NCBI RefSeq assembly: GCF_030408635.1 | Contig: NZ_CP047198.1 | Coordinates: 248,001 to 312,000 of the forward strand | Length of the DNA: 64,000 nucleotides | Direction: 5' to 3' | From: Corynebacterium coyleae | GTDB lineage: Bacteria > Actinomycetota > Actinomycetes > Mycobacteriales > Mycobacteriaceae | Part shown: positions 1-64,000 of the stretch, piece after piece | Layout of the letters: each line of letters begins with the position of its first letter | Numbering within the stretch: the stretch's first letter is position 1 | The notes under the pieces: generated by a model | What the model was told of the DNA's origin: nothing | Databases searched by the model: none | What the model saw: only the letters and a program-made list of their open reading frames with translations | Program-made: the position numbers and the translations under genes

Positions 1-522
1 GAGGCGCTCCGCCACCTCTGAGGGGGTTGCGGTGTGGAAGGGATCCCAGGAGAGGGATAAGGAGACGGGGCCGGTGTCGTCGAGAAGCAACCATGCGCAA
101 CGGCGTCCGATTTCATCGCAGGTGCCTTCGACGAACAGGCCGCCCGGCGCAAGGCGTGAGCAGACGGTGTCCCACACGTCGGGGACTTGGTCGACGTCGT
201 ATTGGCGCAGCACGTTGAAGGCGCGCACGAGGTGGGGGCGGTAGCCAGCAAGTTCGAAGCCACCGAGCTCGAAACGCACGCCGTCGCGGGGCGGCAGGAC
301 GCGTTCGGGGTCGATCTCGAGTCCCACGACTTCGATGTCGGGGCGGATCTGGCGCAGCCACCCGGCCCACTCGACGGTGGTGGCGTGGGAGGCACCGTAG
401 CCTACGTCCACGGCCAGCGGATTGGGCACGGCGCGCAACAGGGACTGGACCCGCGGGTGAAAGCGGGTCCAGCGATCAGATCTGCGCAGACGATTAAACC
501 CGGTCGTGCCGCGGGTGATCAC
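1..522 (-). CDS. Class I SAM-dependent methyltransferase (C-terminus outside window)
   Basis: An open frame runs off the left edge, giving 174 visible codons. The SAM-binding motif I is visible as AVDVGYGASHATT about 45 residues in, followed by an acidic motif II (VVGLEID) and the stretch LAPGGLFVEGTCDE typical of post-motif III. The substrate cannot be told. No ATG precedes the conserved N-terminal part. The frame is open back to a stop near position 597 but the only usual start codon is a GTG at 522, which I adopt; an unusual upstream start is possible because PGAAGKPYG just before it also looks coding. It follows the DUF2505 gene on the same strand and is probably cotranscribed with it. 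Confidence 0.6.
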   Translation of the reverse strand, partial: MITRGTTGFNRLRRSDRWTRFHPRVQSLLRAVPNPLAVDVGYGASHATTVEWAGWLRQIRPDIEVVGLEIDPERVLPPRDGVRFELGGFELAGYRPHLVRAFNVLRQYDVDQVPDVWDTVCSRLAPGGLFVEGTCDEIGRRCAWLLLDDTGPVSLSLSWDPFHTATPSEVAERL

Positions 523-581
523 CCCGTAGGGTTTGCCCGCCGCACCCGGGTTATCAGCGCGGAGATTGTGATAGTGGGGGA

Positions 582-1073
582 TTAGAGGTTCTCGCTAATC
601 CACTGCTCGGTGAGCTTCGCTTCGTTTTCCACGATCTCCTCGAGTGCCTCGGCGACCTTCGGCTCGAGGGCAGCGCCCATAAACGGGATGTTGACCTTGG
701 CTTCGAGCTCGTAGTCAAGCTTGGTGTTGTCGCCGTCGCGGGTTGCGGTGTATTCGGCGCCGAGGTCCACCGGGGTGCCCTTGACGTCGCCGGTCATGGT
801 GTGCTTGGCGGTGTCGCCGTCGAGCGCGCCTACGGTGACGACGCGCTTGAGCTTCAGGTCCTGGGACACCATCGCCTGTGCTGCCGGCGGGAGGATAGAG
901 GTCGGCAGAATCTCAAAGAGGGTTGCGGTGTTGTCCGCGAACTCGTTGAGCTCGCCCGGTTCCGGGGAGAGTTTCTCTGCGATGAACTCCCAGTATTCGC
1001 GCGTGGCGTAGGCTTGCGCGACCTTTTCGATCGGCTGGTTGATGGTCACAGTGATCTCACTACGTGCAGTCAT
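582..1073 (-). CDS. DUF2505 family protein
   Basis: A 163-residue protein resembling the actinobacterial DUF2505 family, which has a START/SRPBCC-like fold thought to bind a hydrophobic ligand. The N-terminus (SEITVTINQPIEKV, then YATREYWEFIAEKL) and the amphipathic C-terminal helix (LEEIVENEAKLTEQWI) fit this fold. No catalytic residues are expected. It has no signal peptide, so it is probably cytoplasmic. It is divergent from murB, whose start lies 25 bases from this ATG, so the two share a very short promoter region. Its biochemical role is unknown. Confidence 0.75.
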   Translation of the reverse strand: MTARSEITVTINQPIEKVAQAYATREYWEFIAEKLSPEPGELNEFADNTATLFEILPTSILPPAAQAMVSQDLKLKRVVTVGALDGDTAKHTMTGDVKGTPVDLGAEYTATRDGDNTKLDYELEAKVNIPFMGAALEPKVAEALEEIVENEAKLTEQWISENL

Positions 1074-1097
1074 GGATCACAGACTACCGTTGTTGGC

Positions 1098-2099
1098 GTG
1101 TCAACCCCATCATTTGCCTCTCTGACCACGTTGCGCGTCGGCGGTTCGCCGGCCGAGATCATCGAGTGCACCAGCGCTGAAGCACTCGCCGAGACCGTTG
1201 CGCGCCTTGATCGCGCCGGTTCGCCGCTGCTTGTTGTCGGCGGCGGTTCCAACCTGCTTGTTGCGGAAGGTGCGCTCGATCTTTCTGCTGTGTTGGTGCG
1301 CAACGAGGGCATCTCGCTTGTCGACGACACCACGCTGCGCATCCAAGCCGGCACCGTCTGGGACGACGTGGTTGCCTTTGCTGTAGACCATGGTCTGGGC
1401 GGTATCGAAGCCTTGTCGGGCATCCCGGGTTCCGCTGGTGCCACCCCGGTGCAAAACGTCGGCGCGTACGGCTCCGAGATTTCGGACGTGCTCACCCGCG
1501 TGCGTCTCTACAACCGCGAGACGGGTGCGGACGAGTGGGTGTCCGCCGAGTCACTGGAGTTGGCGTATCGCTACTCCAACCTGAAGTTCACCTCGCGTGC
1601 CGTGGTGCTGGAGATCGAGCTGGCGCTGGAGAAGACCGACCAGTCGATCCCGCTGCGCCACCTGGGCGGGGAGCGTGTGTCGCTGGCGGAGGCCCGTGCA
1701 TCCGTGCTTGAGACGCGCCGGGCGAAGGGCATGGTGCTCGACGCCGGCGACCACGACACGTGGTCCGCGGGCTCGTTTTTCACCAACCCGGTCGTGCCCA
1801 CCTCACTGGCGGATGAGATCGAGGCCAAGGTCGGCGAAGACCACATGCCACGCTTTGCCGCTGGTGAGGGCCAAGAGAAGTTGTCTGCGGCGTGGCTGAT
1901 CGAGCGCGCCGGCTGCCCCCGCGGATTCCCCGGCGAGGACGCGCCAGCGCGCCTGTCCACCAAGCACACCCTCGCCCTGACGAACAGGGGTAACGCCACG
2001 GCGGACGACATCGTGGAGTTGGCCCGGCGGGTGCAGGGGGTCGTCGACAAGCAGTTTGGCGTTGAGCTGCACCCCGAGCCGGTCTGGGTGGGCCTTTAG
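1098..2099 (+). CDS. murB: UDP-N-acetylenolpyruvoylglucosamine reductase
   Basis: MurB reduces UDP-GlcNAc-enolpyruvate to UDP-MurNAc with NADPH and FAD in the cytoplasmic stage of peptidoglycan synthesis. The 333-residue product shows the FAD-binding segments VVGGGSNLLV and GIPGSAGATPVQNVGAYG, the Tyr/Arg segment AYRYSNLKF, the catalytic Ser in SAGSFFTNP and the C-terminal Glu in LHPEPVWVGL. The frame is open far upstream, across the divergent DUF2505 gene, but the GTG at 1098 followed by STPSFASLTTLRVGG matches the usual MurB N-terminus and leaves a sensible gap from the neighbour. No signs of transfer; codon use is like the backbone. Confidence 0.93.
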   Translation: MSTPSFASLTTLRVGGSPAEIIECTSAEALAETVARLDRAGSPLLVVGGGSNLLVAEGALDLSAVLVRNEGISLVDDTTLRIQAGTVWDDVVAFAVDHGLGGIEALSGIPGSAGATPVQNVGAYGSEISDVLTRVRLYNRETGADEWVSAESLELAYRYSNLKFTSRAVVLEIELALEKTDQSIPLRHLGGERVSLAEARASVLETRRAKGMVLDAGDHDTWSAGSFFTNPVVPTSLADEIEAKVGEDHMPRFAAGEGQEKLSAAWLIERAGCPRGFPGEDAPARLSTKHTLALTNRGNATADDIVELARRVQGVVDKQFGVELHPEPVWVGL

Positions 2100-2123
2100 C
2101 GCGAACCCCCGCCGCACGCGCAA

Positions 2124-2187
2124 ATGGTGAGAATCAAACGGGGAGAACGCCAAAATTTTGCCGAGCTCACCATTAGGTTCTCACCAT
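2124..2187. repeat. 10-base inverted repeat between convergent murB and fadD
   Basis: Perfect arms ATGGTGAGAA (2124-2133) and TTCTCACCAT (2178-2187) enclose 44 bases. Inside lie a third, partial copy, CTCACCAT at 2166-2173, and the palindrome CAAAATTTTG at 2151-2160. The position between two gene 3' ends suits a bidirectional terminator, but there is no terminal T-run after the outer arms, so a protein site or small repeat element is equally possible. Confidence 0.55.
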
Positions 2188-2255
2188 CTGTGGGGCGGCG
2201 CGGCGGATGGCCGCCGCGAGACCAACAAAGCAGCGCGGGTGTCCGGACCGAGCCT

Positions 2256-3977
2256 TTAGCGCTGCTCGAGCTTGGACAGCAGGTCCTCGCGGACCTCGCG
2301 GCGGCGTAGCTTGCCCATCTGGTCCTTGGCCAGCTCCTCGAAGTGGTAGAAGGTGCGCGGCACCTTGTAACGGGTGAGGTTCTCGCGGGCGAAGTCCTTC
2401 AGGCCGTCGGGGTCGAGGGCGGCGCCGTCGCGAAGCACGACGCAGGCGACAACATCCTCCGAACCGTCGGAGCGCGGACGGCCCACCACGGCGACATCCT
2501 CGACGTCCTTGTGGGTGCGGATGACCTCCTCAACCTCCGCCGGGTAGACGTTGAACCCGCCGGTGATGATGAGCTCCTTGATGCGGGAGACGAGCTTGAT
2601 AAAGCCGTCCTCCTCCATCACACCCATGTCGCCGGTGCGGAACCAACCGTTGTGGAAGACCTTCTCGGTGGCCTCGGGGTTGTTGAAGTAGCCGGAGAAC
2701 ACCTGTGGGCCCTTGGCAAGAATCTCGCCGGCCTCGCCGTAGGGCATGTCCTGGTCCGGGTTGTCCGGGTCCACGATGCGGATCTGGGTGTCAGGGAAGG
2801 GGATACCGATGTAGCCGGGGCGACGGTCCGCGGTCTGCGGGTTGCCGACGATGATCGGTGACGTCTCCGTCAGACCGTAGCCTTCGACCAAACGACCGCC
2901 GGTGGCGCGCTCCCAGCCCTCGATAATCTCCTTCGGCAGCGACGACGCACCCGAGAAGCCAATCTGAATCGGGGACAGGTCGATGTTCTTCTTCTCCGCA
3001 GCCTGCAGGATGCGCTCAAACAATGTGGGCACACCCGGGATGAACGTCGGCGGGGTCTTCTTGATCGCCTTCATTACAAGAGGCATCTGCGGGGCCGGCA
3101 GGAGCACGAGTTCGGAGCCGATCAGCATGGTCAGCGTCAGCGAGAACGTCAGGCCGTAGGCGTGGAAGAACGGCAGGGCTGCCAACATGCGCTGGTTGCC
3201 CTCTTGGAGTTCCTTTACCCACGCCTGGCCCTGCAGCGGGTTGGCAACCAGGTTCGCGTGTGACAGTGCCGCGCCCTTCGGCGCGCCGGTCGTGCCGGAG
3301 GTGTACAGGATCACTGCGGGGCTTTCCGGAGTGATCTCCGCTGGGGGTTCCAGGTCAGTGCCCAGCCCACCGATGGCGGAGCTGGTCAATGACTCCCATG
3401 GCACCGTGTTGCTGCACGGGCCGGTGAGCGCTGCGCGGGCCTCCATCACCTTCGGCAACGGCAGGCGCAGCGCGAGCTGCTGGGCGCGTGGCATGGCCTT
3501 GATCATGTTCACGCTGACCACGGTTTCCAGCGGAGTGTCGGCGCGCAGCTGCTCAAGCGTGTCGGCGGCCTTGTCCCACACGATTGCCACACGGGCGCCG
3601 TGGTTCTTGAATTGTGGGCGCAGCTCGTGGGCGGTGTAGAGCGGGTTGTGCTCGACGACAACACCGCCGATCTTCTGCACAGCAAAGAAGGCGGCGACGT
3701 GCTGCGGGCAGTTCGGCAGCATGATCGCCACGCGGTCACCCGGGCGAACGCCGAAGGCTTTCAGACCTGCGGCGGCGCGGCGCACCTCGCGATCGAGCTC
3801 GCTAAACGTCTGGGTGCGGCCGAAGAACCTGGTGGCGGTGTTGTTGCCGTTGGCGGCCAGGTTGTCGTCGTAAAGATCGTTCAGCGTGCGGTTGCCGTAC
3901 TCCAGCGAGTGGGCGGTCCACTCGGGGTAGTACTGCAGCCAGGGGGCGTCTCCATTGGTTGGGGAGGGTGAAGTCAT
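2256..3977 (-). CDS. Long-chain fatty acid-CoA ligase (AMP-binding)
   Basis: Activates a fatty acid to acyl-AMP and then acyl-CoA. The ANL-superfamily P-loop motif ILYTSGTTGAPKGA is clear, as are YGLTETSP and the hinge/C-terminal block GDMGVMEEDGFIKLVSRIKE, ending with the catalytic-lysine region DQMGKLRRREV. The 573 residues are the usual FadD length. The start is taken at ATG 3977; a GTG three codons upstream is possible. It lies 24 bases after a second fadD, forming a tandem pair of paralogues that share most motifs, including the unusual N-terminal EWTAHSLEYG/EWTNPRPEIG region. Substrate chain length cannot be read from sequence. No signal peptide. Confidence 0.88.
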   Translation of the reverse strand: MTSPSPTNGDAPWLQYYPEWTAHSLEYGNRTLNDLYDDNLAANGNNTATRFFGRTQTFSELDREVRRAAAGLKAFGVRPGDRVAIMLPNCPQHVAAFFAVQKIGGVVVEHNPLYTAHELRPQFKNHGARVAIVWDKAADTLEQLRADTPLETVVSVNMIKAMPRAQQLALRLPLPKVMEARAALTGPCSNTVPWESLTSSAIGGLGTDLEPPAEITPESPAVILYTSGTTGAPKGAALSHANLVANPLQGQAWVKELQEGNQRMLAALPFFHAYGLTFSLTLTMLIGSELVLLPAPQMPLVMKAIKKTPPTFIPGVPTLFERILQAAEKKNIDLSPIQIGFSGASSLPKEIIEGWERATGGRLVEGYGLTETSPIIVGNPQTADRRPGYIGIPFPDTQIRIVDPDNPDQDMPYGEAGEILAKGPQVFSGYFNNPEATEKVFHNGWFRTGDMGVMEEDGFIKLVSRIKELIITGGFNVYPAEVEEVIRTHKDVEDVAVVGRPRSDGSEDVVACVVLRDGAALDPDGLKDFARENLTRYKVPRTFYHFEELAKDQMGKLRRREVREDLLSKLEQR

Positions 3978-4001
3978 GGTGACCACCCTACGCCCATCTA
4001 C

Positions 4002-5696
4002 CTACGGTTGGGTAAGAAGACTGACGAGAGTGTCGCGAACCTCACGGCGACGAATCTTGCCTGTCTGGTCCCGGTTCAGCTCCTCGAAGTGGTAGAACTC
4101 GCGCGGCACCTTGTAGCGCGTCAGGTGCTTGCGGGCGTAGGCCTTGAGGCCTTCGGGGTCGAGCGCGGCGCCGTCGACAAGTGTGATGCACGCGACAACG
4201 TCCTCGGCGCCATCCTCGCGGGGGCGGCCGACGACTGCGATGTCGTCGATATCCGGATGGCGGCGAAGTACGCCCTCCACCTCGTCCGGGTACACGTTGA
4301 AGCCACCGGTGATGATCATCTCCTTGATGCGCGCCACCAACTTGATCCAGCCGTCCGGCTCCATGACGGCCATGTCGCCGGTGCGGAACCAGCCATCGTG
4401 GAACGCGTTCTCGTTCGCCTCCGGGTTGTTCAAATAGCCTGCGAAGACCTGCGGGCCACGGGCGAGCAGCTCGCCTGGCTCGCCGTCGGACATGGTGCGA
4501 GAGGGGTCGTCCGGGTCAGCGATGCGGATCTCCGTATTGGGGAAGGGGAGACCGATGTAGCCCGGACGACGTGTGCCGTCGAGGGGGTTGCCGGCGAGGA
4601 TCGGCGAGGTTTCCGTCAGGCCGTAGCCTTCGATGAGGCGCCCGCCCGTGGTGTTTTCCCACAGTTCGATCGTCTCTGCAGGCAGGGTGGATGCGCCGGA
4701 GATCGACGTGTGAATCGAGGAAAGGTCGACGTTGTCTTTCTTCGCCCATTCGATGATTTTGGCGTACAGCGTGGGCACGCCCGGCAGCATCGTTGGCCGC
4801 GTTTTCAGGATCGCCGACTGGTACAACTGCGGCTGCGGTGCGGGCACGAGCACGATCTGCCCGCCGACCGTCAGTGGCAGGCCGTAGTTCAACGCAAGGC
4901 CGTAGATGTGGAACATCGGCAGCACGGCGAGCACCTTTTCGCGCACCGCACCCCAGTCCTCCAGCCACTCGATGCCCGCCTTGAGGACCGAGACGATATT
5001 GCGGTGCGACAGTGGCGCACCCTTAGGTTTCCCGGAGGTGCCTGAGGTGTAGAGGATAAAGGCGGTGGTTTCCGGTTCGATCGGTGGCAGGTGCACCGTG
5101 CGAGAACGCGTCCGCAGCAGGTCGGTGAAGTTCATGGTCCCTGGGGCGGGGGTGCTGAGCTCGGCGCGCTTCTTCTTTACCGGCGGGATTGGCAGTGCGA
5201 GCAATGCCTTGAGGTGCGTTGGCATCTCGTCGATCATGTTGACGGCCACAACGGTTTCCAGCGGGGTGCGTCCGCGCAGGGAGAGGAAGGTGTCCGCTTC
5301 ACGGTCGAAGACAATCGCAATCTTCGCTCCGTGGTCGTTGAACTGTGGCTCGAGCTCGTCTGCGGTGTAGAGCGGGTTGTGTTCGACGACGACCGCGCCC
5401 AGCCGCAGGATCGCCGTGACTGCGATGACGTGCTGCGGGCAGTTGGGGAGCGCAACCGCAACGCGGTCCCCAGGCTGGACGCCGAGTTTGACCAAGCCGG
5501 CTGCCGCGCTGCCGACGTGATCGTTGAGCTCGGCGTAGGTGAGCTCCTTGCCCATGAACCACGTTGCGGCGCTGCGCGGTTGGGTGGCCACGGCCCGGTT
5601 GAACCAGCTCACGAGCGTATCTGTGCCGATTTCGGGACGCGGGTTCGTCCATTCGGCGTATTGCTCTATCCAGGCCTGTGTGTCTGCGGCGCCCAT
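4002..5696 (-). CDS. Long-chain fatty acid-CoA ligase, upstream paralogue
   Basis: A 564-residue acyl-CoA ligase with ILYTSGTSGKPKGA, YGLTETSP, GDMAVMEPDGWIKLVARIKE and the C-terminal DQTGKIRRREV lysine region. The frame is open to 5795, but the ATG at 5696 has a good ribosome site (GAGAGGA) and begins at GAADTQAWIEQYAEW, aligning with the neighbouring paralogue. The pair is transcribed leftward, away from the ParA-type ATPase gene. It probably arose by tandem duplication. In mycolic-acid bacteria several FadDs feed lipid synthesis or beta-oxidation; nothing here decides which. The 150-base spacer upstream contains an A+T-rich stretch likely to hold the promoter. Confidence 0.88.
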   Translation of the reverse strand: MGAADTQAWIEQYAEWTNPRPEIGTDTLVSWFNRAVATQPRSAATWFMGKELTYAELNDHVGSAAAGLVKLGVQPGDRVAVALPNCPQHVIAVTAILRLGAVVVEHNPLYTADELEPQFNDHGAKIAIVFDREADTFLSLRGRTPLETVVAVNMIDEMPTHLKALLALPIPPVKKKRAELSTPAPGTMNFTDLLRTRSRTVHLPPIEPETTAFILYTSGTSGKPKGAPLSHRNIVSVLKAGIEWLEDWGAVREKVLAVLPMFHIYGLALNYGLPLTVGGQIVLVPAPQPQLYQSAILKTRPTMLPGVPTLYAKIIEWAKKDNVDLSSIHTSISGASTLPAETIELWENTTGGRLIEGYGLTETSPILAGNPLDGTRRPGYIGLPFPNTEIRIADPDDPSRTMSDGEPGELLARGPQVFAGYLNNPEANENAFHDGWFRTGDMAVMEPDGWIKLVARIKEMIITGGFNVYPDEVEGVLRRHPDIDDIAVVGRPREDGAEDVVACITLVDGAALDPEGLKAYARKHLTRYKVPREFYHFEELNRDQTGKIRRREVRDTLVSLLTQP

Positions 5697-5843
5697 TGCA
5701 TCCTCTCGGTTATGGTCATGTGTAACTAAACGTGTTGCGGAGTATAACTTACCCTTGCGTAGGTTGTGAATGGGTGCGCGCAAGAAATTGATCATCTACA
5801 CTTGCCCGCATCACATATTTGGGGAAATACGGGGGGATTTTTC

Positions 5844-6836
5844 ATGACCACGTTCCATGACGCCACGCTTCGCGACGCTGTTGCCATGCCGGAGCTTGAA
5901 CTCACACCACCTGAGGTGCTCGATCAAACCAACCTGGTGGATCCGGTGAAATCGCCGCCGAAACAGGGCTGGCGCAAAATGATCCACACCGCCACTCGTG
6001 GTCGCATCAACCCGGGCGGTTCGCGCAAAGAACTCGAGGAGCAGCAGCTTATCGACGCCATCCGTGCGCCCCTGCGCGGCGACTACCGCATTGCGGTGAT
6101 GAGCCTGAAAGGTGGCGTCGGTAAGACCACAACCACCGTTGGCCTTGGAGGCGTGTTCGCACAGACCCGTGGGGATCGCGTCATCGCCATCGACGCCAAC
6201 CCGGACCTGGGCACACTTGCCCAACGCGCAGCAACCGCGCCACCGGCCACCATCCGTGACCTGCTCCACGCGCCGGAAACGCACCGCTACCCGCAGGTCA
6301 GTGCCTTTACTAACCAGGCAGCATCGCGGCTCGAGGTGATCGGCTCCGAGCGAGACCCGGCGGTCTCCGAGGCGTTTTCGGAAGCCGACTACCGCCACGC
6401 CATCGACATCCTGCAGCACCACTACAACGTCATTCTCACCGACTGTGGCACCGGCCTGATGCACTCCGCGATGGCGGGCGTGCTCGACCTGGCCAACGCG
6501 CTTGTGCTGGTCACCTCACCTGCTCTCGACGGCGCGCAGTCCGCATCCGCGACCCTCGACTGGCTCAACCTCCACGGCTACGACCAGTTGGCCGCCAACG
6601 CTGTCGTGGTCGTTTCCTCATCCGCACCGGGCAAGCCGACCATCGATATGGGCAAGGTCACCGAACACTTCGCCTCGCGCACGCGGGCGGTGCACACGAT
6701 CCCGTACGACAGGCACTTGGCGGAAGGTGCGGTCGTCGATTTGGAACGCATGGCCCCGGCGACGCTCAAGGCCTACCAGCACCTGGCGGCGACGGTAGCT
6801 GCGGACTTCGGTGCGTGGCACCGGCACGCGTTGTAA
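5844..6836 (+). CDS. MinD/ParA-type P-loop ATPase
   Basis: A 330-residue ATPase of the SIMIBI class. A roughly 80-residue low-homology N-terminal arm precedes the deviant Walker [11 protein letters not shown] (residues 89-98). [13 protein letters not shown] follows as the switch I region, and [16 protein letters not shown] as Walker B. The C-terminal half keeps the [14 protein letters not shown] and [14 protein letters not shown] blocks seen in EspI-like MinD proteins attached to type VII secretion and in CpaE/SepIVA-like ATPases. It stands alone here, without esx genes, so I do not assign a secretion role. The start at ATG 5844 is preferred over an in-frame ATG at 5766 because it is preceded by GGGGGGA. 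Confidence 0.75.
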
Positions 6837-6859
6837 TGTGCCGCGCTAGTCTGGCCCGC

Positions 6860-8122
6860 ATGCGCGTCGCCATGATTTCAATGCACACATCTCCGCTTGA
6901 GCAGCCGGGGATAGGTGATGCCGGTGGCATGAACGTCTACGTTCACAACATTGCGACCCAACTGGCTCGCCAGGGCACGCAGGTGGATGTGTTTACCCGT
7001 GCGACGCGGCCCAGCCAGGGCGAGGTTGTTGAGGTCGAGCCCGGCTACCGGGTGATCAATATCGTCGCCGGGCCGTATGAGGGGTTGGAGAAAGAAGACC
7101 TGCCGACCCAACTCGCTGCGTTCTCCGGCGGGGTGGTGCAGTTCTGCCGAGCAGACGAGCGCTCTTACGACCTGATCCATTCCCACTACTGGCTCTCCGG
7201 CCAGGTGGGGTGGTTGCTTGCAGATCTTGCCGGGGTGCCACTGGTGCACACCGGGCACACGTGGGCGGCGGTGAAAAACGCCTACGGGGTGGGTGGATCG
7301 GAGTCGGAGGCGCGCCGTATTTGCGAGCAGCAACTTGTGGACAACGCCGAAACGCTCGTGGTCAACACCGAGGATGAAACCAGCGAGCTTGCCCGCTTCT
7401 ACGACGTGGACCCGTCGAAGATCTCCGTGGTCAGCCCTGGTGCAGATACGGAGTTGTTTACCCCGGGCACGAACCGCAACACGGAACTTGCGCGCCGCCA
7501 CCTGGGCATTCCGTTGCATGCGAAGGTGGTGGCGTTCGTGGGCAGGTTGCAGGACTTCAAGGGTCCGCAGGTGTTGTTGCGTGCGATGGGGGAGGTCGTG
7601 CGCCGCGGCAGCGTCGAAGGTCCGTTGCGCGTGATCATCTGTGGTGGGGCGAGCGGGTCCGGCTCCTCAGTAGAGCACTACCGTGCGATCGCGGACGAGG
7701 AGGCGCTGGGTGCCACCGTGCGTTTCCTTGGCCCGCGCCCGCCGGAGGAACTTGTCAGCATCTACCAGGCGGCGGACATTGTGGCGGTGCCGAGTTACAA
7801 CGAAAGCTTCGGCCTGGTCGCCGTGGAAGCGCAGGCCACAGGTACGCCGGTGGTGGCGGCGAAGGTCGGCGGGCTCCCGATCGCGGTGTGTGACGGGGAG
7901 ACCGGCCTGCTGGCGGGCAGTCACGACACCAACGAGTGGGCGGACGCGCTGGAGCGGTTGCTTATCGACGACTCCACGCGCATCCACATGGGCGAATCCG
8001 CCGTCCGCCACGCGGCCCGGTTTAGCTGGGCGGCGTCGGCAGACCAGCTCGCGGGCGTCTATAAGCAAGCGCTCGACGGTTACGACCCCTGTGAGGCTCC
8101 CCGGATCCCCGGCGGCAACTAG
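6860..8122 (+). CDS. mshA: D-inositol-3-phosphate glycosyltransferase (mycothiol synthesis)
   Basis: MshA transfers GlcNAc from UDP-GlcNAc to 1-L-myo-inositol-1-phosphate, the first committed step of mycothiol, the main thiol of actinobacteria. The 420-residue protein is a GT4-family GT-B enzyme. The N-terminus [17 protein letters not shown] with [10 protein letters not shown], the acceptor region [12 protein letters not shown], and the donor site [20 protein letters not shown] with VGGLPIAV are all visible. The start at 6860 fits the family. Its stop overlaps the stop of the convergent protease gene in a shared CTAG. Mycothiol would be the thiol partner expected for the arsenate reductase near 56 kb. 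Confidence 0.93.
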
Positions 8123-9219
8123 CGGATGATCGCGTTCACGGCGGCGCTGATCTCACCTGCACGCTGGTTGGCTGCGGCGCCCGCACGTCCGGCAAGGTCC
8201 TGCGCTGCAGCGACTGGGTTTTGTGCCTGAGGGAGACGTTGTGCCTCGCCGGCGAAGCGGGCCGCGTCGGATTGCGCGTTGTGCACCGCACCGGTGAGTT
8301 TGTGGAACTTCGTCGGTGCCGGCGCGGGTTTCTTGGCGGCGGCTGGGTTGTGCTGGGCGATTTCGTCGCGAAGCGTTGCAAACTCCGCACGCGGAGCAGG
8401 CTTCGCCGGAGTGAACGCCTGGTTGACCTGGCCGTCGGGGATGCCGTAGGCGGATTCGAGGGCGCGGTCGACCTGCTGAGAGTTACCGAACGGGCCGAAA
8501 CCGATCACCGTCAGGCCAATCGCTTCGCCGGTGCGCGGGTCGTAGTTGATGCCGCCGGAATCACCCGAGGCGTAGTTCAACCCAACGTGCCAGATGAAGT
8601 TCTGGGTACGAAACACCTGGGTGCCGCACGAGCGGCCGGTGCGCATGCCGTCTTTGCAGATGGGCTGGCCAAAGTTGTCAAAGCTGATCAGCTCGTTGCC
8701 CAGGCTGCGGTAATCCTTCACGCCGGTGATCGCCACGTTCCGGGAAGGTGCAGAACCCCACTGGTCGCGGGAGGTGGACCAGCCGGAGGCAGAAACGCCT
8801 GGGTCGAGGCGGACCATGGCCCAGTCGGGCTCGTCGATAATGCGGTAGAAGTCCATCAATTCGCCGTTGCCCAGCTCGAACTTCTTGCGCTGCGTATCAA
8901 TGGTGCCCACGTGCGGGTAGCGCACTCCGCCACCTTCTCGCACCGGTGCGTACACCTCCGGGCGCACCGTTTTATCGTCCACATCGAAGCAGTGCGCGGC
9001 GGTGATCATGATCCGCTTCGTCTGCCCGTCAGGGGTGCGCACCACACCGGAAGGACCCTGGCTGCAGCGCGACGTGTTAGCAAACGAATTAGAGCCCTCG
9101 AACAGTGTGGCCACAGGCGCGCCGGGGGCGGCAAGCGCAGGCGCTGCGGCAGCAGATGGGGCAGTGGTCAGTGCCGCGGCGACAGCAACCGCGGCGGCGT
9201 AGCGAAAAACCTTGAGCAT
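8119..9219 (-). CDS. Secreted trypsin-like serine protease
   Basis: A 366-residue protein with a signal peptide (basic start LKVFRY, Ala-rich core, likely cleavage after APALA). All three S1 triad residues are visible: His in MITAAHCF, Asp in [12 protein letters not shown] and Ser in SGDSGGINY. Two further Cys (PICKDG, GRSCGT) may form a disulfide. After the protease domain comes a roughly 100-residue Ala/Gln-rich helical tail that could bind the envelope. The start could lie at ATG 9249, which would add [10 protein letters not shown] chose 9219 for the cleaner signal peptide. The target is unknown. It is divergent from gpmA with only 40 bases between starts. Confidence 0.82.
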
Positions 9220-9259
9220 GCCCACGACACTAAACCTCTTTCGTGGCATGCTTAAAGTC

Positions 9260-10006
9260 ATGGGTAACGGAAAGTTGATTCTTGTACGTCACGGTCAAAG
9301 TGAGTGGAACAAGTCGAACCAGTTCACCGGCTGGGTGGACGTCGACCTGACAGAGCAGGGCGAGCGCGAAGCCGTCAACGCCGGCAAGCTCATGGTTGAA
9401 AAGGGTGTCCTGCCGGACATCGTGTTCACTTCGCTGCTGCGTCGCGCGATCCGCACCGCCAACATTGCGCTGAACGCAGCGGACCGCCACTGGATCCCGG
9501 TTGTGCGCAACTGGCGCCTCAACGAGCGCCACTACGGCAAGCTGCAGGGCCTGAACAAGGCGGAGATCCGCGACAAGTACGGCGATGAGCAGTTCATGGA
9601 GTGGCGTCGTTCCTACGACACTCCGCCGCCGGCGATCGACATCGATAACGAGTACGCGCAGACCAACGACCCGCGCTACGCGTTCCTGCCGGAGGTGCCG
9701 CGCACCGAGTGCCTGCAGGACGTTGTGCGTCGCTTCCTGCCGTACTACGAGGAGGCAATCTTGCCGCAGCTGCTGCAGGGCAAGACCGTCATGGTTGCGG
9801 CGCACGGTAACTCCCTGCGTGCGCTGGTGAAGTACCTCGACGGCATTTCCGACGAGGACATTGCGGCGCTGAACATCCCGACCGGCATGCCGCTGCTGTA
9901 CGAAATCGGCGAGCGCGGCAAGGTGCTCAACCCGGGCGGTACCTACCTCGACCCGGAGGCTGCCGCTGCTGGCGCTGCCGCTGTGGCTAACCAGGGCAAG
10001 AAGTAG
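9260..10006 (+). CDS. gpmA: 2,3-bisphosphoglycerate-dependent phosphoglycerate mutase
   Basis: Interconverts 3- and 2-phosphoglycerate in glycolysis through a phosphohistidine. The 248 residues have the active-site [10 protein letters not shown], the second arginine in [10 protein letters not shown], the Glu-bearing [13 protein letters not shown] and the second His in [11 protein letters not shown], all as in dPGM enzymes. The ATG at 9260 yields [11 protein letters not shown], the standard N-terminus. The C-terminal Ala-rich tail is slightly extended. The senX3 start is 10 bases downstream, so the mutase and the two-component system may share transcripts, as in mycobacteria. Confidence 0.95.
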
Positions 10007-10016
10007 CGCTTAGGCT

Positions 10017-11201
10017 GTGTCGCCAGTTCTTGCGTTTATTCTCGGCGCGCTCGTCGCCGTCCCCGCTGCCCATCTCGGGCGGCGGGCATTGCGTTGGTAT
10101 GCCCGAAACAGTGTGGACGACCACGATGAAGACACTGGCGTGAGCACTGTCAGCGATATGTTGCACCTGGTGACACAGGGATCGCCCACCGGCATCGTCG
10201 TCGTTGGAAGAAATGGCAAGGTGCAACTGTCCAACGCGCGTGCCCACGACATGTCGCTTGTGCACGACGGCACCGTCAACCCCCGCGTACTCGACGTTGC
10301 GGAGCAGGTGATGGACGATGCGGAGCAACGTGTCATCGACATGGAGATGCCACAGCGCACCACCGGTAACCGCATCCGTAACGTGCGCGCGGTAGTTGCT
10401 CCGTTGACGCTGACGGATAACTCGTCGGTGATCATTTACGGCTCCGACGAGTCTGAGAATGTGCGGATGGAGCACGCGCGGCGTGATTTCGTCGCAAATG
10501 TCTCGCACGAGCTCAAAACCCCCGTCGGTGGCATGTCGCTGCTGGCGGAGGCGCTTCTGCAGGATCCGACTGACCCGGAGATGGTCGAATACTTCGGCGG
10601 GAAACTGCACAAGGAAGCGCACCGCATGGGGGAGATGATCACGGACCTGATTGCGCTGTCGAAGTTGCAAGGCGCGGAAGCGCTGCCCGACATGGCGCCA
10701 GTGCGTGTCGACGACATCATCGACGAAGCCGTCATCCGCAACCACGTCACCGCCGAAAACCGCAAGATTGAAATCAACCGTGGCGCCCCCACTGGGCTGT
10801 ACGTGCTCGGCGACAAGTCGATGCTCACAGTGGCGGTGGCCAACCTGATATCCAACGCGATCAACTACTCGCCGGATGGGCAGCCGGTGAGCATCACGCA
10901 GAAAACGGTGCGCGACAAAGCGGTGCTGATTCGTGTCACGGACCGCGGCATCGGCATTGCGCCCGAGGACCAAAAACGCGTGTTTGAGCGGTTCTACCGG
11001 GTGGATAAGGCCCGTTCCCGCTCGACAGGTGGCACTGGCCTGGGGCTGGCGATTGTCAAGCACGTGGTTGCCAACCATGGCGGTAACATAACCGTGTGGT
11101 CTAGGCCCGGCACCGGCTCAACGTTCACCATTGAGTTGCCGATCTTTGACCCGGAATCTGTTCACGCCTCTGCTGGCAGAAAGGAACTTGAGCAGCAGTG
11201 A
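10017..11201 (+). CDS. senX3: Sensor histidine kinase, SenX3 type
   Basis: A 394-residue kinase that with RegX3 forms the actinobacterial phosphate-responsive two-component system. Only one N-terminal membrane segment (residues about 3-19) is visible. A PAS-like domain follows (GIVVVGRNGKVQLSNARAHD), then the H box FVANVSHELKTPVGG with His164, the N box NLISNAINYSPDG, the G1 box DRGIGIAPEDQKRVFERFYR and the G2 box GGTGLGLAIVKHV. The GTG start sits 10 bases after gpmA. The gene overlaps regX3 by 4 bases (GTGA), implying translational coupling. Mycobacterial SenX3 is usually drawn with two membrane segments, so this protein may have almost no extracytoplasmic part. Confidence 0.9.
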   Translation: MSPVLAFILGALVAVPAAHLGRRALRWYARNSVDDHDEDTGVSTVSDMLHLVTQGSPTGIVVVGRNGKVQLSNARAHDMSLVHDGTVNPRVLDVAEQVMDDAEQRVIDMEMPQRTTGNRIRNVRAVVAPLTLTDNSSVIIYGSDESENVRMEHARRDFVANVSHELKTPVGGMSLLAEALLQDPTDPEMVEYFGGKLHKEAHRMGEMITDLIALSKLQGAEALPDMAPVRVDDIIDEAVIRNHVTAENRKIEINRGAPTGLYVLGDKSMLTVAVANLISNAINYSPDGQPVSITQKTVRDKAVLIRVTDRGIGIAPEDQKRVFERFYRVDKARSRSTGGTGLGLAIVKHVVANHGGNITVWSRPGTGSTFTIELPIFDPESVHASAGRKELEQQ

Positions 11202-11887
11202 CGACCATCCTTATCGTCGAGGACGAAGAGAACTTATCGGACCCGCTCGCGTTTTTGCTGGGCAAGGAAGGGTTTGAGACCAAGATCGCGCCGGACGGTC
11301 CGACGGCGCTGCAGCTCTTCGACTCTGAAGACATCGATCTGGTTCTGCTGGATCTCATGCTGCCGGGGATGAGTGGCACGGAGGTGTGCCGAAAGCTGCG
11401 TGCGGAGTCGTCGGTGCCGATCATTATGGTCACGGCGCGTGACAGTGAGATCGATAAGGTTGTCGGCCTGGAGCTGGGAGCGGACGATTACGTGACCAAG
11501 CCGTACTCCACCCGCGAACTCGTCGCCCGCATCCGCGCGGTGCTGCGCCGCGGCCCGGAGGCGGAAAGTGCGGAGGATGCCGACGACCAGCTGCTGAAGG
11601 GCGGCCGGGTGGTCATGGACATCGACCGTCACACGGTGCTCGTGGACGGCCAGCCGGTGCCCATGCCGCTCAAAGAGTTCGACCTGCTCGAGTACCTCAT
11701 GCGCAACGCCGGCCGCGTGCTCACCCGCGGCCAGTTGATCGACCGCATCTGGGGCGCCGACTACGTGGGCGACACGAAGACCCTCGACGTCCACGTCAAG
11801 CGCCTGCGCTCCAAGATCGAGGCGGAGCCGAAGCGCCCCACTCAGCTGGTTACCGTGCGCGGCTTGGGTTACAAGTTCGAGGCCTGA
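11198..11887 (+). CDS. regX3: Response regulator, RegX3 type
   Basis: A 229-residue OmpR/PhoB-family regulator. The receiver domain has the acidic pocket VEDEEN, phospho-acceptor Asp52 in [10 protein letters not shown], the Thr in VTARDSE and the Lys in DDYVTKPYS. The C-terminal winged helix shows [20 protein letters not shown] and the tail [12 protein letters not shown]. In relatives it activates phosphate uptake genes and is itself controlled by SenX3. Its 3' end overlaps by 19 bases the 3' end of the convergent cysteine-rich protein gene. Confidence 0.93.
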
Positions 11888-12768
11888 TCCGTCGCGGGGT
11901 GGGTGGCTTTCGCCTCCCGCGGCAGGTTCGTGCGAGCCTCGCAATGCTTTGCGACGATCGCATACGGGACCTCACCAATCAGCGCAATCAACTCGTCCTT
12001 CATGGACTGCCAAATCGGCTTGAGGCTGCCGTTGTTTGAGGTGTGGCACTGCGGTGAGGCGGTGCACCACCAGTCGAAATCCTCGCCACCGTCGCCCCAC
12101 TGGCGGCGGTCGTACTCGCCGATGGTGGTGCGCAGGATCTCGTGGCCGTCGCTACGCTCTTGCCATTCGTCTTCGCGGGAGAACGGCACCTGCCAGCACA
12201 CTTCCGGCTTAGTGCCAACGATGTTGTGGCCTTCCGCCATCGCCCACTGGTGCAGCGCACAGCCCGCACCGGTCGGGTGGCCGGGGCGGTTGGCGAAGAT
12301 GCAGGCGCCGTCGACCACCTTTGTCTTGATGTGCGGGCCGTCGTCCTCTTCATCGCTGTCGTCCCACTCCAGCCACGGCTCGAGCCACGTGGGGTCGTCG
12401 GCCTTGAAGAACTCATCCGTGTCGGCCGGACGCAACTGCCAGTACTTCGCCGGCATCAACGCAACGGAGTTATATACGGTGTCGCGGTCTTCTTCGTCGG
12501 CAATGTATGCGCCGTGGATGCAGCAGCCGACCGCCTGGTTGGATTCGTCGATACCCAGGCACTGTGACGTGCCAAAGCGGCATGACCACGTGGACTCGAG
12601 CCAGGTCAGATCTAGCGAAAACGTGTGGTCAGGGTCCTCCGGGTGGACAAACTCAAACCATTCGCGCGGGAATTCCTGGGCCGTTTCCCTGCCTGCCGCA
12701 ATGGAGCGACCTGCCGGGGAATCTGCCGGAAAGCCAAGAAAAACAGGATTCGGGGCTGGTTGATTCAC
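11869..12768 (-). CDS. Conserved cysteine-rich actinobacterial protein (Rv0495c-like)
   Basis: A 299-residue soluble protein with no signal peptide. It carries about ten cysteines in recurring contexts: [57 protein letters not shown] and KHCEA. The pattern recalls metal- or Fe-S-binding cysteine clusters such as the YkgJ-like type. By position next to regX3 and ppx it is the counterpart of M. tuberculosis Rv0495c. The biochemical function is not established by anything visible here. The acidic segment [11 protein letters not shown] in the middle is likely a flexible loop. Start ATG 12768 has no strong competitor. Confidence 0.75.
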
Positions 12769-12798
12769 ACTTGCACACCGTAGACCCGTTACGCTGAG

Positions 12799-13755
12799 GT
12801 GGTGCGATTAGGTGTATTAGACGTCGGAAGCAACACCGTCCATCTTGTGGCGGTCGATGCATACGGTGGCGGACGCCCCACCCCGATGAGTGACTGGAAG
12901 CAGCCGCTGCGGCTTGTCGAGTTGCTGGATAAGAAAGGCAACATCGAACAAAAAGGCATCGACAAACTTGTCGACGCCTGCCAGGAAGCAGCCGACCTCT
13001 CCAACAATCTCAAGTGCAAAGAGGTCCTTGCCTTCGCCACCTCGGCAGTGCGCTCCGCGACGAACTCCGAGGACGTGCTGAAGCAGGTGAAGAAGAAAAC
13101 CGGCGTGGACCTAGAGATCCTCTCCGGCGAAGAGGAAGCACGCCTGACCTTCCTCGCTGCCCGCCGCTGGCACGGCTGGTCCGCCGGCCGCATCACCAAC
13201 CTGGACATCGGCGGTGGCTCGCTCGAGATTTCCTCAGGCACCGAAGAAATGCCGGACCTGGCAGTGTCGCTGGACCTCGGCGCTGGCCGTCTGACCCACG
13301 AGTGGTTCGACACCGACCCGCCAGAGCGTAAGAAGATCAACATGCTGCGCGACTACATCGACGCGGAACTCGCCGGCCCCGCCGAAGAATTTAAAGCACT
13401 CGGCGAGGTAGGCCTGGCGGTGGGTACGTCGAAGACGTTCCGCTCCCTTGCCCGCCTTACCGGTGCAGCACCATCGTCGGCAGGTCCGTTCGTGCAGCGC
13501 ACCCTCACCGCACCCGGTTTGCGCCAGCTCATCGCGTTCATTTCACGCATGACAGCAGCGGACCGTGCGGAGCTCGAAGGCATCAATGCGGACCGATCCC
13601 ACCAGATCGTCGCCGGTGCCCTCGTTGCCGAGGCTGCAATGCGCGCACTAAATATTGATAAGTTGGAGATCTGCCCGTGGGCCTTGCGTGAAGGCGTGAT
13701 TCTGAAACGCATCGACCAGGGCGGTTTGAATGCCGATAAAGGAGACGACGAGTAA
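12799..13755 (+). CDS. ppx: Exopolyphosphatase / guanosine pentaphosphatase (Ppx/GppA)
   Basis: A 318-residue member of the ASKHA-fold Ppx/GppA family, which removes terminal phosphate from polyphosphate or pppGpp. Visible motifs are the phosphate-1 loop [14 protein letters not shown], the acidic [13 protein letters not shown] segment and the phosphate-2 loop [12 protein letters not shown]. It has only the N-terminal catalytic half, as in actinobacterial Ppx1/Ppx2, without the C-terminal HD-like domain of E. coli Ppx. Two consecutive GTG codons (12799, 12802) can start it. The next gene begins immediately after the stop, so the two form an operon. The link to a phosphate-sensing regulator next door fits polyphosphate turnover. 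Confidence 0.88.
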
Positions 13756-14586
13756 ATGGCCGACAAGCAGCTCACGGTAGCCGAGCTCCTCGCGCGCGCC
13801 GAGAAGGAAAATCCTTCGGCCACACGACGCCCCCGGCGCCGCCGCAGCCTCGAAGACGGTGGCGTTTCGGTCGCCGAGCTCACCGACTCCTTTAAGAAGG
13901 TCAACGTCAAACCTGTCGAGGCGAAGCACTCGAGCGTGCCTATCGACGCCCCCGCCGAACCGGCAAAGACCCCCAAGCAGGAGAAGCCTGCGGAGAAGCC
14001 TGCCAAGCAGGAGAAGCCTGAAGAGGCAGTGGCCAAGGCGAAGCCGACTCAGGCTCCGCCTGCCGAAGACGACACCCACGTCATTCCGGTCGTGCGCGAA
14101 GGCGCTGCCAAGCCGGCAGGAAAGCCGGCAGAGAAACCTGCTGCTAAGCCTGCGGAGAAGCCTGCAGCACAGGCCACGGCACCGGCGGCGCCTGCGGCAG
14201 CTGCGGCTGCTGTGGCGGCTCCTCAGTCGGAGGAGAAGCCGGTAGAGGAGGTAGTCGTCGATAAGCAGGATGCGGAGCTCGACCTGTTCGAGAACGACCT
14301 GCCTGATGAGGACGTCCGCGACATCGAAGTCGAGGACGCCTCCATCAACCCGATTCTGATGGTGCTGCTCGTTGGCCTGGGCGTGCTGCTGGGTGTGCTT
14401 GGGTTCCTGGCATTCAAGTGGCTGTGGGCGCACGTCATCCCAGTTGTCGCGGTGCTGCTTGGCATCGTCGCAGTGGTCGGCGTGGTCTTCGGTGTGCGTG
14501 CGATGCGCACCGGACGTGATGGTCTGAACATGGCGCTTGCAGGTATCGCTGCAGCAGTTATGGCATTTGGGCCCGCGTTGATCTAA
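13756..14586 (+). CDS. Ala/Pro/Lys-rich protein with three C-terminal membrane segments
   Basis: A 276-residue protein. Residues 1-45 form a conserved head (TVAELLARAEKENP, RRPRRRRSLEDGG, VSVAELTDSFKKV). Residues about 60-165 are a low-complexity Pro/Ala/Lys linker with repeated KPAEKPA-like units, then an acidic stretch (DLFENDLPDEDVRDIEVED). The last 85 residues hold about three hydrophobic segments. It matches the position and design of mycobacterial Rv0497, a conserved membrane protein of unknown function. The charged head with RRPRRRR is probably cytoplasmic. The gene sits between ppx and proC without spacing. Slippage in the repeated codons is likely to make length vary among strains. 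Confidence 0.75.
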   Translation: MADKQLTVAELLARAEKENPSATRRPRRRRSLEDGGVSVAELTDSFKKVNVKPVEAKHSSVPIDAPAEPAKTPKQEKPAEKPAKQEKPEEAVAKAKPTQAPPAEDDTHVIPVVREGAAKPAGKPAEKPAAKPAEKPAAQATAPAAPAAAAAAVAAPQSEEKPVEEVVVDKQDAELDLFENDLPDEDVRDIEVEDASINPILMVLLVGLGVLLGVLGFLAFKWLWAHVIPVVAVLLGIVAVVGVVFGVRAMRTGRDGLNMALAGIAAAVMAFGPALI

Positions 14587-14588
14587 AC

Positions 14589-15410
14589 ATGGCAACCATG
14601 GCAAACATCGCAATTATTGGCGCCGGAAATATCGGCGAAGCGCTCCTGTCGGGTCTGATCCAGTCCGGTTACGACCCGGAGAAGATCACGGCGACGAATA
14701 GGTCGTCGCAACGCAGCGAAGTATTGCGTGAGCGCTACGGCGTGCGCACCACCAACGACAACCACGAAGCCGTACAGCACGCCGACGTCGTGTTCCTGTG
14801 CGTGAAACCCGCGGGCATCCTCGACGTCATCGCCGAAATTGGCGAAGGCTTTGGCGACGCCGACAACACCCCGGTCCTGGTCTCCATGGCAGCAGGTATC
14901 ACGCTGGCAGCGATGGAAGAGGCAGTGGCGCTCGCAGGCGCCCCGATCGCGCGCGTTATGCCGAATACGCCCATGCTCGTCGGTAAGGGCGTGCTTGCGG
15001 TGACCTACGGGCGTTTCGTTGACGACGAGCAGCGGCAGACCGTCGATGAACTGCTCGCCGCCGCCGGCGAGGTTGTCACCGTCACCGAACCGCAGATCGA
15101 CGCAGTGACCGCAGTGTCCGGCTCCGGCCCTGCGTACTTCTTCCTTGTCACCGAAGCGATGGTGGACGCGGGCGTGTCCCTCGGCCTGCCGCGCGACCTT
15201 GCGGAGCGTCTGGCTAAGGCCACCGCGGCCGGTGCAGGCGCGATGCTGGAAGGCGAGGATGGGCCCGTGCAGTTGCGTGCCAACGTTTCGTCCCCGGCAG
15301 GCACAACCGCGCGTGCGATCCGCGAGTTGGAGGAGTCCGGTCTGCGTGGTGCGTTCTACCGCGCGATGGAGGCCTGTGCGCGCCGGTCGAAGGAACTTGG
15401 CGAGGAATAA
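14589..15410 (+). CDS. proC: Pyrroline-5-carboxylate reductase
   Basis: Catalyses the last step of proline synthesis with NAD(P)H. The 273 residues show the Rossmann start ANIAIIGAGNIGEALLSGL, the VFLCVKPAG strand, the RVMPNTPMLVGKG block and the signature VSGSGPAYFFLVTEAMVDAG with the C-terminal LRANVSSPAGTTARAI. ATG 14589 is used; a second ATG at 14598 directly before ANIAI is equally plausible. It follows the membrane protein gene by two bases, so it is the end of the ppx operon. Confidence 0.94.
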   Translation: MATMANIAIIGAGNIGEALLSGLIQSGYDPEKITATNRSSQRSEVLRERYGVRTTNDNHEAVQHADVVFLCVKPAGILDVIAEIGEGFGDADNTPVLVSMAAGITLAAMEEAVALAGAPIARVMPNTPMLVGKGVLAVTYGRFVDDEQRQTVDELLAAAGEVVTVTEPQIDAVTAVSGSGPAYFFLVTEAMVDAGVSLGLPRDLAERLAKATAAGAGAMLEGEDGPVQLRANVSSPAGTTARAIRELEESGLRGAFYRAMEACARRSKELGEE

Positions 15411-15591
15411 CCCCGGTAGTCACACCCGTCACAACTGATGCTGTGTGTTCACTACCTGCACTCTGAAAAAATTCTCTCCCTTAAGTCGCACTCAACCCAT
15501 GTTTCACGTTAGGGTGGTTGGAGCACGTGCGTGTTCGTCCTGCGGGAGGGGAAGCCTGCAGCGCGTTTGCGTGCCGAGAGGTAAGAATTAA

Positions 15592-15783
15592 GTGGTTAAT
15601 GAAGATAAAGGAAAGTTCCTGACGGTCGCCGAAGTCGCGGAGATTATGCGCGTCTCCAAGATGACCGTCTACCGCCTCGTTCACTCCGGCGAACTGCCTG
15701 CCGTCCGCGTAGGCCGTTCGTTCCGTGTCAACGAAAACGCGGTGAACGAATACCTGGAGTCCTCCGTCTACGACGTGGGGTAA
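15592..15783 (+). CDS. Small helix-turn-helix (excisionase-type) DNA-binding protein
   Basis: A 63-residue protein with a MerR/excisionase-like winged helix: FLTVAEVAEIMRVSKMTVYRLVHSGELPAVRVGRSFRVNE. This is the counterpart of mycobacterial Rv0500A, always found between proC and the small ribosomal protein gene. The GTG start follows an A+G-rich GAGAGGTAAGAA. The 180 bases upstream contain no gene and should hold its promoter. It is followed by a strong terminator. Despite the excisionase label there is no integrase nearby, so it is a chromosomal regulator of unknown target. Confidence 0.85.
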   Translation: MVNEDKGKFLTVAEVAEIMRVSKMTVYRLVHSGELPAVRVGRSFRVNENAVNEYLESSVYDVG

Positions 15784-15803
15784 AACCACTCCAGACCCCT
15801 ACG

Positions 15804-15856
15804 AAACGCCCGTTCCCACCTGATTTCAGTGGGGGAACGGGCGTTTTCGGTTTTTG
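15804..15856 (+). terminator. Rho-independent terminator of the HTH gene
   Basis: Arms AAACGCCCGTTCCCAC (15804-15819) and GTGGGGGAACGGGCGTTT (15829-15846) pair almost completely and are followed by CGGTTTTT. It lies 20 bases after the HTH stop codon and can also act on the other strand. Confidence 0.85.
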
Positions 15857-15994
15857 GCTGCTGGTCTGCACGCCTGTATGCTTGGCGTGTTCAGGTTGGC
15901 CACAACCTGTGGGAGTGTGCACCTCCCACTGTTCCGCGCAAGCGGTCGTGCCGACCACGTACGTACGAAGCAACGTTAGAAAAGAGGAAGCCTT

Positions 15995-16096
15995 ATGGGT
16001 TCAGTTATTAAGAAGCGCCGCAAGCGTATGTCGAAGAAGAAGCACCGCAAGATGCTCCGCCGCACTCGTGTGCAGCGTCGTAAGCTCGGCAAGTAA
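15995..16096 (+). CDS. Small ribosomal protein bS22 (33 residues, AURKAIP1/COX24-like)
   Basis: A 33-codon gene with an AAAGAGGAAG ribosome site. The product starts [18 protein letters not shown] and ends RVQRRKLGK, with more than half basic residues. From memory this is nearly identical to the bS22 protein found in mycobacterial 30S ribosome structures (Rv0500B position), where it binds 16S rRNA near the decoding region. In annotation it often appears as an AURKAIP1/COX24-domain protein. A perfect terminator follows 10 bases after the stop. Confidence 0.9.
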
Positions 16097-16106
16097 GCCA
16101 AGCGCC

Positions 16107-16139
16107 GCCCGCCTCCGTTTTTGTGGAGGCGGGCTTTTT
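16107..16139 (+). terminator. Rho-independent terminator of bS22
   Basis: GCCCGCCTCC (16107-16116) pairs perfectly with GGAGGCGGGC (16125-16134), followed by TTTTTG. It marks the end of the conserved backbone before the accessory region. Confidence 0.92.
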
Positions 16140-16244
16140 GTTTGCCTTCCGTGGAGCGGATGGTGGGGTGTGGGTGTGTCCCTATATATGGCGTCGGATT
16201 GGGGTTGGGGCGGATGGTGGGGTGGTGTTCTCCTGGTCTGTGGG

Positions 16245-16286
16245 CTGATCGTCTAGCTGGGCTTGTGATGCTGCTAGACGGTCTCG
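16245..16286. repeat. GATCGTCTAGC hairpin, left copy 1
   Basis: CTGATCGTCTAGC (16245-16257) faces GCTAGACGGTCTCG (16273-16286); the core CGTCTAGC/GCTAGACG pairs over 8 bases. It is one of four related hairpins, two on each side of the metalloprotease gene. There is no T-run next to it, so it is not a standard terminator. Confidence 0.7.
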
Positions 16287-16339
16287 TTTTGGCCTCTGTG
16301 TTTGCCCTGGTGGTGTTGGGGGTGTTTGTCGTTATGGGG

Positions 16340-16380
16340 CTGATCGTCTAGCTGGTGTTTCAGGGAGCTAGACGATGAGC
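16340..16380. repeat. GATCGTCTAGC hairpin, left copy 2
   Basis: CTGATCGTCTAGCTGG (16340-16355) faces AGCTAGACGATGAGC (16366-16380); ATCGTCTAGCT pairs with AGCTAGACGAT over 11 bases. The left arm is identical over 16 bases to that of copy 1. Confidence 0.7.
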
Positions 16381-16505
16381 GTTGGGGTGGTGGGCTGGTG
16401 TGTTCGTGGGGTTGAAACGCCCTGTTTTCGTGTCTCGAAGGCTATTGTTGCGTGTGTGCTCGTAAAACGGGGGTAATTTCCGGGGGTAAGCAGGTGGTGC
16501 GGATT

Positions 16506-16826
16506 GCTGAACAATCCGCACGTCACACCCATTTCGAGCCGTTTTCACAGTCGTTGAACAATCCTTCCGACCATTTTAGGGCTGTTTTGAAGTGCTGTTC
16601 CGGCATTTCCCCAGGTCGCGATTCAAACGGGCGGGTGTTGGCTGAAAACACCCTTAAACCGCATACTATGCATGCATAAAGATTGTTCAACGAAGTGCAC
16701 CCAAGGCAAATCAGATCGTTCAACAACCCTTCGCCTCGGTCTGGAATGTGGGTTGGATTGGTGAACAATCCAGACGTTAACCAGGGGCAAAGCGTTGAAC
16801 AATCCAGAAAAAACGTTGAACAATCC
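16506..16826. promoter_or_regulatory. Seven copies of a 12-base motif, GTTGAACAATCC
   Basis: Five copies are direct (ending at 16517, 16564, 16771, 16805 and 16826) and two inverted (16681-16691, GATTGTTCAAC; 16714-16724, GATCGTTCAAC). The last two direct copies are 21 bases apart, two helical turns. The centre TTGAACAA is itself nearly symmetric. The first copy sits in a hairpin, GTGCGGATT (16497-16505) with AATCCGCAC (16513-16521). The array ends 121 bases before the metalloprotease start. Likely reading: operators for a DNA-binding regulator; iterons of a replicon are less likely because no replication gene is present. Confidence 0.7.
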
Positions 16827-16947
16827 CGCCAAAAAACAATGTGTCCAGCAACCGTTTTACCTGCGCATACAAACTGCATAACCTTAAGCGTGTCAGGAAG
16901 AACAGGTCCTGATCAGCGAAACAAGAAATCACCAAGGAGCACCACCA

Positions 16948-18264
16948 ATGCGCAACGCAATCCGCAACACCATCGCAGCAGCACTGACTGCCACCATGGC
17001 CATTGCCGGTATCACCCCCGCCAATGCGTGCGACGCTTGCGATGAGCAAGCATTGATCGCCCCGGTTGATTTCGGCGCTGGGCTCGACCTGGTTGATTCT
17101 GACGGCGACGGCCTTCCCGACGTATGGGAACAACACGGTGTCATCTTGTCTGACGGCACTGCAGTACCGCTTCCCGGTTATGGGGCTGATGTGAATCGTC
17201 CGGATCTGTTTTTGCAACTGAACTGGATGGCGTCCGAATACCGCAGCCTTGGCTGCGAAGACACCTACGTTGACGCTTGTGATTTCGCTGACAAGCGCAA
17301 CCTTGGCCCATCGGCACAGATGCTCAAGGAGATGGTCGACCTGTTCGACGACCACGGCATTAACCTGCACATCGACGCAGGCGAGTTGTTTACCAACATC
17401 CCCAACTACACCCCACAAGGTGGGGAAACCGTCGACTACAACCGCTACTACTTCAAGGATGAAATCCAGGCGTACAAACTGCTCGACAACATCGAGGAGT
17501 TCTTAGGTGAGCGTGACAACATCTTCCGTATCGGGGTTATCGGTGATCAGATTGATCAAGGTAACTACGCCTCGGGTATTTCCTTGGTTGGTGATAACTC
17601 GTTTTTCATCGCGAATAACCGCCTGATGGGATCGGATGCAAAACTGCGCAACACCATCCTGCACGAGTTAGGCCACACTCTAGATCTTCGCCACTGGGGT
17701 GCTAACGACACCGTCGGCGAGTTGATGAAAGGTGTTTCCCTTCCGATGGCGCCGGAGTATGACTCGGTGATGAACTACCTGTACCAGTTTGGCAAGTTCA
17801 ACTACTCGGAAAAGCCATACCTGCTTGAAACCCCCAACGGCAACGCGGTTGTCCCCGCCGACTGGGACGTACTAAAGATCAATACTGCGCGTATTGCTGC
17901 TGACAACCTTGAAATCGGCGACTTCAGTGCCATGGCAGGTGCCATCATCGACAACAAACCAGAAGCACCCGCCAAGGTTGACGACAAGGCAGAAGCACCA
18001 GCACAGGTCGAAGCAGAAGCCCCGGCTCAGGCCGACAAGGCTAACGACAAGGCCGAGGAGCAGGTACAAGACCAGGCAGACGCTGACGACAACAAGGCAA
18101 ACGCTGAGGAGCAGGAAGCACCGGCCAAGGTGGACAACGCCAACAAGCAGGCAGACAACAAGCCTGCAGAAGCAGACGGCAACATCGTCGCCATCGTCGC
18201 CCCGATCGTCGCCCTGCTAGCCATCGTCGGAATCGGCTTCGCCTTCGCCAACATGATGCTCTAA
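16948..18264 (+). CDS. Secreted, C-terminally anchored metzincin-like zinc metalloprotease
   Basis: A 438-residue protein. A signal peptide (about 1-27, cleavage after ANA) precedes CDAC. Residues 50-61, DSDGDGLPDVWE, form a calcium-binding thrombospondin type 3/dockerin-like loop. The catalytic motif HELGHTLDLRH at 239-249 has zinc ligands His239, His243, His249 and Glu240, with SVMNY (273-277) as the Met-turn of metzincins; position 8 of the motif is Asp instead of the usual Gly. Residues about 337-410 are a repetitive Ala/Lys/Asp/Glu linker (APAKVDDKAEAPAQ). Residues 412-434 are a membrane anchor with no LPXTG. It should therefore stand on the cell surface. The substrate is unknown. It is transcribed alone, between repeats, and ends at a strong terminator. 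Confidence 0.8.
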   Translation: MRNAIRNTIAAALTATMAIAGITPANACDACDEQALIAPVDFGAGLDLVDSDGDGLPDVWEQHGVILSDGTAVPLPGYGADVNRPDLFLQLNWMASEYRSLGCEDTYVDACDFADKRNLGPSAQMLKEMVDLFDDHGINLHIDAGELFTNIPNYTPQGGETVDYNRYYFKDEIQAYKLLDNIEEFLGERDNIFRIGVIGDQIDQGNYASGISLVGDNSFFIANNRLMGSDAKLRNTILHELGHTLDLRHWGANDTVGELMKGVSLPMAPEYDSVMNYLYQFGKFNYSEKPYLLETPNGNAVVPADWDVLKINTARIAADNLEIGDFSAMAGAIIDNKPEAPAKVDDKAEAPAQVEAEAPAQADKANDKAEEQVQDQADADDNKANAEEQEAPAKVDNANKQADNKPAEADGNIVAIVAPIVALLAIVGIGFAFANMML

Positions 18265-18283
18265 AACCAAACACCCAAACCAC

Positions 18284-18317
18284 AAAGAGTGTGCCCCAAT
18301 GAGGGCACACTCTTTTC
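18284..18317 (+). terminator. Rho-independent terminator of the metalloprotease
   Basis: AAAGAGTGTGCCC (18284-18296) pairs perfectly with GGGCACACTCTTT (18303-18315), 19 bases after the stop codon. The flanking A and T runs make it usable in both directions. Confidence 0.92.
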
Positions 18318-18327
18318 GTTGCTGCCC

Positions 18328-18369
18328 CTGATCGTCTAGCACGACCACAAACCCAGCTAGACGGTCTCG
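18328..18369. repeat. GATCGTCTAGC hairpin, right copy 1
   Basis: CTGATCGTCTAGC (18328-18340) faces GCTAGACGGTCTCG (18356-18369). Both arms are identical to those of the left copy 1 at 16245-16286, while the loop differs. Confidence 0.7.
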
Positions 18370-18421
18370 AAACCGCCTTCACAAACCTCCAGGTGATAAC
18401 GACCACCATGGTCAATACGGA

Positions 18422-18463
18422 GCTCATCGTCTGGTTGCACAACCACCGAGCTAGACGACCAGC
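18422..18463. repeat. GATCGTCTAGC hairpin, right copy 2 (diverged)
   Basis: GCTCATCGTCTGGTT (18422-18436) faces AGCTAGACGACCAGC (18449-18463). The left arm resembles the complement of the right arm of left copy 2. It is the most diverged of the four. Together with the terminator these repeats fill the 290-base gap before the ASCH gene. Confidence 0.55.
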
Positions 18464-18557
18464 GGAAAACAGCAGGCCAGGATTGCGGGAACCCAAAACT
18501 ACGAGGCATAACAGTGCGATACCAAGGACGGTGAGTCTCGCTGCCTAATATGAACGT

Positions 18558-19025
18558 ATGAATCGGGATGCTTTAGAGCCCATTTCGGAGTTGCCTCGTG
18601 GCGAGTTCGCCTTTCCAGGCCCGCTCCGTGACGCTCTTGTCAACGCCATCCTGGACGGCACGAAAACTGCGACAGCATCCTTGCTGGCTGAATACCCCAA
18701 CGACTATCAGCCGCATGAGGAAGTGGGTGCCCTCGAGGCCGTCCTTGACTCACATGACAACGTGGTGTGCGTCATCCGCACGACTGAGGTTCAGATTTAC
18801 CGGTTGGCGGACGTGAGCGACGAGCATGCCATCGCCGAGGGGGAGGGCTACACGGATGCCGGCGAATGGCGTGCCGGGCATGAACGTTATTGGCGCTCGC
18901 CAGAATTTGTGGAATACATCGGGGAGCTTGATATCGACGACGACACGCAGGTGGTGTGCCAACGCTTTACCGTTGATGAGCGGTACCCGATCAGGCCGAT
19001 AGAGCCATGGGACTCGTTGGTATGA
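18558..19025 (+). CDS. ASCH-domain protein
   Basis: A 155-residue protein of the ASCH superfamily, a PUA-like beta-barrel expected to bind RNA or modified nucleosides. Visible signatures are FPGPLRDALVNAILDGTKTATASLL near the start (split here as the G-KTAT motif), VIRTTEVQIYRLADV, then HAIAEGEGY and GEWRAGHERYW, as in the ASCH proteins with amidohydrolase activity on N4-acetylcytidine (YqfB group). The Lys of GTKTAT and the Glu of AEGEG would be the active residues by that analogy. Cytoplasmic. The ATG at 18558 is the only good start. Unrelated in function to its neighbours as far as can be seen. Confidence 0.8.
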   Translation: MNRDALEPISELPRGEFAFPGPLRDALVNAILDGTKTATASLLAEYPNDYQPHEEVGALEAVLDSHDNVVCVIRTTEVQIYRLADVSDEHAIAEGEGYTDAGEWRAGHERYWRSPEFVEYIGELDIDDDTQVVCQRFTVDERYPIRPIEPWDSLV

Positions 19026-19061
19026 GCAGTCCGGGATCTGGGATCTTAGGGTTGTGAACCT

Positions 19062-19706
19062 CTACTGAGTGGCATCTCGTAGAGCAGCTTTTCGGAGTAG
19101 GTTCATCCGGATTTCGCGCGCTGTGCTGAAGTGCTGCTTGGCAATATCTCGAGCGGCCGCAGTATTGCGATCGCTAATTGCTTCTATGAGTTTAGCGTGC
19201 TCATTCAGGGCCTCGTTTTGTCGATCGTCGACGCTAAGCGTGGATGTAGGAGCGTGAACCAAATGGGTCATGAGGCGCTCTAGTAGATCGATAAGAACAG
19301 GATTTTGGGTCGCTTTCCAGACTGCACGGTGAAATTCCAGGTTGGTTTGGATGAGCTCGGCATCCGTCGGATTTTCTAAGCTCCTATCTCTTTCCAGGAG
19401 TGCTTCAAGCGTGAGGATATCGTTCAGGTTCCGATTCTGAGCAGCTTGGCCGGACGCTTCGACTTCGAGCAAGATCCGCATGTCGTAGACTTGGATAACT
19501 TGTTCTGGATCCAAACCGCGCACTTCGAGACCTCGATTAACGCGTTCTGCCAACCCCAAGTCTTCTAAACGGGAAAGTGCATCTCTGACCGGTGTACGAG
19601 AAACGCCAAAGCGGTTAGCCAGCTGGACTTCTTTCAGTTGAGTGCCGGGCAGAAGCGTGCCATTCAATATCTCGTTGCGAAGTTGGGTGAATATGTCATC
19701 GCGCAT
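19062..19706 (-). CDS. GntR-family regulator, FadR/FCD subfamily
   Basis: A 214-residue regulator. The N-terminal winged helix (LRNEILNGTLLPGTQLKEVQ, FGVSRTPVRDALSRLEDLGL) is followed by an FCD ligand domain with the metal-site-like residues YDMRILLEVEASG, NLEFHRAVWKA and LNEHAKLIEAI. The frame opens at 19760 but a terminator at 19721-19748 lies there, so ATG 19706 is chosen. It lies just downstream of the dehydrogenase gene on the same strand and is the probable controller of the tricarboxylate dehydrogenase and TctCBA genes, sensing the substrate. G+C here is lower than in the backbone. Confidence 0.85.
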   Translation of the reverse strand: MRDDIFTQLRNEILNGTLLPGTQLKEVQLANRFGVSRTPVRDALSRLEDLGLAERVNRGLEVRGLDPEQVIQVYDMRILLEVEASGQAAQNRNLNDILTLEALLERDRSLENPTDAELIQTNLEFHRAVWKATQNPVLIDLLERLMTHLVHAPTSTLSVDDRQNEALNEHAKLIEAISDRNTAAARDIAKQHFSTAREIRMNLLRKAALRDATQ

Positions 19707-19720
19707 TTTGAGAGCCTCCG

Positions 19721-19748
19721 TAAAAATTGCCCGGCCGAAGGGCCGGGC
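19721..19748 (-). terminator. Terminator of the dehydrogenase gene
   Basis: GCCCGGCC (19729-19736) and GGCCGGGC (19741-19748) enclose a 4-base loop. Read on the minus strand the stem is followed by AATTTTTA. It separates the dehydrogenase from the GntR gene and argues for the shorter GntR start. Confidence 0.85.
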
Positions 19749-19774
19749 TAGTTTGTACACCAGTGTTCCGCTAT

Positions 19775-21262
19775 TTATGCAACACTACCTGCACGGCGAC
19801 CAAAGACGCATCCCGCTGCAAGTCCAGATCCACCAGGGTAGTTCGTGGAGAACAGTCCGCCGAGAGCTTCGCCGCAAGCAAACAGTCCTGGAATGATCTC
19901 GCCAGATTCATTGAGAACTCTCCCGTTGTCGTCGCCCTTCAGACCGCCAAAGGTGAAAGTGATGCCACAAGTAACCGGGTAGGCATAGAACGGTGCCTTA
20001 TCGATAGGCGTTGCCCAGTTGGATTTCGGCGGAGTTACAGAGGACGCCTTTCCATCTTTGACTGTGGGATCAAACTCTGCATCGTTGACGTTCGCGTTGA
20101 AGTCGTTAATCGTCGCAACGAATGTGTCTGGGTCTACACCAATCTGCTTTGCGAGCTCTTCCAGAGAATCTGCCTTCACCTCGGAGATTCCTGGCATGTC
20201 GTACTCTTCGGTGCGAAGCGTTGGGCGGAGATCAGCATCAAAGATCTGATAAGCGATTGAGTCGGGCTGCTCAAGGATTACTTTTCCGTACTTTGCGTAG
20301 GTGTAGTTTCGGAAATCCGCTCCTTCGTCGAGGAAGCGCTTGCCCTCATTGTTGATGAGCAGGCCCAAGAAGTACGACTGACGGGTCAAGCGGTTGGTGA
20401 GTTCGATATTGGATTCGTTGATCTCGGGGTTTGCATCCCATTGAACTGAGTGGCATGTCTCCCAGTCTCCGCCCTTCGCGGCACCGATCTTCAGAGCAGC
20501 GCGGAGCATGTCGCCAACGTTGTATAGGGTGCCACGGACCCTAGCGTTCGCCCAGCGCTCACCCAGGTACTCAGCACGCATTTCGGGGGAGGCCTCAAAA
20601 CCGCCCGAGGCAATCACTGTGGATTCGGCGCGGAGCGTGAACTGCTGACCATCCTTTTCTGCGATGACCCCGCATACCTTTCCGTCTTCAAGGAGAAGGT
20701 CTAGCGCGCGCACCCCGTATCGAATATCAACGCCGTTTTCCTGAGCAACGCGTGTGTGGTCAGCGATGAGGCCTACGCCACCGTCTACATTTCCAACATG
20801 CAGGCCGCCCCAGAAGAGGTATGAACCATCTGGACGTTTGTACGCCTGACGCTCATACATCAAGCGGTACTTCAATCCCAAGGACTTGAGCCAGCGAAGG
20901 GCATCGGCAGATTCATTGACCAGGATCTCTGCCATACGAGCATCTGTCCGACCTTCGGTGACACGCTCCAGGTCAGCACGGTACTCATCTGCCGAATAGG
21001 GAGGCACGACGGTATTTTCGTGCCTTTCGTCAAACTCAACGAGATCCTTAAGGTCTTCCAACCCACCGTGAGCGATTCGGGTTGCTCCGGCGGTGAAGTA
21101 GGAATTTCCGCCTGCTCTGTCACCTTCGCCGCGTTCGAGAAGGATGACTTTGCGTCCGCGTTCTGCAGCAGCATGGGCGGCACTGAACCCGGCGTTTCCG
21201 CCTCCGATCACGATGACGTCTGCATCGATGTCCTGGCGCGCTGTTGAAATGTTGTCTGACAT
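19775..21262 (-). CDS. tcuA: FAD-dependent tricarballylate dehydrogenase-like protein
   Basis: A 495-residue flavoprotein of the fumarate reductase/succinate dehydrogenase family. The dinucleotide fold is ADVIVIGGGNAGFSAAHAAAERG with LLERG and GGNSYFTAG. The capping domain and the C-terminal FAD site GLFACGEALGGLFSTNYPGGSGLAAG are complete. Best match by motif and context is TcuA, which oxidises tricarballylate to cis-aconitate; 3-oxosteroid dehydrogenase-like relatives cannot be excluded. The start at 21262 (SDNISTARQDIDADV) has AGGACACTT upstream; the longer frame to 21328 is poor. It is divergent from tctC, which fits uptake followed by oxidation. I infer the substrate from this pairing. 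Confidence 0.78.
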   Translation of the reverse strand: MSDNISTARQDIDADVIVIGGGNAGFSAAHAAAERGRKVILLERGEGDRAGGNSYFTAGATRIAHGGLEDLKDLVEFDERHENTVVPPYSADEYRADLERVTEGRTDARMAEILVNESADALRWLKSLGLKYRLMYERQAYKRPDGSYLFWGGLHVGNVDGGVGLIADHTRVAQENGVDIRYGVRALDLLLEDGKVCGVIAEKDGQQFTLRAESTVIASGGFEASPEMRAEYLGERWANARVRGTLYNVGDMLRAALKIGAAKGGDWETCHSVQWDANPEINESNIELTNRLTRQSYFLGLLINNEGKRFLDEGADFRNYTYAKYGKVILEQPDSIAYQIFDADLRPTLRTEEYDMPGISEVKADSLEELAKQIGVDPDTFVATINDFNANVNDAEFDPTVKDGKASSVTPPKSNWATPIDKAPFYAYPVTCGITFTFGGLKGDDNGRVLNESGEIIPGLFACGEALGGLFSTNYPGGSGLAAGCVFGRRAGSVA

Positions 21263-21467
21263 AAGTGTCCTTTCGGCATTGAAAGTGTGCTGCATCTCAA
21301 TGTACTGAGAATAAAACAAACTAAGCACAACTAGAAACAGTAATCAACCCCTTATGTTCAGAATGTTTTTAGTGTAGAAAGATTGGAAACATGACACAGT
21401 TCACATTTAGTGGTTGTAAGTGTTGCAGAACAATGTCATGTAGATGTTCGCAACGAAAGGAGGCGCC
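21263..21467. promoter_or_regulatory. Divergent control region between tcuA-like gene and tctC
   Basis: 205 A+T-rich bases. A perfect 8-base inverted repeat ACATGACA (21390-21397) / TGTCATGT (21434-21441) is the clearest regulator site, with TTGT and ACAA between them. It is a candidate operator for the adjacent GntR protein. The tctC start has a strong AAAGGAGG ribosome site at 21457-21464. Confidence 0.5.
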
Positions 21468-22448
21468 ATGGTTAAAGCGTTGCAAGTTGTGACCGCAGCC
21501 GTTGCTATTGGTTTATCGGGAGCAGCTATCTATCAGTCGGCTAACAGTGCGAGTACGGGGGAGGCTCGTGCGAATTTAACCATCATCGCTCCGGCAGCGG
21601 TTGGTGGAGGCTGGGATGGTTTTTCTAGGGAAGCCCAACAGGTTTTGCGTGCAGACAGCATTGTTAATAACGCAAAAGTCGTGAACATTCCCGGCGCCGG
21701 TGGGACGATCGGGCTTTCGCAGTTTGTGCAAATGCAGGGGGAAGAATCAACAATCATGACTACGGGTGGTGTCATGATCGGCGCCATCGAGCTAAAGGGG
21801 AGTGGAGCGACGCTTAAGGATGTAGTGCCGCTTGCTCGTCTGTCGGATGACTACTCAGCTTTGGTGGTGCCTGCAGATTCTGAATATGAAACGCTCGATG
21901 ACGTTGTTACTGCATGGAAGGCCGATCCGAAAGGATTCTCGATATCGGGAGGGTCGCTTGGGTCAATTGATCATTTGTTGACCGGGGCCATCGCCGGGGA
22001 AATTGGAATCAATCCAAAAGACGCTAACTACATTGCGTATTCAGGGGGTGGGGAGGCGTTGAACTCGCTGTTGAGCCATACGACCGATATCGGCATCTCT
22101 GGCTATAACGAAATCGCCGACCAGGTCGAGGCTGGAACCCTGAGGGCGCTTGCTATTTCATCTGGTGAGCGAATTGAGACGGCGCCTGATCTGCCCACCT
22201 TCAAGGAGCAAGGCATCAACGTAGAGATGTCCAACTGGAGAGGGTTCCTGGCACCTCCCGGCATTCCTGCAGAAGCAGAGGAAGAACTGCGAGAGATCGT
22301 TGATGAACTGCATCGAAGTGAAGCTTGGCAAGAGGCGGTTCACCGTAACAGTTGGACCGACGCCTACATGACCGGCGAGGAGCTTGATCGTTACATCGAT
22401 GAAGAGACAGCCCGCACGAAGGTACTTATCGAACAGTTGGGATTGTAG
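21468..22448 (+). CDS. tctC: Tripartite tricarboxylate transporter, substrate-binding protein
   Basis: A 326-residue periplasmic-type binding protein of the TctC/Bug family. An N-terminal hydrophobic segment (ALQVVTAAVAIGLSGAAIYQ) acts as signal or anchor; no lipobox Cys is present. The family marks are LTIIAPAAVGGGWDGFSREAQQ, VVNIPGAGGTIGLSQFV, SGGSLGSIDHLL and the LPTFKEQGI segment. It captures citrate-like acids for the TctAB permease. ATG 21468 is chosen for its AAAGGAGG site. First gene of tctCBA with a 2-base gap to tctB. Confidence 0.88.
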   Translation: MVKALQVVTAAVAIGLSGAAIYQSANSASTGEARANLTIIAPAAVGGGWDGFSREAQQVLRADSIVNNAKVVNIPGAGGTIGLSQFVQMQGEESTIMTTGGVMIGAIELKGSGATLKDVVPLARLSDDYSALVVPADSEYETLDDVVTAWKADPKGFSISGGSLGSIDHLLTGAIAGEIGINPKDANYIAYSGGGEALNSLLSHTTDIGISGYNEIADQVEAGTLRALAISSGERIETAPDLPTFKEQGINVEMSNWRGFLAPPGIPAEAEEELREIVDELHRSEAWQEAVHRNSWTDAYMTGEELDRYIDEETARTKVLIEQLGL

Positions 22449-22450
22449 AA

Positions 22451-23092
22451 ATGAAAAGTAGCGAAAAGTCGGTGCTGCGCGGGAGAAGCGAATTTGTCAT
22501 GGTTGCCATTCTGGCAGTCGTGGCTGGGATCCTGATCTGGGGATCCTTGACGATGGAAGTGCTTTCCGAAAGCAAGCCGGGACCTCAATTTACTCCCATG
22601 CTGTTGGGAATCTTGACTGCCATATTCGCAGCAGCCTTAGCTTTTGACATTGTTCGACGGCCAGAAGTTGAAAAAGGTGCTGACTCCGTAGATAACTCGG
22701 ACATCTACGAGATGTCTATCGACATGCTTCACGATCTTGCTGGCATGAAGTACAGCGAAGATTCCATGTTGCACGAGGAACTGTTGAATCGGCGCAGCTG
22801 GAAAGAAAAGGCTGACATTCCGGCAGATTCAAAGGCTCGACCGATTGTGAATTCTGACTGGAAGACGCTCGGTGCGGTCCTCGTATCGGTTCTGGCATTC
22901 ATTATCGCGCTTCCCTATTTGGGTTGGGTGATAGCCGCTGCTGCATTGTTCTGGCTGGTAGCGCATTTCCTGGGGTCAGAGCGACCAGTTTTTGATATTT
23001 GGGTTTCGCTCATCGTGGCATCCGTTATTCAACTGATTTTTGGCGCTCTGATGGGGCTGAATCTACCGACCGGATTTTTTGGAGGCATCTGA
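22451..23092 (+). CDS. tctB: Tripartite tricarboxylate transporter, small membrane subunit
   Basis: A 213-residue TctB-type protein with four predicted membrane segments: about 16-34, 49-67, 139-157 and a C-terminal pair near 160-205. The hydrophilic stretch between segments 2 and 3 (about 70-135, with SIDMLHDLAGMKYSED) is longer than in many TctB proteins and probably cytoplasmic. Its stop overlaps the tctA start by one base, implying coupling. The sequence itself is weakly conserved, so the call leans on position between tctC and tctA. Confidence 0.82.
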   Translation: MKSSEKSVLRGRSEFVMVAILAVVAGILIWGSLTMEVLSESKPGPQFTPMLLGILTAIFAAALAFDIVRRPEVEKGADSVDNSDIYEMSIDMLHDLAGMKYSEDSMLHEELLNRRSWKEKADIPADSKARPIVNSDWKTLGAVLVSVLAFIIALPYLGWVIAAAALFWLVAHFLGSERPVFDIWVSLIVASVIQLIFGALMGLNLPTGFFGGI

Positions 23093-24666
23093 TGGATCAG
23101 TTAGGACTTCTGTTTGAGGGCTTCTTGTCCGCTATCACGCCCTACAACCTTCTATTTGTATTTATCGGTGCGGTGCTCGGTACAGCAGTAGGTGTTTTGC
23201 CGGGACTCGGCTCCTCTATGGCAGTGGCCTTGCTGTTGCCGATCACCTTTGCCCTCGACCCCACAGCAGCATTCATTATGTTTGCGGGTGTTTATTTCGG
23301 CGGGCTGTTCGGTGATTCCACCGCAGGAATTCTTTTGAACACGCCGGGTCAGTCGTCAGCAATTGCATCAACTTTCGAAGGTCACCGAATGGCCAAAAAC
23401 GGTCAAGCGGCTAAGGCACTTGCGACGGCAGCTATCGGCGCTTTCATCGGTGGTCTGTTTTCGACCATCATCGTTGTATTCATGTCGCCGTACTTGGTGA
23501 AGATGGCAACGCAGTTCGGGCCGGCGGAGTACTTTGCACTTGCCGTGTTTGCTTTCGTAGCAATCTCTTCCGTGGTGTCAGAGTCTGTGATTAGGGGACT
23601 CGGAGCGCTCGCAATCGGTGTCGCGCTGTCACTTGTTGGTATCGATGGGCCGTCCGGGTCGTCCCGGTTTACGTTCGACCAGCCTGGGCTATTCGACGGC
23701 ATCGATATCGTTGTAATTACGGTCGGTTTGCTGGCGTTAGGAGAGGTTTTCCATATCGCATCCAGGATCCGCAAGGACCCAGAAGCGCACAAGCTCTCAA
23801 CTGGTGGCATCGCCAAGCTTTCAGGTAAGGACTTTAAGAAGGCCCTGCCGGCTTGGGTCCGCGGCACTCTATTCGGTGCGCCGTTTGGAATGATCCCGGC
23901 GGGCGGTGCTGAGGTGCCGACATTCTTGGCTTACGGTACGGAGAAGCGCATAGCGAAGCACACCGGTGATACGGATTTTGGTACCACTGGCTCAATCCGA
24001 GGGCTTGCAGCACCAGAGGCCGCAGGTAACGCAACTGCGGGAACCGCAATGGGAACGTTGCTGGCTCTGGGCCTACCTACTTCTGCGACGGCCGCCATCA
24101 TGCTGGCTGCTTTCCAGCAGTATGGAATGCAGCCAGGGCCTTTGCTCTTTGAGCGGTCCGGTGACCTGGTGTGGACTCTTCTGGCTTCGTTGTTTATCGC
24201 CCTCTTTGTGCTCCTTGCGTTGAACCTTTTCTTGGCGCCGATGTGGGCTCGGTTGCTCTACATTCCCAATCACTACCTGTACGCAGGCATTGTTATCGTC
24301 GCGATGCTGGGTGTTTACGCGATCTCTTCCTCCACCTTTGACCTTTTCCTTCTCTTCGCTCTTGGTTTCTTGGGGTTCCTCATGCGCCGGTATCAAATGC
24401 CCATTGCGCCACTGCTTATCGGCGTCATCCTGGGGCCACTGGCAGAGACCGAGCTCCGTCGTGCACTTGCTGTCTCCGAAGGCGATCCTTCAATTCTGTT
24501 CTCGTCACCGATCACGATCGGAATCTACATCGTGCTGGTTGGTGCAATTGCAGTAACTGTTGTCCAGCACCTTCGCCACCTACGAGGGGATAAAAGAGCT
24601 GAAAGTGAAGAAAAAAGCTCTCTGAGCACGAGCCAACGCGAAGAGGCATCATCACTCACTGGATAA
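23092..24666 (+). CDS. tctA: Tripartite tricarboxylate transporter, large membrane subunit
   Basis: A 524-residue permease with about eleven to twelve membrane segments. TctA hallmarks are LFVFIGAVLGTAVGVLPGLG near the start, MFAGVYFGGLFGDSTAGILLNTPG, the central PFGMIPAGGAEVPTFLAYG, and APEAAGNATAGTAMGTLLALGLP. These form the sodium- or proton-coupled translocation core. The start overlaps the tctB stop. The C-terminal tail (KRAESEEKSSLSTSQREE) is hydrophilic. The codon use and G+C of tctCBA are lower than in hemA onwards, suggesting acquisition. Confidence 0.9.
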   Translation: MDQLGLLFEGFLSAITPYNLLFVFIGAVLGTAVGVLPGLGSSMAVALLLPITFALDPTAAFIMFAGVYFGGLFGDSTAGILLNTPGQSSAIASTFEGHRMAKNGQAAKALATAAIGAFIGGLFSTIIVVFMSPYLVKMATQFGPAEYFALAVFAFVAISSVVSESVIRGLGALAIGVALSLVGIDGPSGSSRFTFDQPGLFDGIDIVVITVGLLALGEVFHIASRIRKDPEAHKLSTGGIAKLSGKDFKKALPAWVRGTLFGAPFGMIPAGGAEVPTFLAYGTEKRIAKHTGDTDFGTTGSIRGLAAPEAAGNATAGTAMGTLLALGLPTSATAAIMLAAFQQYGMQPGPLLFERSGDLVWTLLASLFIALFVLLALNLFLAPMWARLLYIPNHYLYAGIVIVAMLGVYAISSSTFDLFLLFALGFLGFLMRRYQMPIAPLLIGVILGPLAETELRRALAVSEGDPSILFSSPITIGIYIVLVGAIAVTVVQHLRHLRGDKRAESEEKSSLSTSQREEASSLTG

Positions 24667-24673
24667 GGCAATT

Positions 24674-24699
24674 GCCGGTGTTTACTGGCATTGTTTTGT
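24674..24699 (+). terminator. Terminator of tctCBA
   Basis: GCCGGT (24674-24679) pairs with ACTGGC (24684-24689, one G-T pair), followed by ATTGTTTTG. Weak but well placed 8 bases after the tctA stop. Confidence 0.5.
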
Positions 24700-24707
24700 C
24701 GTTCAAC

Positions 24708-24748
24708 GCCCTGCTGACGTCATTCCGACGTGAGCAGGGCTGTTATTT
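24708..24748. terminator. Strong terminator between tctA and the acetyltransferase
   Basis: GCCCTGCTGACGTC (24708-24721) and GACGTGAGCAGGGC (24727-24740) pair with one mismatch, followed by TGTTATTT. It serves either or both of the convergent genes. The second copy of the acetyltransferase at 58 kb lacks this sequence. Confidence 0.75.
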
Positions 24749-24751
24749 CAG

Positions 24752-25258
24752 CTAGGAAAGCCGGTACACCTCGTAGTCGCCGGGGACGCCCGCTCCGGGA
24801 ACATACGCAAGTCCGAGCCTCAAAGCTAGGCCAATCGATGCCTCATTCACAGGGTCGATGATGGCGATGACGGGGAGCGACGGGAAGCGCTCGCGGGCGC
24901 TGGCAATCGCAGCGGCCGCGGCTTCTTTGGCGTAGCCCTGGCCTTGCGATTCTGGTGCGAAACGGTAGTAGAGGTTCAGGACTTCTTCGCCGGCTTCCTC
25001 GCTGTGCCGTACCCCGGTAAAGCCGATGGTCGCGCCGTCGAGGGTGCGCACCGTGTAGTAGCCCAACTGCTGCTCAGCCCAATTGTTCTGCCACGAGCGC
25101 GCAAGCTCGACAGCCTCATCGCGGGTCTTCATTGTCAGCTCGGGGCGATGCTCGTACGTGCGGGGATCTGAGTGGATGGCAAAGATGGCGTCGATATCCG
25201 CATCTGTCGGCACCGACAACTCAAGCCGCGGGGTGCGCAGGGCAAACGCATCAGGCAT
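24752..25258 (-). CDS. GNAT-family N-acetyltransferase
   Basis: A 168-residue RimJ/RimL-like acetyltransferase. LRTPRLELSVPTDADIDAIFAIH opens the fold. The acetyl-CoA site appears as LYYRFAPESQGQGYAKEAAAAAI (the Q-x-x-G-x-G/A region) and the last helix as NEASIGLALRLGLAYVPG. The acceptor is unknown; relatives modify N-termini or small molecules. ATG 25258 overlaps the end of the HAD gene by 8 bases, so the two are cotranscribed. A second, about 95% similar copy lies at 58024-58530. Confidence 0.85.
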   Translation of the reverse strand: MPDAFALRTPRLELSVPTDADIDAIFAIHSDPRTYEHRPELTMKTRDEAVELARSWQNNWAEQQLGYYTVRTLDGATIGFTGVRHSEEAGEEVLNLYYRFAPESQGQGYAKEAAAAAIASARERFPSLPVIAIIDPVNEASIGLALRLGLAYVPGAGVPGDYEVYRLS

Positions 25259-26285
25259 GGTGAGTCCTTTCCTGCCGCTTGTTCCACAGGCGCCACAGCG
25301 AGAACGCTCCCGCAGCGCCCAATACTGGCAGGGCGGACAGGCGCACGGCGCGGCGAACGGAGCGGTAGTCGCGGACGGCCCAGCCTTGGGCTTTTGCGTG
25401 GCGACGCAGCGCGCGGTCCGGATTGACGGCAACGGGGGAGCCGACCATCTCCAGCATTGGCAGGTCGTTGATGCTGTCGGAGTAGGCGGTGCACTGCTTC
25501 AAATCGAGCTGCTGCAGTGCTGCCAGCGCGGCCACGGCGTGCTTCTTACCGGGGCCGTGGAGGATGTCGCCGACGAGGCGGCCGGTGAACTTGCCGTCCT
25601 CTTCTTCCGCCACGGTGCCCAAAGCGCCGGTGAACCCGAGGGTCTCCGCCAGGGCCTGGCCGATCTGGACCGGGGTGGCGGAGACGAGCCAGACTTGCTG
25701 GCCGGCGGCGATGTGCATGGAGGCCAGTTCGATGACGTCCGAGTAGGACTTGTTCAGCATCTGCTTGTCGACGATCTCCTGGCAGGCTTCCTTGAGTTCC
25801 TCGACACGTTTGCCTTTGACCACAGCAAGGGCCTGTTCGCGGCCTTCGGCGATGTCGTCGGCGTTTTCGGAGCCGGAGACGCGAAACCGGATCTGCTTCC
25901 ACAGGGCCGGGGCGAGTTCGCGCAAGGTGATGAAGCGTTTCTTGAACAGGCCTTGGGCGAGCAGGATTAGCGACGAGCCCTGGATGAGGGTGTTGTCGAT
26001 GTCGAAGAATGCCGCCGCCTCGAGGTCCTGGGGAATTTCGGGGTCCGGCTGGGTGATTTTTTGGCGGCCCGCGGTTTTGAAGGCGCCGCCGACAGAGTCG
26101 ACGCCGAGGGCGAAGTCTTGGATGTTGATGCCAAAGGTTTCTTCAACGGCGGCAGCGGCGGCGGCTTGGCCGGCGGTGCGCTGGGCGTCGTCGTCAAGCG
26201 GGGGCAGTGCAAGGTCCTCAAGGAAGCGGCGGAGGTTTCCTTGAGAGACTGACCATTGTGCGAGGAATTCCCGCTGTTCTGACAT
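25251..26285 (-). CDS. HAD-IB family phosphatase (SerB1-like), intact copy
   Basis: A 344-residue HAD hydrolase of subfamily IB. Motif I is AAFFDIDNTLIQGSS with nucleophile Asp95 and acid Asp97. Motif II is VWLVSATPVQIGQ. Motif III/IV are GPGKKHAV and YSDSINDLPML. A C-terminal helix, VRLSALPVLGAAGAFSLWRLW, may touch the membrane. The family includes phosphoserine phosphatase-like SerB1 and the actinobacterial GpgP-like enzymes; the substrate is not settled. It stands in the same place as M. tuberculosis serB1, upstream of a glutaredoxin-like gene and hemA. A copy at 58523-58864 has lost 231 residues from the middle. Confidence 0.85.
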   Translation of the reverse strand: MSEQREFLAQWSVSQGNLRRFLEDLALPPLDDDAQRTAGQAAAAAAVEETFGINIQDFALGVDSVGGAFKTAGRQKITQPDPEIPQDLEAAAFFDIDNTLIQGSSLILLAQGLFKKRFITLRELAPALWKQIRFRVSGSENADDIAEGREQALAVVKGKRVEELKEACQEIVDKQMLNKSYSDVIELASMHIAAGQQVWLVSATPVQIGQALAETLGFTGALGTVAEEEDGKFTGRLVGDILHGPGKKHAVAALAALQQLDLKQCTAYSDSINDLPMLEMVGSPVAVNPDRALRRHAKAQGWAVRDYRSVRRAVRLSALPVLGAAGAFSLWRLWNKRQERTHHA

Positions 26286-26370
26286 GGCGATCGTGACTCT
26301 TTCGGTGGCGGTGTTAGCGTGAGCAATCGTACAACGGCGAGCGCCGCAGACACGATGTAGAGGAGTTCGG

Positions 26371-26607
26371 ATGAAGACGGTGGAGTTGATGGTGCGGTCC
26401 ACGTGCGGTTCGTGCGAGCGGGTGGCGGCGCAGATTGCTCCGGTGGTGGAGAAGTGTGGCGCGGAGCTAGTGCTTGTCGACGTCGACCTGGACCCCGACA
26501 ACGCTGCCGAATACGGCGATCGCGTGCCGGTTGTCGTGATTGACGGCGAGGAGTTTGCCTGCTGGGAAGTGGACAACGCAGACCTTGAGGCGGCGCTCCT
26601 CGCGTAA
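26371..26607 (+). CDS. Glutaredoxin-like thioredoxin-fold protein
   Basis: A 78-residue protein with the redox motif CGSC (STCGSCERV) and the cis-Pro loop DRVPVVVIDGEEFACWEVD. It belongs to the DUF836/glutaredoxin-like group, placed as M. tuberculosis Rv0508 before hemA. It probably reduces disulfides or mixed mycothiol disulfides, but no partner is known. A duplicate with an altered C-terminus lies at 58950. The gene is divergent from the HAD phosphatase with an 85-base gap. Confidence 0.82.
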   Translation: MKTVELMVRSTCGSCERVAAQIAPVVEKCGAELVLVDVDLDPDNAAEYGDRVPVVVIDGEEFACWEVDNADLEAALLA

Positions 26608-26652
26608 GGGGCTATCCTTTAGTTTGATTTCCAACGCGGACTGGAGGGTTTT

Positions 26653-27978
26653 GTGAGTGTTCTTGTCGTGGGGATGTCGCATAGGTCTGCACCTGTGTCC
26701 CTACTAGAACGTCTCAGCATGGATACGGAGCTGCAGGAGGGGACGTCCGCGGCTCTTGTTGAGCGGCCTTCGTTGTCCGAGGCGATGATTATCTCCACCT
26801 GCAACCGTCTCGAGGTGTACGCGGTGGCCAACGCGTTCCACGCTGGTGTGGAGGACGTGTTGACGGTGCTGACGAAGGTGTCTGGGGTGGGCATCGAGGA
26901 GCTGCGTCGCTACCTGTACGTGCGGTACGCGGATGCTGCTGCGGAGCACATGTTTACTGTGGCGTCGGGGTTGGATTCGATGGTTGTGGGGGAGCAGCAG
27001 ATCATCGGCCAGGTGCGTACGGCGTATGTGGATGCGGCGGAGCGTGGCACGGTGGGGCCGAATCTGCATTCGTTGGCGCAGATGGCGCTGCATACCGGTA
27101 AGCGTGTGCACACTGAGACCACTATCGACGACTCGGGCGCGTCCATGGTTACCGCCGCCTTGGATGAGGCGATGGGGCTGATGAGGATTGAAGACTTTAA
27201 GGGGAAGAAAGCTCTGGTGTTGGGGGCTGGCGCGATGAGTTCGCTGGCAGCGACGCACTTGAGCAAGCGCGGCATTGACGGGTTGGTGATTGCCAACCGC
27301 ACGCGCGACCGCGCCGAGCGCCTTGCTGGACATTCCCGCGAGGCGGGCGTGCCGGCGGAGGTTGTGGATTTTGAAGACCGCTCGCACGCGATGGGTGGAG
27401 TGGACATTGTGGTGTCCGCGACGGCGGCTGACGGCTTCACCATTACGCCGGAGGACATTGCGGGTCCGGTGATGCTGGCGGACCTGTCGTTGCCGCGCGA
27501 TATCGACGACGCGGTCACTGACATCGACGGCGTGCACCTGGTCAACATTGAATACCTGCACGAGCAGATGCGTAACACGACCAACGAGGATTCGCGCGCG
27601 CTGCGTGAGGCAGAGGCGATTATCGACGAGGAAGTGAAACTGTTTTCCTCCGAGCAGCGGGTGCGTGGGGTGGCCCCGGCGGTGACGAGGCTTCGCAGAA
27701 ACGCTGCGGAGATCTCTGGCCAGGAGCTGCAGAAACTTCGCACCCGGCTTCCGGATATGTCTGAGGAAGATTTTGAGCAGGTTGAGCGCACGGTCCGTAG
27801 GGTCGTGGACAAGCTGCTGCACGCGCCGACGGTGAAGATTAAGGAACTTGCGGCGGCGCAGGAGACAGTGAGTGTGGAAGAGGTAGTGACCGAACTGTTC
27901 GGGCTGGATCAGCCGGCGGTGTCGGTGGAGGCGCAGCGTCTCCCGCTGCCTGAGGAACTGCGCGGTAAGGAGAAGTAA
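26653..27978 (+). CDS. hemA: Glutamyl-tRNA reductase
   Basis: Reduces glutamyl-tRNA to glutamate-1-semialdehyde with NADPH, the first step of C5-pathway tetrapyrrole synthesis. The 441 residues start at GTG (SVLVVGMSHRSAPVSLLERL). The catalytic Cys lies in ISTCNRLEVYA, the substrate loop in DSMVVGEQQIIGQVR, the NADPH site in ALVLGAGAMSSLAA, and the dimerisation helix near the C-terminus. HemL, which completes the C5 route, lies at 40.6 kb. hemC follows with no gap. Acidic insertions near EMVDFEDR are normal for actinobacteria. Confidence 0.95.
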   Translation: MSVLVVGMSHRSAPVSLLERLSMDTELQEGTSAALVERPSLSEAMIISTCNRLEVYAVANAFHAGVEDVLTVLTKVSGVGIEELRRYLYVRYADAAAEHMFTVASGLDSMVVGEQQIIGQVRTAYVDAAERGTVGPNLHSLAQMALHTGKRVHTETTIDDSGASMVTAALDEAMGLMRIEDFKGKKALVLGAGAMSSLAATHLSKRGIDGLVIANRTRDRAERLAGHSREAGVPAEVVDFEDRSHAMGGVDIVVSATAADGFTITPEDIAGPVMLADLSLPRDIDDAVTDIDGVHLVNIEYLHEQMRNTTNEDSRALREAEAIIDEEVKLFSSEQRVRGVAPAVTRLRRNAAEISGQELQKLRTRLPDMSEEDFEQVERTVRRVVDKLLHAPTVKIKELAAAQETVSVEEVVTELFGLDQPAVSVEAQRLPLPEELRGKEK

Positions 27979-28860
27979 ATGTTGAAGATTGGTACTCGTG
28001 GTTCGCACTTGGCGACGACACAGGCGGGCCATGTCCGCGACGACCTCGGCGCCGTTGGTCACCCAGCTGAGTTAAAGATCGTGGTCACCCCGGGCGACCT
28101 GTCGCAGGCGCCGGTGGAGCGCATTGGCGTCGGCGTGTTCACCTCCGCGCTGCGCGACGCGCTGTTCAATGGCGAGGTGGACGTTGCGGTCCACTCGTTT
28201 AAGGACTTGCCCACGGCGTACGAGCCGCGTTCCTACCTCATCGTGCCCAAGCGTGAGGACAACCGCGAGGCGCTCATCGCCCGCGATGGGCTGACGCTGG
28301 CGGAGCTGCCGGAAGGTGCCCGCGTGGGCACATCGGCACCTCGTCGTATTTCCCAGCTGCGCGCGATGCGTCCGGACCTGGACATTCGTCCGTTGCGTGG
28401 CAACATTGAGCGCCGCATGGGCTACGTCGAATCTGGAGAGTTGGACGCGATCATGCTTGCGTACGCAGGCTTGGTGCGTGGTGGCTACGGCGACCGGGCG
28501 ACCCAGATCTTCGACCCACACGAGTTCATCCCGGCGCCCGCCCAGGGTGCGCTTGCGGTCGAGTGCCGTGTCGACGATGCGGCTGGCCGCGAAGCAATCG
28601 CGAAACTTATCGACGACACCGCAACCGTCGAGGCCCGCGCCGAGCGCACCGTACTTGCCGTACTCGAGGCCGGCTGCACCGCGCCGGTGGCGGCAACCGC
28701 GCGTGCGACGGAGAACGGCATCGAGCTGCGTGCCGGCGTGTTTGCGCTGGATGGGTCCCGTTCCCTCGTGGAAAATGTCCAGGGTACGGACCCGGAAGAG
28801 ATCGGTCGACGCACTGCTGAGGCGTTGCTTGAACGCGGTGCCGCTGACGTTATGAAGTAG
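27979..28860 (+). CDS. hemC: Hydroxymethylbilane synthase
   Basis: Joins four porphobilinogen molecules into hydroxymethylbilane. The 293 residues show [42 protein letters not shown], and the Cys that carries the dipyrromethane cofactor in [11 protein letters not shown]. The lysine and arginine substrate contacts are in place. The ATG abuts the hemA stop. The gap to hemD (about 130 bases) contains its own promoter candidate. Confidence 0.95.
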
Positions 28861-28890
28861 CGGTGGTTTTGTTCTGGGGCATATCCCTTT

Positions 28891-28908
28891 TATGGTGTAA
28901 ATACCATA
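28891..28908. promoter_or_regulatory. Inverted repeat upstream of hemD
   Basis: TATGGT (28891-28896) and ACCATA (28903-28908) around GTAAAT, in the only A+T-rich part of the hemC-hemD gap. It could be a regulator site for the downstream haem genes. It is short, so chance is possible. Confidence 0.35.
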
Positions 28909-28992
28909 CGTTCACACCCCTCCGCGCAACGGGTCGCTTAAGTGGATCCGTCTGCGTGGGGGATGTTATTTGTGCCTAGAAGAGATTCCTCT

Positions 28993-30693
28993 ATGACATT
29001 GCCCTCTCACACCCCCCAGCCGGGGAAGGTGATCTTCGTGGGTGCCGGACCGGGCAACCCTGAACTGCTCACGGTCCGTGCCCGCGAGGTGATGGAAGCT
29101 AACGCTATCGCACTCGTCGATCCGGAAGTGTCGGCGGGGGTCAGAAACTTCGTTGGCTCAGCATTGCCAGTGCCACAGGCCAAGCTCGACGAGGCGAAAG
29201 CCGTCTACGAGCAGATGTGCGCCGACGCGAAGGCGGCGGGTGCGCGCCGTAAGCCGCCGAAGCCGGAAGATCCGACGGCGGCGGAGCTCCAGGAGTGCGA
29301 CCTGGCAGGCGAGGGCATTGTGCCGAAGCTGCGCGAGGCGCTCGAGGCGGCAGCGAAGTCCATCGAGGACGGCGAGGCAGGCGACGGTGACGTGATCCGT
29401 CTGGTCGCCGGCAACCCGCTGACCCGTGATGCTGTGATGGAGGAGATCTCCGCCGTTGCAGACGCTGGCCTGGAGTTCCACGTGGTGCCGGGCATGTCCT
29501 TGCCGTCGACGGTGCCGTCCTTCGCTGGTATTGCACTGGGTTCGACCTATACCGAGGCTGACCTGACCAACGGTCCGGTGGACTGGGATCAGTTGGCGTC
29601 TGCGCCGCAACCGTTGGTGTTCCAGGCCACCCAGGAGCACCTCGCGGAGATGGCAGAAGCGCTTATGGAGCGCGGTTTCCAAGGCGCCACTCCGGTGACG
29701 ATTACGACGAACGGAACGACGCGTCTGCAGCGCACGTTTGATGCCACGTTGCAGACGGTGGGCAAGTTGGATGCGGATCTGTCGGGTGCGCTCGTCGTTA
29801 CGCTTGGCACTGTTGCGGACGACCGCTCGAAGTACTCCTGGTGGGAAAACCGGCCGTTGTATGGCTGGCGAGTGCTTGTGCCGCGTGCCAAGGAGCAGGC
29901 CGGACCGATGAACGCACGGCTGACGCAGTACGGGGCAATCCCGCAGTCGGTACCAACGATTTCGCTTGAGCCGCCACGCAACCCTGCGCAGATGGACCGT
30001 GCGATCAAGGGCATCGTGGAAGGCCGTTACCGCTGGGTGCTGTTTACCTCTGTTAATGCCGTTGATGCGGTGTGGGACAAGTTCGAGGAGCTTGGTCTGG
30101 ACGCCCGCTCGTTTGCCGGCGTGCACCTGGGTGCGGTGGGGCAGAAGACCGCTGATGCACTGCGTGCCCGTGGTATGTACCCGGAGTTGATCCCGCACCG
30201 CACGAAGCAGAACGCTGCTGGTCTGGCGGAGATCTTCCCGGAGTACGTCGAGGACATTGACCCGGTTGGCCGCGTGCTGCTGCCACGCGCGGACCTGGGC
30301 TCCGACGTCCTGGTCGATGGCCTGGAGGCCAAGGGGTGGGAGGTCGACGATGTTGTCGCCTACCGCACCGTGCGTGCTGCTCCGCCACCGCCGGAGACGC
30401 GCGACATGATCAAGACCGGCGGGTTCGACGCCGTGTGCTTCACCTCCCCGTCGACGGTGAAGAACCTTGTGGGTATTGCCGGCAAGCCGCACGCGCGCAC
30501 CATCATCGCCTGCATTGGCCCGGTGACTGAGACAGAAGCCCGCGAGCAGGGCTTGCGTGTGGACGTCGTCCCGGAGGTCGCCGATATCCCGTCGCTCATT
30601 GACGCCTTGGCAGAGCACGTTGCTGGCCTGCGTGCGGCTGGGCAGTTGCCGCCGCCGCGCAAGAAGCGCCGGAAGTCGGCAGCGAGCAACTAG
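28993..30693 (+). CDS. hemD: Fused SUMT-like / uroporphyrinogen-III synthase
   Basis: A 566-residue fusion. Residues about 10-285 resemble uroporphyrinogen-III methyltransferase (FVGAGPGNPELLTVRAREVM), but the second SAM motif reads IRLVAGNPLTRD where active enzymes have GGDP. A charged insertion of roughly 70 residues (KAAGARRKPPKPEDPTAAEL) lies between. Residues about 300-545 form the HemD fold (GWRVLVPRAKEQAGPM, VLFTSVNAVDAVW, VCFTSPSTVKNL). HemD closes hydroxymethylbilane into uroporphyrinogen III. This CysG/HemD design is known from mycobacteria and corynebacteria. ATG 28993 is chosen over ATG 28942, which would add VPRRDSS. The tail is very basic (KKRRKSAASN). Confidence 0.87.
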   Translation: MTLPSHTPQPGKVIFVGAGPGNPELLTVRAREVMEANAIALVDPEVSAGVRNFVGSALPVPQAKLDEAKAVYEQMCADAKAAGARRKPPKPEDPTAAELQECDLAGEGIVPKLREALEAAAKSIEDGEAGDGDVIRLVAGNPLTRDAVMEEISAVADAGLEFHVVPGMSLPSTVPSFAGIALGSTYTEADLTNGPVDWDQLASAPQPLVFQATQEHLAEMAEALMERGFQGATPVTITTNGTTRLQRTFDATLQTVGKLDADLSGALVVTLGTVADDRSKYSWWENRPLYGWRVLVPRAKEQAGPMNARLTQYGAIPQSVPTISLEPPRNPAQMDRAIKGIVEGRYRWVLFTSVNAVDAVWDKFEELGLDARSFAGVHLGAVGQKTADALRARGMYPELIPHRTKQNAAGLAEIFPEYVEDIDPVGRVLLPRADLGSDVLVDGLEAKGWEVDDVVAYRTVRAAPPPPETRDMIKTGGFDAVCFTSPSTVKNLVGIAGKPHARTIIACIGPVTETEAREQGLRVDVVPEVADIPSLIDALAEHVAGLRAAGQLPPPRKKRRKSAASN

Positions 30694-30735
30694 CACGGCT
30701 GGGGTCGTGTCGGGTGACGTTCTAAGATGTGGCGC

Positions 30736-31737
30736 ATGGCAGATTTTGAGCTCACCCGACGACCACGGCGCTTGCGGCAGAACCCCGCATTGCGCACCCT
30801 GACGGCGGAGACGAGGCTGCACCCGGCCGACTTCATCCTCCCGCTGTTTATCGCAGACGGCCTTGATGCGCCGCGCGAGATTGCCTCCATGCCGGGGGTG
30901 TACCAGCACACCGAGGATTCCCTGAAGGCAATTTGCCACGAGGCGCTTGAGGCTGGTGTGCGGGCGATCGACCTGTTTGGTGTGCCGCTTGAAGCGGATA
31001 AGGACGCCACAGGCTCCATCGGTGTTTCGGAAGATGGCATTTTGAACCGCGGGATCAAGGCGCTTCGCGACGAATTCGGCGACGACCTGGTCATCATCTC
31101 CGATACGTGCCTTGATGAGTTCACCGATCACGGCCACTGTGGTGTGCTGCGTACCGGTGCACACGGCAACGAAATCGTGGACAACGACAAGACGGTTGAA
31201 ATCTACTGCGACCTCGCCCTGTCCCAGGCGCGCGCTGGCGCGCACATGGTCAGCCCGTCCGGCATGATGGACGGCCAGATCGGCGAGATCCGTAAGGCAC
31301 TCGACCGCGAGGGCTTTGAGGACGTCATCATCATGGCGTACTCCGCGAAGTATGCCTCCAAGTTCTTTGGTCCGTTCCGCGATGCTGTCGGCTCGTCGCT
31401 GAAGGGCGATCGCCGCACCTACCAGCAGGATCCCGCAAACGTGCGCGAGTCCCTTCTGGAGACCGAACTGGACATCGCCGAAGGCGCAGATATTGTCATG
31501 GTCAAGCCGGCCTTGCCGTACCTTGACGTGCTGGCCAAGGTGGCAGAAATGTCACCAGTGCCGGTGGCGGCCTACCAGGTATCCGGCGAGTACGCGATGC
31601 TCAAGGCAGCAGGCGTGAACGGTTGGATCGACTTCGAAGAGACCATGATGGAGTCGCTGGTATCCATTAAACGCGCTGGTGCGGACCAGATTCTGACCTA
31701 CTACGCCATCGAAGCAGCAAAGCAGCTCAATGGTTAG
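30736..31737 (+). CDS. hemB: Porphobilinogen synthase (delta-aminolevulinate dehydratase)
   Basis: Condenses two 5-aminolevulinates to porphobilinogen. The 333 residues carry both Schiff-base lysines, in MAYSAKYASKF and VMVKPALPYLD. The metal loop reads SDTCLDEFTDHGHCGV: zinc enzymes have three cysteines here (C-x-C-x7-C), whereas the middle one is Asp in this protein, so metal use is uncertain and could be magnesium-type. ATG 30736 is preferred to ATG 30727. The 3' end overlaps the next gene by 8 bases. Confidence 0.94.
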   Translation: MADFELTRRPRRLRQNPALRTLTAETRLHPADFILPLFIADGLDAPREIASMPGVYQHTEDSLKAICHEALEAGVRAIDLFGVPLEADKDATGSIGVSEDGILNRGIKALRDEFGDDLVIISDTCLDEFTDHGHCGVLRTGAHGNEIVDNDKTVEIYCDLALSQARAGAHMVSPSGMMDGQIGEIRKALDREGFEDVIIMAYSAKYASKFFGPFRDAVGSSLKGDRRTYQQDPANVRESLLETELDIAEGADIVMVKPALPYLDVLAKVAEMSPVPVAAYQVSGEYAMLKAAGVNGWIDFEETMMESLVSIKRAGADQILTYYAIEAAKQLNG

Positions 31738-32344
31738 CCTCCCGCCACTCAACCCGAAGAGTCCCAGCCACGTCGACGCCAGCGCCGTGGACAAGAAGAC
31801 GCCGGGCGGCCCGCCGGAGGCCGTGCAGTTGATGCTGCGGTGCTGGGCAGTGATGATCGCAGGCGAGTTAATCCACCAGATTCTCTCCGTCGTATTCGCG
31901 TTCGTCGACCCGTCCGCGCTGCGGGACGCCGCCAAGCAACAAGCTAAGCAGCGTGGCGAGGAAATCTCGGACGGCCTAGTCAACATGGGCGTCTACGGAT
32001 CCCTGATCCTCATGACACTCATCCAGTTGGGTGTGCTGCTGTTGTTCGTGTTCGCGCTGCGCGCCGTGCGGAACAAAAGCTCCCAGGCTGGCAACGCGTA
32101 CCGGCTGCTGCAGATCTTCGGGGTGTTCTTCGCCCTCCGCATGATCACGCTGTTCATGATGCAGCCCGCCTCCACCGCCATACCGGTGGTGTTCTACGGC
32201 ATCGACGGTGTCGTCCAAATCATTCTGGGTGTGGCCGGCATTCTGGGCATCATCTACTCCACGGACAAAGACGCCGTGAACTGGGTAGCGCCCAAGAAGG
32301 ATGCGTCGAAGAAAGACGCAGCCAAGACAGAGAAGGAACAGTAG
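31730..32344 (+). CDS. Membrane protein of the haem cluster, unknown function (1)
   Basis: A 204-residue protein with a Pro-rich cytoplasmic head (about 1-30), four hydrophobic segments (about 34-58, 87-108, 123-143, 149-172) and a Lys/Asp-rich tail (KKDASKKDAAKTEKEQ). The start ATG lies inside the end of hemB, so translation is coupled. Similar small membrane proteins follow hemB in mycobacteria (Rv0513/Rv0514 position). No catalytic motif is visible. A role in haem or metal handling is only an inference from location. Confidence 0.7.
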   Translation: MVSLPPLNPKSPSHVDASAVDKKTPGGPPEAVQLMLRCWAVMIAGELIHQILSVVFAFVDPSALRDAAKQQAKQRGEEISDGLVNMGVYGSLILMTLIQLGVLLLFVFALRAVRNKSSQAGNAYRLLQIFGVFFALRMITLFMMQPASTAIPVVFYGIDGVVQIILGVAGILGIIYSTDKDAVNWVAPKKDASKKDAAKTEKEQ

Positions 32345-32351
32345 GTCCCCA

Positions 32352-32873
32352 ATGGCAGGCATGTTCCCCACGATGGTCTCAGACCCGAATGACAAGAACC
32401 GTAGGTACAGCGGCGAGGCCACCGAGCAGTGGCCCCGACCGCTACGTACCGCCTACTACCTGGTGGTTGCCAGTGCGGTGTTGATGATCGTCATCGGGCT
32501 GATGACCCTGGTCAAGGGCGTGCCTGACCGGCTGCCGGATACCTGGATGATCGAAGGTGCCGACGAAGCATTGATCGAACGTTTCCGGTTCAATCTGCGC
32601 ATCTTGGCGTGGGGCAACATCGCCTTGGCCATCCTGCTGTCGATGAGTGCGGCCTACTTCCATAAAGGGTCGAAGACTGCGCGAAGGATTGCAGCCGCAG
32701 GCATTGGGGCAACTGTGTTCCTCAACGTTGCCGGCTTCTTCATCGGCGTGGCTGGCTGGGCCTCCATCGTGGTGGTTATCCTGCTTGTCGCAGCCCTGTT
32801 TGGGATGTTCCGGCCGGCGGCGAATGTGTTCGTCGATACGCGAAGTGGCGACCTGTGGAGGGGAGTTGCGTAA
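32352..32873 (+). CDS. Membrane protein of the haem cluster, unknown function (2)
   Basis: A 173-residue protein with four membrane segments (about 34-54, 84-103, 112-132, 135-152) and a soluble head containing TEQWPRPLRTAYYLV. An external loop between segments 1 and 2 has KGVPDRLPDTWMIEGADEALIERF. ATG 32352 follows the previous stop by 7 bases. Its stop is immediately followed by the GTG of the P-type ATPase homologue, so all three are one operon. No recognisable family. Confidence 0.7.
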   Translation: MAGMFPTMVSDPNDKNRRYSGEATEQWPRPLRTAYYLVVASAVLMIVIGLMTLVKGVPDRLPDTWMIEGADEALIERFRFNLRILAWGNIALAILLSMSAAYFHKGSKTARRIAAAGIGATVFLNVAGFFIGVAGWASIVVVILLVAALFGMFRPAANVFVDTRSGDLWRGVA

Positions 32874-35399
32874 GTGAGCAACCACGAACACCTGGACAAT
32901 TGCATCGAGGAAGCCCGCCACGCCGCACGCCAAGCAGGCATTGACCCGGGCACTGCGACGTGGGACCTGGACGGGGAACTTGTCCGCCCCAACGCCTCCT
33001 ACGCCTTCGAGCTGGAGGGCATTGAGGACGGGCCCCAACTGACCGACATCGCCGAAGCACTTGAGGCGCTGCCAGGTGTGTCGGCGCGCTTGGTGTACCC
33101 GACGAAGATGGCGTGGGTCACCGCACCGGCAAGTACGCCGCTTGTGGAGCTCACCGACACCATCGAAAGCTTCGGCGTCACCGCAACCGTGACCGACTCG
33201 ACCCTGCAGCGTCGCGCACACGGCCGCTACTGGCAGGAACACCCGATGCCGCGCCGGGCGAAGCATCGTCGTAACGAAGAGGCGAACCTGCTCGCCCGTG
33301 CACAAGGGTTCGTGCGCCCGGTGTCGCGCCGCTCCCGCCGTGAAGGCGACGTGCTGTTTACCGCCCGCGACCTAGTCACACCGACGCGCCTTGTGGTGGC
33401 GGTGCTGCTGACCATCCCGGTGCTGCTACTCACCTACATCCCGTCGCTGGACTTCCCGGGCTGGCAGTGGGTGTGCTTCGCGCTGGCCACCCCGGTGGCG
33501 CTGTGGTGCGCATCCCCGTTCCACCGCGCCATGGCAGGCGGCGTGCGTCGCGGTATTTCGGCGCTAGACGGTGCGAGTTCGATCGCCATCCTGGCCTCCT
33601 ATGTGTGGTCGTTTGCCATGCTGCTGTTTACCAGCGTCGGCGACATCGGCTACACCACCACCGGCAGCTGGATGCCACTGCGCATGTCAGACAGCCCCGA
33701 GCTGTATTTCGAAGTGTCCTGCACCGTGACCACGCTGCTGCTATTCGGCAGGTACTTCTCCATGCAGGTGCGCACCGATCTGCGCGAGGAACTCGAATCC
33801 CGCAGGCCCGGCGCCGAGGACGTCTACAACGTGGATCACCGCGACAAACGCGGCACACCCAGCCCCGAAGCGTTGCCTGCAACAGAGATCAGGCGTGGCG
33901 ACGACGTCACGCTCACCGCAGGCCACATCATCCCAGTCGATGGGGAAGTGGTTGGTGGTTCCGGCCGGATTGGTGGGGAGCTCGTCGATACGCACCGCGA
34001 CCAAATCCTCAAAGTCGGCTCGATCGTCACCGCCGGCTCGGTGCTCGCCTCGGGCGAGATCAAAGTCCGCGCCGCGCGCGTCGGCCACACCACACTGCTT
34101 GCGGCGGTGCAGCGCTGGCTTGACGACGCCTCACGTCACCAAAACGCAGCCACCATGGTCTCGACTCGCTCCGCGGGCCTGCTGATCCCAACCGCCTATG
34201 TCATCGCGGTGCTCAACTTCGGACTCTGGCTGCTGTTTAACGGCAACATCAACACGGCCGCTGCGACGTCGCTGGCCATCCTGGTCGTCGTCGCACCCGT
34301 GAGTTTGGCCATCTCACCTGCACTCGCCATGCGCCAAGGCCTCGACTCCGCCGTGCGCCACGGCATGCTTGTGCGCGACGGCAACGCGCTTCGCACCCTG
34401 GCCGACACCGACATGGTCGTCTTCAACCGTGTGGGCACCCTGGTCAAACCGGAAATGCATGTGGAAACCGTCACCGCAGTACGTGGCGAAAGCACTGAAC
34501 TGGTGCTGCGCATCGCCGGCGTCCTGTCTGCCGACTCGGACCACCCGGCCTCCAAAGCAATCGTGAAAGCAGCACGAGGAGCACGCGACGCCCGCTCCGG
34601 CGACCCACGCATCCCAGACTGGATCGAAGCCAACGGTGACACCTTCTCACCCGACGGCGAGTTCGGTGGACCAATTACCGCAACGTGGGGCACTGGTGAA
34701 AACGCACGCTCCGAAACGTTTGCGGCATCGCTGTGGCGCCCGACGAACCTGTCGCAACTCCACGGCAAACTCTCCGTCGCCGCCACGACTGGCGGCACAC
34801 CCGTCGTCGTGCGGTGGGGTGGACGTGACCGCGGCGTGATCACGCTGTACGACCCCGCTAAAGACGACGCCATCCAGGCCATCGACCGCCTGGAATCCAT
34901 GGGTGTGGAAACCGTCATGCTCACCCGCGACACCTACCCGGTGGCGCGCCGGTTCGCTGACTTCCTCGGCATCTCTCAAGTGCTTGCCGGCATTCACGGG
35001 CTGGACAAACCCCATGCTGTGCGTGCACTGCACACACAAGGTTCCAACGTTGCCATGGTTGGCGACGCCTCCGTCCTGCCCACGCTGCGTGTGGCCGACT
35101 CCGGCATCCTGTTCGCCGAAGACGACCTCGCCGGCACCAAAGAGCCACGCTGGAGCGACGACGCCGAAGTCGTTCTCATCCGCGAAGACGTCATGTCCGT
35201 GCCCCAACTCATCGAGCACGCCCAACGCGTTAAACGCATCGCCAACAGCAACCTCGCCTTCGCCGTTGCGTATAACGCCACCGCAGTCGTCCTCGCCGCA
35301 GCTGGAGCGCTGCCACCCGTCGGTGCGACACTGCTCATGCTGGGCAGCTCCCTGTTCATCGAGGCGAAGTCGCGCCGGGCACGCCGGTTCAAGATCTAG
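32874..35399 (+). CDS. Degenerate P1B-type ATPase homologue (predicted pseudoenzyme)
   Basis: An 841-residue protein with the full build of a heavy-metal P-type ATPase: an N-terminal HMA-like domain without CXXC (LEALPGVSARLVYPTKMAW), about eight membrane segments, actuator, P- and N-domains. The catalytic motifs are all lost. DKTGTLT reads NRVGTLV, with Asn518 in place of the phosphorylated Asp. TGES is missing (GGELVDTHRD). The membrane CPC is APV (VVVAPVSLAIS). TGD is TRD (VMLTRDTYP), and GDGIND is GDASVL. The N-domain HP (SDHPASKAIV) remains. The frame is intact over 2.5 kb, so it is maintained. I infer a non-pumping role, such as haem or metal binding, sensing or partner assembly. Confidence 0.85.
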   Translation: MSNHEHLDNCIEEARHAARQAGIDPGTATWDLDGELVRPNASYAFELEGIEDGPQLTDIAEALEALPGVSARLVYPTKMAWVTAPASTPLVELTDTIESFGVTATVTDSTLQRRAHGRYWQEHPMPRRAKHRRNEEANLLARAQGFVRPVSRRSRREGDVLFTARDLVTPTRLVVAVLLTIPVLLLTYIPSLDFPGWQWVCFALATPVALWCASPFHRAMAGGVRRGISALDGASSIAILASYVWSFAMLLFTSVGDIGYTTTGSWMPLRMSDSPELYFEVSCTVTTLLLFGRYFSMQVRTDLREELESRRPGAEDVYNVDHRDKRGTPSPEALPATEIRRGDDVTLTAGHIIPVDGEVVGGSGRIGGELVDTHRDQILKVGSIVTAGSVLASGEIKVRAARVGHTTLLAAVQRWLDDASRHQNAATMVSTRSAGLLIPTAYVIAVLNFGLWLLFNGNINTAAATSLAILVVVAPVSLAISPALAMRQGLDSAVRHGMLVRDGNALRTLADTDMVVFNRVGTLVKPEMHVETVTAVRGESTELVLRIAGVLSADSDHPASKAIVKAARGARDARSGDPRIPDWIEANGDTFSPDGEFGGPITATWGTGENARSETFAASLWRPTNLSQLHGKLSVAATTGGTPVVVRWGGRDRGVITLYDPAKDDAIQAIDRLESMGVETVMLTRDTYPVARRFADFLGISQVLAGIHGLDKPHAVRALHTQGSNVAMVGDASVLPTLRVADSGILFAEDDLAGTKEPRWSDDAEVVLIREDVMSVPQLIEHAQRVKRIANSNLAFAVAYNATAVVLAAAGALPPVGATLLMLGSSLFIEAKSRRARRFKI

Positions 35400-35425
35400 G
35401 CTTTTCGCAGGTAGGCTAAGGCACT

Positions 35426-36475
35426 ATGACTAGACGCGACCTTGTTAACGCTCCGTTCCTTGAGGCCGCCTATGGCCGCACTCCGTCCCGCACCCCGGTG
35501 TGGTTCATGCGCCAAGCCGGCCGTTCCTTGCCGGAGTACCGCAAGGTGCGAGAAGGCATTGCAATGCTGGATTCGTGCTTCATGCCGGAACTGCTCGCGG
35601 AGATCACGCTGCAGCCGGTGCGCCGCCACGACATGGACGCGGCGATCTTGTTCTCTGACATTGTGGTGCCGCTGAAGGCAGCGGGTGTTGGGGTGGAGAT
35701 CGTGCCGGGTACGGGCCCGGTGCTGGACGCTCCGATTCGCTCCCGTGCGGACGTAGACAACCTGCCGATCCTGGACCACACCGTGGAGGAAGTCGCCGAG
35801 GGGATCCGCATTATTCTCGACGAACTGACCGACACCCAGGCACTCATCGGCTTCGTAGGCGCGCCGTTCACTCTGGCCAGCTACCTCATCGAAGGCGGGC
35901 CGAGCAAGAACCACGAGAAGACCAAGGCGATGATGCACGGCGATCCGGAAACCTGGCACGCGCTCATGCGTCGCCTCGTGCCAACGATCACCGAGTTCCT
36001 CCGCACGCAGGTCGAGGCCGGCATCGACGCGATGCAACTCTTCGACTCCTGGGCAGGCTTCCTCACCGAAGCCGACTACCGCGAGTTTGTCCTGCCGTAC
36101 TCGGTTGAAATCCTGGATTCAGTGGCGGGAGAGATCCCGCGCATCCACTTCGGTGTGGCCACCGGCGAGCTGCTCGGCGCCATGTCTGAGGCAGGCAGCG
36201 AGGTGATGGGTGTGGACTGGCGCGTGCCGCTGGACACCGCCGCTAAGCGTTTCGCCTCCCCGCGCGTGCTGCAGGGCAACCTGGACCCGGCGCTGCTGTT
36301 CGCCGGCACCGATGTCGTGCGCGAGGAGATCGCCCGCATCAAGAACGAGGCCGCCCGCGCGGTCGAAGCGGGGGATGCCACCGGACACATCTTCAACCTG
36401 GGCCACGGCGTCCTGCCGACCACCGATGCGGACGCCATCACTGAGGCCGTACGCATCATCCACGAGGAGATTTAA
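35426..36475 (+). CDS. hemE: Uroporphyrinogen decarboxylase
   Basis: Removes four acetate carboxyls from uroporphyrinogen III to give coproporphyrinogen III. The 349 residues show the N-terminal signature PVWFMRQAGRSLPEYR with the essential Arg pair, the Asp in AAILFSDIVVPL, the GFVGAPFTLASYLIEGG segment and LFDSWAGFL. A short 26-base gap after the ATPase homologue. The hemY start overlaps the stop by one base. Confidence 0.95.
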   Translation: MTRRDLVNAPFLEAAYGRTPSRTPVWFMRQAGRSLPEYRKVREGIAMLDSCFMPELLAEITLQPVRRHDMDAAILFSDIVVPLKAAGVGVEIVPGTGPVLDAPIRSRADVDNLPILDHTVEEVAEGIRIILDELTDTQALIGFVGAPFTLASYLIEGGPSKNHEKTKAMMHGDPETWHALMRRLVPTITEFLRTQVEAGIDAMQLFDSWAGFLTEADYREFVLPYSVEILDSVAGEIPRIHFGVATGELLGAMSEAGSEVMGVDWRVPLDTAAKRFASPRVLQGNLDPALLFAGTDVVREEIARIKNEAARAVEAGDATGHIFNLGHGVLPTTDADAITEAVRIIHEEI

Positions 36476-37854
36476 TGAACATCGCCATTATCGGCGCAGG
36501 CCTTGCCGGTCTGACTGCAGCGTTCGAGCTTCGTAATGCTGATGCGAAAGCCGACGTTTACGAAGCCACTGACCGCATCGGCGGCAAGCTCTACACCGTC
36601 GCGTTCGAGGCTGGCCCGACCGATATGGGCGCCGAGGCATTCCTCGCACGCCGCAAGGACGCAGTCGAGTTCTTCACCGAGTTGGGTCTTGGTGATTCGC
36701 TCGTCGAGCCGTCCGGGTTGCGCTCCCTGATCTGGTCCAATGGCGAGGCCCGCGGTCTGCCTACCGGCGGCGTGATGGGTATCCCGTCTACCTCCGAAAC
36801 GGTTGCGCACTTGGTCAGCGCCGAAACCGCAGCGCGTATCGACGACGAAGCTAACCGCGAAGGTTTCACCTGGGACACCGACGGCGACATGAACGTCGGC
36901 AAACTTGTGCGCGAGCGCTACGGCGACGAAGTCGTCGACGTCATCCTGTCGTCTCTGCTTGGTGGGGTCTACTCCTGTACCGCCGATGACCTGGGCGTTC
37001 GCGCCACCATCCCGCAACTGGCAGAAGAACTCGATCGCCTCGCTGAAGCCGGCGACGGCAAGGTGCACCTGTCTACCGCCGTGGCCAACCTGGAGCGCTC
37101 CCGCGCGGAGCTGCCAACCGGCCAGGGGGCGGTCTTTAACACGTTCCGCGACGGCTACCACGAACTCTACGAAGCCCTCGCGGAGCAGTCCGGGGCGGAC
37201 ATCTACATCGACGCGTTCATCTCGGAGATTCGCCGCGAAGGCAACGGCTTCCGCCTCAAAGGCGGCGAGGACACCGTCTACGACCACGTCATCCTCGCCG
37301 TACCCGCACCGACCGCGGCACTGCTGCTCAAGGAAGTCGCGCCGGAGGCAGCGCAGGAACTGCAGTCGGTGAAGCTGGCCAACTCGGCGGTGGTCGGCAT
37401 GCGGTTTGCCACCGACGAAGGCCTACCGCAGAACTCCGGCGTCCTCGTCGCCACCGGTGCCGACGACGTGAAGGCCAAGGCGTTCACCTTCTCCTCCCGC
37501 AAGTGGCCGCATCTCGCCGAACGTGGCGGCGCCATCGTGCGCGCAAGCTTCGGCCGCTTCGGCGACAACATCGCCCTGACCGCCACCGAAGACGACCTGG
37601 TGGACTGGGCGCTCGACGACCTGAAAACCATCACCGGCTTCGACGGCCGCGAGGCCGGCTTGGAAGAAATCTTCGTCCAGCGCTGGTTCGGTGGCTTGCC
37701 GCGTTTCGACGAACACCACCTCGCCACCGTGGCCAACGTCCGAAACATCATCGACAAGGTTGACGGCATCTCAGTCACCGGCGCCTGGGCGAGCGGCGTG
37801 GGGGTGCCGGCGGTAGTGGCGGACGCGCGCGTCGTCGCCAAGCAACTGCTTTAG
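36475..37854 (+). CDS. hemY: Coproporphyrinogen III / protoporphyrinogen oxidase
   Basis: A 459-residue FAD enzyme. The N-terminal fold is NIAIIGAGLAGLTAAFELRN with the acidic YEATDRIGGKLYT. The C-terminal block SVTGAWASGVGVPAVVADAR closes the FAD site. In actinobacteria this HemY oxidises coproporphyrinogen III to coproporphyrin III in the coproporphyrin-dependent haem route; hemH and hemQ are not in this window. It is the last gene of the hem operon and meets the PIN toxin gene tail to tail with overlapping stops. Confidence 0.92.
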   Translation: MNIAIIGAGLAGLTAAFELRNADAKADVYEATDRIGGKLYTVAFEAGPTDMGAEAFLARRKDAVEFFTELGLGDSLVEPSGLRSLIWSNGEARGLPTGGVMGIPSTSETVAHLVSAETAARIDDEANREGFTWDTDGDMNVGKLVRERYGDEVVDVILSSLLGGVYSCTADDLGVRATIPQLAEELDRLAEAGDGKVHLSTAVANLERSRAELPTGQGAVFNTFRDGYHELYEALAEQSGADIYIDAFISEIRREGNGFRLKGGEDTVYDHVILAVPAPTAALLLKEVAPEAAQELQSVKLANSAVVGMRFATDEGLPQNSGVLVATGADDVKAKAFTFSSRKWPHLAERGGAIVRASFGRFGDNIALTATEDDLVDWALDDLKTITGFDGREAGLEEIFVQRWFGGLPRFDEHHLATVANVRNIIDKVDGISVTGAWASGVGVPAVVADARVVAKQLL

Positions 37855-38273
37855 GCATCCTCCCAGGGGTCGATGACCTCCACACCCGTGCCCTCAAAAT
37901 CCTTGAGGTTACGGGTGGCAAGCGAGGCATCGTGGGCGCGACAAATCGCGGCGATCATCGCATCGGCGTCATGGATCGGGCGACCCATCCTTTTTCGCTC
38001 CACGACGATTTCGCCGAATGCCCAGGCAGCGTCTGTATCAAAAGCAAGGACACCGTTGCGCTGCTCGAAATTAGACAATTGCCAGAAGACAACGTGCTGA
38101 ATTTCGTTCCGTCGGGCACCTGACGGCAAACTCCGAACGCCTCGGACAATCTCGCCGACTGTAATGGAAGTAATGCACTGCTTCGGGTCTGTGGTGGCTG
38201 CCCATCGTTTGACGTTTTCGTGCGGAGCCTTCCGGCAAAGCTCTGAAACAACGTTCGTATCAAGGATGATCAT
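37851..38273 (-). CDS. PIN-domain toxin of a type II toxin-antitoxin pair
   Basis: A 140-residue VapC/FitB-type ribonuclease. The acidic residues of the PIN site are in place: Asp5 in IILDTNVVSEL, Glu in TVGEIVRG, Asp in IHDADAMIAA and the later NLKDFEG. It is expected to cleave a specific RNA, often tRNA, when its antitoxin is degraded. The ATG overlaps the antitoxin stop by 4 bases (ATGA). It lies between hemY and a DedA gene as an insertion in otherwise conserved synteny. Confidence 0.88.
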   Translation of the reverse strand: MIILDTNVVSELCRKAPHENVKRWAATTDPKQCITSITVGEIVRGVRSLPSGARRNEIQHVVFWQLSNFEQRNGVLAFDTDAAWAFGEIVVERKRMGRPIHDADAMIAAICRAHDASLATRNLKDFEGTGVEVIDPWEDA

Positions 38274-38584
38274 GACTGACCACCGCGACGGGCGGTGACC
38301 GCTTCATCCATAACACCGGCGAGGTCATCCATACCTCCCACCTCTTGGGAGAGCTCGAAAAGCTCCAAGCCAGCCTTTACAGGTCGGACTGCTTCTTCCA
38401 GAATATGACGTACCTCTGCCTCCATAGACCGTCCATTCATACTGGCCTGAAGTTTGATCTTGTGGCGCACTCTCTCGTCGACGCCACGGATAGTCAACGT
38501 TACGGTCTTCTCTGGCTTTTCAGCGACCGTGGTCTCAGCCCGACGCGTGATGCGCGTCGCTTTGCTTTTTTGGATAGCGCCCAT
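38270..38584 (-). CDS. Ribbon-helix-helix antitoxin
   Basis: A 104-residue FitA/VapB-like antitoxin. The central segment TVTLTIRGVDERVRHKIKLQASMNGRSMEAEVRHILEEAV is a typical ribbon-helix-helix domain (split here as strand TVTLTIRG, then two helices). The N-terminal 28 residues (KSKATRITRRAETTVAEKPEK) form an unusual basic extension that could touch DNA. The C-terminal 35 residues should wrap the toxin. It probably autoregulates from the A+T-rich gap upstream (38585-38684), which it shares divergently with the DedA gene. Confidence 0.82.
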   Translation of the reverse strand: MGAIQKSKATRITRRAETTVAEKPEKTVTLTIRGVDERVRHKIKLQASMNGRSMEAEVRHILEEAVRPVKAGLELFELSQEVGGMDDLAGVMDEAVTARRGGQS

Positions 38585-38684
38585 GCTGCCTCCTTACGAT
38601 CCAAATTATGCTGTCAAAATGCTAGCACCGATGGGCGATGTGTGGCTAGGGGCAAATGTGGGTTCTCCGCTAGGTTGATCACCT

Positions 38685-39503
38685 ATGGAACAACACGCCA
38701 ACGAGCGCGACACCGCCGAATTTGCCGAAGCCGCCGAAGCTGCCGGCGCTGCTGATGCCGCGGCACCCACCGAACCCGCCGAGAAGGAATGGTGGGAAGA
38801 AGAAGGCCTGCCCTGGAACGGCAAACCCACCAAAGCCGACTACTGGTGCCTTGCCTGGTTTGGCTTCGTCGGTATCTTCGGCCTGGCGATGATCCCGCTG
38901 CGTGCATGGCTGCTCGGGCTGCACCCACCGGTCCTGCTGGCACTGACCGGCTCGCGCGTCGGCGCCGCCTCCACCGGTGCGCTCGCCGCGGTGGGGGAGG
39001 CGCCCCACTGGCTGATCTACCTGCTCATCGGGTCCTTGGTGAATATCAAGTTCGACTGGATCTACTGGTGGGCCGGCAAACTCTGGGGTCGCGGCATCCT
39101 GGACGTGCAGGCGGCGAACTCGAAACGCGCGGCGAAGAACATCGCGCGCGTGGAAGGGTGGGCGATCAAGCTCGGCTGGATCGGTATCTTCCTGGCGTAC
39201 GTGCCCATTCCGTTGCCGATCGCATTTGTGGTGTTCGTGTTCATGGGCATCTCGGGTATGCCGTTGTGGAAGTTCATGGTGCTGAACTTCATCTCCAAAA
39301 CCCTCTGGTCGTTCCTCTACCTTGGACTGGGCTGGTGGATCGGTGAGCCGGTCGTGGAGGTCCTGGACCAGTACGCCAAGGTGGCCAACTGGGTTGCAAT
39401 TGCGCTGTTGGTCGTGGTGTTTTTCGGTATCTTCCGCAACCAGTCGAAGAAGAAAGGGCGCGCCGTCGAGGCCGTGGGCAACGAGCTCGAGGCAGGCAAG
39501 TAG
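38685..39503 (+). CDS. DedA/VTT-family membrane protein
   Basis: A 272-residue protein. A 50-residue Ala/Glu-rich cytoplasmic head precedes four to five membrane segments. The VTT-domain region is LAYVPIPLPIAFVVFVFMG with ISGMPLWKF, and the preceding ARVEGWAIKLGWIGIF fits the re-entrant loop. Bacterial DedA proteins flip undecaprenyl phosphate or phosphatidylethanolamine-like lipids. The canonical DedA arginine/glycine motif (GRFxP) is weak here (LAYVPIPLP), so this is a divergent branch. It is convergent with the dehydrogenase gene and separated from it by repeats. Confidence 0.75.
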   Translation: MEQHANERDTAEFAEAAEAAGAADAAAPTEPAEKEWWEEEGLPWNGKPTKADYWCLAWFGFVGIFGLAMIPLRAWLLGLHPPVLLALTGSRVGAASTGALAAVGEAPHWLIYLLIGSLVNIKFDWIYWWAGKLWGRGILDVQAANSKRAAKNIARVEGWAIKLGWIGIFLAYVPIPLPIAFVVFVFMGISGMPLWKFMVLNFISKTLWSFLYLGLGWWIGEPVVEVLDQYAKVANWVAIALLVVVFFGIFRNQSKKKGRAVEAVGNELEAGK

Positions 39504-39522
39504 CGAAAATGGTCGCCAACGC

Positions 39523-39649
39523 AAAATAGTTCCACGCTCCCGGTTGGGGCGTGGAACTATTTTCGTTCTGGTTGCCGTCTTCCCTGGGGAAAGTGAATCT
39601 TCTTGCCTGTCGGGGTGAAGAAAGTTCCCTGAGCGGGAACTTTCTTCAC
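39523..39649. repeat. Two-hairpin intergenic element, copy 1
   Basis: Hairpin 1: AAAATAGTTCCACGC (39523-39537) pairs perfectly with GCGTGGAACTATTTT (39549-39563). Shared spacer word CCTGGGGAAAGTGAA at 39583-39597. Hairpin 2: GTGAAGAAAGTTCCC (39615-39629) pairs perfectly with GGGAACTTTCTTCAC (39635-39649). The same order of parts occurs at 47962-48085. Both copies lie between convergent genes. Each hairpin could terminate transcription in both directions. Confidence 0.75.
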
Positions 39650-39658
39650 TTAAAGGGC

Positions 39659-39728
39659 AGGGGCGAGGGGCGGAGCAAGGACAGAGGCGGAGCAGGGGCG
39701 AGGGGCGGAGCAAGGACAGAGGCGGAGG
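39659..39728. repeat. 35-base tandem repeat, two copies
   Basis: The unit starting AGGGGCGAGGGGCGGAGCAA occupies 39659-39693 and again 39694-39728 with one mismatch at the last base. It is purine-rich (G+A) on the plus strand and non-coding. Confidence 0.8.
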
Positions 39729-39754
39729 CGACGGAGGGCAGGAGGCACCCGCCC

Positions 39755-40591
39755 CTACCGGTTGACCACGACGGTGGAGAAGTCCTCGTCGCCGCGGCCG
39801 GCCTCCTGCTGCTCCTCCAGGGAGGCAAGCGCTGCGGCGACGGCCGGCAGGTCCTTGTCGGCGGTGGCCAGCATGAGGCGGGCGTCCTTGGCGATGGCGT
39901 CGGCGGTGAAGTCGCCAGGCGAAGTGGAGCGCTCACCCAGAAGGAACGGGCTCTTCATGTTCACGATGAACTCGAGGCCGGTCGAGCCGAGCATGTCCAC
40001 AACCTGCTCCGGGGCCAGGCCCTGCGACTCGCCCAAAACCAACGCCTCCTTGAAGCCCTGGATGGTCACGGCCAACGCCAGGTTTGCCAAGAGCTTGCCG
40101 GTGGCGGCGGCTGGGGCCGAATCGACAACCTTCAAACGCTCCGGGTTGGCGGCGGCCCAGGGGGCGACGACGTCGGCGACGGTGGATCGTCGAGAAGCAT
40201 CGGCTCCGCCGACGTAGACGCCCAACTTGCCTGCGCGGGCGGGCGGCAGCGAGCCGACCACCGGGGTGTGGACGTAGCCGGGGACGGCAGCGGCGAACTC
40301 GGCGGCGTCCTCCGGGGAGATCGTGGTGGAGTCGGCCCAGGTCACGCCCTCGGGGATGAGGGACGGTTCGATGACAACCTCACGGACGGTGTCCGGGCCG
40401 AACAACGACGTAATGACAAGGTCCGCGCCCTTGACGGCCTCCTCCGGCGTCTCGGCGGCACGCGCGCCACGTTCGACCAGGGGAGTGGTCTTTTCGGCGG
40501 TGCGGTTCCACACGGTCAGCGAGTGGTCGTCGACAAGTTTGAGCGCGAGCTCAGTTCCCATACGGCCAAGGCCTAAAAACGCAATATTCAT
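39755..40591 (-). CDS. NAD(P)-dependent dehydrogenase, 3-hydroxyisobutyrate/6-phosphogluconate type
   Basis: A 278-residue beta-hydroxyacid dehydrogenase. The nucleotide site is NIAFLGLGRMGTELALKL with NRT as the phosphate-selecting turn, suggesting NADP. The usual substrate motif DAPVSGG reads HTPVVGSLPPARAG, and the catalytic Lys region is APAAATGKLLANLAL. The substrate cannot be named; imine reductases share this fold and similar changes. ATG 40591 is chosen; it faces hemL divergently with only 20 bases between starts, so the two promoters overlap the genes. Confidence 0.82.
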   Translation of the reverse strand: MNIAFLGLGRMGTELALKLVDDHSLTVWNRTAEKTTPLVERGARAAETPEEAVKGADLVITSLFGPDTVREVVIEPSLIPEGVTWADSTTISPEDAAEFAAAVPGYVHTPVVGSLPPARAGKLGVYVGGADASRRSTVADVVAPWAAANPERLKVVDSAPAAATGKLLANLALAVTIQGFKEALVLGESQGLAPEQVVDMLGSTGLEFIVNMKSPFLLGERSTSPGDFTADAIAKDARLMLATADKDLPAVAAALASLEEQQEAGRGDEDFSTVVVNR

Positions 40592-40611
40592 ATGGCCTAC
40601 GATAGACAACC

Positions 40612-41934
40612 ATGACTTCCCAGAACCCGACTTCAGGCAATACGCAGCGTTCGGCAGAATTGTTCGAGCGCGCGCAACGTTTCACACCGGGCGGGGTGAA
40701 CTCGCCTGTGCGCGGGTTTGGCTCGGTTGGCGGCCAGACCCGCTTCATTCAGAGTGCGCACGGCTCGCAACTTATCGACGTCGACGGCAACAAGTACGTC
40801 GACCTCGTCTGCTCCTGGGGCCCGATGGTGCACGGCAACGCCCACCCGGAGATCATCGAGGCGGTAGAGAAGGCCCTGGTTAACGGCCTGAGCTTCGGTG
40901 CGCCGACGGAGGCTGAGATCGAGATCGCCGAGCACATCGTGGCCCGCACGTCCGTGGATGAGGTGCGCATGGTCAATTCCGGTACCGAGGCCACCATGTC
41001 TGCGGTGCGCCTCGCCCGCGGCTTCACCGGCCGTCCGAAGATTCTGAAGTTTGAGGGCTGCTACCACGGTCACGTCGACGCGCTGTTGGCGTCTGCGGGC
41101 TCCGGCATTGCAACGTTCTCCCTGCCGGACTCGCCGGGTGTAACCGGTGCGCAGGCGGCAGACACGATCGTCGTGCCGTACAACGACATCGAGGCCGTCG
41201 AGCGCGCCTTCCGTGAAAACGAGGGCCAGATCGCCGCGATCATCGCCGAGGCCGCCGCCGGCAACATGGGTACCGTCGCGCCGCAGAACGACTTCAACGC
41301 GAAGCTCAAGGAGGTCGCACACCTCAACGGTGCGCTGTTGATTCTCGACGAAGTGATGACCGGGTTCCGCACGTCCTACTCCGGTTGGTACGGCGTGGAT
41401 AACGTCGCCGGCGACCTGACCACCTTTGGCAAGGTCATCTCCGGCGGCCTGCCGGCAGCCGCGTTCGGTGGTCGCCGCGACATTATGGAGAAGCTCGCGC
41501 CGAACGGCCCCGTCTACCAGGCAGGCACCCTGTCCGGTAACCCGGTTGCCATGGCGTCCGGCCTGGCATCGCTGCGTCTGGCCAACGAGAACATTTACCC
41601 GACGCTGAACCGCAACGCGGATACGCTCGCGCAGCTGCTTAACGACGCCCTCACCCGTGAAGGCGTCGCCCACCACATCCAGCGCGCCGCGACCATGCTG
41701 TCCGTGCGTTTTGCTGAGGGCGAGGGCCACAACTTCGCCGACATGCAGGCAGCGGACACGTTCCGTTACGCACCGTTCTTCCACGCCCTGCTGGACGCTG
41801 GCGTGTACGCACCGCCGAGCGCGTTCGAGACCTGGTTCGTCTCCACCGCGCTGACCGACGAGGACTTCGGTCGCATCGAGGACGCCCTTGCGGTGGCCGC
41901 GAAGGCTGCTGCCCAGGCGGTGGCGCCGGAGTGA
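40612..41934 (+). CDS. hemL: Glutamate-1-semialdehyde 2,1-aminomutase
   Basis: A PLP enzyme that converts glutamate-1-semialdehyde to 5-aminolevulinate, following HemA. The 440 residues show [40 protein letters not shown] and the PLP lysine in [16 protein letters not shown]. It starts a second tetrapyrrole/cytochrome operon. The phosphatase start overlaps its stop (GTGA). Confidence 0.95.
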
Positions 41935-42560
41935 GCGACGCGTTGAACCCGGGCGGGCAGTCCCGGACGATTGTGCACCTGGTGCGCCACGGGGAGGTCT
42001 ACAACCCGAAGAAGATCCTCTACGGGCGGATGCCGGGCTACCACTTGTCGTCGCGAGGCAAGTCCATGGCGCTGGTCACCTCGAAGTTCTTTGAAGGCCG
42101 CGACGTGACGTACCTGGCGGCGAGCCCGCTCGAGCGCGCGCAAGAAACGGCGCAACCGATCGCGGAGGTGACCGGCTGCGAGATCCAGACCCGCGAGGAC
42201 ATCCTCGAGGCCGGCAACACCTTCGAGGGCCTACGTACCAAGGGCTGGCGCACCCAGTTGGCCAATCCGATCCGCTGGCGCCACATGACCAACCCGTTCA
42301 AACCGAGCTGGGGCGAGTCCTACGACGCCATCTTGGAGCGCATGTGGGAGGCCGTGATCGACGCCCGCGACATCGCCGACGGCCACGAGGCCGTCATGGT
42401 CAGCCACCAGCTGCCCATTGTCATGGTGCAGCGCCAGGTGCAGGGTAAGACGCTGGCGCACATGAGCCGCCAGTGCGACCTGGCCAGCGTGACGTCACTT
42501 GTGTTTGAAGGTGGCCGTGTTGTTGACTGGGCCTACAACACCCCAGCCCAGGAGATCTAG
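41931..42560 (+). CDS. Histidine phosphatase superfamily protein
   Basis: A 209-residue phosphatase with the active-site [35 protein letters not shown], the Glu of [10 protein letters not shown], and the second His in [11 protein letters not shown]. It fits a broad-specificity acid or mutase-like phosphatase. The GTG start overlaps hemL by 4 bases. The same gene follows hemL in M. tuberculosis (Rv0525 position). The substrate is unknown. Confidence 0.87.
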
Positions 42561-42569
42561 GTAGACACC

Positions 42570-43157
42570 ATGACGAAGAAGCGGAAGCTTATCGCCACTG
42601 CGTGCTGCGCGGCGGCGCTGGCGCTTTCGGCCTGCTCAAGCTCGTCGGCGGACCAGGGCGGAACCTTCTCGTTCCACTCCCCAGGTGGCCAGACGGAGAT
42701 CACCTACGACGAGGCGGAGCGCAAGCCCCTTGCCGGTTTTGAGGGCGAGTCCCTCATGGAGCCAGACCAGACGATCGCACTGTCGGATTTTGAGAACCAG
42801 ATCGTGGTGCTCAACGCCTGGGGCCAGTGGTGCGCGCCGTGCCGTGCGGAGGTGGATGACCTCGAGGAGATCCAGCAGCACCTGCAGGCCAACGGGCAGG
42901 GCACCGTGCTGGGCATCAACGTGCGCGACTCCAATGCGGAGATTGCCCGGGACTTCGTCAAAGACAACGGCGTGACCTACCCGTCCATCTACGACCCGCC
43001 GTTTAAGACCGCCGCATCGCTCGGCGGCGTGCCGTCCTCGGTGATCCCGACGACGATCGTGCTGGACAAGCAGCACCGTCCGGCCGCGGTGTTCCTGCGC
43101 GGTGTGACCGCGGATGACATCATCGAGGTTGTTGACCGCTTGGCTGAGGAGGCCTAG
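42570..43157 (+). CDS. TlpA/ResA-type thioredoxin-fold lipoprotein
   Basis: A 195-residue secreted reductase. A lipoprotein signal ends at LSAC with Cys22. The thioredoxin motif is WCAPC (Cys88, Cys91) after LNAWGQ, and the cis-Pro loop is VIPTTIVLD. It reduces the cysteines of apocytochrome c so that haem can attach, receiving electrons from CcdA, which is the next gene with no gap. Membrane-tethered on the outer face. Confidence 0.9.
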   Translation: MTKKRKLIATACCAAALALSACSSSSADQGGTFSFHSPGGQTEITYDEAERKPLAGFEGESLMEPDQTIALSDFENQIVVLNAWGQWCAPCRAEVDDLEEIQQHLQANGQGTVLGINVRDSNAEIARDFVKDNGVTYPSIYDPPFKTAASLGGVPSSVIPTTIVLDKQHRPAAVFLRGVTADDIIEVVDRLAEEA

Positions 43158-43931
43158 GTGGGCCTTGCCGACATCGTCACCGACGGCCCGCTGCTGTTCG
43201 GCCTGCTTGCCGCCGCGCTGGCCGGGCTGGTGTCGTTCGCATCCCCGTGCGTGATTCCCCTGGTGCCGGGTTACATCTCGTATCTGACCGGCGTGGTCGG
43301 CGGCGAGATGACCATGGACGACAATGGCCCGCGCGTGGCCCGCAAACACTGGGCGGTCGCCGGTGCGGCTACGTTGTTCGTCGCCGGGTTCACGGTTGTG
43401 TTCCTGCTGGCCACGGTCACGGTGTTCGGCGCGGTCAGCGCGATCGCGCTCAACGCCCAGACGCTCACCCGCATCGGCGGGGTGGTCACCATCCTCATGG
43501 GCCTGGTGTTCATGGGTGCGGTGCCGGCGCTGCAAAACGACACCCGCATGCAGCCCAAAAAGTGGACCACGATCCTTGGCGCGCCGCTGCTCGGCGGTGT
43601 GTTCGCGCTGGGGTGGACGCCGTGTTTGGGGCCGACGTTGGCGTCGATCATCTCGGTGTCGGTTGGCACCCAGGGGCTTACCGCAGCCCGCGGCGTGCTG
43701 CTTGTCGTCGCGTATTGCATCGGCCTAGGCCTGCCATTTCTGCTGGTGGCGTTGGGGTCGTCGAAAGCTGTGCGCTCCATCGACTTTCTAAGCAAGCATT
43801 CGCGCGCCATCCAGATCGCAGGCGGCATCGCCATGATCCTCGTCGGGCTTATGCTGCTCACCGGCGCATGGGACGCGTTCATCGGCTGGTCGCGCCAACT
43901 CGTCGACGGTTTCGGAGGGACGATCATCTAA
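43158..43931 (+). CDS. ccdA: Cytochrome c biogenesis protein CcdA
   Basis: A 257-residue protein with six to seven membrane segments. The two redox cysteines lie in SFASPCVIPLVPGY and in LGWTPCLGPTLASI, each followed by Pro-containing turns as in CcdA. It passes electrons from cytoplasmic thioredoxin to the TlpA protein. GTG start directly at the previous stop; resB follows with no gap. Confidence 0.93.
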   Translation: MGLADIVTDGPLLFGLLAAALAGLVSFASPCVIPLVPGYISYLTGVVGGEMTMDDNGPRVARKHWAVAGAATLFVAGFTVVFLLATVTVFGAVSAIALNAQTLTRIGGVVTILMGLVFMGAVPALQNDTRMQPKKWTTILGAPLLGGVFALGWTPCLGPTLASIISVSVGTQGLTAARGVLLVVAYCIGLGLPFLLVALGSSKAVRSIDFLSKHSRAIQIAGGIAMILVGLMLLTGAWDAFIGWSRQLVDGFGGTII

Positions 43932-45593
43932 ATGAAGACGGCACAAACCTGGCTGCGCAAGGCGTGGCACTGGCTCACCAGCATGCGCACCGCACTCATG
44001 CTGCTGTTCATCCTCGCGCTCGCGTCCGTGCCGGGTGCTCTGCTGCCGCAGCGCCAAGTCAGCGCAACGCTTGTCGACGACTACCTGCGCGCCAACCCCA
44101 CCATGGGGCCCATCTACGACCGCCTGCAACTCTTCGACGTCTTCAACTCCACCTGGTTCGTCGCCATCGTGCTCCTGCTGGTCATCTCCCTGATCGGCTG
44201 CATCATCCCGCGCTCCATGGACCACTGGCGAGCCTACAACGCCAAGCCGACCCGCGCCCCGCGCTACCTCTCCCGCATGCCAATGCATACGGAGGGTGTG
44301 GTTGAGGGGGACGAGGCGGTCGTCGCAAAGCAAGTGCGCGACAAGCTCAAACGCTGGCACGTCGCCGAATACCAACCCGACGAAGACCGCGCGGGCGTGT
44401 TCTCCATCTCGGCGGAACGCGGCTACACGCGCGAGTTGATGAACCTGATCTTCCACATCGGCATCGTCGGCATGATCGTCGCCTTCGCCGCAGGCCGCAT
44501 GGTGTTTTATGAAGGCCAGGCCATCGTGATCACCAACTCCGAGCACGAAAACGCCATCCCCGTCGAACAGCCCCGCGTGTTCTGCAACACCTCGCCCGCC
44601 AACTTCGACGTGTTCCGCGCCGGGCCATTTTTCGACGGCACCGGCCTGACCCCCTTCTGCTTCGAATCACAAGACTTCAAGGCGAAATACCTCAACAACG
44701 GCCAGGCCAACGAGTTCTCCTCGGACGTGACCTACACCGACGACCTCAACGCGCCGCAGGACGAATGGGATCGCGCCACCCTGACCGTCAACGGCCCGCT
44801 GCGCATCAACGGCGACCGCATCTACCTGCAAGGCCACGGCTTCGCCCCGCAGATCACCATCACCTGGCCCAATGGGGAAACCCGCACCCAGATGGTGCAG
44901 TTCCGCCCCACGGACGTGACCACGTTCCTGTCGTCTGGCGTGATGCGTTTCGATCCACCGGCCGGCATGTACCCGGATTTGGGGGAGCGCCGCAAGAACC
45001 AGATCGCCATCGAGGGCAACTTCGCGCCCACCGCCAACTGGACCGGCCCGAACGGCGACCAGTTGCAGTCCGCCTTCCCCACGATGGATGACCCGGCGAT
45101 TTCCGTCGACGTCTACGTCGGTGACGCCGGCCTGGATACCGGCCGCCCGCAGAACATCTTCACGCTCGACCAGGCGCTCGTCGCCGAAGGCCTGCTGCAG
45201 AAAGTCACCCGCGTCCAGTTGACCCCGGGCTCCGAAGCCACCGTGGACACCGACGGCGGCGAGGTGAAGGTGCGTTTCGACGGCGCCGCCGAATACGCCA
45301 ACTACCAAATCTCGCGCGACACCACCCAGATCTGGGCGCTGATCGCCTCCACCGTCATGCTGCTCGCACTCGCCGGGTCGCTGGCGATTAAACGCCGCCG
45401 CATCTGGATCCGCCTGCGCCCGTCCGACACGCCGGGCCACACCGCCGTGGAAATCGCCGGCCTCGCCCGAACGGACCGCGCGGGGTGGGGACGCGAGTTC
45501 GACGAGCTCGCAGCAGAGCTTCTTAGCGACGATTCACACCTCGAACGTCGCGAAGACGAGGAAGAATTTGACCCCTATGACCTTGGAAAATAG
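43932..45593 (+). CDS. resB: Cytochrome c biogenesis protein ResB
   Basis: A 553-residue ResB/Ccs1 protein, partner of CcsB in the system II haem lyase. Four membrane segments: near residues 18-36 (MRTALMLLFILALASVPG), 75-95, 165-185 and a C-terminal one near 465-485 with a large extracytoplasmic domain between the last two. The typical LLPQRQV follows the first segment. The His used for haem in ResB lies in the MNLIFHIGIVG segment. The tail is acidic. Confidence 0.93.
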   Translation: MKTAQTWLRKAWHWLTSMRTALMLLFILALASVPGALLPQRQVSATLVDDYLRANPTMGPIYDRLQLFDVFNSTWFVAIVLLLVISLIGCIIPRSMDHWRAYNAKPTRAPRYLSRMPMHTEGVVEGDEAVVAKQVRDKLKRWHVAEYQPDEDRAGVFSISAERGYTRELMNLIFHIGIVGMIVAFAAGRMVFYEGQAIVITNSEHENAIPVEQPRVFCNTSPANFDVFRAGPFFDGTGLTPFCFESQDFKAKYLNNGQANEFSSDVTYTDDLNAPQDEWDRATLTVNGPLRINGDRIYLQGHGFAPQITITWPNGETRTQMVQFRPTDVTTFLSSGVMRFDPPAGMYPDLGERRKNQIAIEGNFAPTANWTGPNGDQLQSAFPTMDDPAISVDVYVGDAGLDTGRPQNIFTLDQALVAEGLLQKVTRVQLTPGSEATVDTDGGEVKVRFDGAAEYANYQISRDTTQIWALIASTVMLLALAGSLAIKRRRIWIRLRPSDTPGHTAVEIAGLARTDRAGWGREFDELAAELLSDDSHLERREDEEEFDPYDLGK

Positions 45594-45619
45594 GTGCCTG
45601 GTGGAGTAGGTTAAGACCT

Positions 45620-46630
45620 ATGCTTGTCAACACCACCATGGCGGAGCTGTCCGACCTGACATTCCGCACCGCTTTCATCATCTACATCGTGGCGCTGATC
45701 ATGTCCTTCATCTACTACGGACGCGTCACGGCAGTCATCGATGTCCGCCGCGAAGCCCTGGCGGAGAAGGCCGAAAAGGCAGAGAAGAAGGTGTTGGTGG
45801 GAGCTGGCGGGCCGGATGTCGTCGATACGCAATCGGCGCTCGACGACTCGGAGTACACCGCCAAGGTGGCCAGCGCCCGCAAGTGGGCCGGCATGACCCA
45901 GGCGCTGGTCTGGGTGGGCGTGGCGCTGCACGTGGTGGCGTTTATCACCCGTGGCCTCGGCGCGAAGCGTTTCCCGTTGGGCAACCTGTACGAATACATC
46001 CTGTTCATGACCGCTGTGATCATGGTCGTTGCCGCCGTGGTGGTGCAGCGCAAGGGCTGGCACACCATCTGGCCGTGGCTGCTGTTCCCAATGGTCATCA
46101 CGATGTTCCTCAACTCCACGGTGTTCCACATGCAGGCCGCCCCGGTGGTGCCGGCTCTGCAGTCCTACTGGCTGCCGGTCCACGTGTCCTCCGTGTCCAT
46201 CGGCGCGTCCGTCGGCTTGGTTTCCGGTGTGTTCGCCCTGCTGTACCTGCTGCGTATGTGGCAGCCCCGCGGCGAAGAGCACGGCTTCTTCGGCGCTATT
46301 GCACGCCCGCTGCCGTCGGCGAAGACGCTTGACCAGATGGCCTACAAGACCGCCGTGGTCACCCTGCCGCTTTTCGGCATCGGCATCGTCTTCGGCGCCA
46401 TCTGGGCCGAGGTAGCCTGGGGCCGTTTCTGGGGTTGGGACGCGAAGGAAACCGTCTCCATGATCACCTGGATCCTCTACGCCGCCTACCTCCACGCCCG
46501 CGCTACCGCCGGCTGGAAGTCCACCGCAGCGGCGTGGATTAATGTGTTCGCCATGGCGATGACAATCTTCAACATGACATACGTCAACACCGTGATCGCG
46601 GGCCTGCACTCCTACGCAGGGCTGAACTAG
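45620..46630 (+). CDS. ccsB: Cytochrome c biogenesis protein CcsB/CcsA
   Basis: A 336-residue haem-handling protein with about eight membrane segments. The WWD haem-binding motif is GRFWGWDAKETVSMITW, and the conserved histidines lie in VALHVVAF, LPVHVSSVSIGA and YLHARAT. With ResB it carries haem across the membrane and attaches it to apocytochrome c. A 26-base gap follows resB. The stop overlaps the galE start by one base. Confidence 0.93.
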   Translation: MLVNTTMAELSDLTFRTAFIIYIVALIMSFIYYGRVTAVIDVRREALAEKAEKAEKKVLVGAGGPDVVDTQSALDDSEYTAKVASARKWAGMTQALVWVGVALHVVAFITRGLGAKRFPLGNLYEYILFMTAVIMVVAAVVVQRKGWHTIWPWLLFPMVITMFLNSTVFHMQAAPVVPALQSYWLPVHVSSVSIGASVGLVSGVFALLYLLRMWQPRGEEHGFFGAIARPLPSAKTLDQMAYKTAVVTLPLFGIGIVFGAIWAEVAWGRFWGWDAKETVSMITWILYAAYLHARATAGWKSTAAAWINVFAMAMTIFNMTYVNTVIAGLHSYAGLN

Positions 46631-47628
46631 TGAAGGTGCTAATCACCGGCGGTGCCGGTTACATCGGGTCCACAATTGCGTCCTGCTGCGATGATGCCGG
46701 CATCACGCCGGTAATTCTGGACGACTTCTCCACCGGCCTGCGCACCTTCGGCGAGCGCTTCGCCTGCTACGAGGGCGACGTCGCTGATGTTGTCTTGCTG
46801 GAGCGCGTGTTCACGGACCATCCCGATATCTTCGCGGTGATCCACTGCGCCGCCAAGATCGTCGTCCCCGAGTCCGTCGAGCGCCCCCTGTTGTACTACG
46901 ACAACAACGTGGCCAAATCCATCACGCTGCTGTCCGTCATGGAGCGCTTCGGCGTGCGCCGCTTCATCCTGTCGTCCACCGCGTCCATGTACGAGCCGGG
47001 CCCCGACTACATGGTCGACGAAACCAGCCCTGTAGACCCGCAAAGCCCCTACTCCGCGTCGAAGTGGTTGTTGGAGCGAGTGCTTCGCGACGACACCGCC
47101 ACCGGCCACCTCAACGCCATCGCCCTGCGCTACTTCAACCCCATCGGCGCCGACCCGGCCCTGCGCACAGGCCTGCAGAACCCGGTCCCGTCCCATGCGT
47201 TGGGCAAGATGATCTCCGCCTACCACGCCGGCGAGACCTTCACCGTCACCGGCGTTGATTGGCCGACCCGCGACGGCTCCGGCCTGCGCGACTACATCCA
47301 CGTTTGGGACCTCGCCCGCGCCCACGTCGCCTGCCTGCAGCGTTTCGACGACATCTCCACCGGCTACGACGTCATCAACCTCGGCACCGGCCAGGGCACC
47401 ACCGTCTTCGAACTCGCCGAGGCCTTCGGTGAGGCCACCGGCACCCCACTGTCCGTGGCCACCGGCCCGGCCCGCCCCGGCGACGTAGTCGGCTGCGCCA
47501 CCCGCACCGACAAAGCCCACGACGTGTTGGGCTGGACCCCCGAACGCTCCATCGCCGACGGGGTGCGCGACTCCCTGGCCTGGTCTGAGAAACTCCCCGC
47601 CGTTCTGGAACAAGAGGCCAACCGATGA
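46630..47628 (+). CDS. galE: UDP-glucose 4-epimerase
   Basis: A 332-residue extended short-chain dehydrogenase. NAD site VLITGGAGYIGSTIAS; catalytic Ser/Tyr/Lys in ILSSTASMYE and YSASKWLLE; the RYFNPIGADP and GLRDYIHVWDLA segments are typical of GalE. It supplies UDP-galactose for arabinogalactan. GTG start. Its 3' end overlaps the XRE gene by 4 bases. Confidence 0.9.
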   Translation: MKVLITGGAGYIGSTIASCCDDAGITPVILDDFSTGLRTFGERFACYEGDVADVVLLERVFTDHPDIFAVIHCAAKIVVPESVERPLLYYDNNVAKSITLLSVMERFGVRRFILSSTASMYEPGPDYMVDETSPVDPQSPYSASKWLLERVLRDDTATGHLNAIALRYFNPIGADPALRTGLQNPVPSHALGKMISAYHAGETFTVTGVDWPTRDGSGLRDYIHVWDLARAHVACLQRFDDISTGYDVINLGTGQGTTVFELAEAFGEATGTPLSVATGPARPGDVVGCATRTDKAHDVLGWTPERSIADGVRDSLAWSEKLPAVLEQEANR

Positions 47629-47873
47629 CCAAACCCCGCAACAAGCAGGGTAAACCCGCCAGCGACGATCCGGTGCTCATCGCCCTCGGCGAGCAGATTG
47701 CCTCCCGGCGTCGCGCTTCGGGGCGTTTGCAGCAGGACGTCGCCGACGCCGCCGGCGTGTCCCGCTCCACCCTGCACACCATCGAGCACGGCGGCGCCGG
47801 CGTTCGGTGGGAGAAGGTCATCTCGGTGGCCCACACCCTGGGCCTGAAGGTTGTCCTGGCGGAGTCGGACTGA
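47625..47873 (+). CDS. XRE-family helix-turn-helix regulator (HipB-like)
   Basis: An 82-residue protein with a short basic arm and one HTH: LGEQIASRRRASGRLQQDVADAAGVSRSTLHTIEHG (first helix to recognition helix), then the conserved WEKVISVAHTLGL. The form resembles HipB-type antitoxins but no HipA kinase follows. A palindrome with the word ATCTGTCAG lies directly downstream and could be its binding site or a terminator. Coupled to galE by overlap. Confidence 0.82.
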   Translation: MTKPRNKQGKPASDDPVLIALGEQIASRRRASGRLQQDVADAAGVSRSTLHTIEHGGAGVRWEKVISVAHTLGLKVVLAESD

Positions 47874-47887
47874 CACTTTCTGCCGGA

Positions 47888-47955
47888 ATCTGTCAGCGCA
47901 CCGCATTGCGCCTGGTCAGAAATCGGACCTGACAGATTTCGCAAAATCTGTCAGG
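47888..47955. promoter_or_regulatory. Palindrome with three ATCTGTCAG words after the XRE gene
   Basis: CCTGACAGATTT (47928-47939) pairs perfectly with AAATCTGTCAGG (47944-47955) over 12 bases around CGCA. A further direct copy, ATCTGTCAG, lies at 47888-47896. There is no T-run after the stem on either strand, so an operator is at least as likely as a terminator. Confidence 0.6.
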
Positions 47956-47961
47956 GAGGGA

Positions 47962-48085
47962 CAAATAGTTCCACGCCCGCGCCGGAACCCGGGAACTATT
48001 TGCGCGATCTCAAAAACCGACCTGGGGGAAGTGAAATATTTCTCCTCCCAAACCCAAGAAAGTTCCCGGGCGGGGAACTATTTGC
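47962..48085. repeat. Two-hairpin intergenic element, copy 2
   Basis: Hairpin 1: CAAATAGTTCC (47962-47972) with GGAACTATTTG (47992-48002). Spacer word CCTGGGGGAAGTGAA (48021-48035), one base different from copy 1. Hairpin 2: AGTTCCC (48061-48067) with GGGAACT (48073-48079), preceded by AAGAA as in copy 1. Located between the convergent XRE and small membrane protein genes. Confidence 0.72.
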
Positions 48086-48095
48086 AAACCCGCCC

Positions 48096-48401
48096 CTAGT
48101 CCAGTTCACCGCGGCGCCGGCGGCGTTCTTCATCCTCGCGGCGCTTGCGTTCGGCTTCTTCGCGGGCGCGGCGCTCCTTGAACCGGTTCTTCTCGATGTT
48201 CCAGAGGAACTCTTCGTCATCGTCAGGACCTTTAATGACCGGCTTTTGGGGTTCCTGGAGGCCGCGCTGGCTGCCGTAGCGCTGCGCGGAGCCGGGGCCG
48301 AACGCTTTCCACATGAGGATGACGGCCAGGATGATCAATGCAAGGAGTAGCAATCTTCCCATGGTTTTAAACATACTTGCCCGCCGGTTAGGGTTAGCCA
48401 T
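48096..48401 (-). CDS. Small single-span membrane protein
   Basis: A 101-residue protein. A basic head (NPNRRASMFKTM) and one membrane segment (LLLLALIILAVILMWKAF, about 17-34) precede a linker and a highly charged helix (KNRFKERRAREEAERKRRED) ending in an Arg/Glu repeat, probably a coiled coil. No family recognised. Its ATG lies back to back with the GTG of the divergent DUF4229 gene with no base between; an internal ATG at 48377 would give more space. Confidence 0.65.
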   Translation of the reverse strand: MANPNRRASMFKTMGRLLLLALIILAVILMWKAFGPGSAQRYGSQRGLQEPQKPVIKGPDDDEEFLWNIEKNRFKERRAREEAERKRREDEERRRRRGELD

Positions 48402-48713
48402 GTGAATGAGGAAACTTCTCCGCAGGTAGATCCGCAGGCTAAGTCGCGCGCGAATAGGGCGGTCGCGGTGTATGGCGTGTTGCGGCTGGTGTTGTTCATC
48501 GTGCTGACGGTTGTGATTCAGCTCTTCGCAGTGCTTATCGACGCCCCCGTGCCCGTCATCATGTCCGCCCTCCTCGCCCTTATCGTGGCGTTCCCGCTGT
48601 CCATGCTGGTGTTTAAGCGCCAGCGGTTGGAGGCGAACGCGGCGGTGGCGGAGCTGAAGCGTCAGCGCGATGCTCGCAAGGAGTGGATCCAGAGCGAGCT
48701 CGCGGACCGCTAG
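48402..48713 (+). CDS. DUF4229-type membrane protein
   Basis: A 103-residue protein with two membrane segments (about 23-45 and 49-68: VLRLVLFIVLTVVIQLFAVL and MSALLALIVAFPLSMLVF) and a C-terminal charged helix (LEANAAVAELKRQRDARKEW). This is the DUF4229 pattern found near menA in actinobacteria. The function is unknown. GTG start. It abuts the divergent membrane protein gene. Confidence 0.72.
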   Translation: MNEETSPQVDPQAKSRANRAVAVYGVLRLVLFIVLTVVIQLFAVLIDAPVPVIMSALLALIVAFPLSMLVFKRQRLEANAAVAELKRQRDARKEWIQSELADR

Positions 48714-48785
48714 ATAGGGCGCCGACAGCCGGTGCCGGCGGCGGGGGCTAGCCGGCGCTAGCAGCCAGGGCGCCGATAGCCGTCG

Positions 48786-49544
48786 CTAGCGGCCGAGTTC
48801 GTGGCTGAGCGCCTCGAGTTCGCCGCCGCCGGCCATTTGGTGGGTGAGTTCGTCGAGGGTGACGTTCTCGCGGGGCTCATCGAGCTCCTGGCGGCCGAGT
48901 TTCAGGATGGTGAAGTGGTCGCCGACCAGGTAGGCGTGGTGGGGGTTGTGGGTGACTAAGACGACGGCGATGCCGCGGTCGCGGGCGGCCGCCACGAAGC
49001 GTAGGACCACGCCGGATTGTTTGACGCCGAGGGCGGCGGTGGGCTCGTCGAGAATAAGCACGCGGGCGCCGAAGTAGACGGCACGTGCGATGGCGACGAC
49101 CTGGCGTTGGCCGCCGGAGAGGTTGCCGGCATCGACGTCGACGTCGGGGATGTCGATGCCCATTTCGCGGAGTTGTTCGGCGCAGATCTGTTTCATTTCG
49201 GTGTCGCGGAGTGCACCGAAGCGACCGGTGAGTTCCTGGCCGAGGAAGAAGTTGCGCCACACGCTTAACTCGTCGACGATCGCGAGCGTTTGGTGCACGG
49301 TGGCGATGCCGGTGTCGATGGAGTCGCGGGGGGAGGTGAAGGTGGTGGGGGTGTCGTCGATAAGCAATTCGCCCGACGTGGGCTGATGGAGCCCGGCGAG
49401 GATCTTGATCAGCGTGGATTTGCCGGCGCCGTTGTCGCCGAGGACGCAGGTGACTTCGCCTTCACGGACGGTCAGGTTCACGCCGCGCAGAGCGTCGAAG
49501 CTGCCGTAGGACTTGGTGATGTTTTTCAGTTCGATGACAGCCAC
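48786..49544 (-). CDS. ABC transporter ATP-binding protein (carbohydrate type)
   Basis: A 252-residue ATPase. Walker A GDNGAGKST, Q-loop TVHQTLAIVDELSVWRN, signature LSGGQRQ, Walker B VLILDEPTAAL and the switch His in VLVTHNPHH are complete. It matches the FrcA-like single-domain version of the sugar importers rather than the double-domain RbsA/MglA. Last gene of an SBP-permease-ATPase operon, starting directly at the permease stop. The substrate is unknown. Confidence 0.9.
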   Translation of the reverse strand: MAVIELKNITKSYGSFDALRGVNLTVREGEVTCVLGDNGAGKSTLIKILAGLHQPTSGELLIDDTPTTFTSPRDSIDTGIATVHQTLAIVDELSVWRNFFLGQELTGRFGALRDTEMKQICAEQLREMGIDIPDVDVDAGNLSGGQRQVVAIARAVYFGARVLILDEPTAALGVKQSGVVLRFVAAARDRGIAVVLVTHNPHHAYLVGDHFTILKLGRQELDEPRENVTLDELTHQMAGGGELEALSHELGR

Positions 49545-50606
49545 TTAGCGCCCCTTGGTGTATTTGGCGAAGGACGTGTTGGTGAACACGGCGAAGAGCA
49601 GCGTTGCGCCGAGGAAGAACTTGAACCAGTCGGGGTTCCAGCCGGCGTAGACGATGCCCTGGTTGGTCAGGCCGAAGATCAGCGCGCCGATGGCGGTGCC
49701 CACTGCGGTGCCGCGGCCGCCGGTCATGGCGCAGCCACCGATGACGGCGGCGATGATGTAGAGGAATTCGTTGCCCACGCCTTGGCCGGCTTGGATGGAG
49801 TCGAAGGCGAACAGAGTGTGCATGCCGACGAACCAGGCGGCGAAGCCGACGCCCATGAACAGCAGGATCTTCACGCGGCGAACCGGCACGCCGACGGCGC
49901 GGGCTGCGTCCTGGTCGCCGCCGACTGCGGTGATCCAGTTGCCGAACTTGGTGCGAAATAGCACGAACGATGCGATGGCGACGAACAGGATCCACCACAG
50001 GACGGTCACGTTGAGGGTGACGTCGCCGATGTTGAAGGTGCCGGCGAAGACCTTGCGGGCGGACGGGAAGCCCTCCATGTCGGCGATGGTCGGCGTGGCC
50101 ACCTGGCCGGTGATGAACTTAGTTAAGGCGAGGTTGAGGCCCTGCAGCATGAGGAAGGCCGCCAGGGTGATCAGGAAGCTCTCGATGCCGGTGCGTGTGA
50201 CCAGGTAGCCGTTGAGTGCGCCGATGGCCAGGGAGATGCCCAAAGCCATGAAGGCGCCGACCCACGAGTTGAGGTGCAGGTTGTAGTTCAGCATCGTAGC
50301 GGCGAGCGCGGCCGTGGTCACGGCGACGCCGGAGGACAGGTCGAATTCCCCTCCGATCATGAGCAGTCCGACGGCGAGTGCCACGATGCCCAGTGTCGAC
50401 GACGCGTACAACGTGGTCGCAAACGCTTCAAAGGAACGGAATGCGGGCGCGACTGACAGGAAGAACGCGAAGATGGCGATGAAGCCGAGCAGGGACGCGA
50501 ACTCCGGCCGCCGGATCAGTTTGGCTAGGCCGGTGTGGGTGCGTAGTCGGTCGTCGCCGGAGGTCGATTCCTCGCGCGACTCGTCGGCTGTGACGGCAGT
50601 GCTCAT
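49545..50606 (-). CDS. ABC transporter permease (ribose/fructose type)
   Basis: A 353-residue BPD_transp_2 permease with about ten membrane segments after a 35-residue hydrophilic head. The coupling signature is seen in YLVTRTGIESFLITLAAFLMLQG and in the later GVPVRRVKILLFMGVGFAAW, with NEFLYIIAAVIGGCAMTGGRG near the C-terminus. It overlaps the binding protein gene by 4 bases. Confidence 0.9.
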   Translation of the reverse strand: MSTAVTADESREESTSGDDRLRTHTGLAKLIRRPEFASLLGFIAIFAFFLSVAPAFRSFEAFATTLYASSTLGIVALAVGLLMIGGEFDLSSGVAVTTAALAATMLNYNLHLNSWVGAFMALGISLAIGALNGYLVTRTGIESFLITLAAFLMLQGLNLALTKFITGQVATPTIADMEGFPSARKVFAGTFNIGDVTLNVTVLWWILFVAIASFVLFRTKFGNWITAVGGDQDAARAVGVPVRRVKILLFMGVGFAAWFVGMHTLFAFDSIQAGQGVGNEFLYIIAAVIGGCAMTGGRGTAVGTAIGALIFGLTNQGIVYAGWNPDWFKFFLGATLLFAVFTNTSFAKYTKGR

Positions 50607-51592
50607 CGCATACCTGCCTTTGCGGCCTCAGCGACCTTGTCCACGTTCGACTTATCGACGAACGACGGCCCGGTGTACACCGGACGACCTCCACCGAGGG
50701 TGCCGCCGTTGCGTTTCGCGACCCACAGTGAATCCACGGCAAGGTAACCCTGCAGGTACGGCTGCTGGTCGACGGCGAAGGCGACGCGGCCGTCGGCGAT
50801 GGCGTCGACAAGCTCGGCGTTGGTGTCAAAGGTGGCAACCTGCGCCTCGGAGCCGGACTGCTTCACAGACTCCGTCGCACGCATGGCCACCGGCGCCTGG
50901 AGGGCAAACACAGTGTCGAAGCTCTTGTCCTGCGACAGCTTCGAGGTGATCGTGGACTGCACGGAAGTGAGGTCCTGGCCGTTGACGTAGAGCAGTTCGA
51001 CGTCGCCGCCGAGGCCGTTGCGGACGCCGTCGCAACGCGCTTCCTGCGAGGAGTTGCCCTGCTCATGGATGATGCACAGGACCTTCTTCTTGCCTTCTTC
51101 CTTGAGGCGCTCGCCGGCGGCGTTGCCCGCCACGGTTTCGTCTTGGCCGAAGAAGCCGGTCATGCCGTAGTCCTGGTACTTGCTCATACCGGCGTTGAGG
51201 CCCACCACGGGGATGCCGTGATCAACGGCGTTGCGGGCCGCCGGGCCGATGGCCTCGGCGTTCGGCATGGTCACGGCGATGCCGTCCACACCGGCGTCCA
51301 CGGCAGAGCGCACCAGGTTCGCCTGGTTGGGGGCCTGCGGGTCGGAGGAGTAGCGCAGCTCGATGTTGTCTTTCTTGGCTGCGTCCTCGGCGCCCTTGCG
51401 CACGAGGTCCCAGTAGGTGTCGCCCGGTGCGCCGTGGGTGACCATGGCGACGACGTAGCGCGGAGTGTCCACGCCGCCGGCGGTGCCTTCGGTGTTTTCT
51501 GCCCGCGGGGCGCCGCCTGTCGACGAGCACCCGGCGAGCATCGTCGCAGCCATCAGCGCTGCGGCAACGAGTGTTTTCCGTGCCTTGAGCAT
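50603..51592 (-). CDS. Sugar-binding lipoprotein of ABC transporter
   Basis: A 329-residue periplasmic binding protein of the LacI-like class (Peripla_BP_4). The lipobox is MLAGC with Cys22. Typical features: YVVAMVTHGAPGDTYWDLVRKGAEDA, AVDAGVDGIAVTMPN, GIPVVGLNAG and IHEQGNSSQEARCDG. The sugar cannot be fixed from sequence; inositol, ribose and fructose binders all look like this. ATG 51592 is preferred over 51610 because it gives a clean signal peptide. Confidence 0.87.
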   Translation of the reverse strand: MLKARKTLVAAALMAATMLAGCSSTGGAPRAENTEGTAGGVDTPRYVVAMVTHGAPGDTYWDLVRKGAEDAAKKDNIELRYSSDPQAPNQANLVRSAVDAGVDGIAVTMPNAEAIGPAARNAVDHGIPVVGLNAGMSKYQDYGMTGFFGQDETVAGNAAGERLKEEGKKKVLCIIHEQGNSSQEARCDGVRNGLGGDVELLYVNGQDLTSVQSTITSKLSQDKSFDTVFALQAPVAMRATESVKQSGSEAQVATFDTNAELVDAIADGRVAFAVDQQPYLQGYLAVDSLWVAKRNGGTLGGGRPVYTGPSFVDKSNVDKVAEAAKAGMR

Positions 51593-51665
51593 TACAAGAG
51601 TGTGATCCAAAGCACCCTATTTGTCAAGGTCATGGGCAGCGTCACAGGCAGCGCCGCGGGCCGAC

Positions 51666-52568
51666 TCAGAAGACTCCCGCAATAAGCAACATTGCAGGTA
51701 GCGCCAGGAAAGTGGTGAGGAAGACGGTGTCGCGGCAGATCACTTCGCCGGAGCGGTACGTGGCCGCGTAGTTGTACACGTTCTGGGCGGTCGGCAGCGC
51801 ACACAGGATCAGGGCGGCGTACATGTCGCTGCCGGTCAAGCCCGTTTGCGTAGCGACGACCCACGCCACCGCCGGCATGCCGATGAGTTTGAGGGCGGTA
51901 GCGGTGATCGTCGGTAAGCGGTGGCTCTGGAGGACCTTCTCGCCCGTGAGCGACGCGCCGAAACTCATGAGGATCAGCGGGATGGAGGCGCCGCCGAGGA
52001 TCTCCAAGGGGGCCAGCACTGGTTCGGGCACGGTCCACGAGGAGGCCGACACCGCGAAGCCGGCGAAAGCCGCAACAACAACCGGGGCGGTCAGACCAGC
52101 AAGGACCGACTTGAGCACGCCCGACGCGCCGCGGTCCAGACCTGCGATAACGATGGGGGAGAGCACCGCCATCTGCAGCACCAGCGCCGGGATGACGTAC
52201 GTCGGATCGCCCAGCACATACGTGGCAATGGGCAGGCCGATGTTGACCGAGTTGTAGTAACTCGACGACGCCGCACCCGCCATCGTCTCCGCCGTGTCCT
52301 GCTTGAACCACACGGCGCTGATGATCCAGTAGATGATCATCGTGGCCACCGTGGCAATCGCGATGACCAAAATGACCGGGGAGAAAAACGCGTCCGTGTC
52401 CGAGACCGCCACTGAGGAGAAGATCAGCGCCGGGGTGGCCACGTAGAACGCGATGCGGTTGAGCTGTAGACGTTGCTCGCCCGGTCCAATGACGCCTTTG
52501 TGAGCAAGCCACCACCCCGCTGCGATGACAGTGAAGATGATGGCAAAACCGGTAAGGACGTCAAGCAT
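51666..52568 (-). CDS. AEC-family (auxin efflux carrier-like) transporter
   Basis: A 300-residue membrane protein with ten segments arranged as two five-helix repeats, the AEC fold. Characteristic parts are ALIFSSVAVSDTDAFF, YYNSVNIGLPIATYVLGDP, GGASIPLILMSFGASL and LCALPTAQNVYNYA; the crossover Pro/Asn motifs (NxGLP and PTAQN) are present in both halves. Bacterial members export dicarboxylates or amino acids. The substrate is unknown. It ends 56 bases before the ABC operon. Confidence 0.87.
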   Translation of the reverse strand: MLDVLTGFAIIFTVIAAGWWLAHKGVIGPGEQRLQLNRIAFYVATPALIFSSVAVSDTDAFFSPVILVIAIATVATMIIYWIISAVWFKQDTAETMAGAASSSYYNSVNIGLPIATYVLGDPTYVIPALVLQMAVLSPIVIAGLDRGASGVLKSVLAGLTAPVVVAAFAGFAVSASSWTVPEPVLAPLEILGGASIPLILMSFGASLTGEKVLQSHRLPTITATALKLIGMPAVAWVVATQTGLTGSDMYAALILCALPTAQNVYNYAATYRSGEVICRDTVFLTTFLALPAMLLIAGVF

Positions 52569-52577
52569 GCCGTTACC

Positions 52578-53564
52578 TTAGAACGTCTCCTTCGGGACGT
52601 ACTCACTCCACCCGAAATCGCTCTCGTTCGGCATGTCGGAGGTGTACGGCACGGGCTCGCCCGCGCCGCCGAAAATCGCTGAGCCCACCGACGCCATGGC
52701 CAGGGCTGTCACCACCGACCAGATCAGCATCGCCTTGCCGTTCATGCCCAGCACCGGGATGAGGTCCTTGCCTTCAGCGCCGCTGCGCACCTTCATAATT
52801 GCCGCTACCGCAAATGGCAGGGCAATAAACGCCGCAAGCGCAGGCTTTGCAGAGATGGCCAGCACGATCGACATCACGAACGGGACCAGGGTCAGGAAGG
52901 TGAAGAGGCGGCGCGAGTTGTCGTCGCCAAGCCGCACTGCAAGCGTGCGCTTCCCGGCCTCAGCATCGGTGGGGATGTCGCGGATGTTGTTGGCCAGGTT
53001 CACCGACGCGGAGATCGCACCCACCGCGATGGCGCACAGGAGTGCCTCCCACGACACGAACCCGGTCTGCGTAAACGCCGTACCAATCACGGCGACCAGT
53101 CCGAAGAAGATAAACACGGACACTTCACCTAAGCCGGAGTAGCCGTAGGGGCTTTTGCCGCCGGTGTAGAACCAGGCCGCGGCGATGCACAGCGCGCCAA
53201 CCAGGATGAGCCACCACGCGCCCGAGGCGATGGAGAGGATGATGCCAAACACGGCAGCCACCGCGAATGATGCAAACGCGGCGAGCTTCACATGCTCCGG
53301 CTCCGCCAGCCCGGCTGCGGTCAGGCGCGTCGGGCCGGTGCGATCCTCGTCCGTGCCGCGGATGCCGTCGGAGTAATCGTTGGCAAAGTTCACGCCGATG
53401 ATCAGCGCCCAGGCGACGATGAACGCCAGGATTGCGTACTCCAGGTCCGCCAGCCCGTAGAGGGCGGCGGCGCCGGTGCCGGCGATGACGGGGGCGAAGG
53501 CGTTCGGCCAAGTGTGGGGGCGTGCGGCCTCCCACCAGTGGTGCAATGCGGCGGAATCAGTCAT
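52578..53564 (-). CDS. menA: 1,4-dihydroxy-2-naphthoate polyprenyltransferase
   Basis: Attaches the prenyl tail in menaquinone synthesis. The 328-residue UbiA-family enzyme has eight or nine membrane segments and both Asp-rich motifs: NFANDYSDGIRGTDEDR and RDIPTDAEAGKRTLAVRLG. ATG 53564 (TDSAALHHWWEAARPHTWPN) is chosen over two upstream codons. The stop is 9 bases from the AEC gene, which may share its transcript. Menaquinone feeds the cytochrome chain served by the nearby ccs genes. Confidence 0.93.
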   Translation of the reverse strand: MTDSAALHHWWEAARPHTWPNAFAPVIAGTGAAALYGLADLEYAILAFIVAWALIIGVNFANDYSDGIRGTDEDRTGPTRLTAAGLAEPEHVKLAAFASFAVAAVFGIILSIASGAWWLILVGALCIAAAWFYTGGKSPYGYSGLGEVSVFIFFGLVAVIGTAFTQTGFVSWEALLCAIAVGAISASVNLANNIRDIPTDAEAGKRTLAVRLGDDNSRRLFTFLTLVPFVMSIVLAISAKPALAAFIALPFAVAAIMKVRSGAEGKDLIPVLGMNGKAMLIWSVVTALAMASVGSAIFGGAGEPVPYTSDMPNESDFGWSEYVPKETF

Positions 53565-53612
53565 GCACTCCATCATGCACCCTTGCGTTGCGGTGGGCTA
53601 GGGTAGTTCGCC

Positions 53613-54452
53613 ATGTGGATTGACTATGCCGTGCGCCAAGGGCTCGTGGCGACGAGCGCGTTCTGGCGGCTGCCAATCCTGAACCACGCCGCGCAACACG
53701 CCGATATTGCCTTCCCCACCAGCGGAGATACCGTCATCTCCCTGACCACACATGGTTCGAGGGTGAAGTCGGCAGCGTCCGCGATCGCCTCGCTTCTTGT
53801 GGGCACGAAGCGCCTGCCGGTGCATTTGTGGCTCGACCCGGCGGACTTTCATGCACCGTGGCCCGCTACCTTGCGCGGGCTCGTGGACCGCGGCCTGCAC
53901 GTCCATAAGTCCCCCGGCGGCCTCGGCCCCCACACGAAGTACTTCGGCACCTTCCAGGAACTGCCCGGCCACAGCGTGATCACGGTTGACGACGACGTCC
54001 TCTACCCCCGCAACTTCGCCACCACCCTTACTCACGCAGCCGACCCCGCCAACGTCACCGCGTTTCGCGCCCACCGCATCACGTTTGATTGCGACGTCAT
54101 CGCCCCGTACAAAAAGTGGCGCCCCGTCCGCACCACCGAGCCATCGCACTTGAACTTCGCCACCGGTGTGGACGGCGTGCTGTACCCACCGAACATGGTG
54201 GAGTTCGTCGCCTCCCGTGGCACAGCGTTTCTCGACGTCTCCCCGCGCGCCGACGACGTCTGGCTCAACCACTGCGCGCTTCGCGCCGGGTTCCCCGTCC
54301 GCCAGGTGGCGGACCGCCCCGCCTCGTTCCCGCTGGTACCCGGCTCCCAACGCGTGCGGTTGTCGCGCGACAACCTCGCCGGCGGTAATGACACCCAGAT
54401 CGCGGCGACGTACTCAGCAGAGGACGTGACCAAGCTACGCGCCGCGGTGTAA
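53613..54452 (+). CDS. Putative glycosyltransferase
   Basis: A 279-residue cytoplasmic protein. TVISLTTHGSRVKSAASAIASLL opens a GT-A-like nucleotide-binding fold; SVITVDDDVLYPRNF carries a DDD motif like the metal-binding DxD. Later segments VDGVLYPPNMV and SPRADDVWLNHCALRAG look like acceptor and base regions of GT families acting on cell wall or capsule. No membrane segment. It is divergent from menA with a gap of 48 bases. The sugar and acceptor are unknown. Confidence 0.7.
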   Translation: MWIDYAVRQGLVATSAFWRLPILNHAAQHADIAFPTSGDTVISLTTHGSRVKSAASAIASLLVGTKRLPVHLWLDPADFHAPWPATLRGLVDRGLHVHKSPGGLGPHTKYFGTFQELPGHSVITVDDDVLYPRNFATTLTHAADPANVTAFRAHRITFDCDVIAPYKKWRPVRTTEPSHLNFATGVDGVLYPPNMVEFVASRGTAFLDVSPRADDVWLNHCALRAGFPVRQVADRPASFPLVPGSQRVRLSRDNLAGGNDTQIAATYSAEDVTKLRAAV

Positions 54453-54473
54453 CGAGGTCTGCGCCCGTTAGTC

Positions 54474-54821
54474 TCAGTCCATCTGCAGCACGGTGCGAAG
54501 TTCCTGGAACAGCTCCGGGCGCAGCCGGTGTATGACCGTCCTGCCCTGGCGGCTCTTTTCTAGGAGGCCGGCCTCGGTAAGCATTTTGAGGTGGTGGGAA
54601 ACTGTCGGTTGGCTTAGCCCGGAGCGTTGCGTGAGTTCGCCCACGCTCATCGGCTCGCAGCCCTCTTCGGCGATTCTGGAGAGAAGTTGTAGCCGTCCGG
54701 GGTCCGCTAAAACTTTGAATAGGGCTGAGTAGCGCGTCGCGTCGTCTTCGGAGAGCAAGCCGGAGCCCAGTGAACAGCAGTCGAGGTCAGTGTTTTCTGT
54801 AGTGGCGACGTAATCCTTCAT
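54474..54821 (-). CDS. arsR: Arsenic-responsive repressor, ArsR family
   Basis: A 115-residue winged-helix repressor. The recognition helix is SGLSQPTVSHHLKMLTEAGL. Starting at ATG 54821 puts cysteines at 15, 16 and 55 (TDLDCCSLG; EEGCEPM), the arsenite-binding triad described for Corynebacterium glutamicum ArsR, which supports this start over 54914. It is divergent from the arsenite carrier with 82 bases between starts, where the operator should lie. Confidence 0.9.
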   Translation of the reverse strand: MKDYVATTENTDLDCCSLGSGLLSEDDATRYSALFKVLADPGRLQLLSRIAEEGCEPMSVGELTQRSGLSQPTVSHHLKMLTEAGLLEKSRQGRTVIHRLRPELFQELRTVLQMD

Positions 54822-54903
54822 GCTTCCTACCTCGTCATATTGACGGTGATAAATATGAGGCTTAGTGTTCGTTTTGAATGCTGTCAATAGATAAGGATTC
54901 CAG

Positions 54904-55983
54904 ATGGAAGACACAACCTCTCAGCCAGTAGAGCGTATGTCGTTTCTTGACCGCTTCCTACCAGTGTGGATCATGCTCGCCATGGCGGCGGGCCTCGCTC
55001 TTGGACGGGCAGTGCCGGGACTTTCGGGCGCACTCGAGCGCCTCGAAGTCGGAAGCATCTCGCTTCCGATCGCGCTCGGCCTGCTGGTCATGATGTACCC
55101 GCCCTTGGCCAAGGTGCGCTACGACAAGACCCGCGAGATTGCCACCGACAAACGGTTAATGACCGTGTCCATCATCTTGAACTGGATCGTCGGCCCCGCG
55201 TTCATGTTTGCGCTCGCCTGGATTTTCCTGCCGGATGAGCCGGAGCTGCGCACCGGATTAATCATCGTCGGCCTCGCCCGCTGCATCGCCATGGTGCTGG
55301 TGTGGTCGGACCTGTCTTGCGCCGACCGTGAAGCCACCGCAGTGCTTGTGGCCATCAACTCGGTGTTCCAGGTTCTCATGTTCGGGGTACTCGGCTGGTT
55401 CTACCTACAAATCCTGCCGAGCTGGCTGGGTTTGGAGACCACCTCGGTGGAGTTCTCCTTCTGGGCGATCGTGTCCTCTGTCCTGGTCTTTTTGGGCATA
55501 CCGCTGCTCGCCGGGCTGCTGTCTCGCATCATCGGTGAGCGCACCAAGGGCCGCGACTGGTACGAAAACACCTTCCTGCCCCGGATCTCCCCGCTCGCGC
55601 TGATCGGCCTGCTGTACACAATCGTCCTGCTCTTCTCGTTGCAAGGCGACCAGATCCTCTCTCAACCGTGGACGGTGGCACGTGTGGCGATCCCGCTGCT
55701 GTGCTACTTCGTCGGCATGTTCGCTATCGCACTCGTGGTGTCCAAGGCATCCGGGATGGGCTACGCCCAGTCCGCGTCCGTGTCCTTTACCGCGGCGGGC
55801 AACAACTTCGAGTTGGCCATCGCCGTTGCGATCGGCACGTTCGGCGCCACGTCCGCCCAGGCGTTGGCGGGCACGATTGGACCGCTTATCGAGATCCCCA
55901 TCCTCGTCGGCCTCGTCTACCTCATGCGCGGGATCGGCCCGAAACTGTTCCCGGGCGATCCCACCTTGCCCAAATTGTCCTAA
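54904..55983 (+). CDS. acr3: Arsenite efflux carrier, ACR3 family
   Basis: A 359-residue carrier with ten membrane segments. ACR3 marks: SLPIALGLLVMMYPPLAKV with the start of the second helix, IIVGLARCIAMVLVWSDLSC with its conserved Cys, and SFTAAGNNFELAIAVAIGTFG with the conserved Glu. It exports arsenite driven by the membrane potential. Followed after 9 bases by arsC with a strong AAGGAGG site. Confidence 0.93.
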   Translation: MEDTTSQPVERMSFLDRFLPVWIMLAMAAGLALGRAVPGLSGALERLEVGSISLPIALGLLVMMYPPLAKVRYDKTREIATDKRLMTVSIILNWIVGPAFMFALAWIFLPDEPELRTGLIIVGLARCIAMVLVWSDLSCADREATAVLVAINSVFQVLMFGVLGWFYLQILPSWLGLETTSVEFSFWAIVSSVLVFLGIPLLAGLLSRIIGERTKGRDWYENTFLPRISPLALIGLLYTIVLLFSLQGDQILSQPWTVARVAIPLLCYFVGMFAIALVVSKASGMGYAQSASVSFTAAGNNFELAIAVAIGTFGATSAQALAGTIGPLIEIPILVGLVYLMRGIGPKLFPGDPTLPKLS

Positions 55984-55992
55984 GGAGGCGTT

Positions 55993-56400
55993 ATGAAGCC
56001 CTCAGTCCTGTTTGTGTGCGTCGGCAACGGCGGCAAGTCCCAGATGGCGGCGGCGCTCGCAGAGAAGCACGCGGGTAGCCAGCTCGGCATCCACTCCGCT
56101 GGCACCAAACCTGGTACGTCGCTGAATCAGGAATCCGTCGAGGCGATCGCGGAGGCCGGCGCCGATATGTCGCACGGCACGCCCAAACCCATCGATCCCG
56201 AACTGCTGCGCAGCGTTGATCGCGTCGTGGTGCTCGGCGAAGACGCGCAGGTAGACATGCCCGACGACGCCCGCGGCACGCTGGAGCGCTGGCGTATCGA
56301 CGAACCCTCGCACCGCGGCATCGAGGGCATGCAGCGCATGCGTCTTGTGCGCGACGACATTGACAATCGCGTGCGCTCGCTTATCGACGAACTCCTGTAG
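55993..56400 (+). CDS. arsC: Arsenate reductase, low-molecular-weight phosphatase fold
   Basis: A 135-residue reductase. The P-loop is [13 protein letters not shown]: the catalytic Cys is present but the usual C-x5-R has Lys in place of Arg. The later Asp region is [11 protein letters not shown]. Only one Cys occurs, so it lacks the second and third cysteines of thioredoxin-linked ArsC and fits the mycothiol/mycoredoxin-dependent group of actinobacteria; MshA in this window makes that thiol. Confidence 0.88.
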
Positions 56401-56815
56401 CGCCCTAGTACGCCGGGATCATCGGGATTCGCTGCTTGTTGCGCAACCTCGTCGCCTGCATGCGCGCCGGCGACGTGCCGCGGTAGTGGGTGGTGGAGGG
56501 GGAGGTTGCGTACTTCGGATTACTAGACGGTTTTCGGGAGCGTTGCTTCTCGATCCTCACACCGCCGCATTGTGGCACGAATTACATGGTTGTGCTTTGT
56601 GAGTGGAAAGCGGGGGCGAAGCCGCAAGCTCAAGAATGTTTAGGACGTGCGATACCGTTCCGGTATGAGGGTGAAGCCGCCGTAACCGCGAGGTAAAAGC
56701 CCCCCTCTCATATGACGCTGATCTTACGGGAAGCTCGGAGGGGGTCTCGATTGATTTCAATATAACTAAAGTTGCGTAACTCAGGCAACGGAATGAGACG
56801 TAGGAGGGAGTAACG
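56401..56815. other. Non-coding gap after the ars operon
   Basis: About 415 bases with no convincing gene. It holds a small hairpin, ATACCG (56652-56657) with CGGTAT (56661-56666), a C-rich/G-rich pair near 56701 and 56738 and an A+T-rich patch (56750-56780) that probably contains the promoter of the methyltransferase. A short frame at 56415-56490 (RCLLRNLVACMRAGDVPR) ends at a stop and may be a gene relic. Nothing else seen. Confidence 0.5.
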
Positions 56816-57673
56816 ATGCACGCGGAGACTAACTCACCGCGGTCCGAGACCGCTTCCTGGTTCGCGGATAACCAAGCCAACTGGGATTCACGGGCCCACA
56901 CCCACATGTTCAGCAACTACGGCGGTAAAGATGCGTTGATCGCGGACAAGGCAGCTATTAGCGATGTCCTCGCGGTGGACATTGACCGCTTCGGCGACCT
57001 CACCGGGAAGTCCGTGTGTCACCTGCAATGCCACGTGGGCACCGACACCATCGGATTTGCCCGCCGCGGAGCCTTCCGAGTCATCGGCGTGGATCTCTCT
57101 GCGGAGTCACTCAAATACGCCCGCGAATTCGCCGCCCAAGCCGACGCGGACGTGGAGTTTATCCAGAGCAACGTCTATGACGCTCGAGAAGCGGTCGACG
57201 GCGAATTCGATCTCGTCTACACCTCCGCAGGTGTGCTGTGCTGGCTTCCGCAGGTGCGTCGATGGGCGGAGGTCGTCGCAAAGCTGCTCGCTCCCGGCGG
57301 CATGTTTTTCATCCGCGACGACCACCCCATGTTCATGACAATCGGAGAGGACGTTTCCCAAGGTCTGCGCATTGAGCAGCCGTATTTTGAAATGCCTGAT
57401 CCGCTCACCTGGGAGGACGAGGAAAGCTACGTCACCACTCCAGGAGCGCCAAAACTTGCTAGCCCACGCAACCATCAGTGGAACCACTCTCTCGGCGAAA
57501 TTGTTACTGCGCTCATCGACGCGGGGCTGACCGTCACCGCTCTTGAGGAAACTCCGTACTCCGCGTGGTGCCCGTGGCCGGAGCTGATGGTCGAAGACTC
57601 CCGCGGTTTCATCCTCCGCGATAATCCCGAGCGCCTACCACTCCAATTCGCCATTACCGCAACAAAGCCCTAA
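56816..57673 (+). CDS. Class I SAM-dependent methyltransferase
   Basis: A 285-residue methyltransferase. Motif I is KSVCHLQCHVGTDTIGFAR (CHLQCHVGTDT in place of DxGxGxG, a variant used by a known subgroup of these enzymes), motif II VIGVDLSAESL, post-I NVYDAREAVDGEFDLVYTSAG and motif III LAPGGMFFIRDDHP. The variant lacks the classical glycine-rich loop but is not broken. ATG has a GGAGGG ribosome site. The substrate is unknown. It lies at the edge of the mobile region. Confidence 0.8.
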   Translation: MHAETNSPRSETASWFADNQANWDSRAHTHMFSNYGGKDALIADKAAISDVLAVDIDRFGDLTGKSVCHLQCHVGTDTIGFARRGAFRVIGVDLSAESLKYAREFAAQADADVEFIQSNVYDAREAVDGEFDLVYTSAGVLCWLPQVRRWAEVVAKLLAPGGMFFIRDDHPMFMTIGEDVSQGLRIEQPYFEMPDPLTWEDEESYVTTPGAPKLASPRNHQWNHSLGEIVTALIDAGLTVTALEETPYSAWCPWPELMVEDSRGFILRDNPERLPLQFAITATKP

Positions 57674-58023
57674 GAGCCTTTGCCTATCGACGAACCTTCG
57701 GTGGGCAGGCAAACCCAAAAGGACACGGGAGGCGATAGTCGAGGTTCACCGAAGGGTTGTATCTAAAAACCATCTGCGATATTCTCGTGTCCACACTGCA
57801 GCCGTTGACCCTCCATAAATCAGGAGAGAGCCGAGGACTGCAGTTTTTCGTTATACTCAGCTCATAGCAAACCACTCAAGAGTGGACACCAACGTGAAGA
57901 GGCTTCCTCGGTATCTAGCTAGTGTTCTGTTGAGGAGGGGCCCTCGCCGGTGGTTTTGAGTATCAATAACCGTGCGTGCCCCAATACCCACCGAACAGTC
58001 CCAACCAACGCGGACTTTCCCAC
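57674..58023. other. Non-coding gap before the duplicated segment
   Basis: 350 bases without a supported gene. AACCTTCGGTG (57693-57703) and CACCGAAGGGTT (57749-57760) can pair over about 11 bases across a 45-base loop. Homology with the 24.75 kb locus begins only at the stop codon of the next gene, so this flank is unrelated to the original flank. Confidence 0.5.
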
Positions 58024-58530
58024 CTAGGAAAGCCGGTACACCTCGTAGTCGCCGGGAACGCCCGCTCCGGGAACATGCGCAAGTCCGAGCCTCACAGCTA
58101 GGCCAATCGACGCCTCATTCACAGGGTCGATGATGGCAACGATGGGGAACGTCGGGAAGCGCTCGCGGGCGCTCGCAATCGCGGCGGCTGCGGCTTCCTT
58201 GGCGTAGCCCTGGCCTTGCGATTCGGGTGCGAACCGGTAGTAGAGGTTCAGGACTTCTTCGTCGGCTTCCTCGCTGTGTCGTACCCCGGTAAAGCCGATG
58301 GTCGCGCGGTCGAGGGTGCGTACCGTGTAGTAGCCCAACTGCTGATCGGCCCAATTGTTCTGCCACGAGCGCGCAAGCTCGACAGCCTCATCGCGGGTCT
58401 TCATTGTCAGCTCGGGGCGGTGCTCGTAGGTGCGGGGATCTGAGTGAATCGCAAAGATGGCATCGATATCCGCATGTGTAGGCACCGACAACTCAAGCCG
58501 CGGGGTGTGCAGGGCAAACGCATCAGGCAT
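58024..58530 (-). CDS. GNAT-family N-acetyltransferase, second copy
   Basis: A 168-residue protein, near-identical to the one at 24752-25258, with scattered substitutions such as R8H, D18H, E78D, G94R and S137T (numbered by eye). The acetyl-CoA motif ESQGQGYAKEAAAAAI is unchanged, so it may be functional. It overlaps the end of the shortened HAD gene exactly as in the first copy. The duplication begins at its stop codon. Confidence 0.82.
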   Translation of the reverse strand: MPDAFALHTPRLELSVPTHADIDAIFAIHSDPRTYEHRPELTMKTRDEAVELARSWQNNWADQQLGYYTVRTLDRATIGFTGVRHSEEADEEVLNLYYRFAPESQGQGYAKEAAAAAIASARERFPTFPIVAIIDPVNEASIGLAVRLGLAHVPGAGVPGDYEVYRLS

Positions 58531-58864
58531 GGTGAGTCCTTTCCTGCCGCTTGTTCCACAACCGCCACAAAGAGAACTCACCCGCGGCACTCAGTACCGG
58601 CAGGGTGGACAGGCGTACGGCGCGGCGCACCGGACGGTAGTCGCGGACGGCCCAGCCTTGGGCTTTCGCGTGGCGGCGCAGCGCACGGTCCGGATTGACG
58701 GCAACGGGGGAGCCGACCATCTCAAGCATGGGGAGGTCGTTGATGCTGTCGGAGTAGGCGGTGCACTGCTTGAGATCGTGTTGCTGCAGTAGGTCCTCAA
58801 GGAAGCGGCGGAGGTTTCCTTGAGAGACTGACCATTGTGCAAGGAATTCCCGCTGTTCTGACAT
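58523..58864 (-). pseudogene. HAD-IB phosphatase copy with an in-frame 693-base deletion
   Basis: 113 codons remain of 344. Residues 1-25 (SEQREFLAQWSVSQGNLRRF) join directly to the equivalent of residue 257 onward (QCTAYSDSINDLPML). The nucleophile motif DIDNT, motif II and the cap are gone, so phosphatase activity is impossible, though the frame is still open. In the intact gene a 7-base repeat GCAGTGC stands at each side of the lost part (25514-25520, 26204-26210), a plausible cause. Confidence 0.88.
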
Positions 58865-58949
58865 GGCAATCGTGACTCTTTCGGTGGCGGTGTTAGCGTG
58901 AGCAATCATACAAGGGCGAGCGACGTAGGCACGATGAAGACGAGTTGCG

Positions 58950-59324
58950 ATGAAGACGGTCGAGCTGATGGTGCGCTCCACGTGCGGTTCGTGCGAGCGG
59001 GTGGAGGCGCAGATCGCTCCGGTGGTGGAGAAGTGTGACACGGAGCTAGTGCTTGTCGACGTCGACCTGGACCCCGACAACGCCGCCCAATACGGCGATC
59101 GCGTGCCGGTTGTCGTCATTGATGAGGAGGAGTTTGCATGCTGGGAAGTAGACAACGCAGACCTTGAAGCCGAGCTCCTCTTTCCAACGCTGGGGGTTCT
59201 TTCGTTTTTATGTTGTTATGTTCGTTCCCGGTCCGTCGATGACGGGCGTAGCAGTGCACTCCGGGGGTGGGGCCGAGCTTCGCATCGACCCCTTCCCGTC
59301 GACCAACTCAGGTCAGCGCGGTGA
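58950..59324 (+). CDS. Glutaredoxin-like protein, second copy with altered C-terminus
   Basis: The first 77 residues copy the protein at 26371 (STCGSCERV retained, VPVVVID retained). The original stop has been lost in a small deletion, and the frame reads on for about 47 residues of unrelated sequence (LFPTLGVLSFLCCY, SRSVDDGRSS) to 124 in total. Homology with the first locus continues a few bases further (TTCCAACGC, which lies upstream of hemA there). The redox motif suggests it could still work; the tail is probably junk. Confidence 0.7.
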   Translation: MKTVELMVRSTCGSCERVEAQIAPVVEKCDTELVLVDVDLDPDNAAQYGDRVPVVVIDEEEFACWEVDNADLEAELLFPTLGVLSFLCCYVRSRSVDDGRSSALRGWGRASHRPLPVDQLRSAR

Positions 59325-59562
59325 CGGTGCGGGCGACGCCGGAGTACGAAGGGATCCGCCAGATTGCAATAAGAAATCCAGCCCACACTCTGAGCTTGGC
59401 TCGGAGGCGGGCTGAACGATTGACATGAACCCTAGCATGAGCGAGGCTAGTTCCGCAGGCATGAAAACTCGTTTGTATCAATTTGATAGCTGTAGCTCCC
59501 CGGAGATGTTTGCTGGGCTCCTCCGCTAAGGTAAAAACTACGTAACTAGCGGGAGGTGAGTG
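59325..59562. other. Non-coding gap before the antitoxin gene
   Basis: About 240 bases. AGCCC at 59380 and GGGCT at 59409 with inner pairing CTGAG/CTCGG form a possible terminator. An A+T-rich stretch around 59475-59550 should carry the promoter of the HTH-ImmA gene. No gene is supported. Confidence 0.5.
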
Positions 59563-60708
59563 ATGACTGTTCGAATCGACATTGCAGCACCGACGTTGCG
59601 TTGGGCCCTACAGCGGACCGGCGTCACGGTTGAAGAACTTGCCCAAAAAAGCGATTTTCGGTTGGTCCGGCAATGGCTGGAAGGGGAGGTATCCCCGACG
59701 TTGCGTCAGGCCCAGCACTTGGCATCGCTTGCTTGTATCCCGTTTGGATACTTGCTTCTCGACGACCCCACGGATGACCAACCGGATTTTCCAGATTTCC
59801 GCACCGTAGACAGTAAGAAAGTAACCGAGTTCAGCCCGGAATTGAAGGAAACGATTTACGCCTGTGAGCGGCGTTTGGGTTGGTACGCCGAATTTGCTCG
59901 TGCAGAAGGCATTGAGCCCCCATGCTTCGGTGGCGAATGGACATTACGTGATAACCCGGACGATGCCGTGCGTGCATTACTTCCTCAGCTCGCCGATGCT
60001 GGATGGAAGCCAGGCAGGGCGGCTACTGGTCGAGAGAATGTGCTGGAATTAGCGGAGGCAATTGAGCACTGCGGTGTCTTGGTGATGCGAAACTCCGTAC
60101 TTGGAAATAACAACCACCGCAAACTCGACATCGACGAGTTTCGTGCTTTCACACTGCTCGATGGTGCTTACCCCTTGATCTTCATCAACGGCAGTGATTA
60201 CAAAGTTGGGCAGTACTTTAGCCTTGCTCACGAGCTAGGCCACGTGCTACTCGCTGCAGAAGGGCTCACTGGAGCCATGAACGATCATCACGATGTAGAG
60301 CGATGGTGTAACAGGTTTGCAGCTGCCCTGCTTCTGCCGCAGCATGCGTTGTTGCAGGAATGGGACAGAAATCCCGATCTGAAACACATCACTGAATGGG
60401 CATACGATGCGTACCGGGTAAGCGCGGATACGACACTGTGGTCCCTTGTGGGGCAGCGCCGCCTTGGCAAACCACAAGTGCAGGAATTCCTTCGGCAACG
60501 TCCCTCGACCCCTACGCCTCCGATTGTTAGTGGAGGCGGTGACTTCTTCGTCACGTTGAAGTCTCGGCTGGGTGGCCGGTTCTTGGACACAGTAACCGGC
60601 GAATATGCAGATGGCGCAATTTCTCAAGAGGAAGCTTCGCGCCAACTGGGCATTGCAAAGACTGCGACGCTGAAGAATGCGGTTACTCGTATGCAGGAGG
60701 TCGCATAG
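59563..60708 (+). CDS. HTH domain fused to ImmA/IrrE-type metallopeptidase (antitoxin-like)
   Basis: A 381-residue protein. An N-terminal XRE-like helix-turn-helix (LRWALQRTGVTVEELAQKSD, then LRQAQHLASLACIP) precedes an ImmA/IrrE peptidase domain with the zinc motif AHELGHVLLAAEG (His223, Glu224, His227) and the downstream Glu region ERWCNRFAAALLLP. This architecture occurs as the antitoxin of PIN-type (DUF4411) toxins and as phage repressor-cleaving factors. A PIN gene starts directly after it but is broken. ATG 59563 is preferred to the adjoining GTG 59560. Confidence 0.85.
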   Translation: MTVRIDIAAPTLRWALQRTGVTVEELAQKSDFRLVRQWLEGEVSPTLRQAQHLASLACIPFGYLLLDDPTDDQPDFPDFRTVDSKKVTEFSPELKETIYACERRLGWYAEFARAEGIEPPCFGGEWTLRDNPDDAVRALLPQLADAGWKPGRAATGRENVLELAEAIEHCGVLVMRNSVLGNNNHRKLDIDEFRAFTLLDGAYPLIFINGSDYKVGQYFSLAHELGHVLLAAEGLTGAMNDHHDVERWCNRFAAALLLPQHALLQEWDRNPDLKHITEWAYDAYRVSADTTLWSLVGQRRLGKPQVQEFLRQRPSTPTPPIVSGGGDFFVTLKSRLGGRFLDTVTGEYADGAISQEEASRQLGIAKTATLKNAVTRMQEVA

Positions 60709-60846
60709 GTGTACCTCATCGATACGAATATCGTGATCGGTGCGTTCAATCACCGTCCGCGAGACATTTTTGAATCGTACGACGAGTCCGAAGACATGGT
60801 TGTTGAAGACCTTGAGTTCGGCGACCGCAAGTTCAAGATCGACTAG
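60709..60846 (+). pseudogene. PIN-domain toxin, N-terminal fragment
   Basis: GTG directly after the antitoxin stop. The first 24 residues (YLIDTNIVIGAFNHRPRDIF) hold beta-strand 1 and the first catalytic Asp of a PIN fold. At about 60780 the sequence changes to phage capsid-like text (MVVEDLEFGDRKF) in the same frame and reaches a TAG at 60844-60846. Without the remaining acidic residues it cannot be active. Confidence 0.7.
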
Positions 60847-61466
60847 GCCGATTACTTTAACTTCAAGATTCCGCTGGTATCTTCCGTCCAGTCTGCTCTG
60901 GACGTGAAGCCGGGGGCAGTCAGCGAGGCAGTGGAAGGCATGTCCGAGCAGGTCGATACCTACATCGGCAAGCTCATGAAGGACGGAGTGAAGAACTCCA
61001 ACAAGGTGGGCACCCTCCCGCTCGACATTGAGAAGAAGGACGCGTACAAGACGCTGGTGGCGCTGCGTAAGAAACTCAACGCCACTTCGGTTCCGAAGAC
61101 TGACCGTTTCGTGATGGTTGGCCCCGAGATGGAATCGGCGTTGCTGTACGACGAGCGCCTGGACAAGGCAGTGAACAACAGCAATCTCTTGAACGGTGAG
61201 ATTGGTCGCCTGCTCGGGTTCCGCATCATTTCCGCGCCGACGGTGCCGACGGTGGCGGGCCGTGAGGTGTCATTGTGGGCCACCCGATGGCTACCGCGTT
61301 CGGCTACCAGATCACGGAGGTGGCGGAATCGTCCATGCTGCCGTTCCGTTTCACCCGTGCGATTACGGGCCTCCAGGTGTACGGCGGTTCCGTGTTCCGC
61401 CCGGAGGTGCTGGCGACGGCTGAACAGGATGTGGTGGAGCCGACCACGGCGGGTGCTACCGAGTAG
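60780..61466 (+). pseudogene. Phage major capsid protein, broken
   Basis: Reads as a P22-coat-like phage capsid: EDLEFGDRKFKID, then a TAG at 60844, then ADYFNFKIPLVSSVQSALD, KPGAVSEAVEGMSEQV, PKTDRFVMVGPEMESALLYD and GFRIISAPTVPT. Near 61270 the frame shifts by one; the conserved ending GHPMATAFGYQITEV and YGGSVFRPEVLATAEQD continues to a TAG at 61464. The start of the gene is missing and is replaced by the PIN fragment. So at least three lesions exist. Confidence 0.8.
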
Positions 61467-61548
61467 ACGCTAGCCCGTAGCAGGCAGCGAAGGGGGTCAG
61501 GGTGTGTGCCTTGGCTCCCTTTACCCATACCTGGATGAAGGGCACACC

Positions 61549-61714
61549 ATGAATAATCCGTATCAGGAAGAACTACTTAACCGTCTCCGTGACCATGAGA
61601 ACGCGAGGGGTGAACGTGAACTGACCCGGCTTATCAACTGGGCTACATCCGCTGTGTTGAAGTACACAGCTGTGCGGACGCTCACTAAGACGATGATTGA
61701 GAAGTGGGTCAGAG
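61549..61714 (+). pseudogene. Small phage gene, 3' end lost
   Basis: ATG 61549 opens a frame encoding NNPYQEELLNRLRDHENARG and RELTRLINWATSAVLKYTA, a helical protein like the small genes that follow capsid genes in actinophages. After about residue 54 it runs into the 3' end of the opposing TetR gene, where its text is no longer protein-like. I take the true gene as cut by the arrival of the TetR/MFS module. Confidence 0.5.
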
Positions 61715-62392
61715 TTAAGGCAGCAGGGTGTGTTCGATGCCGTCTAGGATCACATCGATGACGAGGTCGTAGTATTCCTCGGACATCGCTTCTTCTTCAT
61801 CAGGGTGTGAGAGAGGCTCCAGGTAAGAGTTGACAATACTGGTCAGTCCAACAGATTGAGCCATCATAGGCTCAAGCCTGACAAGCATTTCGTGCAGGTT
61901 GTGGCGAGGCTGGATTTGATTGGATGCGCGCAGGTTTCTCGCTCCGATCGTGTGGATGATCGAGTTCGCGATAATTGTGTAGGCCACAGGCGAATTGTCA
62001 CCAAACCCAGCTTCTTGTAGTTTGGCCCAGGCTCCATCGATCATCGGCAAAAACTGTTCGGTGAACTTGCCCCGCGCGAACCTGTCGGTAATCCCCGGAT
62101 ATGCTAACAATGCGGGGCGTAGATTGTGAGCCATAGCTCGAAACCAGGCTTTCCATTCAAGGTCCGGGTCGGGAACTTCAATCCCGACACATACCCGGTC
62201 TACAACAGCATCACAAATGGCTTCCTTGTTTGGAAAATAATGATAAATCACTGAGGGAACCACGCCCAGTTCACGGGCAATGTCCCGTACTGACCATCCC
62301 TCAACGCCACTGATCGCGCTTAACTGTACAGCTTGTTTGACAATCAGCTCGCGTGATAGCCCAGCCCTTCGCCCCGTTAGCACAGTGTTCAT
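61715..62392 (-). CDS. TetR-family regulator
   Basis: A 225-residue regulator. HTH: SVRDIARELGVVPSVIYHYFPNKEAICDAV. The C-terminal ligand domain (residues 70-215) resembles the TetR_C_11-like efflux regulators. It is divergent from the MFS gene, and the shared spacer carries a perfect 12-base inverted repeat, so it is the expected repressor of that gene. Lower G+C than the backbone. Confidence 0.88.
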   Translation of the reverse strand: MNTVLTGRRAGLSRELIVKQAVQLSAISGVEGWSVRDIARELGVVPSVIYHYFPNKEAICDAVVDRVCVGIEVPDPDLEWKAWFRAMAHNLRPALLAYPGITDRFARGKFTEQFLPMIDGAWAKLQEAGFGDNSPVAYTIIANSIIHTIGARNLRASNQIQPRHNLHEMLVRLEPMMAQSVGLTSIVNSYLEPLSHPDEEEAMSEEYYDLVIDVILDGIEHTLLP

Positions 62393-62413
62393 AAGGTGAC
62401 CCTAACTTATTAC

Positions 62414-62471
62414 TTGACCCTTACTAGAACACCATTCTACAATATCCCTAAGTGAAACAGTGTTCTAGTAA
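62414..62471 (+). promoter_or_regulatory. Promoter and operator of the MFS gene
   Basis: The -35 TTGACC (62414-62419) and -10 TACAAT (62438-62443) are 18 bases apart. TTACTAGAACAC (62421-62432) lies in the spacer and its exact inverse GTGTTCTAGTAA at 62460-62471, after the -10. A bound TetR dimer at either site, or a loop between them, would block transcription. Confidence 0.75.
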
Positions 62472-62483
62472 TGGAGTGTAGTG

Positions 62484-63713
62484 ATGCCCGCCCCTCGTAG
62501 TAATAAGCCGACACAGAGCTCTATTGATCCAGGAGCGCAAGCGAACCTGGTAGTGGGAATCGTTTTTCTCGCCTTTATGGGGCAAATGATTCTCAATCCG
62601 ATCATCGCGCCACTGTCACGACAGATGGGATTGCGGGAATGGCATATTGGCGCCACTATCTCTTTGGCAGCGATTGTACTAGCGAGCTTGAGTGCTTATT
62701 GGGGGCGAGCTTCCCAACGTGTCGGCGCTAAACGTGTACTCGCGGCCGGGCTTGTGATCGCGATCATCGCTTTGAGCGCCTTCGGTATTGTCTCCTACCT
62801 GGGGATGAACCAGGTAGTTGGCGGTGTCGGACTAGTTTTTGGTGTTGTGATCACTCGTGGTTTGCTCTATGGTGGAGGGATTTCAGCGATCGCCCCGACC
62901 GCGCAAGCCCACCTGGTCACGCATGCTGCCAGCGAGAACGGGCGGGTAAAAGCACTGGGCATGATTGGAGCGGCTCAAGGGATGGCCTCCATTGTTGGAG
63001 GTGTTACTGGAGGTGTGTTAGCCGCTGCTGGTGGCCTGCTCTTGCCCTTGGTGGTCATGCCCGTTGTGATGGTGATTGGTCTGGTTGTTCTCTTGGTGAG
63101 TTTCGCACCTCAAAGCCGAGGGCAACTTTTTGCAAAGCCTCAACGGATTCGCTTCACTGATCCGCGTGTAGCTCCCTGGCTAGCAACTGGTCTGGTGATG
63201 TTTCTTGTGTTTTCTTCTGTTGCTACGATTTTTGGATTCACTGTCCAAGACCGCTTCGCCCTGTCGGCAACTGCGACCGCAGGTATTTCCGCGATTTACC
63301 TGACCATCATGGGCGTGACCATGATCATTGCCCAAGCGGTGATTGCTCCAAAGACAGGGTGGGGAGCAGCGAAGCTTTTACGTACTGGTCTGGCCATTAC
63401 ACTAGTTGCAACTGTGCTCATTTGGCCTACCTCCTCGCACGCTTTACTGGTTGTCGGGTGTATCGTGCTGGGGGTAGGTATGGGACTGGCGATGCCCGGG
63501 TACAACACTGGCCCAACCTTGAAGATGAGTGTAGATGAGCAAGGCGCAGTGGCTGGCATCATCAACGCTAATAATGGGTTGGCGTACGCGATTGCCCCGC
63601 TGGCTTCGACCGCCCTTTACGGGTGGAACCCGCTGGCACCCTTCGCCGTCTGTATCGCCTTGATTGCAGTGGTCGTCATCTACGCCCACACCGCACCCGC
63701 ACTACGCCAATAA
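62484..63713 (+). CDS. Major facilitator superfamily efflux protein
   Basis: A 409-residue transporter with twelve membrane segments. The loop 2-3 motif appears as YWGRASQRVGAKRVLAAG (G-R-x-x-x-x-G-x-K/R). Segments 4-5 contain RGLLYGGGISAIAPTAQAHL and a GAAQGMASIVGGVTGG proline/glycine-rich motif C-like region, typical of drug:H+ antiporters. The start is ATG 62484, next to GTG 62481. Together with TetR it forms a drug or metabolite efflux module. The substrate is unknown. Confidence 0.85.
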   Translation: MPAPRSNKPTQSSIDPGAQANLVVGIVFLAFMGQMILNPIIAPLSRQMGLREWHIGATISLAAIVLASLSAYWGRASQRVGAKRVLAAGLVIAIIALSAFGIVSYLGMNQVVGGVGLVFGVVITRGLLYGGGISAIAPTAQAHLVTHAASENGRVKALGMIGAAQGMASIVGGVTGGVLAAAGGLLLPLVVMPVVMVIGLVVLLVSFAPQSRGQLFAKPQRIRFTDPRVAPWLATGLVMFLVFSSVATIFGFTVQDRFALSATATAGISAIYLTIMGVTMIIAQAVIAPKTGWGAAKLLRTGLAITLVATVLIWPTSSHALLVVGCIVLGVGMGLAMPGYNTGPTLKMSVDEQGAVAGIINANNGLAYAIAPLASTALYGWNPLAPFAVCIALIAVVVIYAHTAPALRQ

Positions 63714-63854
63714 CTATGAGCGTGCCTGAAGTAGCCGTTCCATCACGTTATCCGCAGGAGTCGGCCCCGAGTAGTCCACCAGCGAGTTGGCTTTGACGAC
63801 ATCGAAAATCTCGTACCAGAGCGTATTCGCCTGCTTGCTAAACGACTGAGACAT
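63714..63854 (-). CDS. Unrecognised ORF tail, possibly phage-derived
   Basis: A minus-strand frame of 46 codons from ATG 63854 (SQSFSKQANTLWYEIFDVVK, PADNVMERLLQARS). The same frame is open upstream to about 63959 with protein-like text (TRALLDTHHSVIKSVVLTAI), so the real gene may be longer and truncated. I do not recognise a family. It begins right after the MFS stop, on the other side of the inserted module from the capsid relic. Confidence 0.35.
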   Translation of the reverse strand: MSQSFSKQANTLWYEIFDVVKANSLVDYSGPTPADNVMERLLQARS

Positions 63855-63908
63855 GGCCACGAATGGGGACGCGATAGCTGTTAGGACCACGGATTTAATA
63901 ACACTGTG

Positions 63909-63957
63909 GTGAGTATCCAGTAACGCCCGAGTGAGTATCGGGTAACACTCGGGCGTT
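63909..63957. repeat. Overlapping direct and inverted repeats at the right edge
   Basis: Direct: GTGAGTATCCAGTAAC (63909-63924) and GTGAGTATCGGGTAAC (63931-63946), two mismatches. Inverted: AACGCCCGAGTG (63922-63933) with CACTCGGGCGTT (63946-63957), perfect over 12 bases. A recombinase, transposon end or terminator site is possible; the right flank is cut by the window. Confidence 0.6.
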
Positions 63958-64000
63958 GACTATGAGCCGCTACTGCGTATTGGCTTCGAGGCGCATGTTT

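Follow-up and report, generated by a model that had tools for sequence, protein, structure and literature searches.

The gene at positions 32874-35399 of the window (the whole analysed stretch of 64,000 nucleotides from Corynebacterium coyleae) codes for a protein, called "the pump" here for brevity, which on its sequence is a P1B-ATPase homologue by descent that fails the tested defining catalytic features; the name "cation-transporting ATPase" is unsuitable for it. We infer that it neither hydrolyses ATP nor transports. On balance we favour the view that the pump is a pseudo-P1B-ATPase, genus-wide in occurrence, which probably serves in the membrane as a non-hydrolysing scaffold or sensor and binds a partner protein or a small ligand, in a role other than haem-precursor synthesis.

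The pump gene and its neighbourhood

The features of the locus are reported in Table 1. Translation of 32874-35399 yields 841 residues without an inner stop, the stop codon ending at 35399, and confirms the intact frame described in the initial annotation. The GTG start directly abuts the end of mem2 (32873), and hemE begins 26 bases past the pump.

Table 1. Features of the pump locus and of the pump protein, in window coordinates; residue numbers refer to the pump protein.
Feature	Position	Strand	Remarks
Pseudo-P1B-ATPase gene (pump)	32874..35399	+	841 codons, GTG start, Pfam PF00122 and PF00702
hemB, upstream neighbour	30727..31737	+	same strand and upstream in 119/119 pump loci with both found
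mem1, small membrane protein without Pfam family	31730..32344	+	found in 153/153 loci, pump or no pump
mem2, small membrane protein	32301..32873	+	DUF7144 match weak, below cut-off; found in 125/153 loci
hemE, downstream neighbour in the window	35426..36475	+	in other species elsewhere or lost
HMA-like domain, residues ~39-108	32988..33197	+	beta-alpha-beta-beta-alpha-beta by AF2 secondary structure; no CXXC
Cys283 in helix M2	33720..33722	+	120/120 orthologues; Ala in 86% of 28 active relatives
A-domain loop replacing TGES	33957..34016	+	sequence and length variable among orthologues
APV (474-476) replacing membrane CPC	34293..34301	+	first Cys position Ala/Gly in 118/120, Pro in 119/120
NRVGT (518-522) replacing DKTGT	34425..34439	+	Asn, Arg, Gly each 119/120, one gap
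Trp621, position Gly in 28/28 active relatives	34734..34736	+	Trp in 118/120
TRDTY (684-688) replacing TGD	34923..34937	+	Arg685, Asp686, Tyr688 each 119/120, one gap
VGDASVLPTL (729-738) replacing VGDGxND	35058..35087	+	residues 732-734 of GDGxND replaced

The protein is matched by the Pfam families E1-E2_ATPase and Hydrolase, and not by Pfam HMA. Among NCBIfam models it groups with heavy-metal pumps, scoring below the cut-off of all listed models except the general P-type TIGR01494. The genome of the window, a single contig of 2.51 Mb, contains four P-type ATPases found by PF00122, the pump being the weakest (77.3 bits). A separate CopA, read by eye, has the usual motifs and lies behind a CopZ-like gene.

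The order hemB, mem1, pump is found in all of the 119 loci having both hemB and pump, and all 122 pump loci have mem1 ahead of the pump, in the same orientation. A promoter scan gave two promoter-like sites, versus 1.5 in shuffles, and ten terminator-like ones, versus 6.2. The orthologue of the pump in C. glutamicum is presumably cg0515; a search for this name and for pseudo-ATPase terms found no paper in the open-licence part of PMC, which does not imply absence from print. In a C. glutamicum table (PMC7337898), where hemE is cg0516, hemY cg0517 and hemA cg0497, hemE is assigned a separate start site, at a distance of 17 bases from an HrrA peak, and is up by 3.1 log2 units without HrrA: the pump, therefore, need not share the control of hemE. 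The cotranscription initially proposed, from the upstream genes through to hemE, is to be qualified. Towards the upstream genes it is suggested by overlap and common strand; with hemE it is no more than a possibility, given this separate start site and the 46 of 122 pump genomes whose fetched stretch showed no hemE, although contig ends cut several of these stretches.

Further downstream, between hemY and a gene for a VTT-domain membrane protein (PF09335, window 38685-39503), the minus strand carries a PIN-domain-like ribonuclease and a small antitoxin-like gene (window 37851-38584), by eye a VapBC-like pair. The VTT gene, located behind hemY, is still found beside the pump block in species that have lost the haem pathway.

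Replaced and retained motifs

The window protein carries FNRVGTLV at residues 517-524, VAPVSL at 473-478, LTRD at 683-686 and VGDASVL at 729-735. TGES is absent from it, and only 4 of 120 orthologues have a TGE at any point of the A-domain stretch. No Cys is present at the second CPC position in any of the 120, 91 of which have Val. CXXC is likewise missing from the HMA loop of all 120, the sole CXXC (in one orthologue) being at residue 7. No Asp or Glu is fixed at positions 515-524 in the aligned orthologues.

With respect to P1B membership, homology extends over A, P, N and membrane core, while the phosphorylated Asp, TGES, TGD/GDGxND and CPC are all missing in their usual form. The N-terminal domain does not qualify as an HMA metal-binding domain: a ferredoxin-like fold is predicted, with neither a CXXC in the loop nor a Pfam HMA match. 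The initial annotation had stated that every catalytic motif is lost. This holds for the Asp replaced by Asn518, and for TGES, CPC, TGD, GDGxND and CXXC; "every" is slightly too strong, since Lys712 (118 of 120), the CPC Pro (119), the SEHPL His (110) and the TGD Asp (119) are still present.

For comparison with active paralogues, frames with DKTGT were collected from 33 of 33 loci, 28 remaining after removal of repeats, a choice by which Asp and Lys are fixed in this set. One orthologue, from the gapped locus L124, was left out of the alignment used for this comparison. Residues invariant in the pump and specific to it include Arg226, Cys283, Lys397, Trp415, Arg487, Asn518, Arg519, Trp621, Arg685 and Tyr688. 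Conserved glycines of the active paralogues are lost at 594, 596 and 621, the last being a Gly of the nucleotide site. Residues of the membrane site, in turn, are mostly kept (Tyr800 in 118, Asn801 in 115 and Met822 in 116 of 120); His217, Tyr800 and Met822 are conserved in the pump and common to active relatives. Low-entropy positions are most frequent in MA-MB (12 of 57) and in the P domain's second half (23 of 129). The variability of the pump set exceeds that of the active one in most domains, the two samples differing in breadth.

A model built by AlphaFold from the alignment shows the whole P1B pump fold. AF2 without an alignment gave a poor model (pLDDT 41.4), used only for the N-terminal domain. 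The best profile match to a solved structure is CopA (3rfu_A, 291 bits). An entry titled E1 apo (8q73) fits the model only at 8.9 A, and the E1-like shape of the AF2 model may be a default.

Conservation and distribution in Corynebacterium

A pump orthologue (E <= 1.1e-99) is present in 120 of 151 Corynebacterium genomes, the remaining 31 yielding weaker matches, the best of them at 5.1e-74. All 120 have Asn at position 518, and none has Asp: 119 are aligned, while the last is found in locus L124, interrupted by an assembly gap and a contig end, whose second piece, read apart, carries FNRVGA. The Asn proposed as a possible fixed feature of corynebacterial homologues is, thus, fixed. Asn518 is coded by AAC in 111 cases and by AAT in 8, Arg519 by five different codons, and synonymous variation is observed at most fixed sites, which indicates that the amino acid is maintained rather than simply inherited. 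Frames are broken in two of the 120, L124 and L125 (three pieces); only L036 is otherwise flagged, for a stop two codons before the end of the match. L125 (positions 4001-6502) comes from an assembly 77% complete (G078), and its three frame pieces are possibly an assembly error.

In a family search of 201 genomes, none of the 185 from outside Corynebacterium gave a match above 296 bits, and all 17 loci read from outside the genus (L136-L152) carry DKTGT; as the motif was read in these 17 only, a further pseudopump outside the genus may exist. A search of genome contigs kept 80 of 100 confirmed loci, all 80 from Corynebacterium; 68 of them were analysed, and since the search patterns contain FNR they do not provide an independent test of the Asn. 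Two more genomes (G220 and G321), added because they have the pump, bring the counts from 120 of 151 to 122 of 153 wherever loci are compared. Left out of the set of 153 are three genomes of the genus, G182 and G311, with strong matches, and G203, with no strong match; L027, a second locus of the genome of L125, was dropped.

Two other associations were considered and rejected. A plasmid origin was searched by tblastn against plasmids: among the at least 5000 records obtained, all are below 60% identity, with the ten listed ones at 27-30%. A link to copper pumps was discarded because a CopA-like match (E <= 1e-100) is found in 150 of the 151 genomes, independently of the pump, the exception being 53% complete.

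Selection and history

In 22 pairs, hand-picked as close relatives, dN/dS of the pump ranges from 0.015 to 0.143, with a median of 0.046: the purifying selection for which a check had been proposed is evident, values being nowhere near 1. The ratio is lower than that of mem1 in all 22 pairs, and higher than that of hemB (median 0.030) in 16 of them; the pump is preserved about as strictly as the adjacent haem enzymes. The same replacements in 120 orthologues, together with dN/dS far below 1, give strong support to the earlier description of a conserved pseudopump.

When 24 pumps and 28 active paralogues are placed in one tree, all the pumps group in a single clade on a long stem. On a tree of hemB and mem1 from 153 genomes, 122 of them with the pump, three changes are required: the genomes without it fall into one clade of 28, one pair and one isolated genome. 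This tree is midpoint-rooted, and the number of changes by itself cannot tell gain from loss; since the groups without the pump are placed between others that have it, an ancestral gene lost three times is the most economical interpretation. In the 31 genomes without the pump, the 6.7-10 kb that follow hemB were read and contain no pump-like frame; 30 of these genomes have hemE on the stretch, 31 mem1 and 28 mem2. Being missing in three lineages, the gene is dispensable there.

The small membrane proteins

The initial suggestion, that the pump perhaps acts together with the two small membrane proteins, is not supported as regards a constant pairing: no mem2 was detected next to the pump in 25 of its 122 loci, and of the 31 genomes without the pump all have mem1 and 28 have mem2. 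Relaxed selection on mem1 and mem2 after pump loss was also considered, and rejected: median ratios are lower, not higher, without the pump (for mem1, 0.45 versus 0.91), in a comparison made weak by saturated values and by the many non-independent pairs. Over the 153 loci, no tested neighbour is present exactly when the pump is.

The haem pathway

Of the 46 pump genomes whose fetched stretch showed no hemE, 41 were searched genome-wide, along with two further genomes; the gene lies elsewhere in 39 of the 41, and neither tblastn nor the URO-D profile located it in the remaining two, Corynebacterium sp. MSK041 and C. meitnerae. Ten pump loci without nearby hemE were read by eye, and in eight of them a hemL-like gene comes next. 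In MSK041 there is no match for ALAD or porphobilinogen deaminase and no hemA, and hemL gives only 27-30% matches; C. meitnerae keeps hemC and hemB, with no hemA found and only 29% matches for hemL. In both, as well as in the C. tuscaniense locus, hemD, mem1, mem2, pump, hemY and the VTT gene follow in this order on one contig; mem2 of C. meitnerae was found by tblastn, in a frame too short for dN/dS. The haem gene loss of C. tuscaniense was read at the locus only.

Among the loci of these three haem losers, dN/dS is 0.064-0.084 for the pump and 0.037-0.041 for hemD. A similar internal deletion of hemY in all three points to a loss of hemE in an ancestor which they share; the pump, then, was probably still under selection after this loss. 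MSK041 and C. meitnerae retain both ferrochelatase and cytochrome oxidase: these two species probably salvage porphyrin or haem, and are probably natural haem or porphyrin auxotrophs.

The pump is, therefore, not retained only with haem-precursor genes, being intact in MSK041 and C. meitnerae. Having been kept after the loss of these genes, it cannot serve haem-precursor synthesis there. The haem or porphyrin role initially suggested is thereby weakened, as the pump is under purifying selection after the loss of hemE, hemA and hemL; it may still take part in haem uptake or salvage.

Some details of these loci may be recorded separately. Both L252 and L304 (C. tuscaniense), each covering positions 1-12607, have lost hemA, hemC, hemB, hemE and hemL from the locus, and the internal deletion of hemY is similar in L252, L304 and L288 (positions 1-12604). 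The hemD gene, a fusion of uroporphyrinogen-III synthase and methylase (L252 2043-3668, L304 2066-3691), is under strong purifying selection, with a dN/dS of 0.04, though hemA, hemB and hemC are gone from the locus, a situation in which its substrate should be missing.

A possible mechanism

According to the proposed scheme, the ancestor would have been a copper-pump-like P1B-ATPase, whose phosphorylation, dephosphorylation, nucleotide-site and metal-site motifs would have been lost before the sampled Corynebacterium species diverged, the protein being retained afterwards as a folded membrane protein. The old catalytic pocket would have been relined by Asn518, Arg519, Arg685, Tyr688 and Trp621; Arg685, Trp621 and other fixed residues probably fill the phosphate and nucleotide sites, holding the cytosolic domains in an E1-like arrangement. 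No phosphoenzyme would form, hence no pumping would occur: the protein would keep to one conformation and work by binding, probably as a membrane scaffold or sensor for a partner protein or a small ligand. Because Lys712, the TGD Asp and mostly the SEHPL His remain, weak binding of nucleotide or phosphate is possible.

A more far-reaching version of this scheme is offered tentatively, at somewhat less than even chances: the pump would represent an ancestral, genus-wide family of true pseudo-P-type ATPases, in which the relined pocket is a new functional site, and the protein a static scaffold or ligand sensor that has outlived the haem pathway. It would possibly act with HemD and mem1, both of which are kept alongside the pump in the species that have naturally lost haem-pathway genes.

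P-type ATPases are customarily defined by their phosphorylated aspartate, a rule to which the pump is a genus-wide exception. A family fixed for the absence of this Asp would show that the P-type fold is reusable without its engine, as happens in kinases and other pseudoenzymes. Natural losers of haem genes separate the role of the pump from haem synthesis and C. glutamicum is tractable, which makes for a clear test system. Automatic annotation is likely to mislabel the pump as a cation pump.

Alternative explanations

The pump might handle haem or porphyrin without ATP, by sensing, sequestering or helping to move these molecules at the membrane, and would do so on imported haem in species which do not make it. 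That it follows hemB in each of the 119 loci having both genes is in line with this view, and so is the retention of ferrochelatase and cytochrome oxidase in the two genomes without hemE, which seem to need haem or coproporphyrin. We regard this explanation as unlikely, considering that the pump is retained after loss of hemA, hemB, hemC, hemE and hemL, that 31 of 151 genomes have hemB and mem1 but no pump, and that no haem-ligand pattern is evident beyond single conserved residues (Cys283, His217, Tyr800, Met822). The start site that C. glutamicum hemE has of its own, near an HrrA peak (PMC7337898), points in the same direction. As for a subunit role, in a membrane complex with mem1 and mem2, the constant position of mem1 (upstream, same strand, in 122 of 122) and the abutting or overlapping genes of the window would fit; such a complex appears improbable in view of the 25 of 122 pump loci where mem2 was undetected and of the pump-less genomes, in which mem1 (31 of 31) and mem2 (28 of 31) are found, with no sign of relaxed selection by a crude, saturated dN/dS.

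Other alternatives concern the catalytic site. An ATP-sensing switch, which would bind ATP without hydrolysis and signal the energy state, may be imagined from the persistence of Lys712 (118 of 120) and of the SEHPL His (110 of 120), and mutants of some P-type ATPases with Asp changed to Asn still bind ATP; the loss of glycines 594 and 596, and the replacement of the third by Trp621 in 118 of 120, leave it a small chance. That the protein still pumps, by way of a different nucleophile or conduit, is most improbable: the whole fold is predicted and Tyr800, Asn801 and Met822 are mostly kept, but there is no fixed Asp or Glu at 515-524, and TGES, GDGxND and CPC are gone. Local decay into a pseudogene, finally, could be invoked for a gene in which most textbook motifs are hit, and for L124 and L125, which are not in one frame; it was rejected, and its probability is minimal, on account of residues fixed by the same replacement in 120 of 120, dN/dS below 0.15 in 22 pairs and open frames. 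The preferred reading remains that of a folded pseudo-P1B-ATPase, probably working by binding.

Comparison with known systems

In the passages found of a 2023 review of open P-type questions (PMC10654040), no such bacterial family appears, and the passages found of PMC12327846, PMC7764795 and PMC1382209 name no gene of the pump locus as pump. The CopA-type Cu(I) P1B-ATPases (CopA 3rfu and 7r0g; ATP7B 7xun) provide the best structural matches over A, P, N and membrane core; unlike them, the pump is without a phosphorylatable Asp, TGES, CPC and CXXC, and has TGD and GDGxND altered.

KdpB of KdpFABC, which shares the common fold, is a P-type subunit in a complex with other membrane proteins; unlike the pump, it retains DKTGT and belongs to P1A. 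HemX, the membrane regulator of HemA in Bacillota, has a fold unrelated to that of the pump. It resembles the pump as a membrane protein coded among hem genes (PMC10991733); the pump persists in genomes without detected hemA.

The nearest published parallel found is TMEM94/ERMA, which, as described in the available passages of PMC12134183, is like the pump in having a P-type-like architecture without TGES. There, its solved structure was argued to speak against a phosphorylation cycle and against P-type ATPase identity, a status disputed by others (PMC13322241). TMEM94 differs from the pump in being human and in having a proposed phosphorylation site, Asp417 (PMC12134183).
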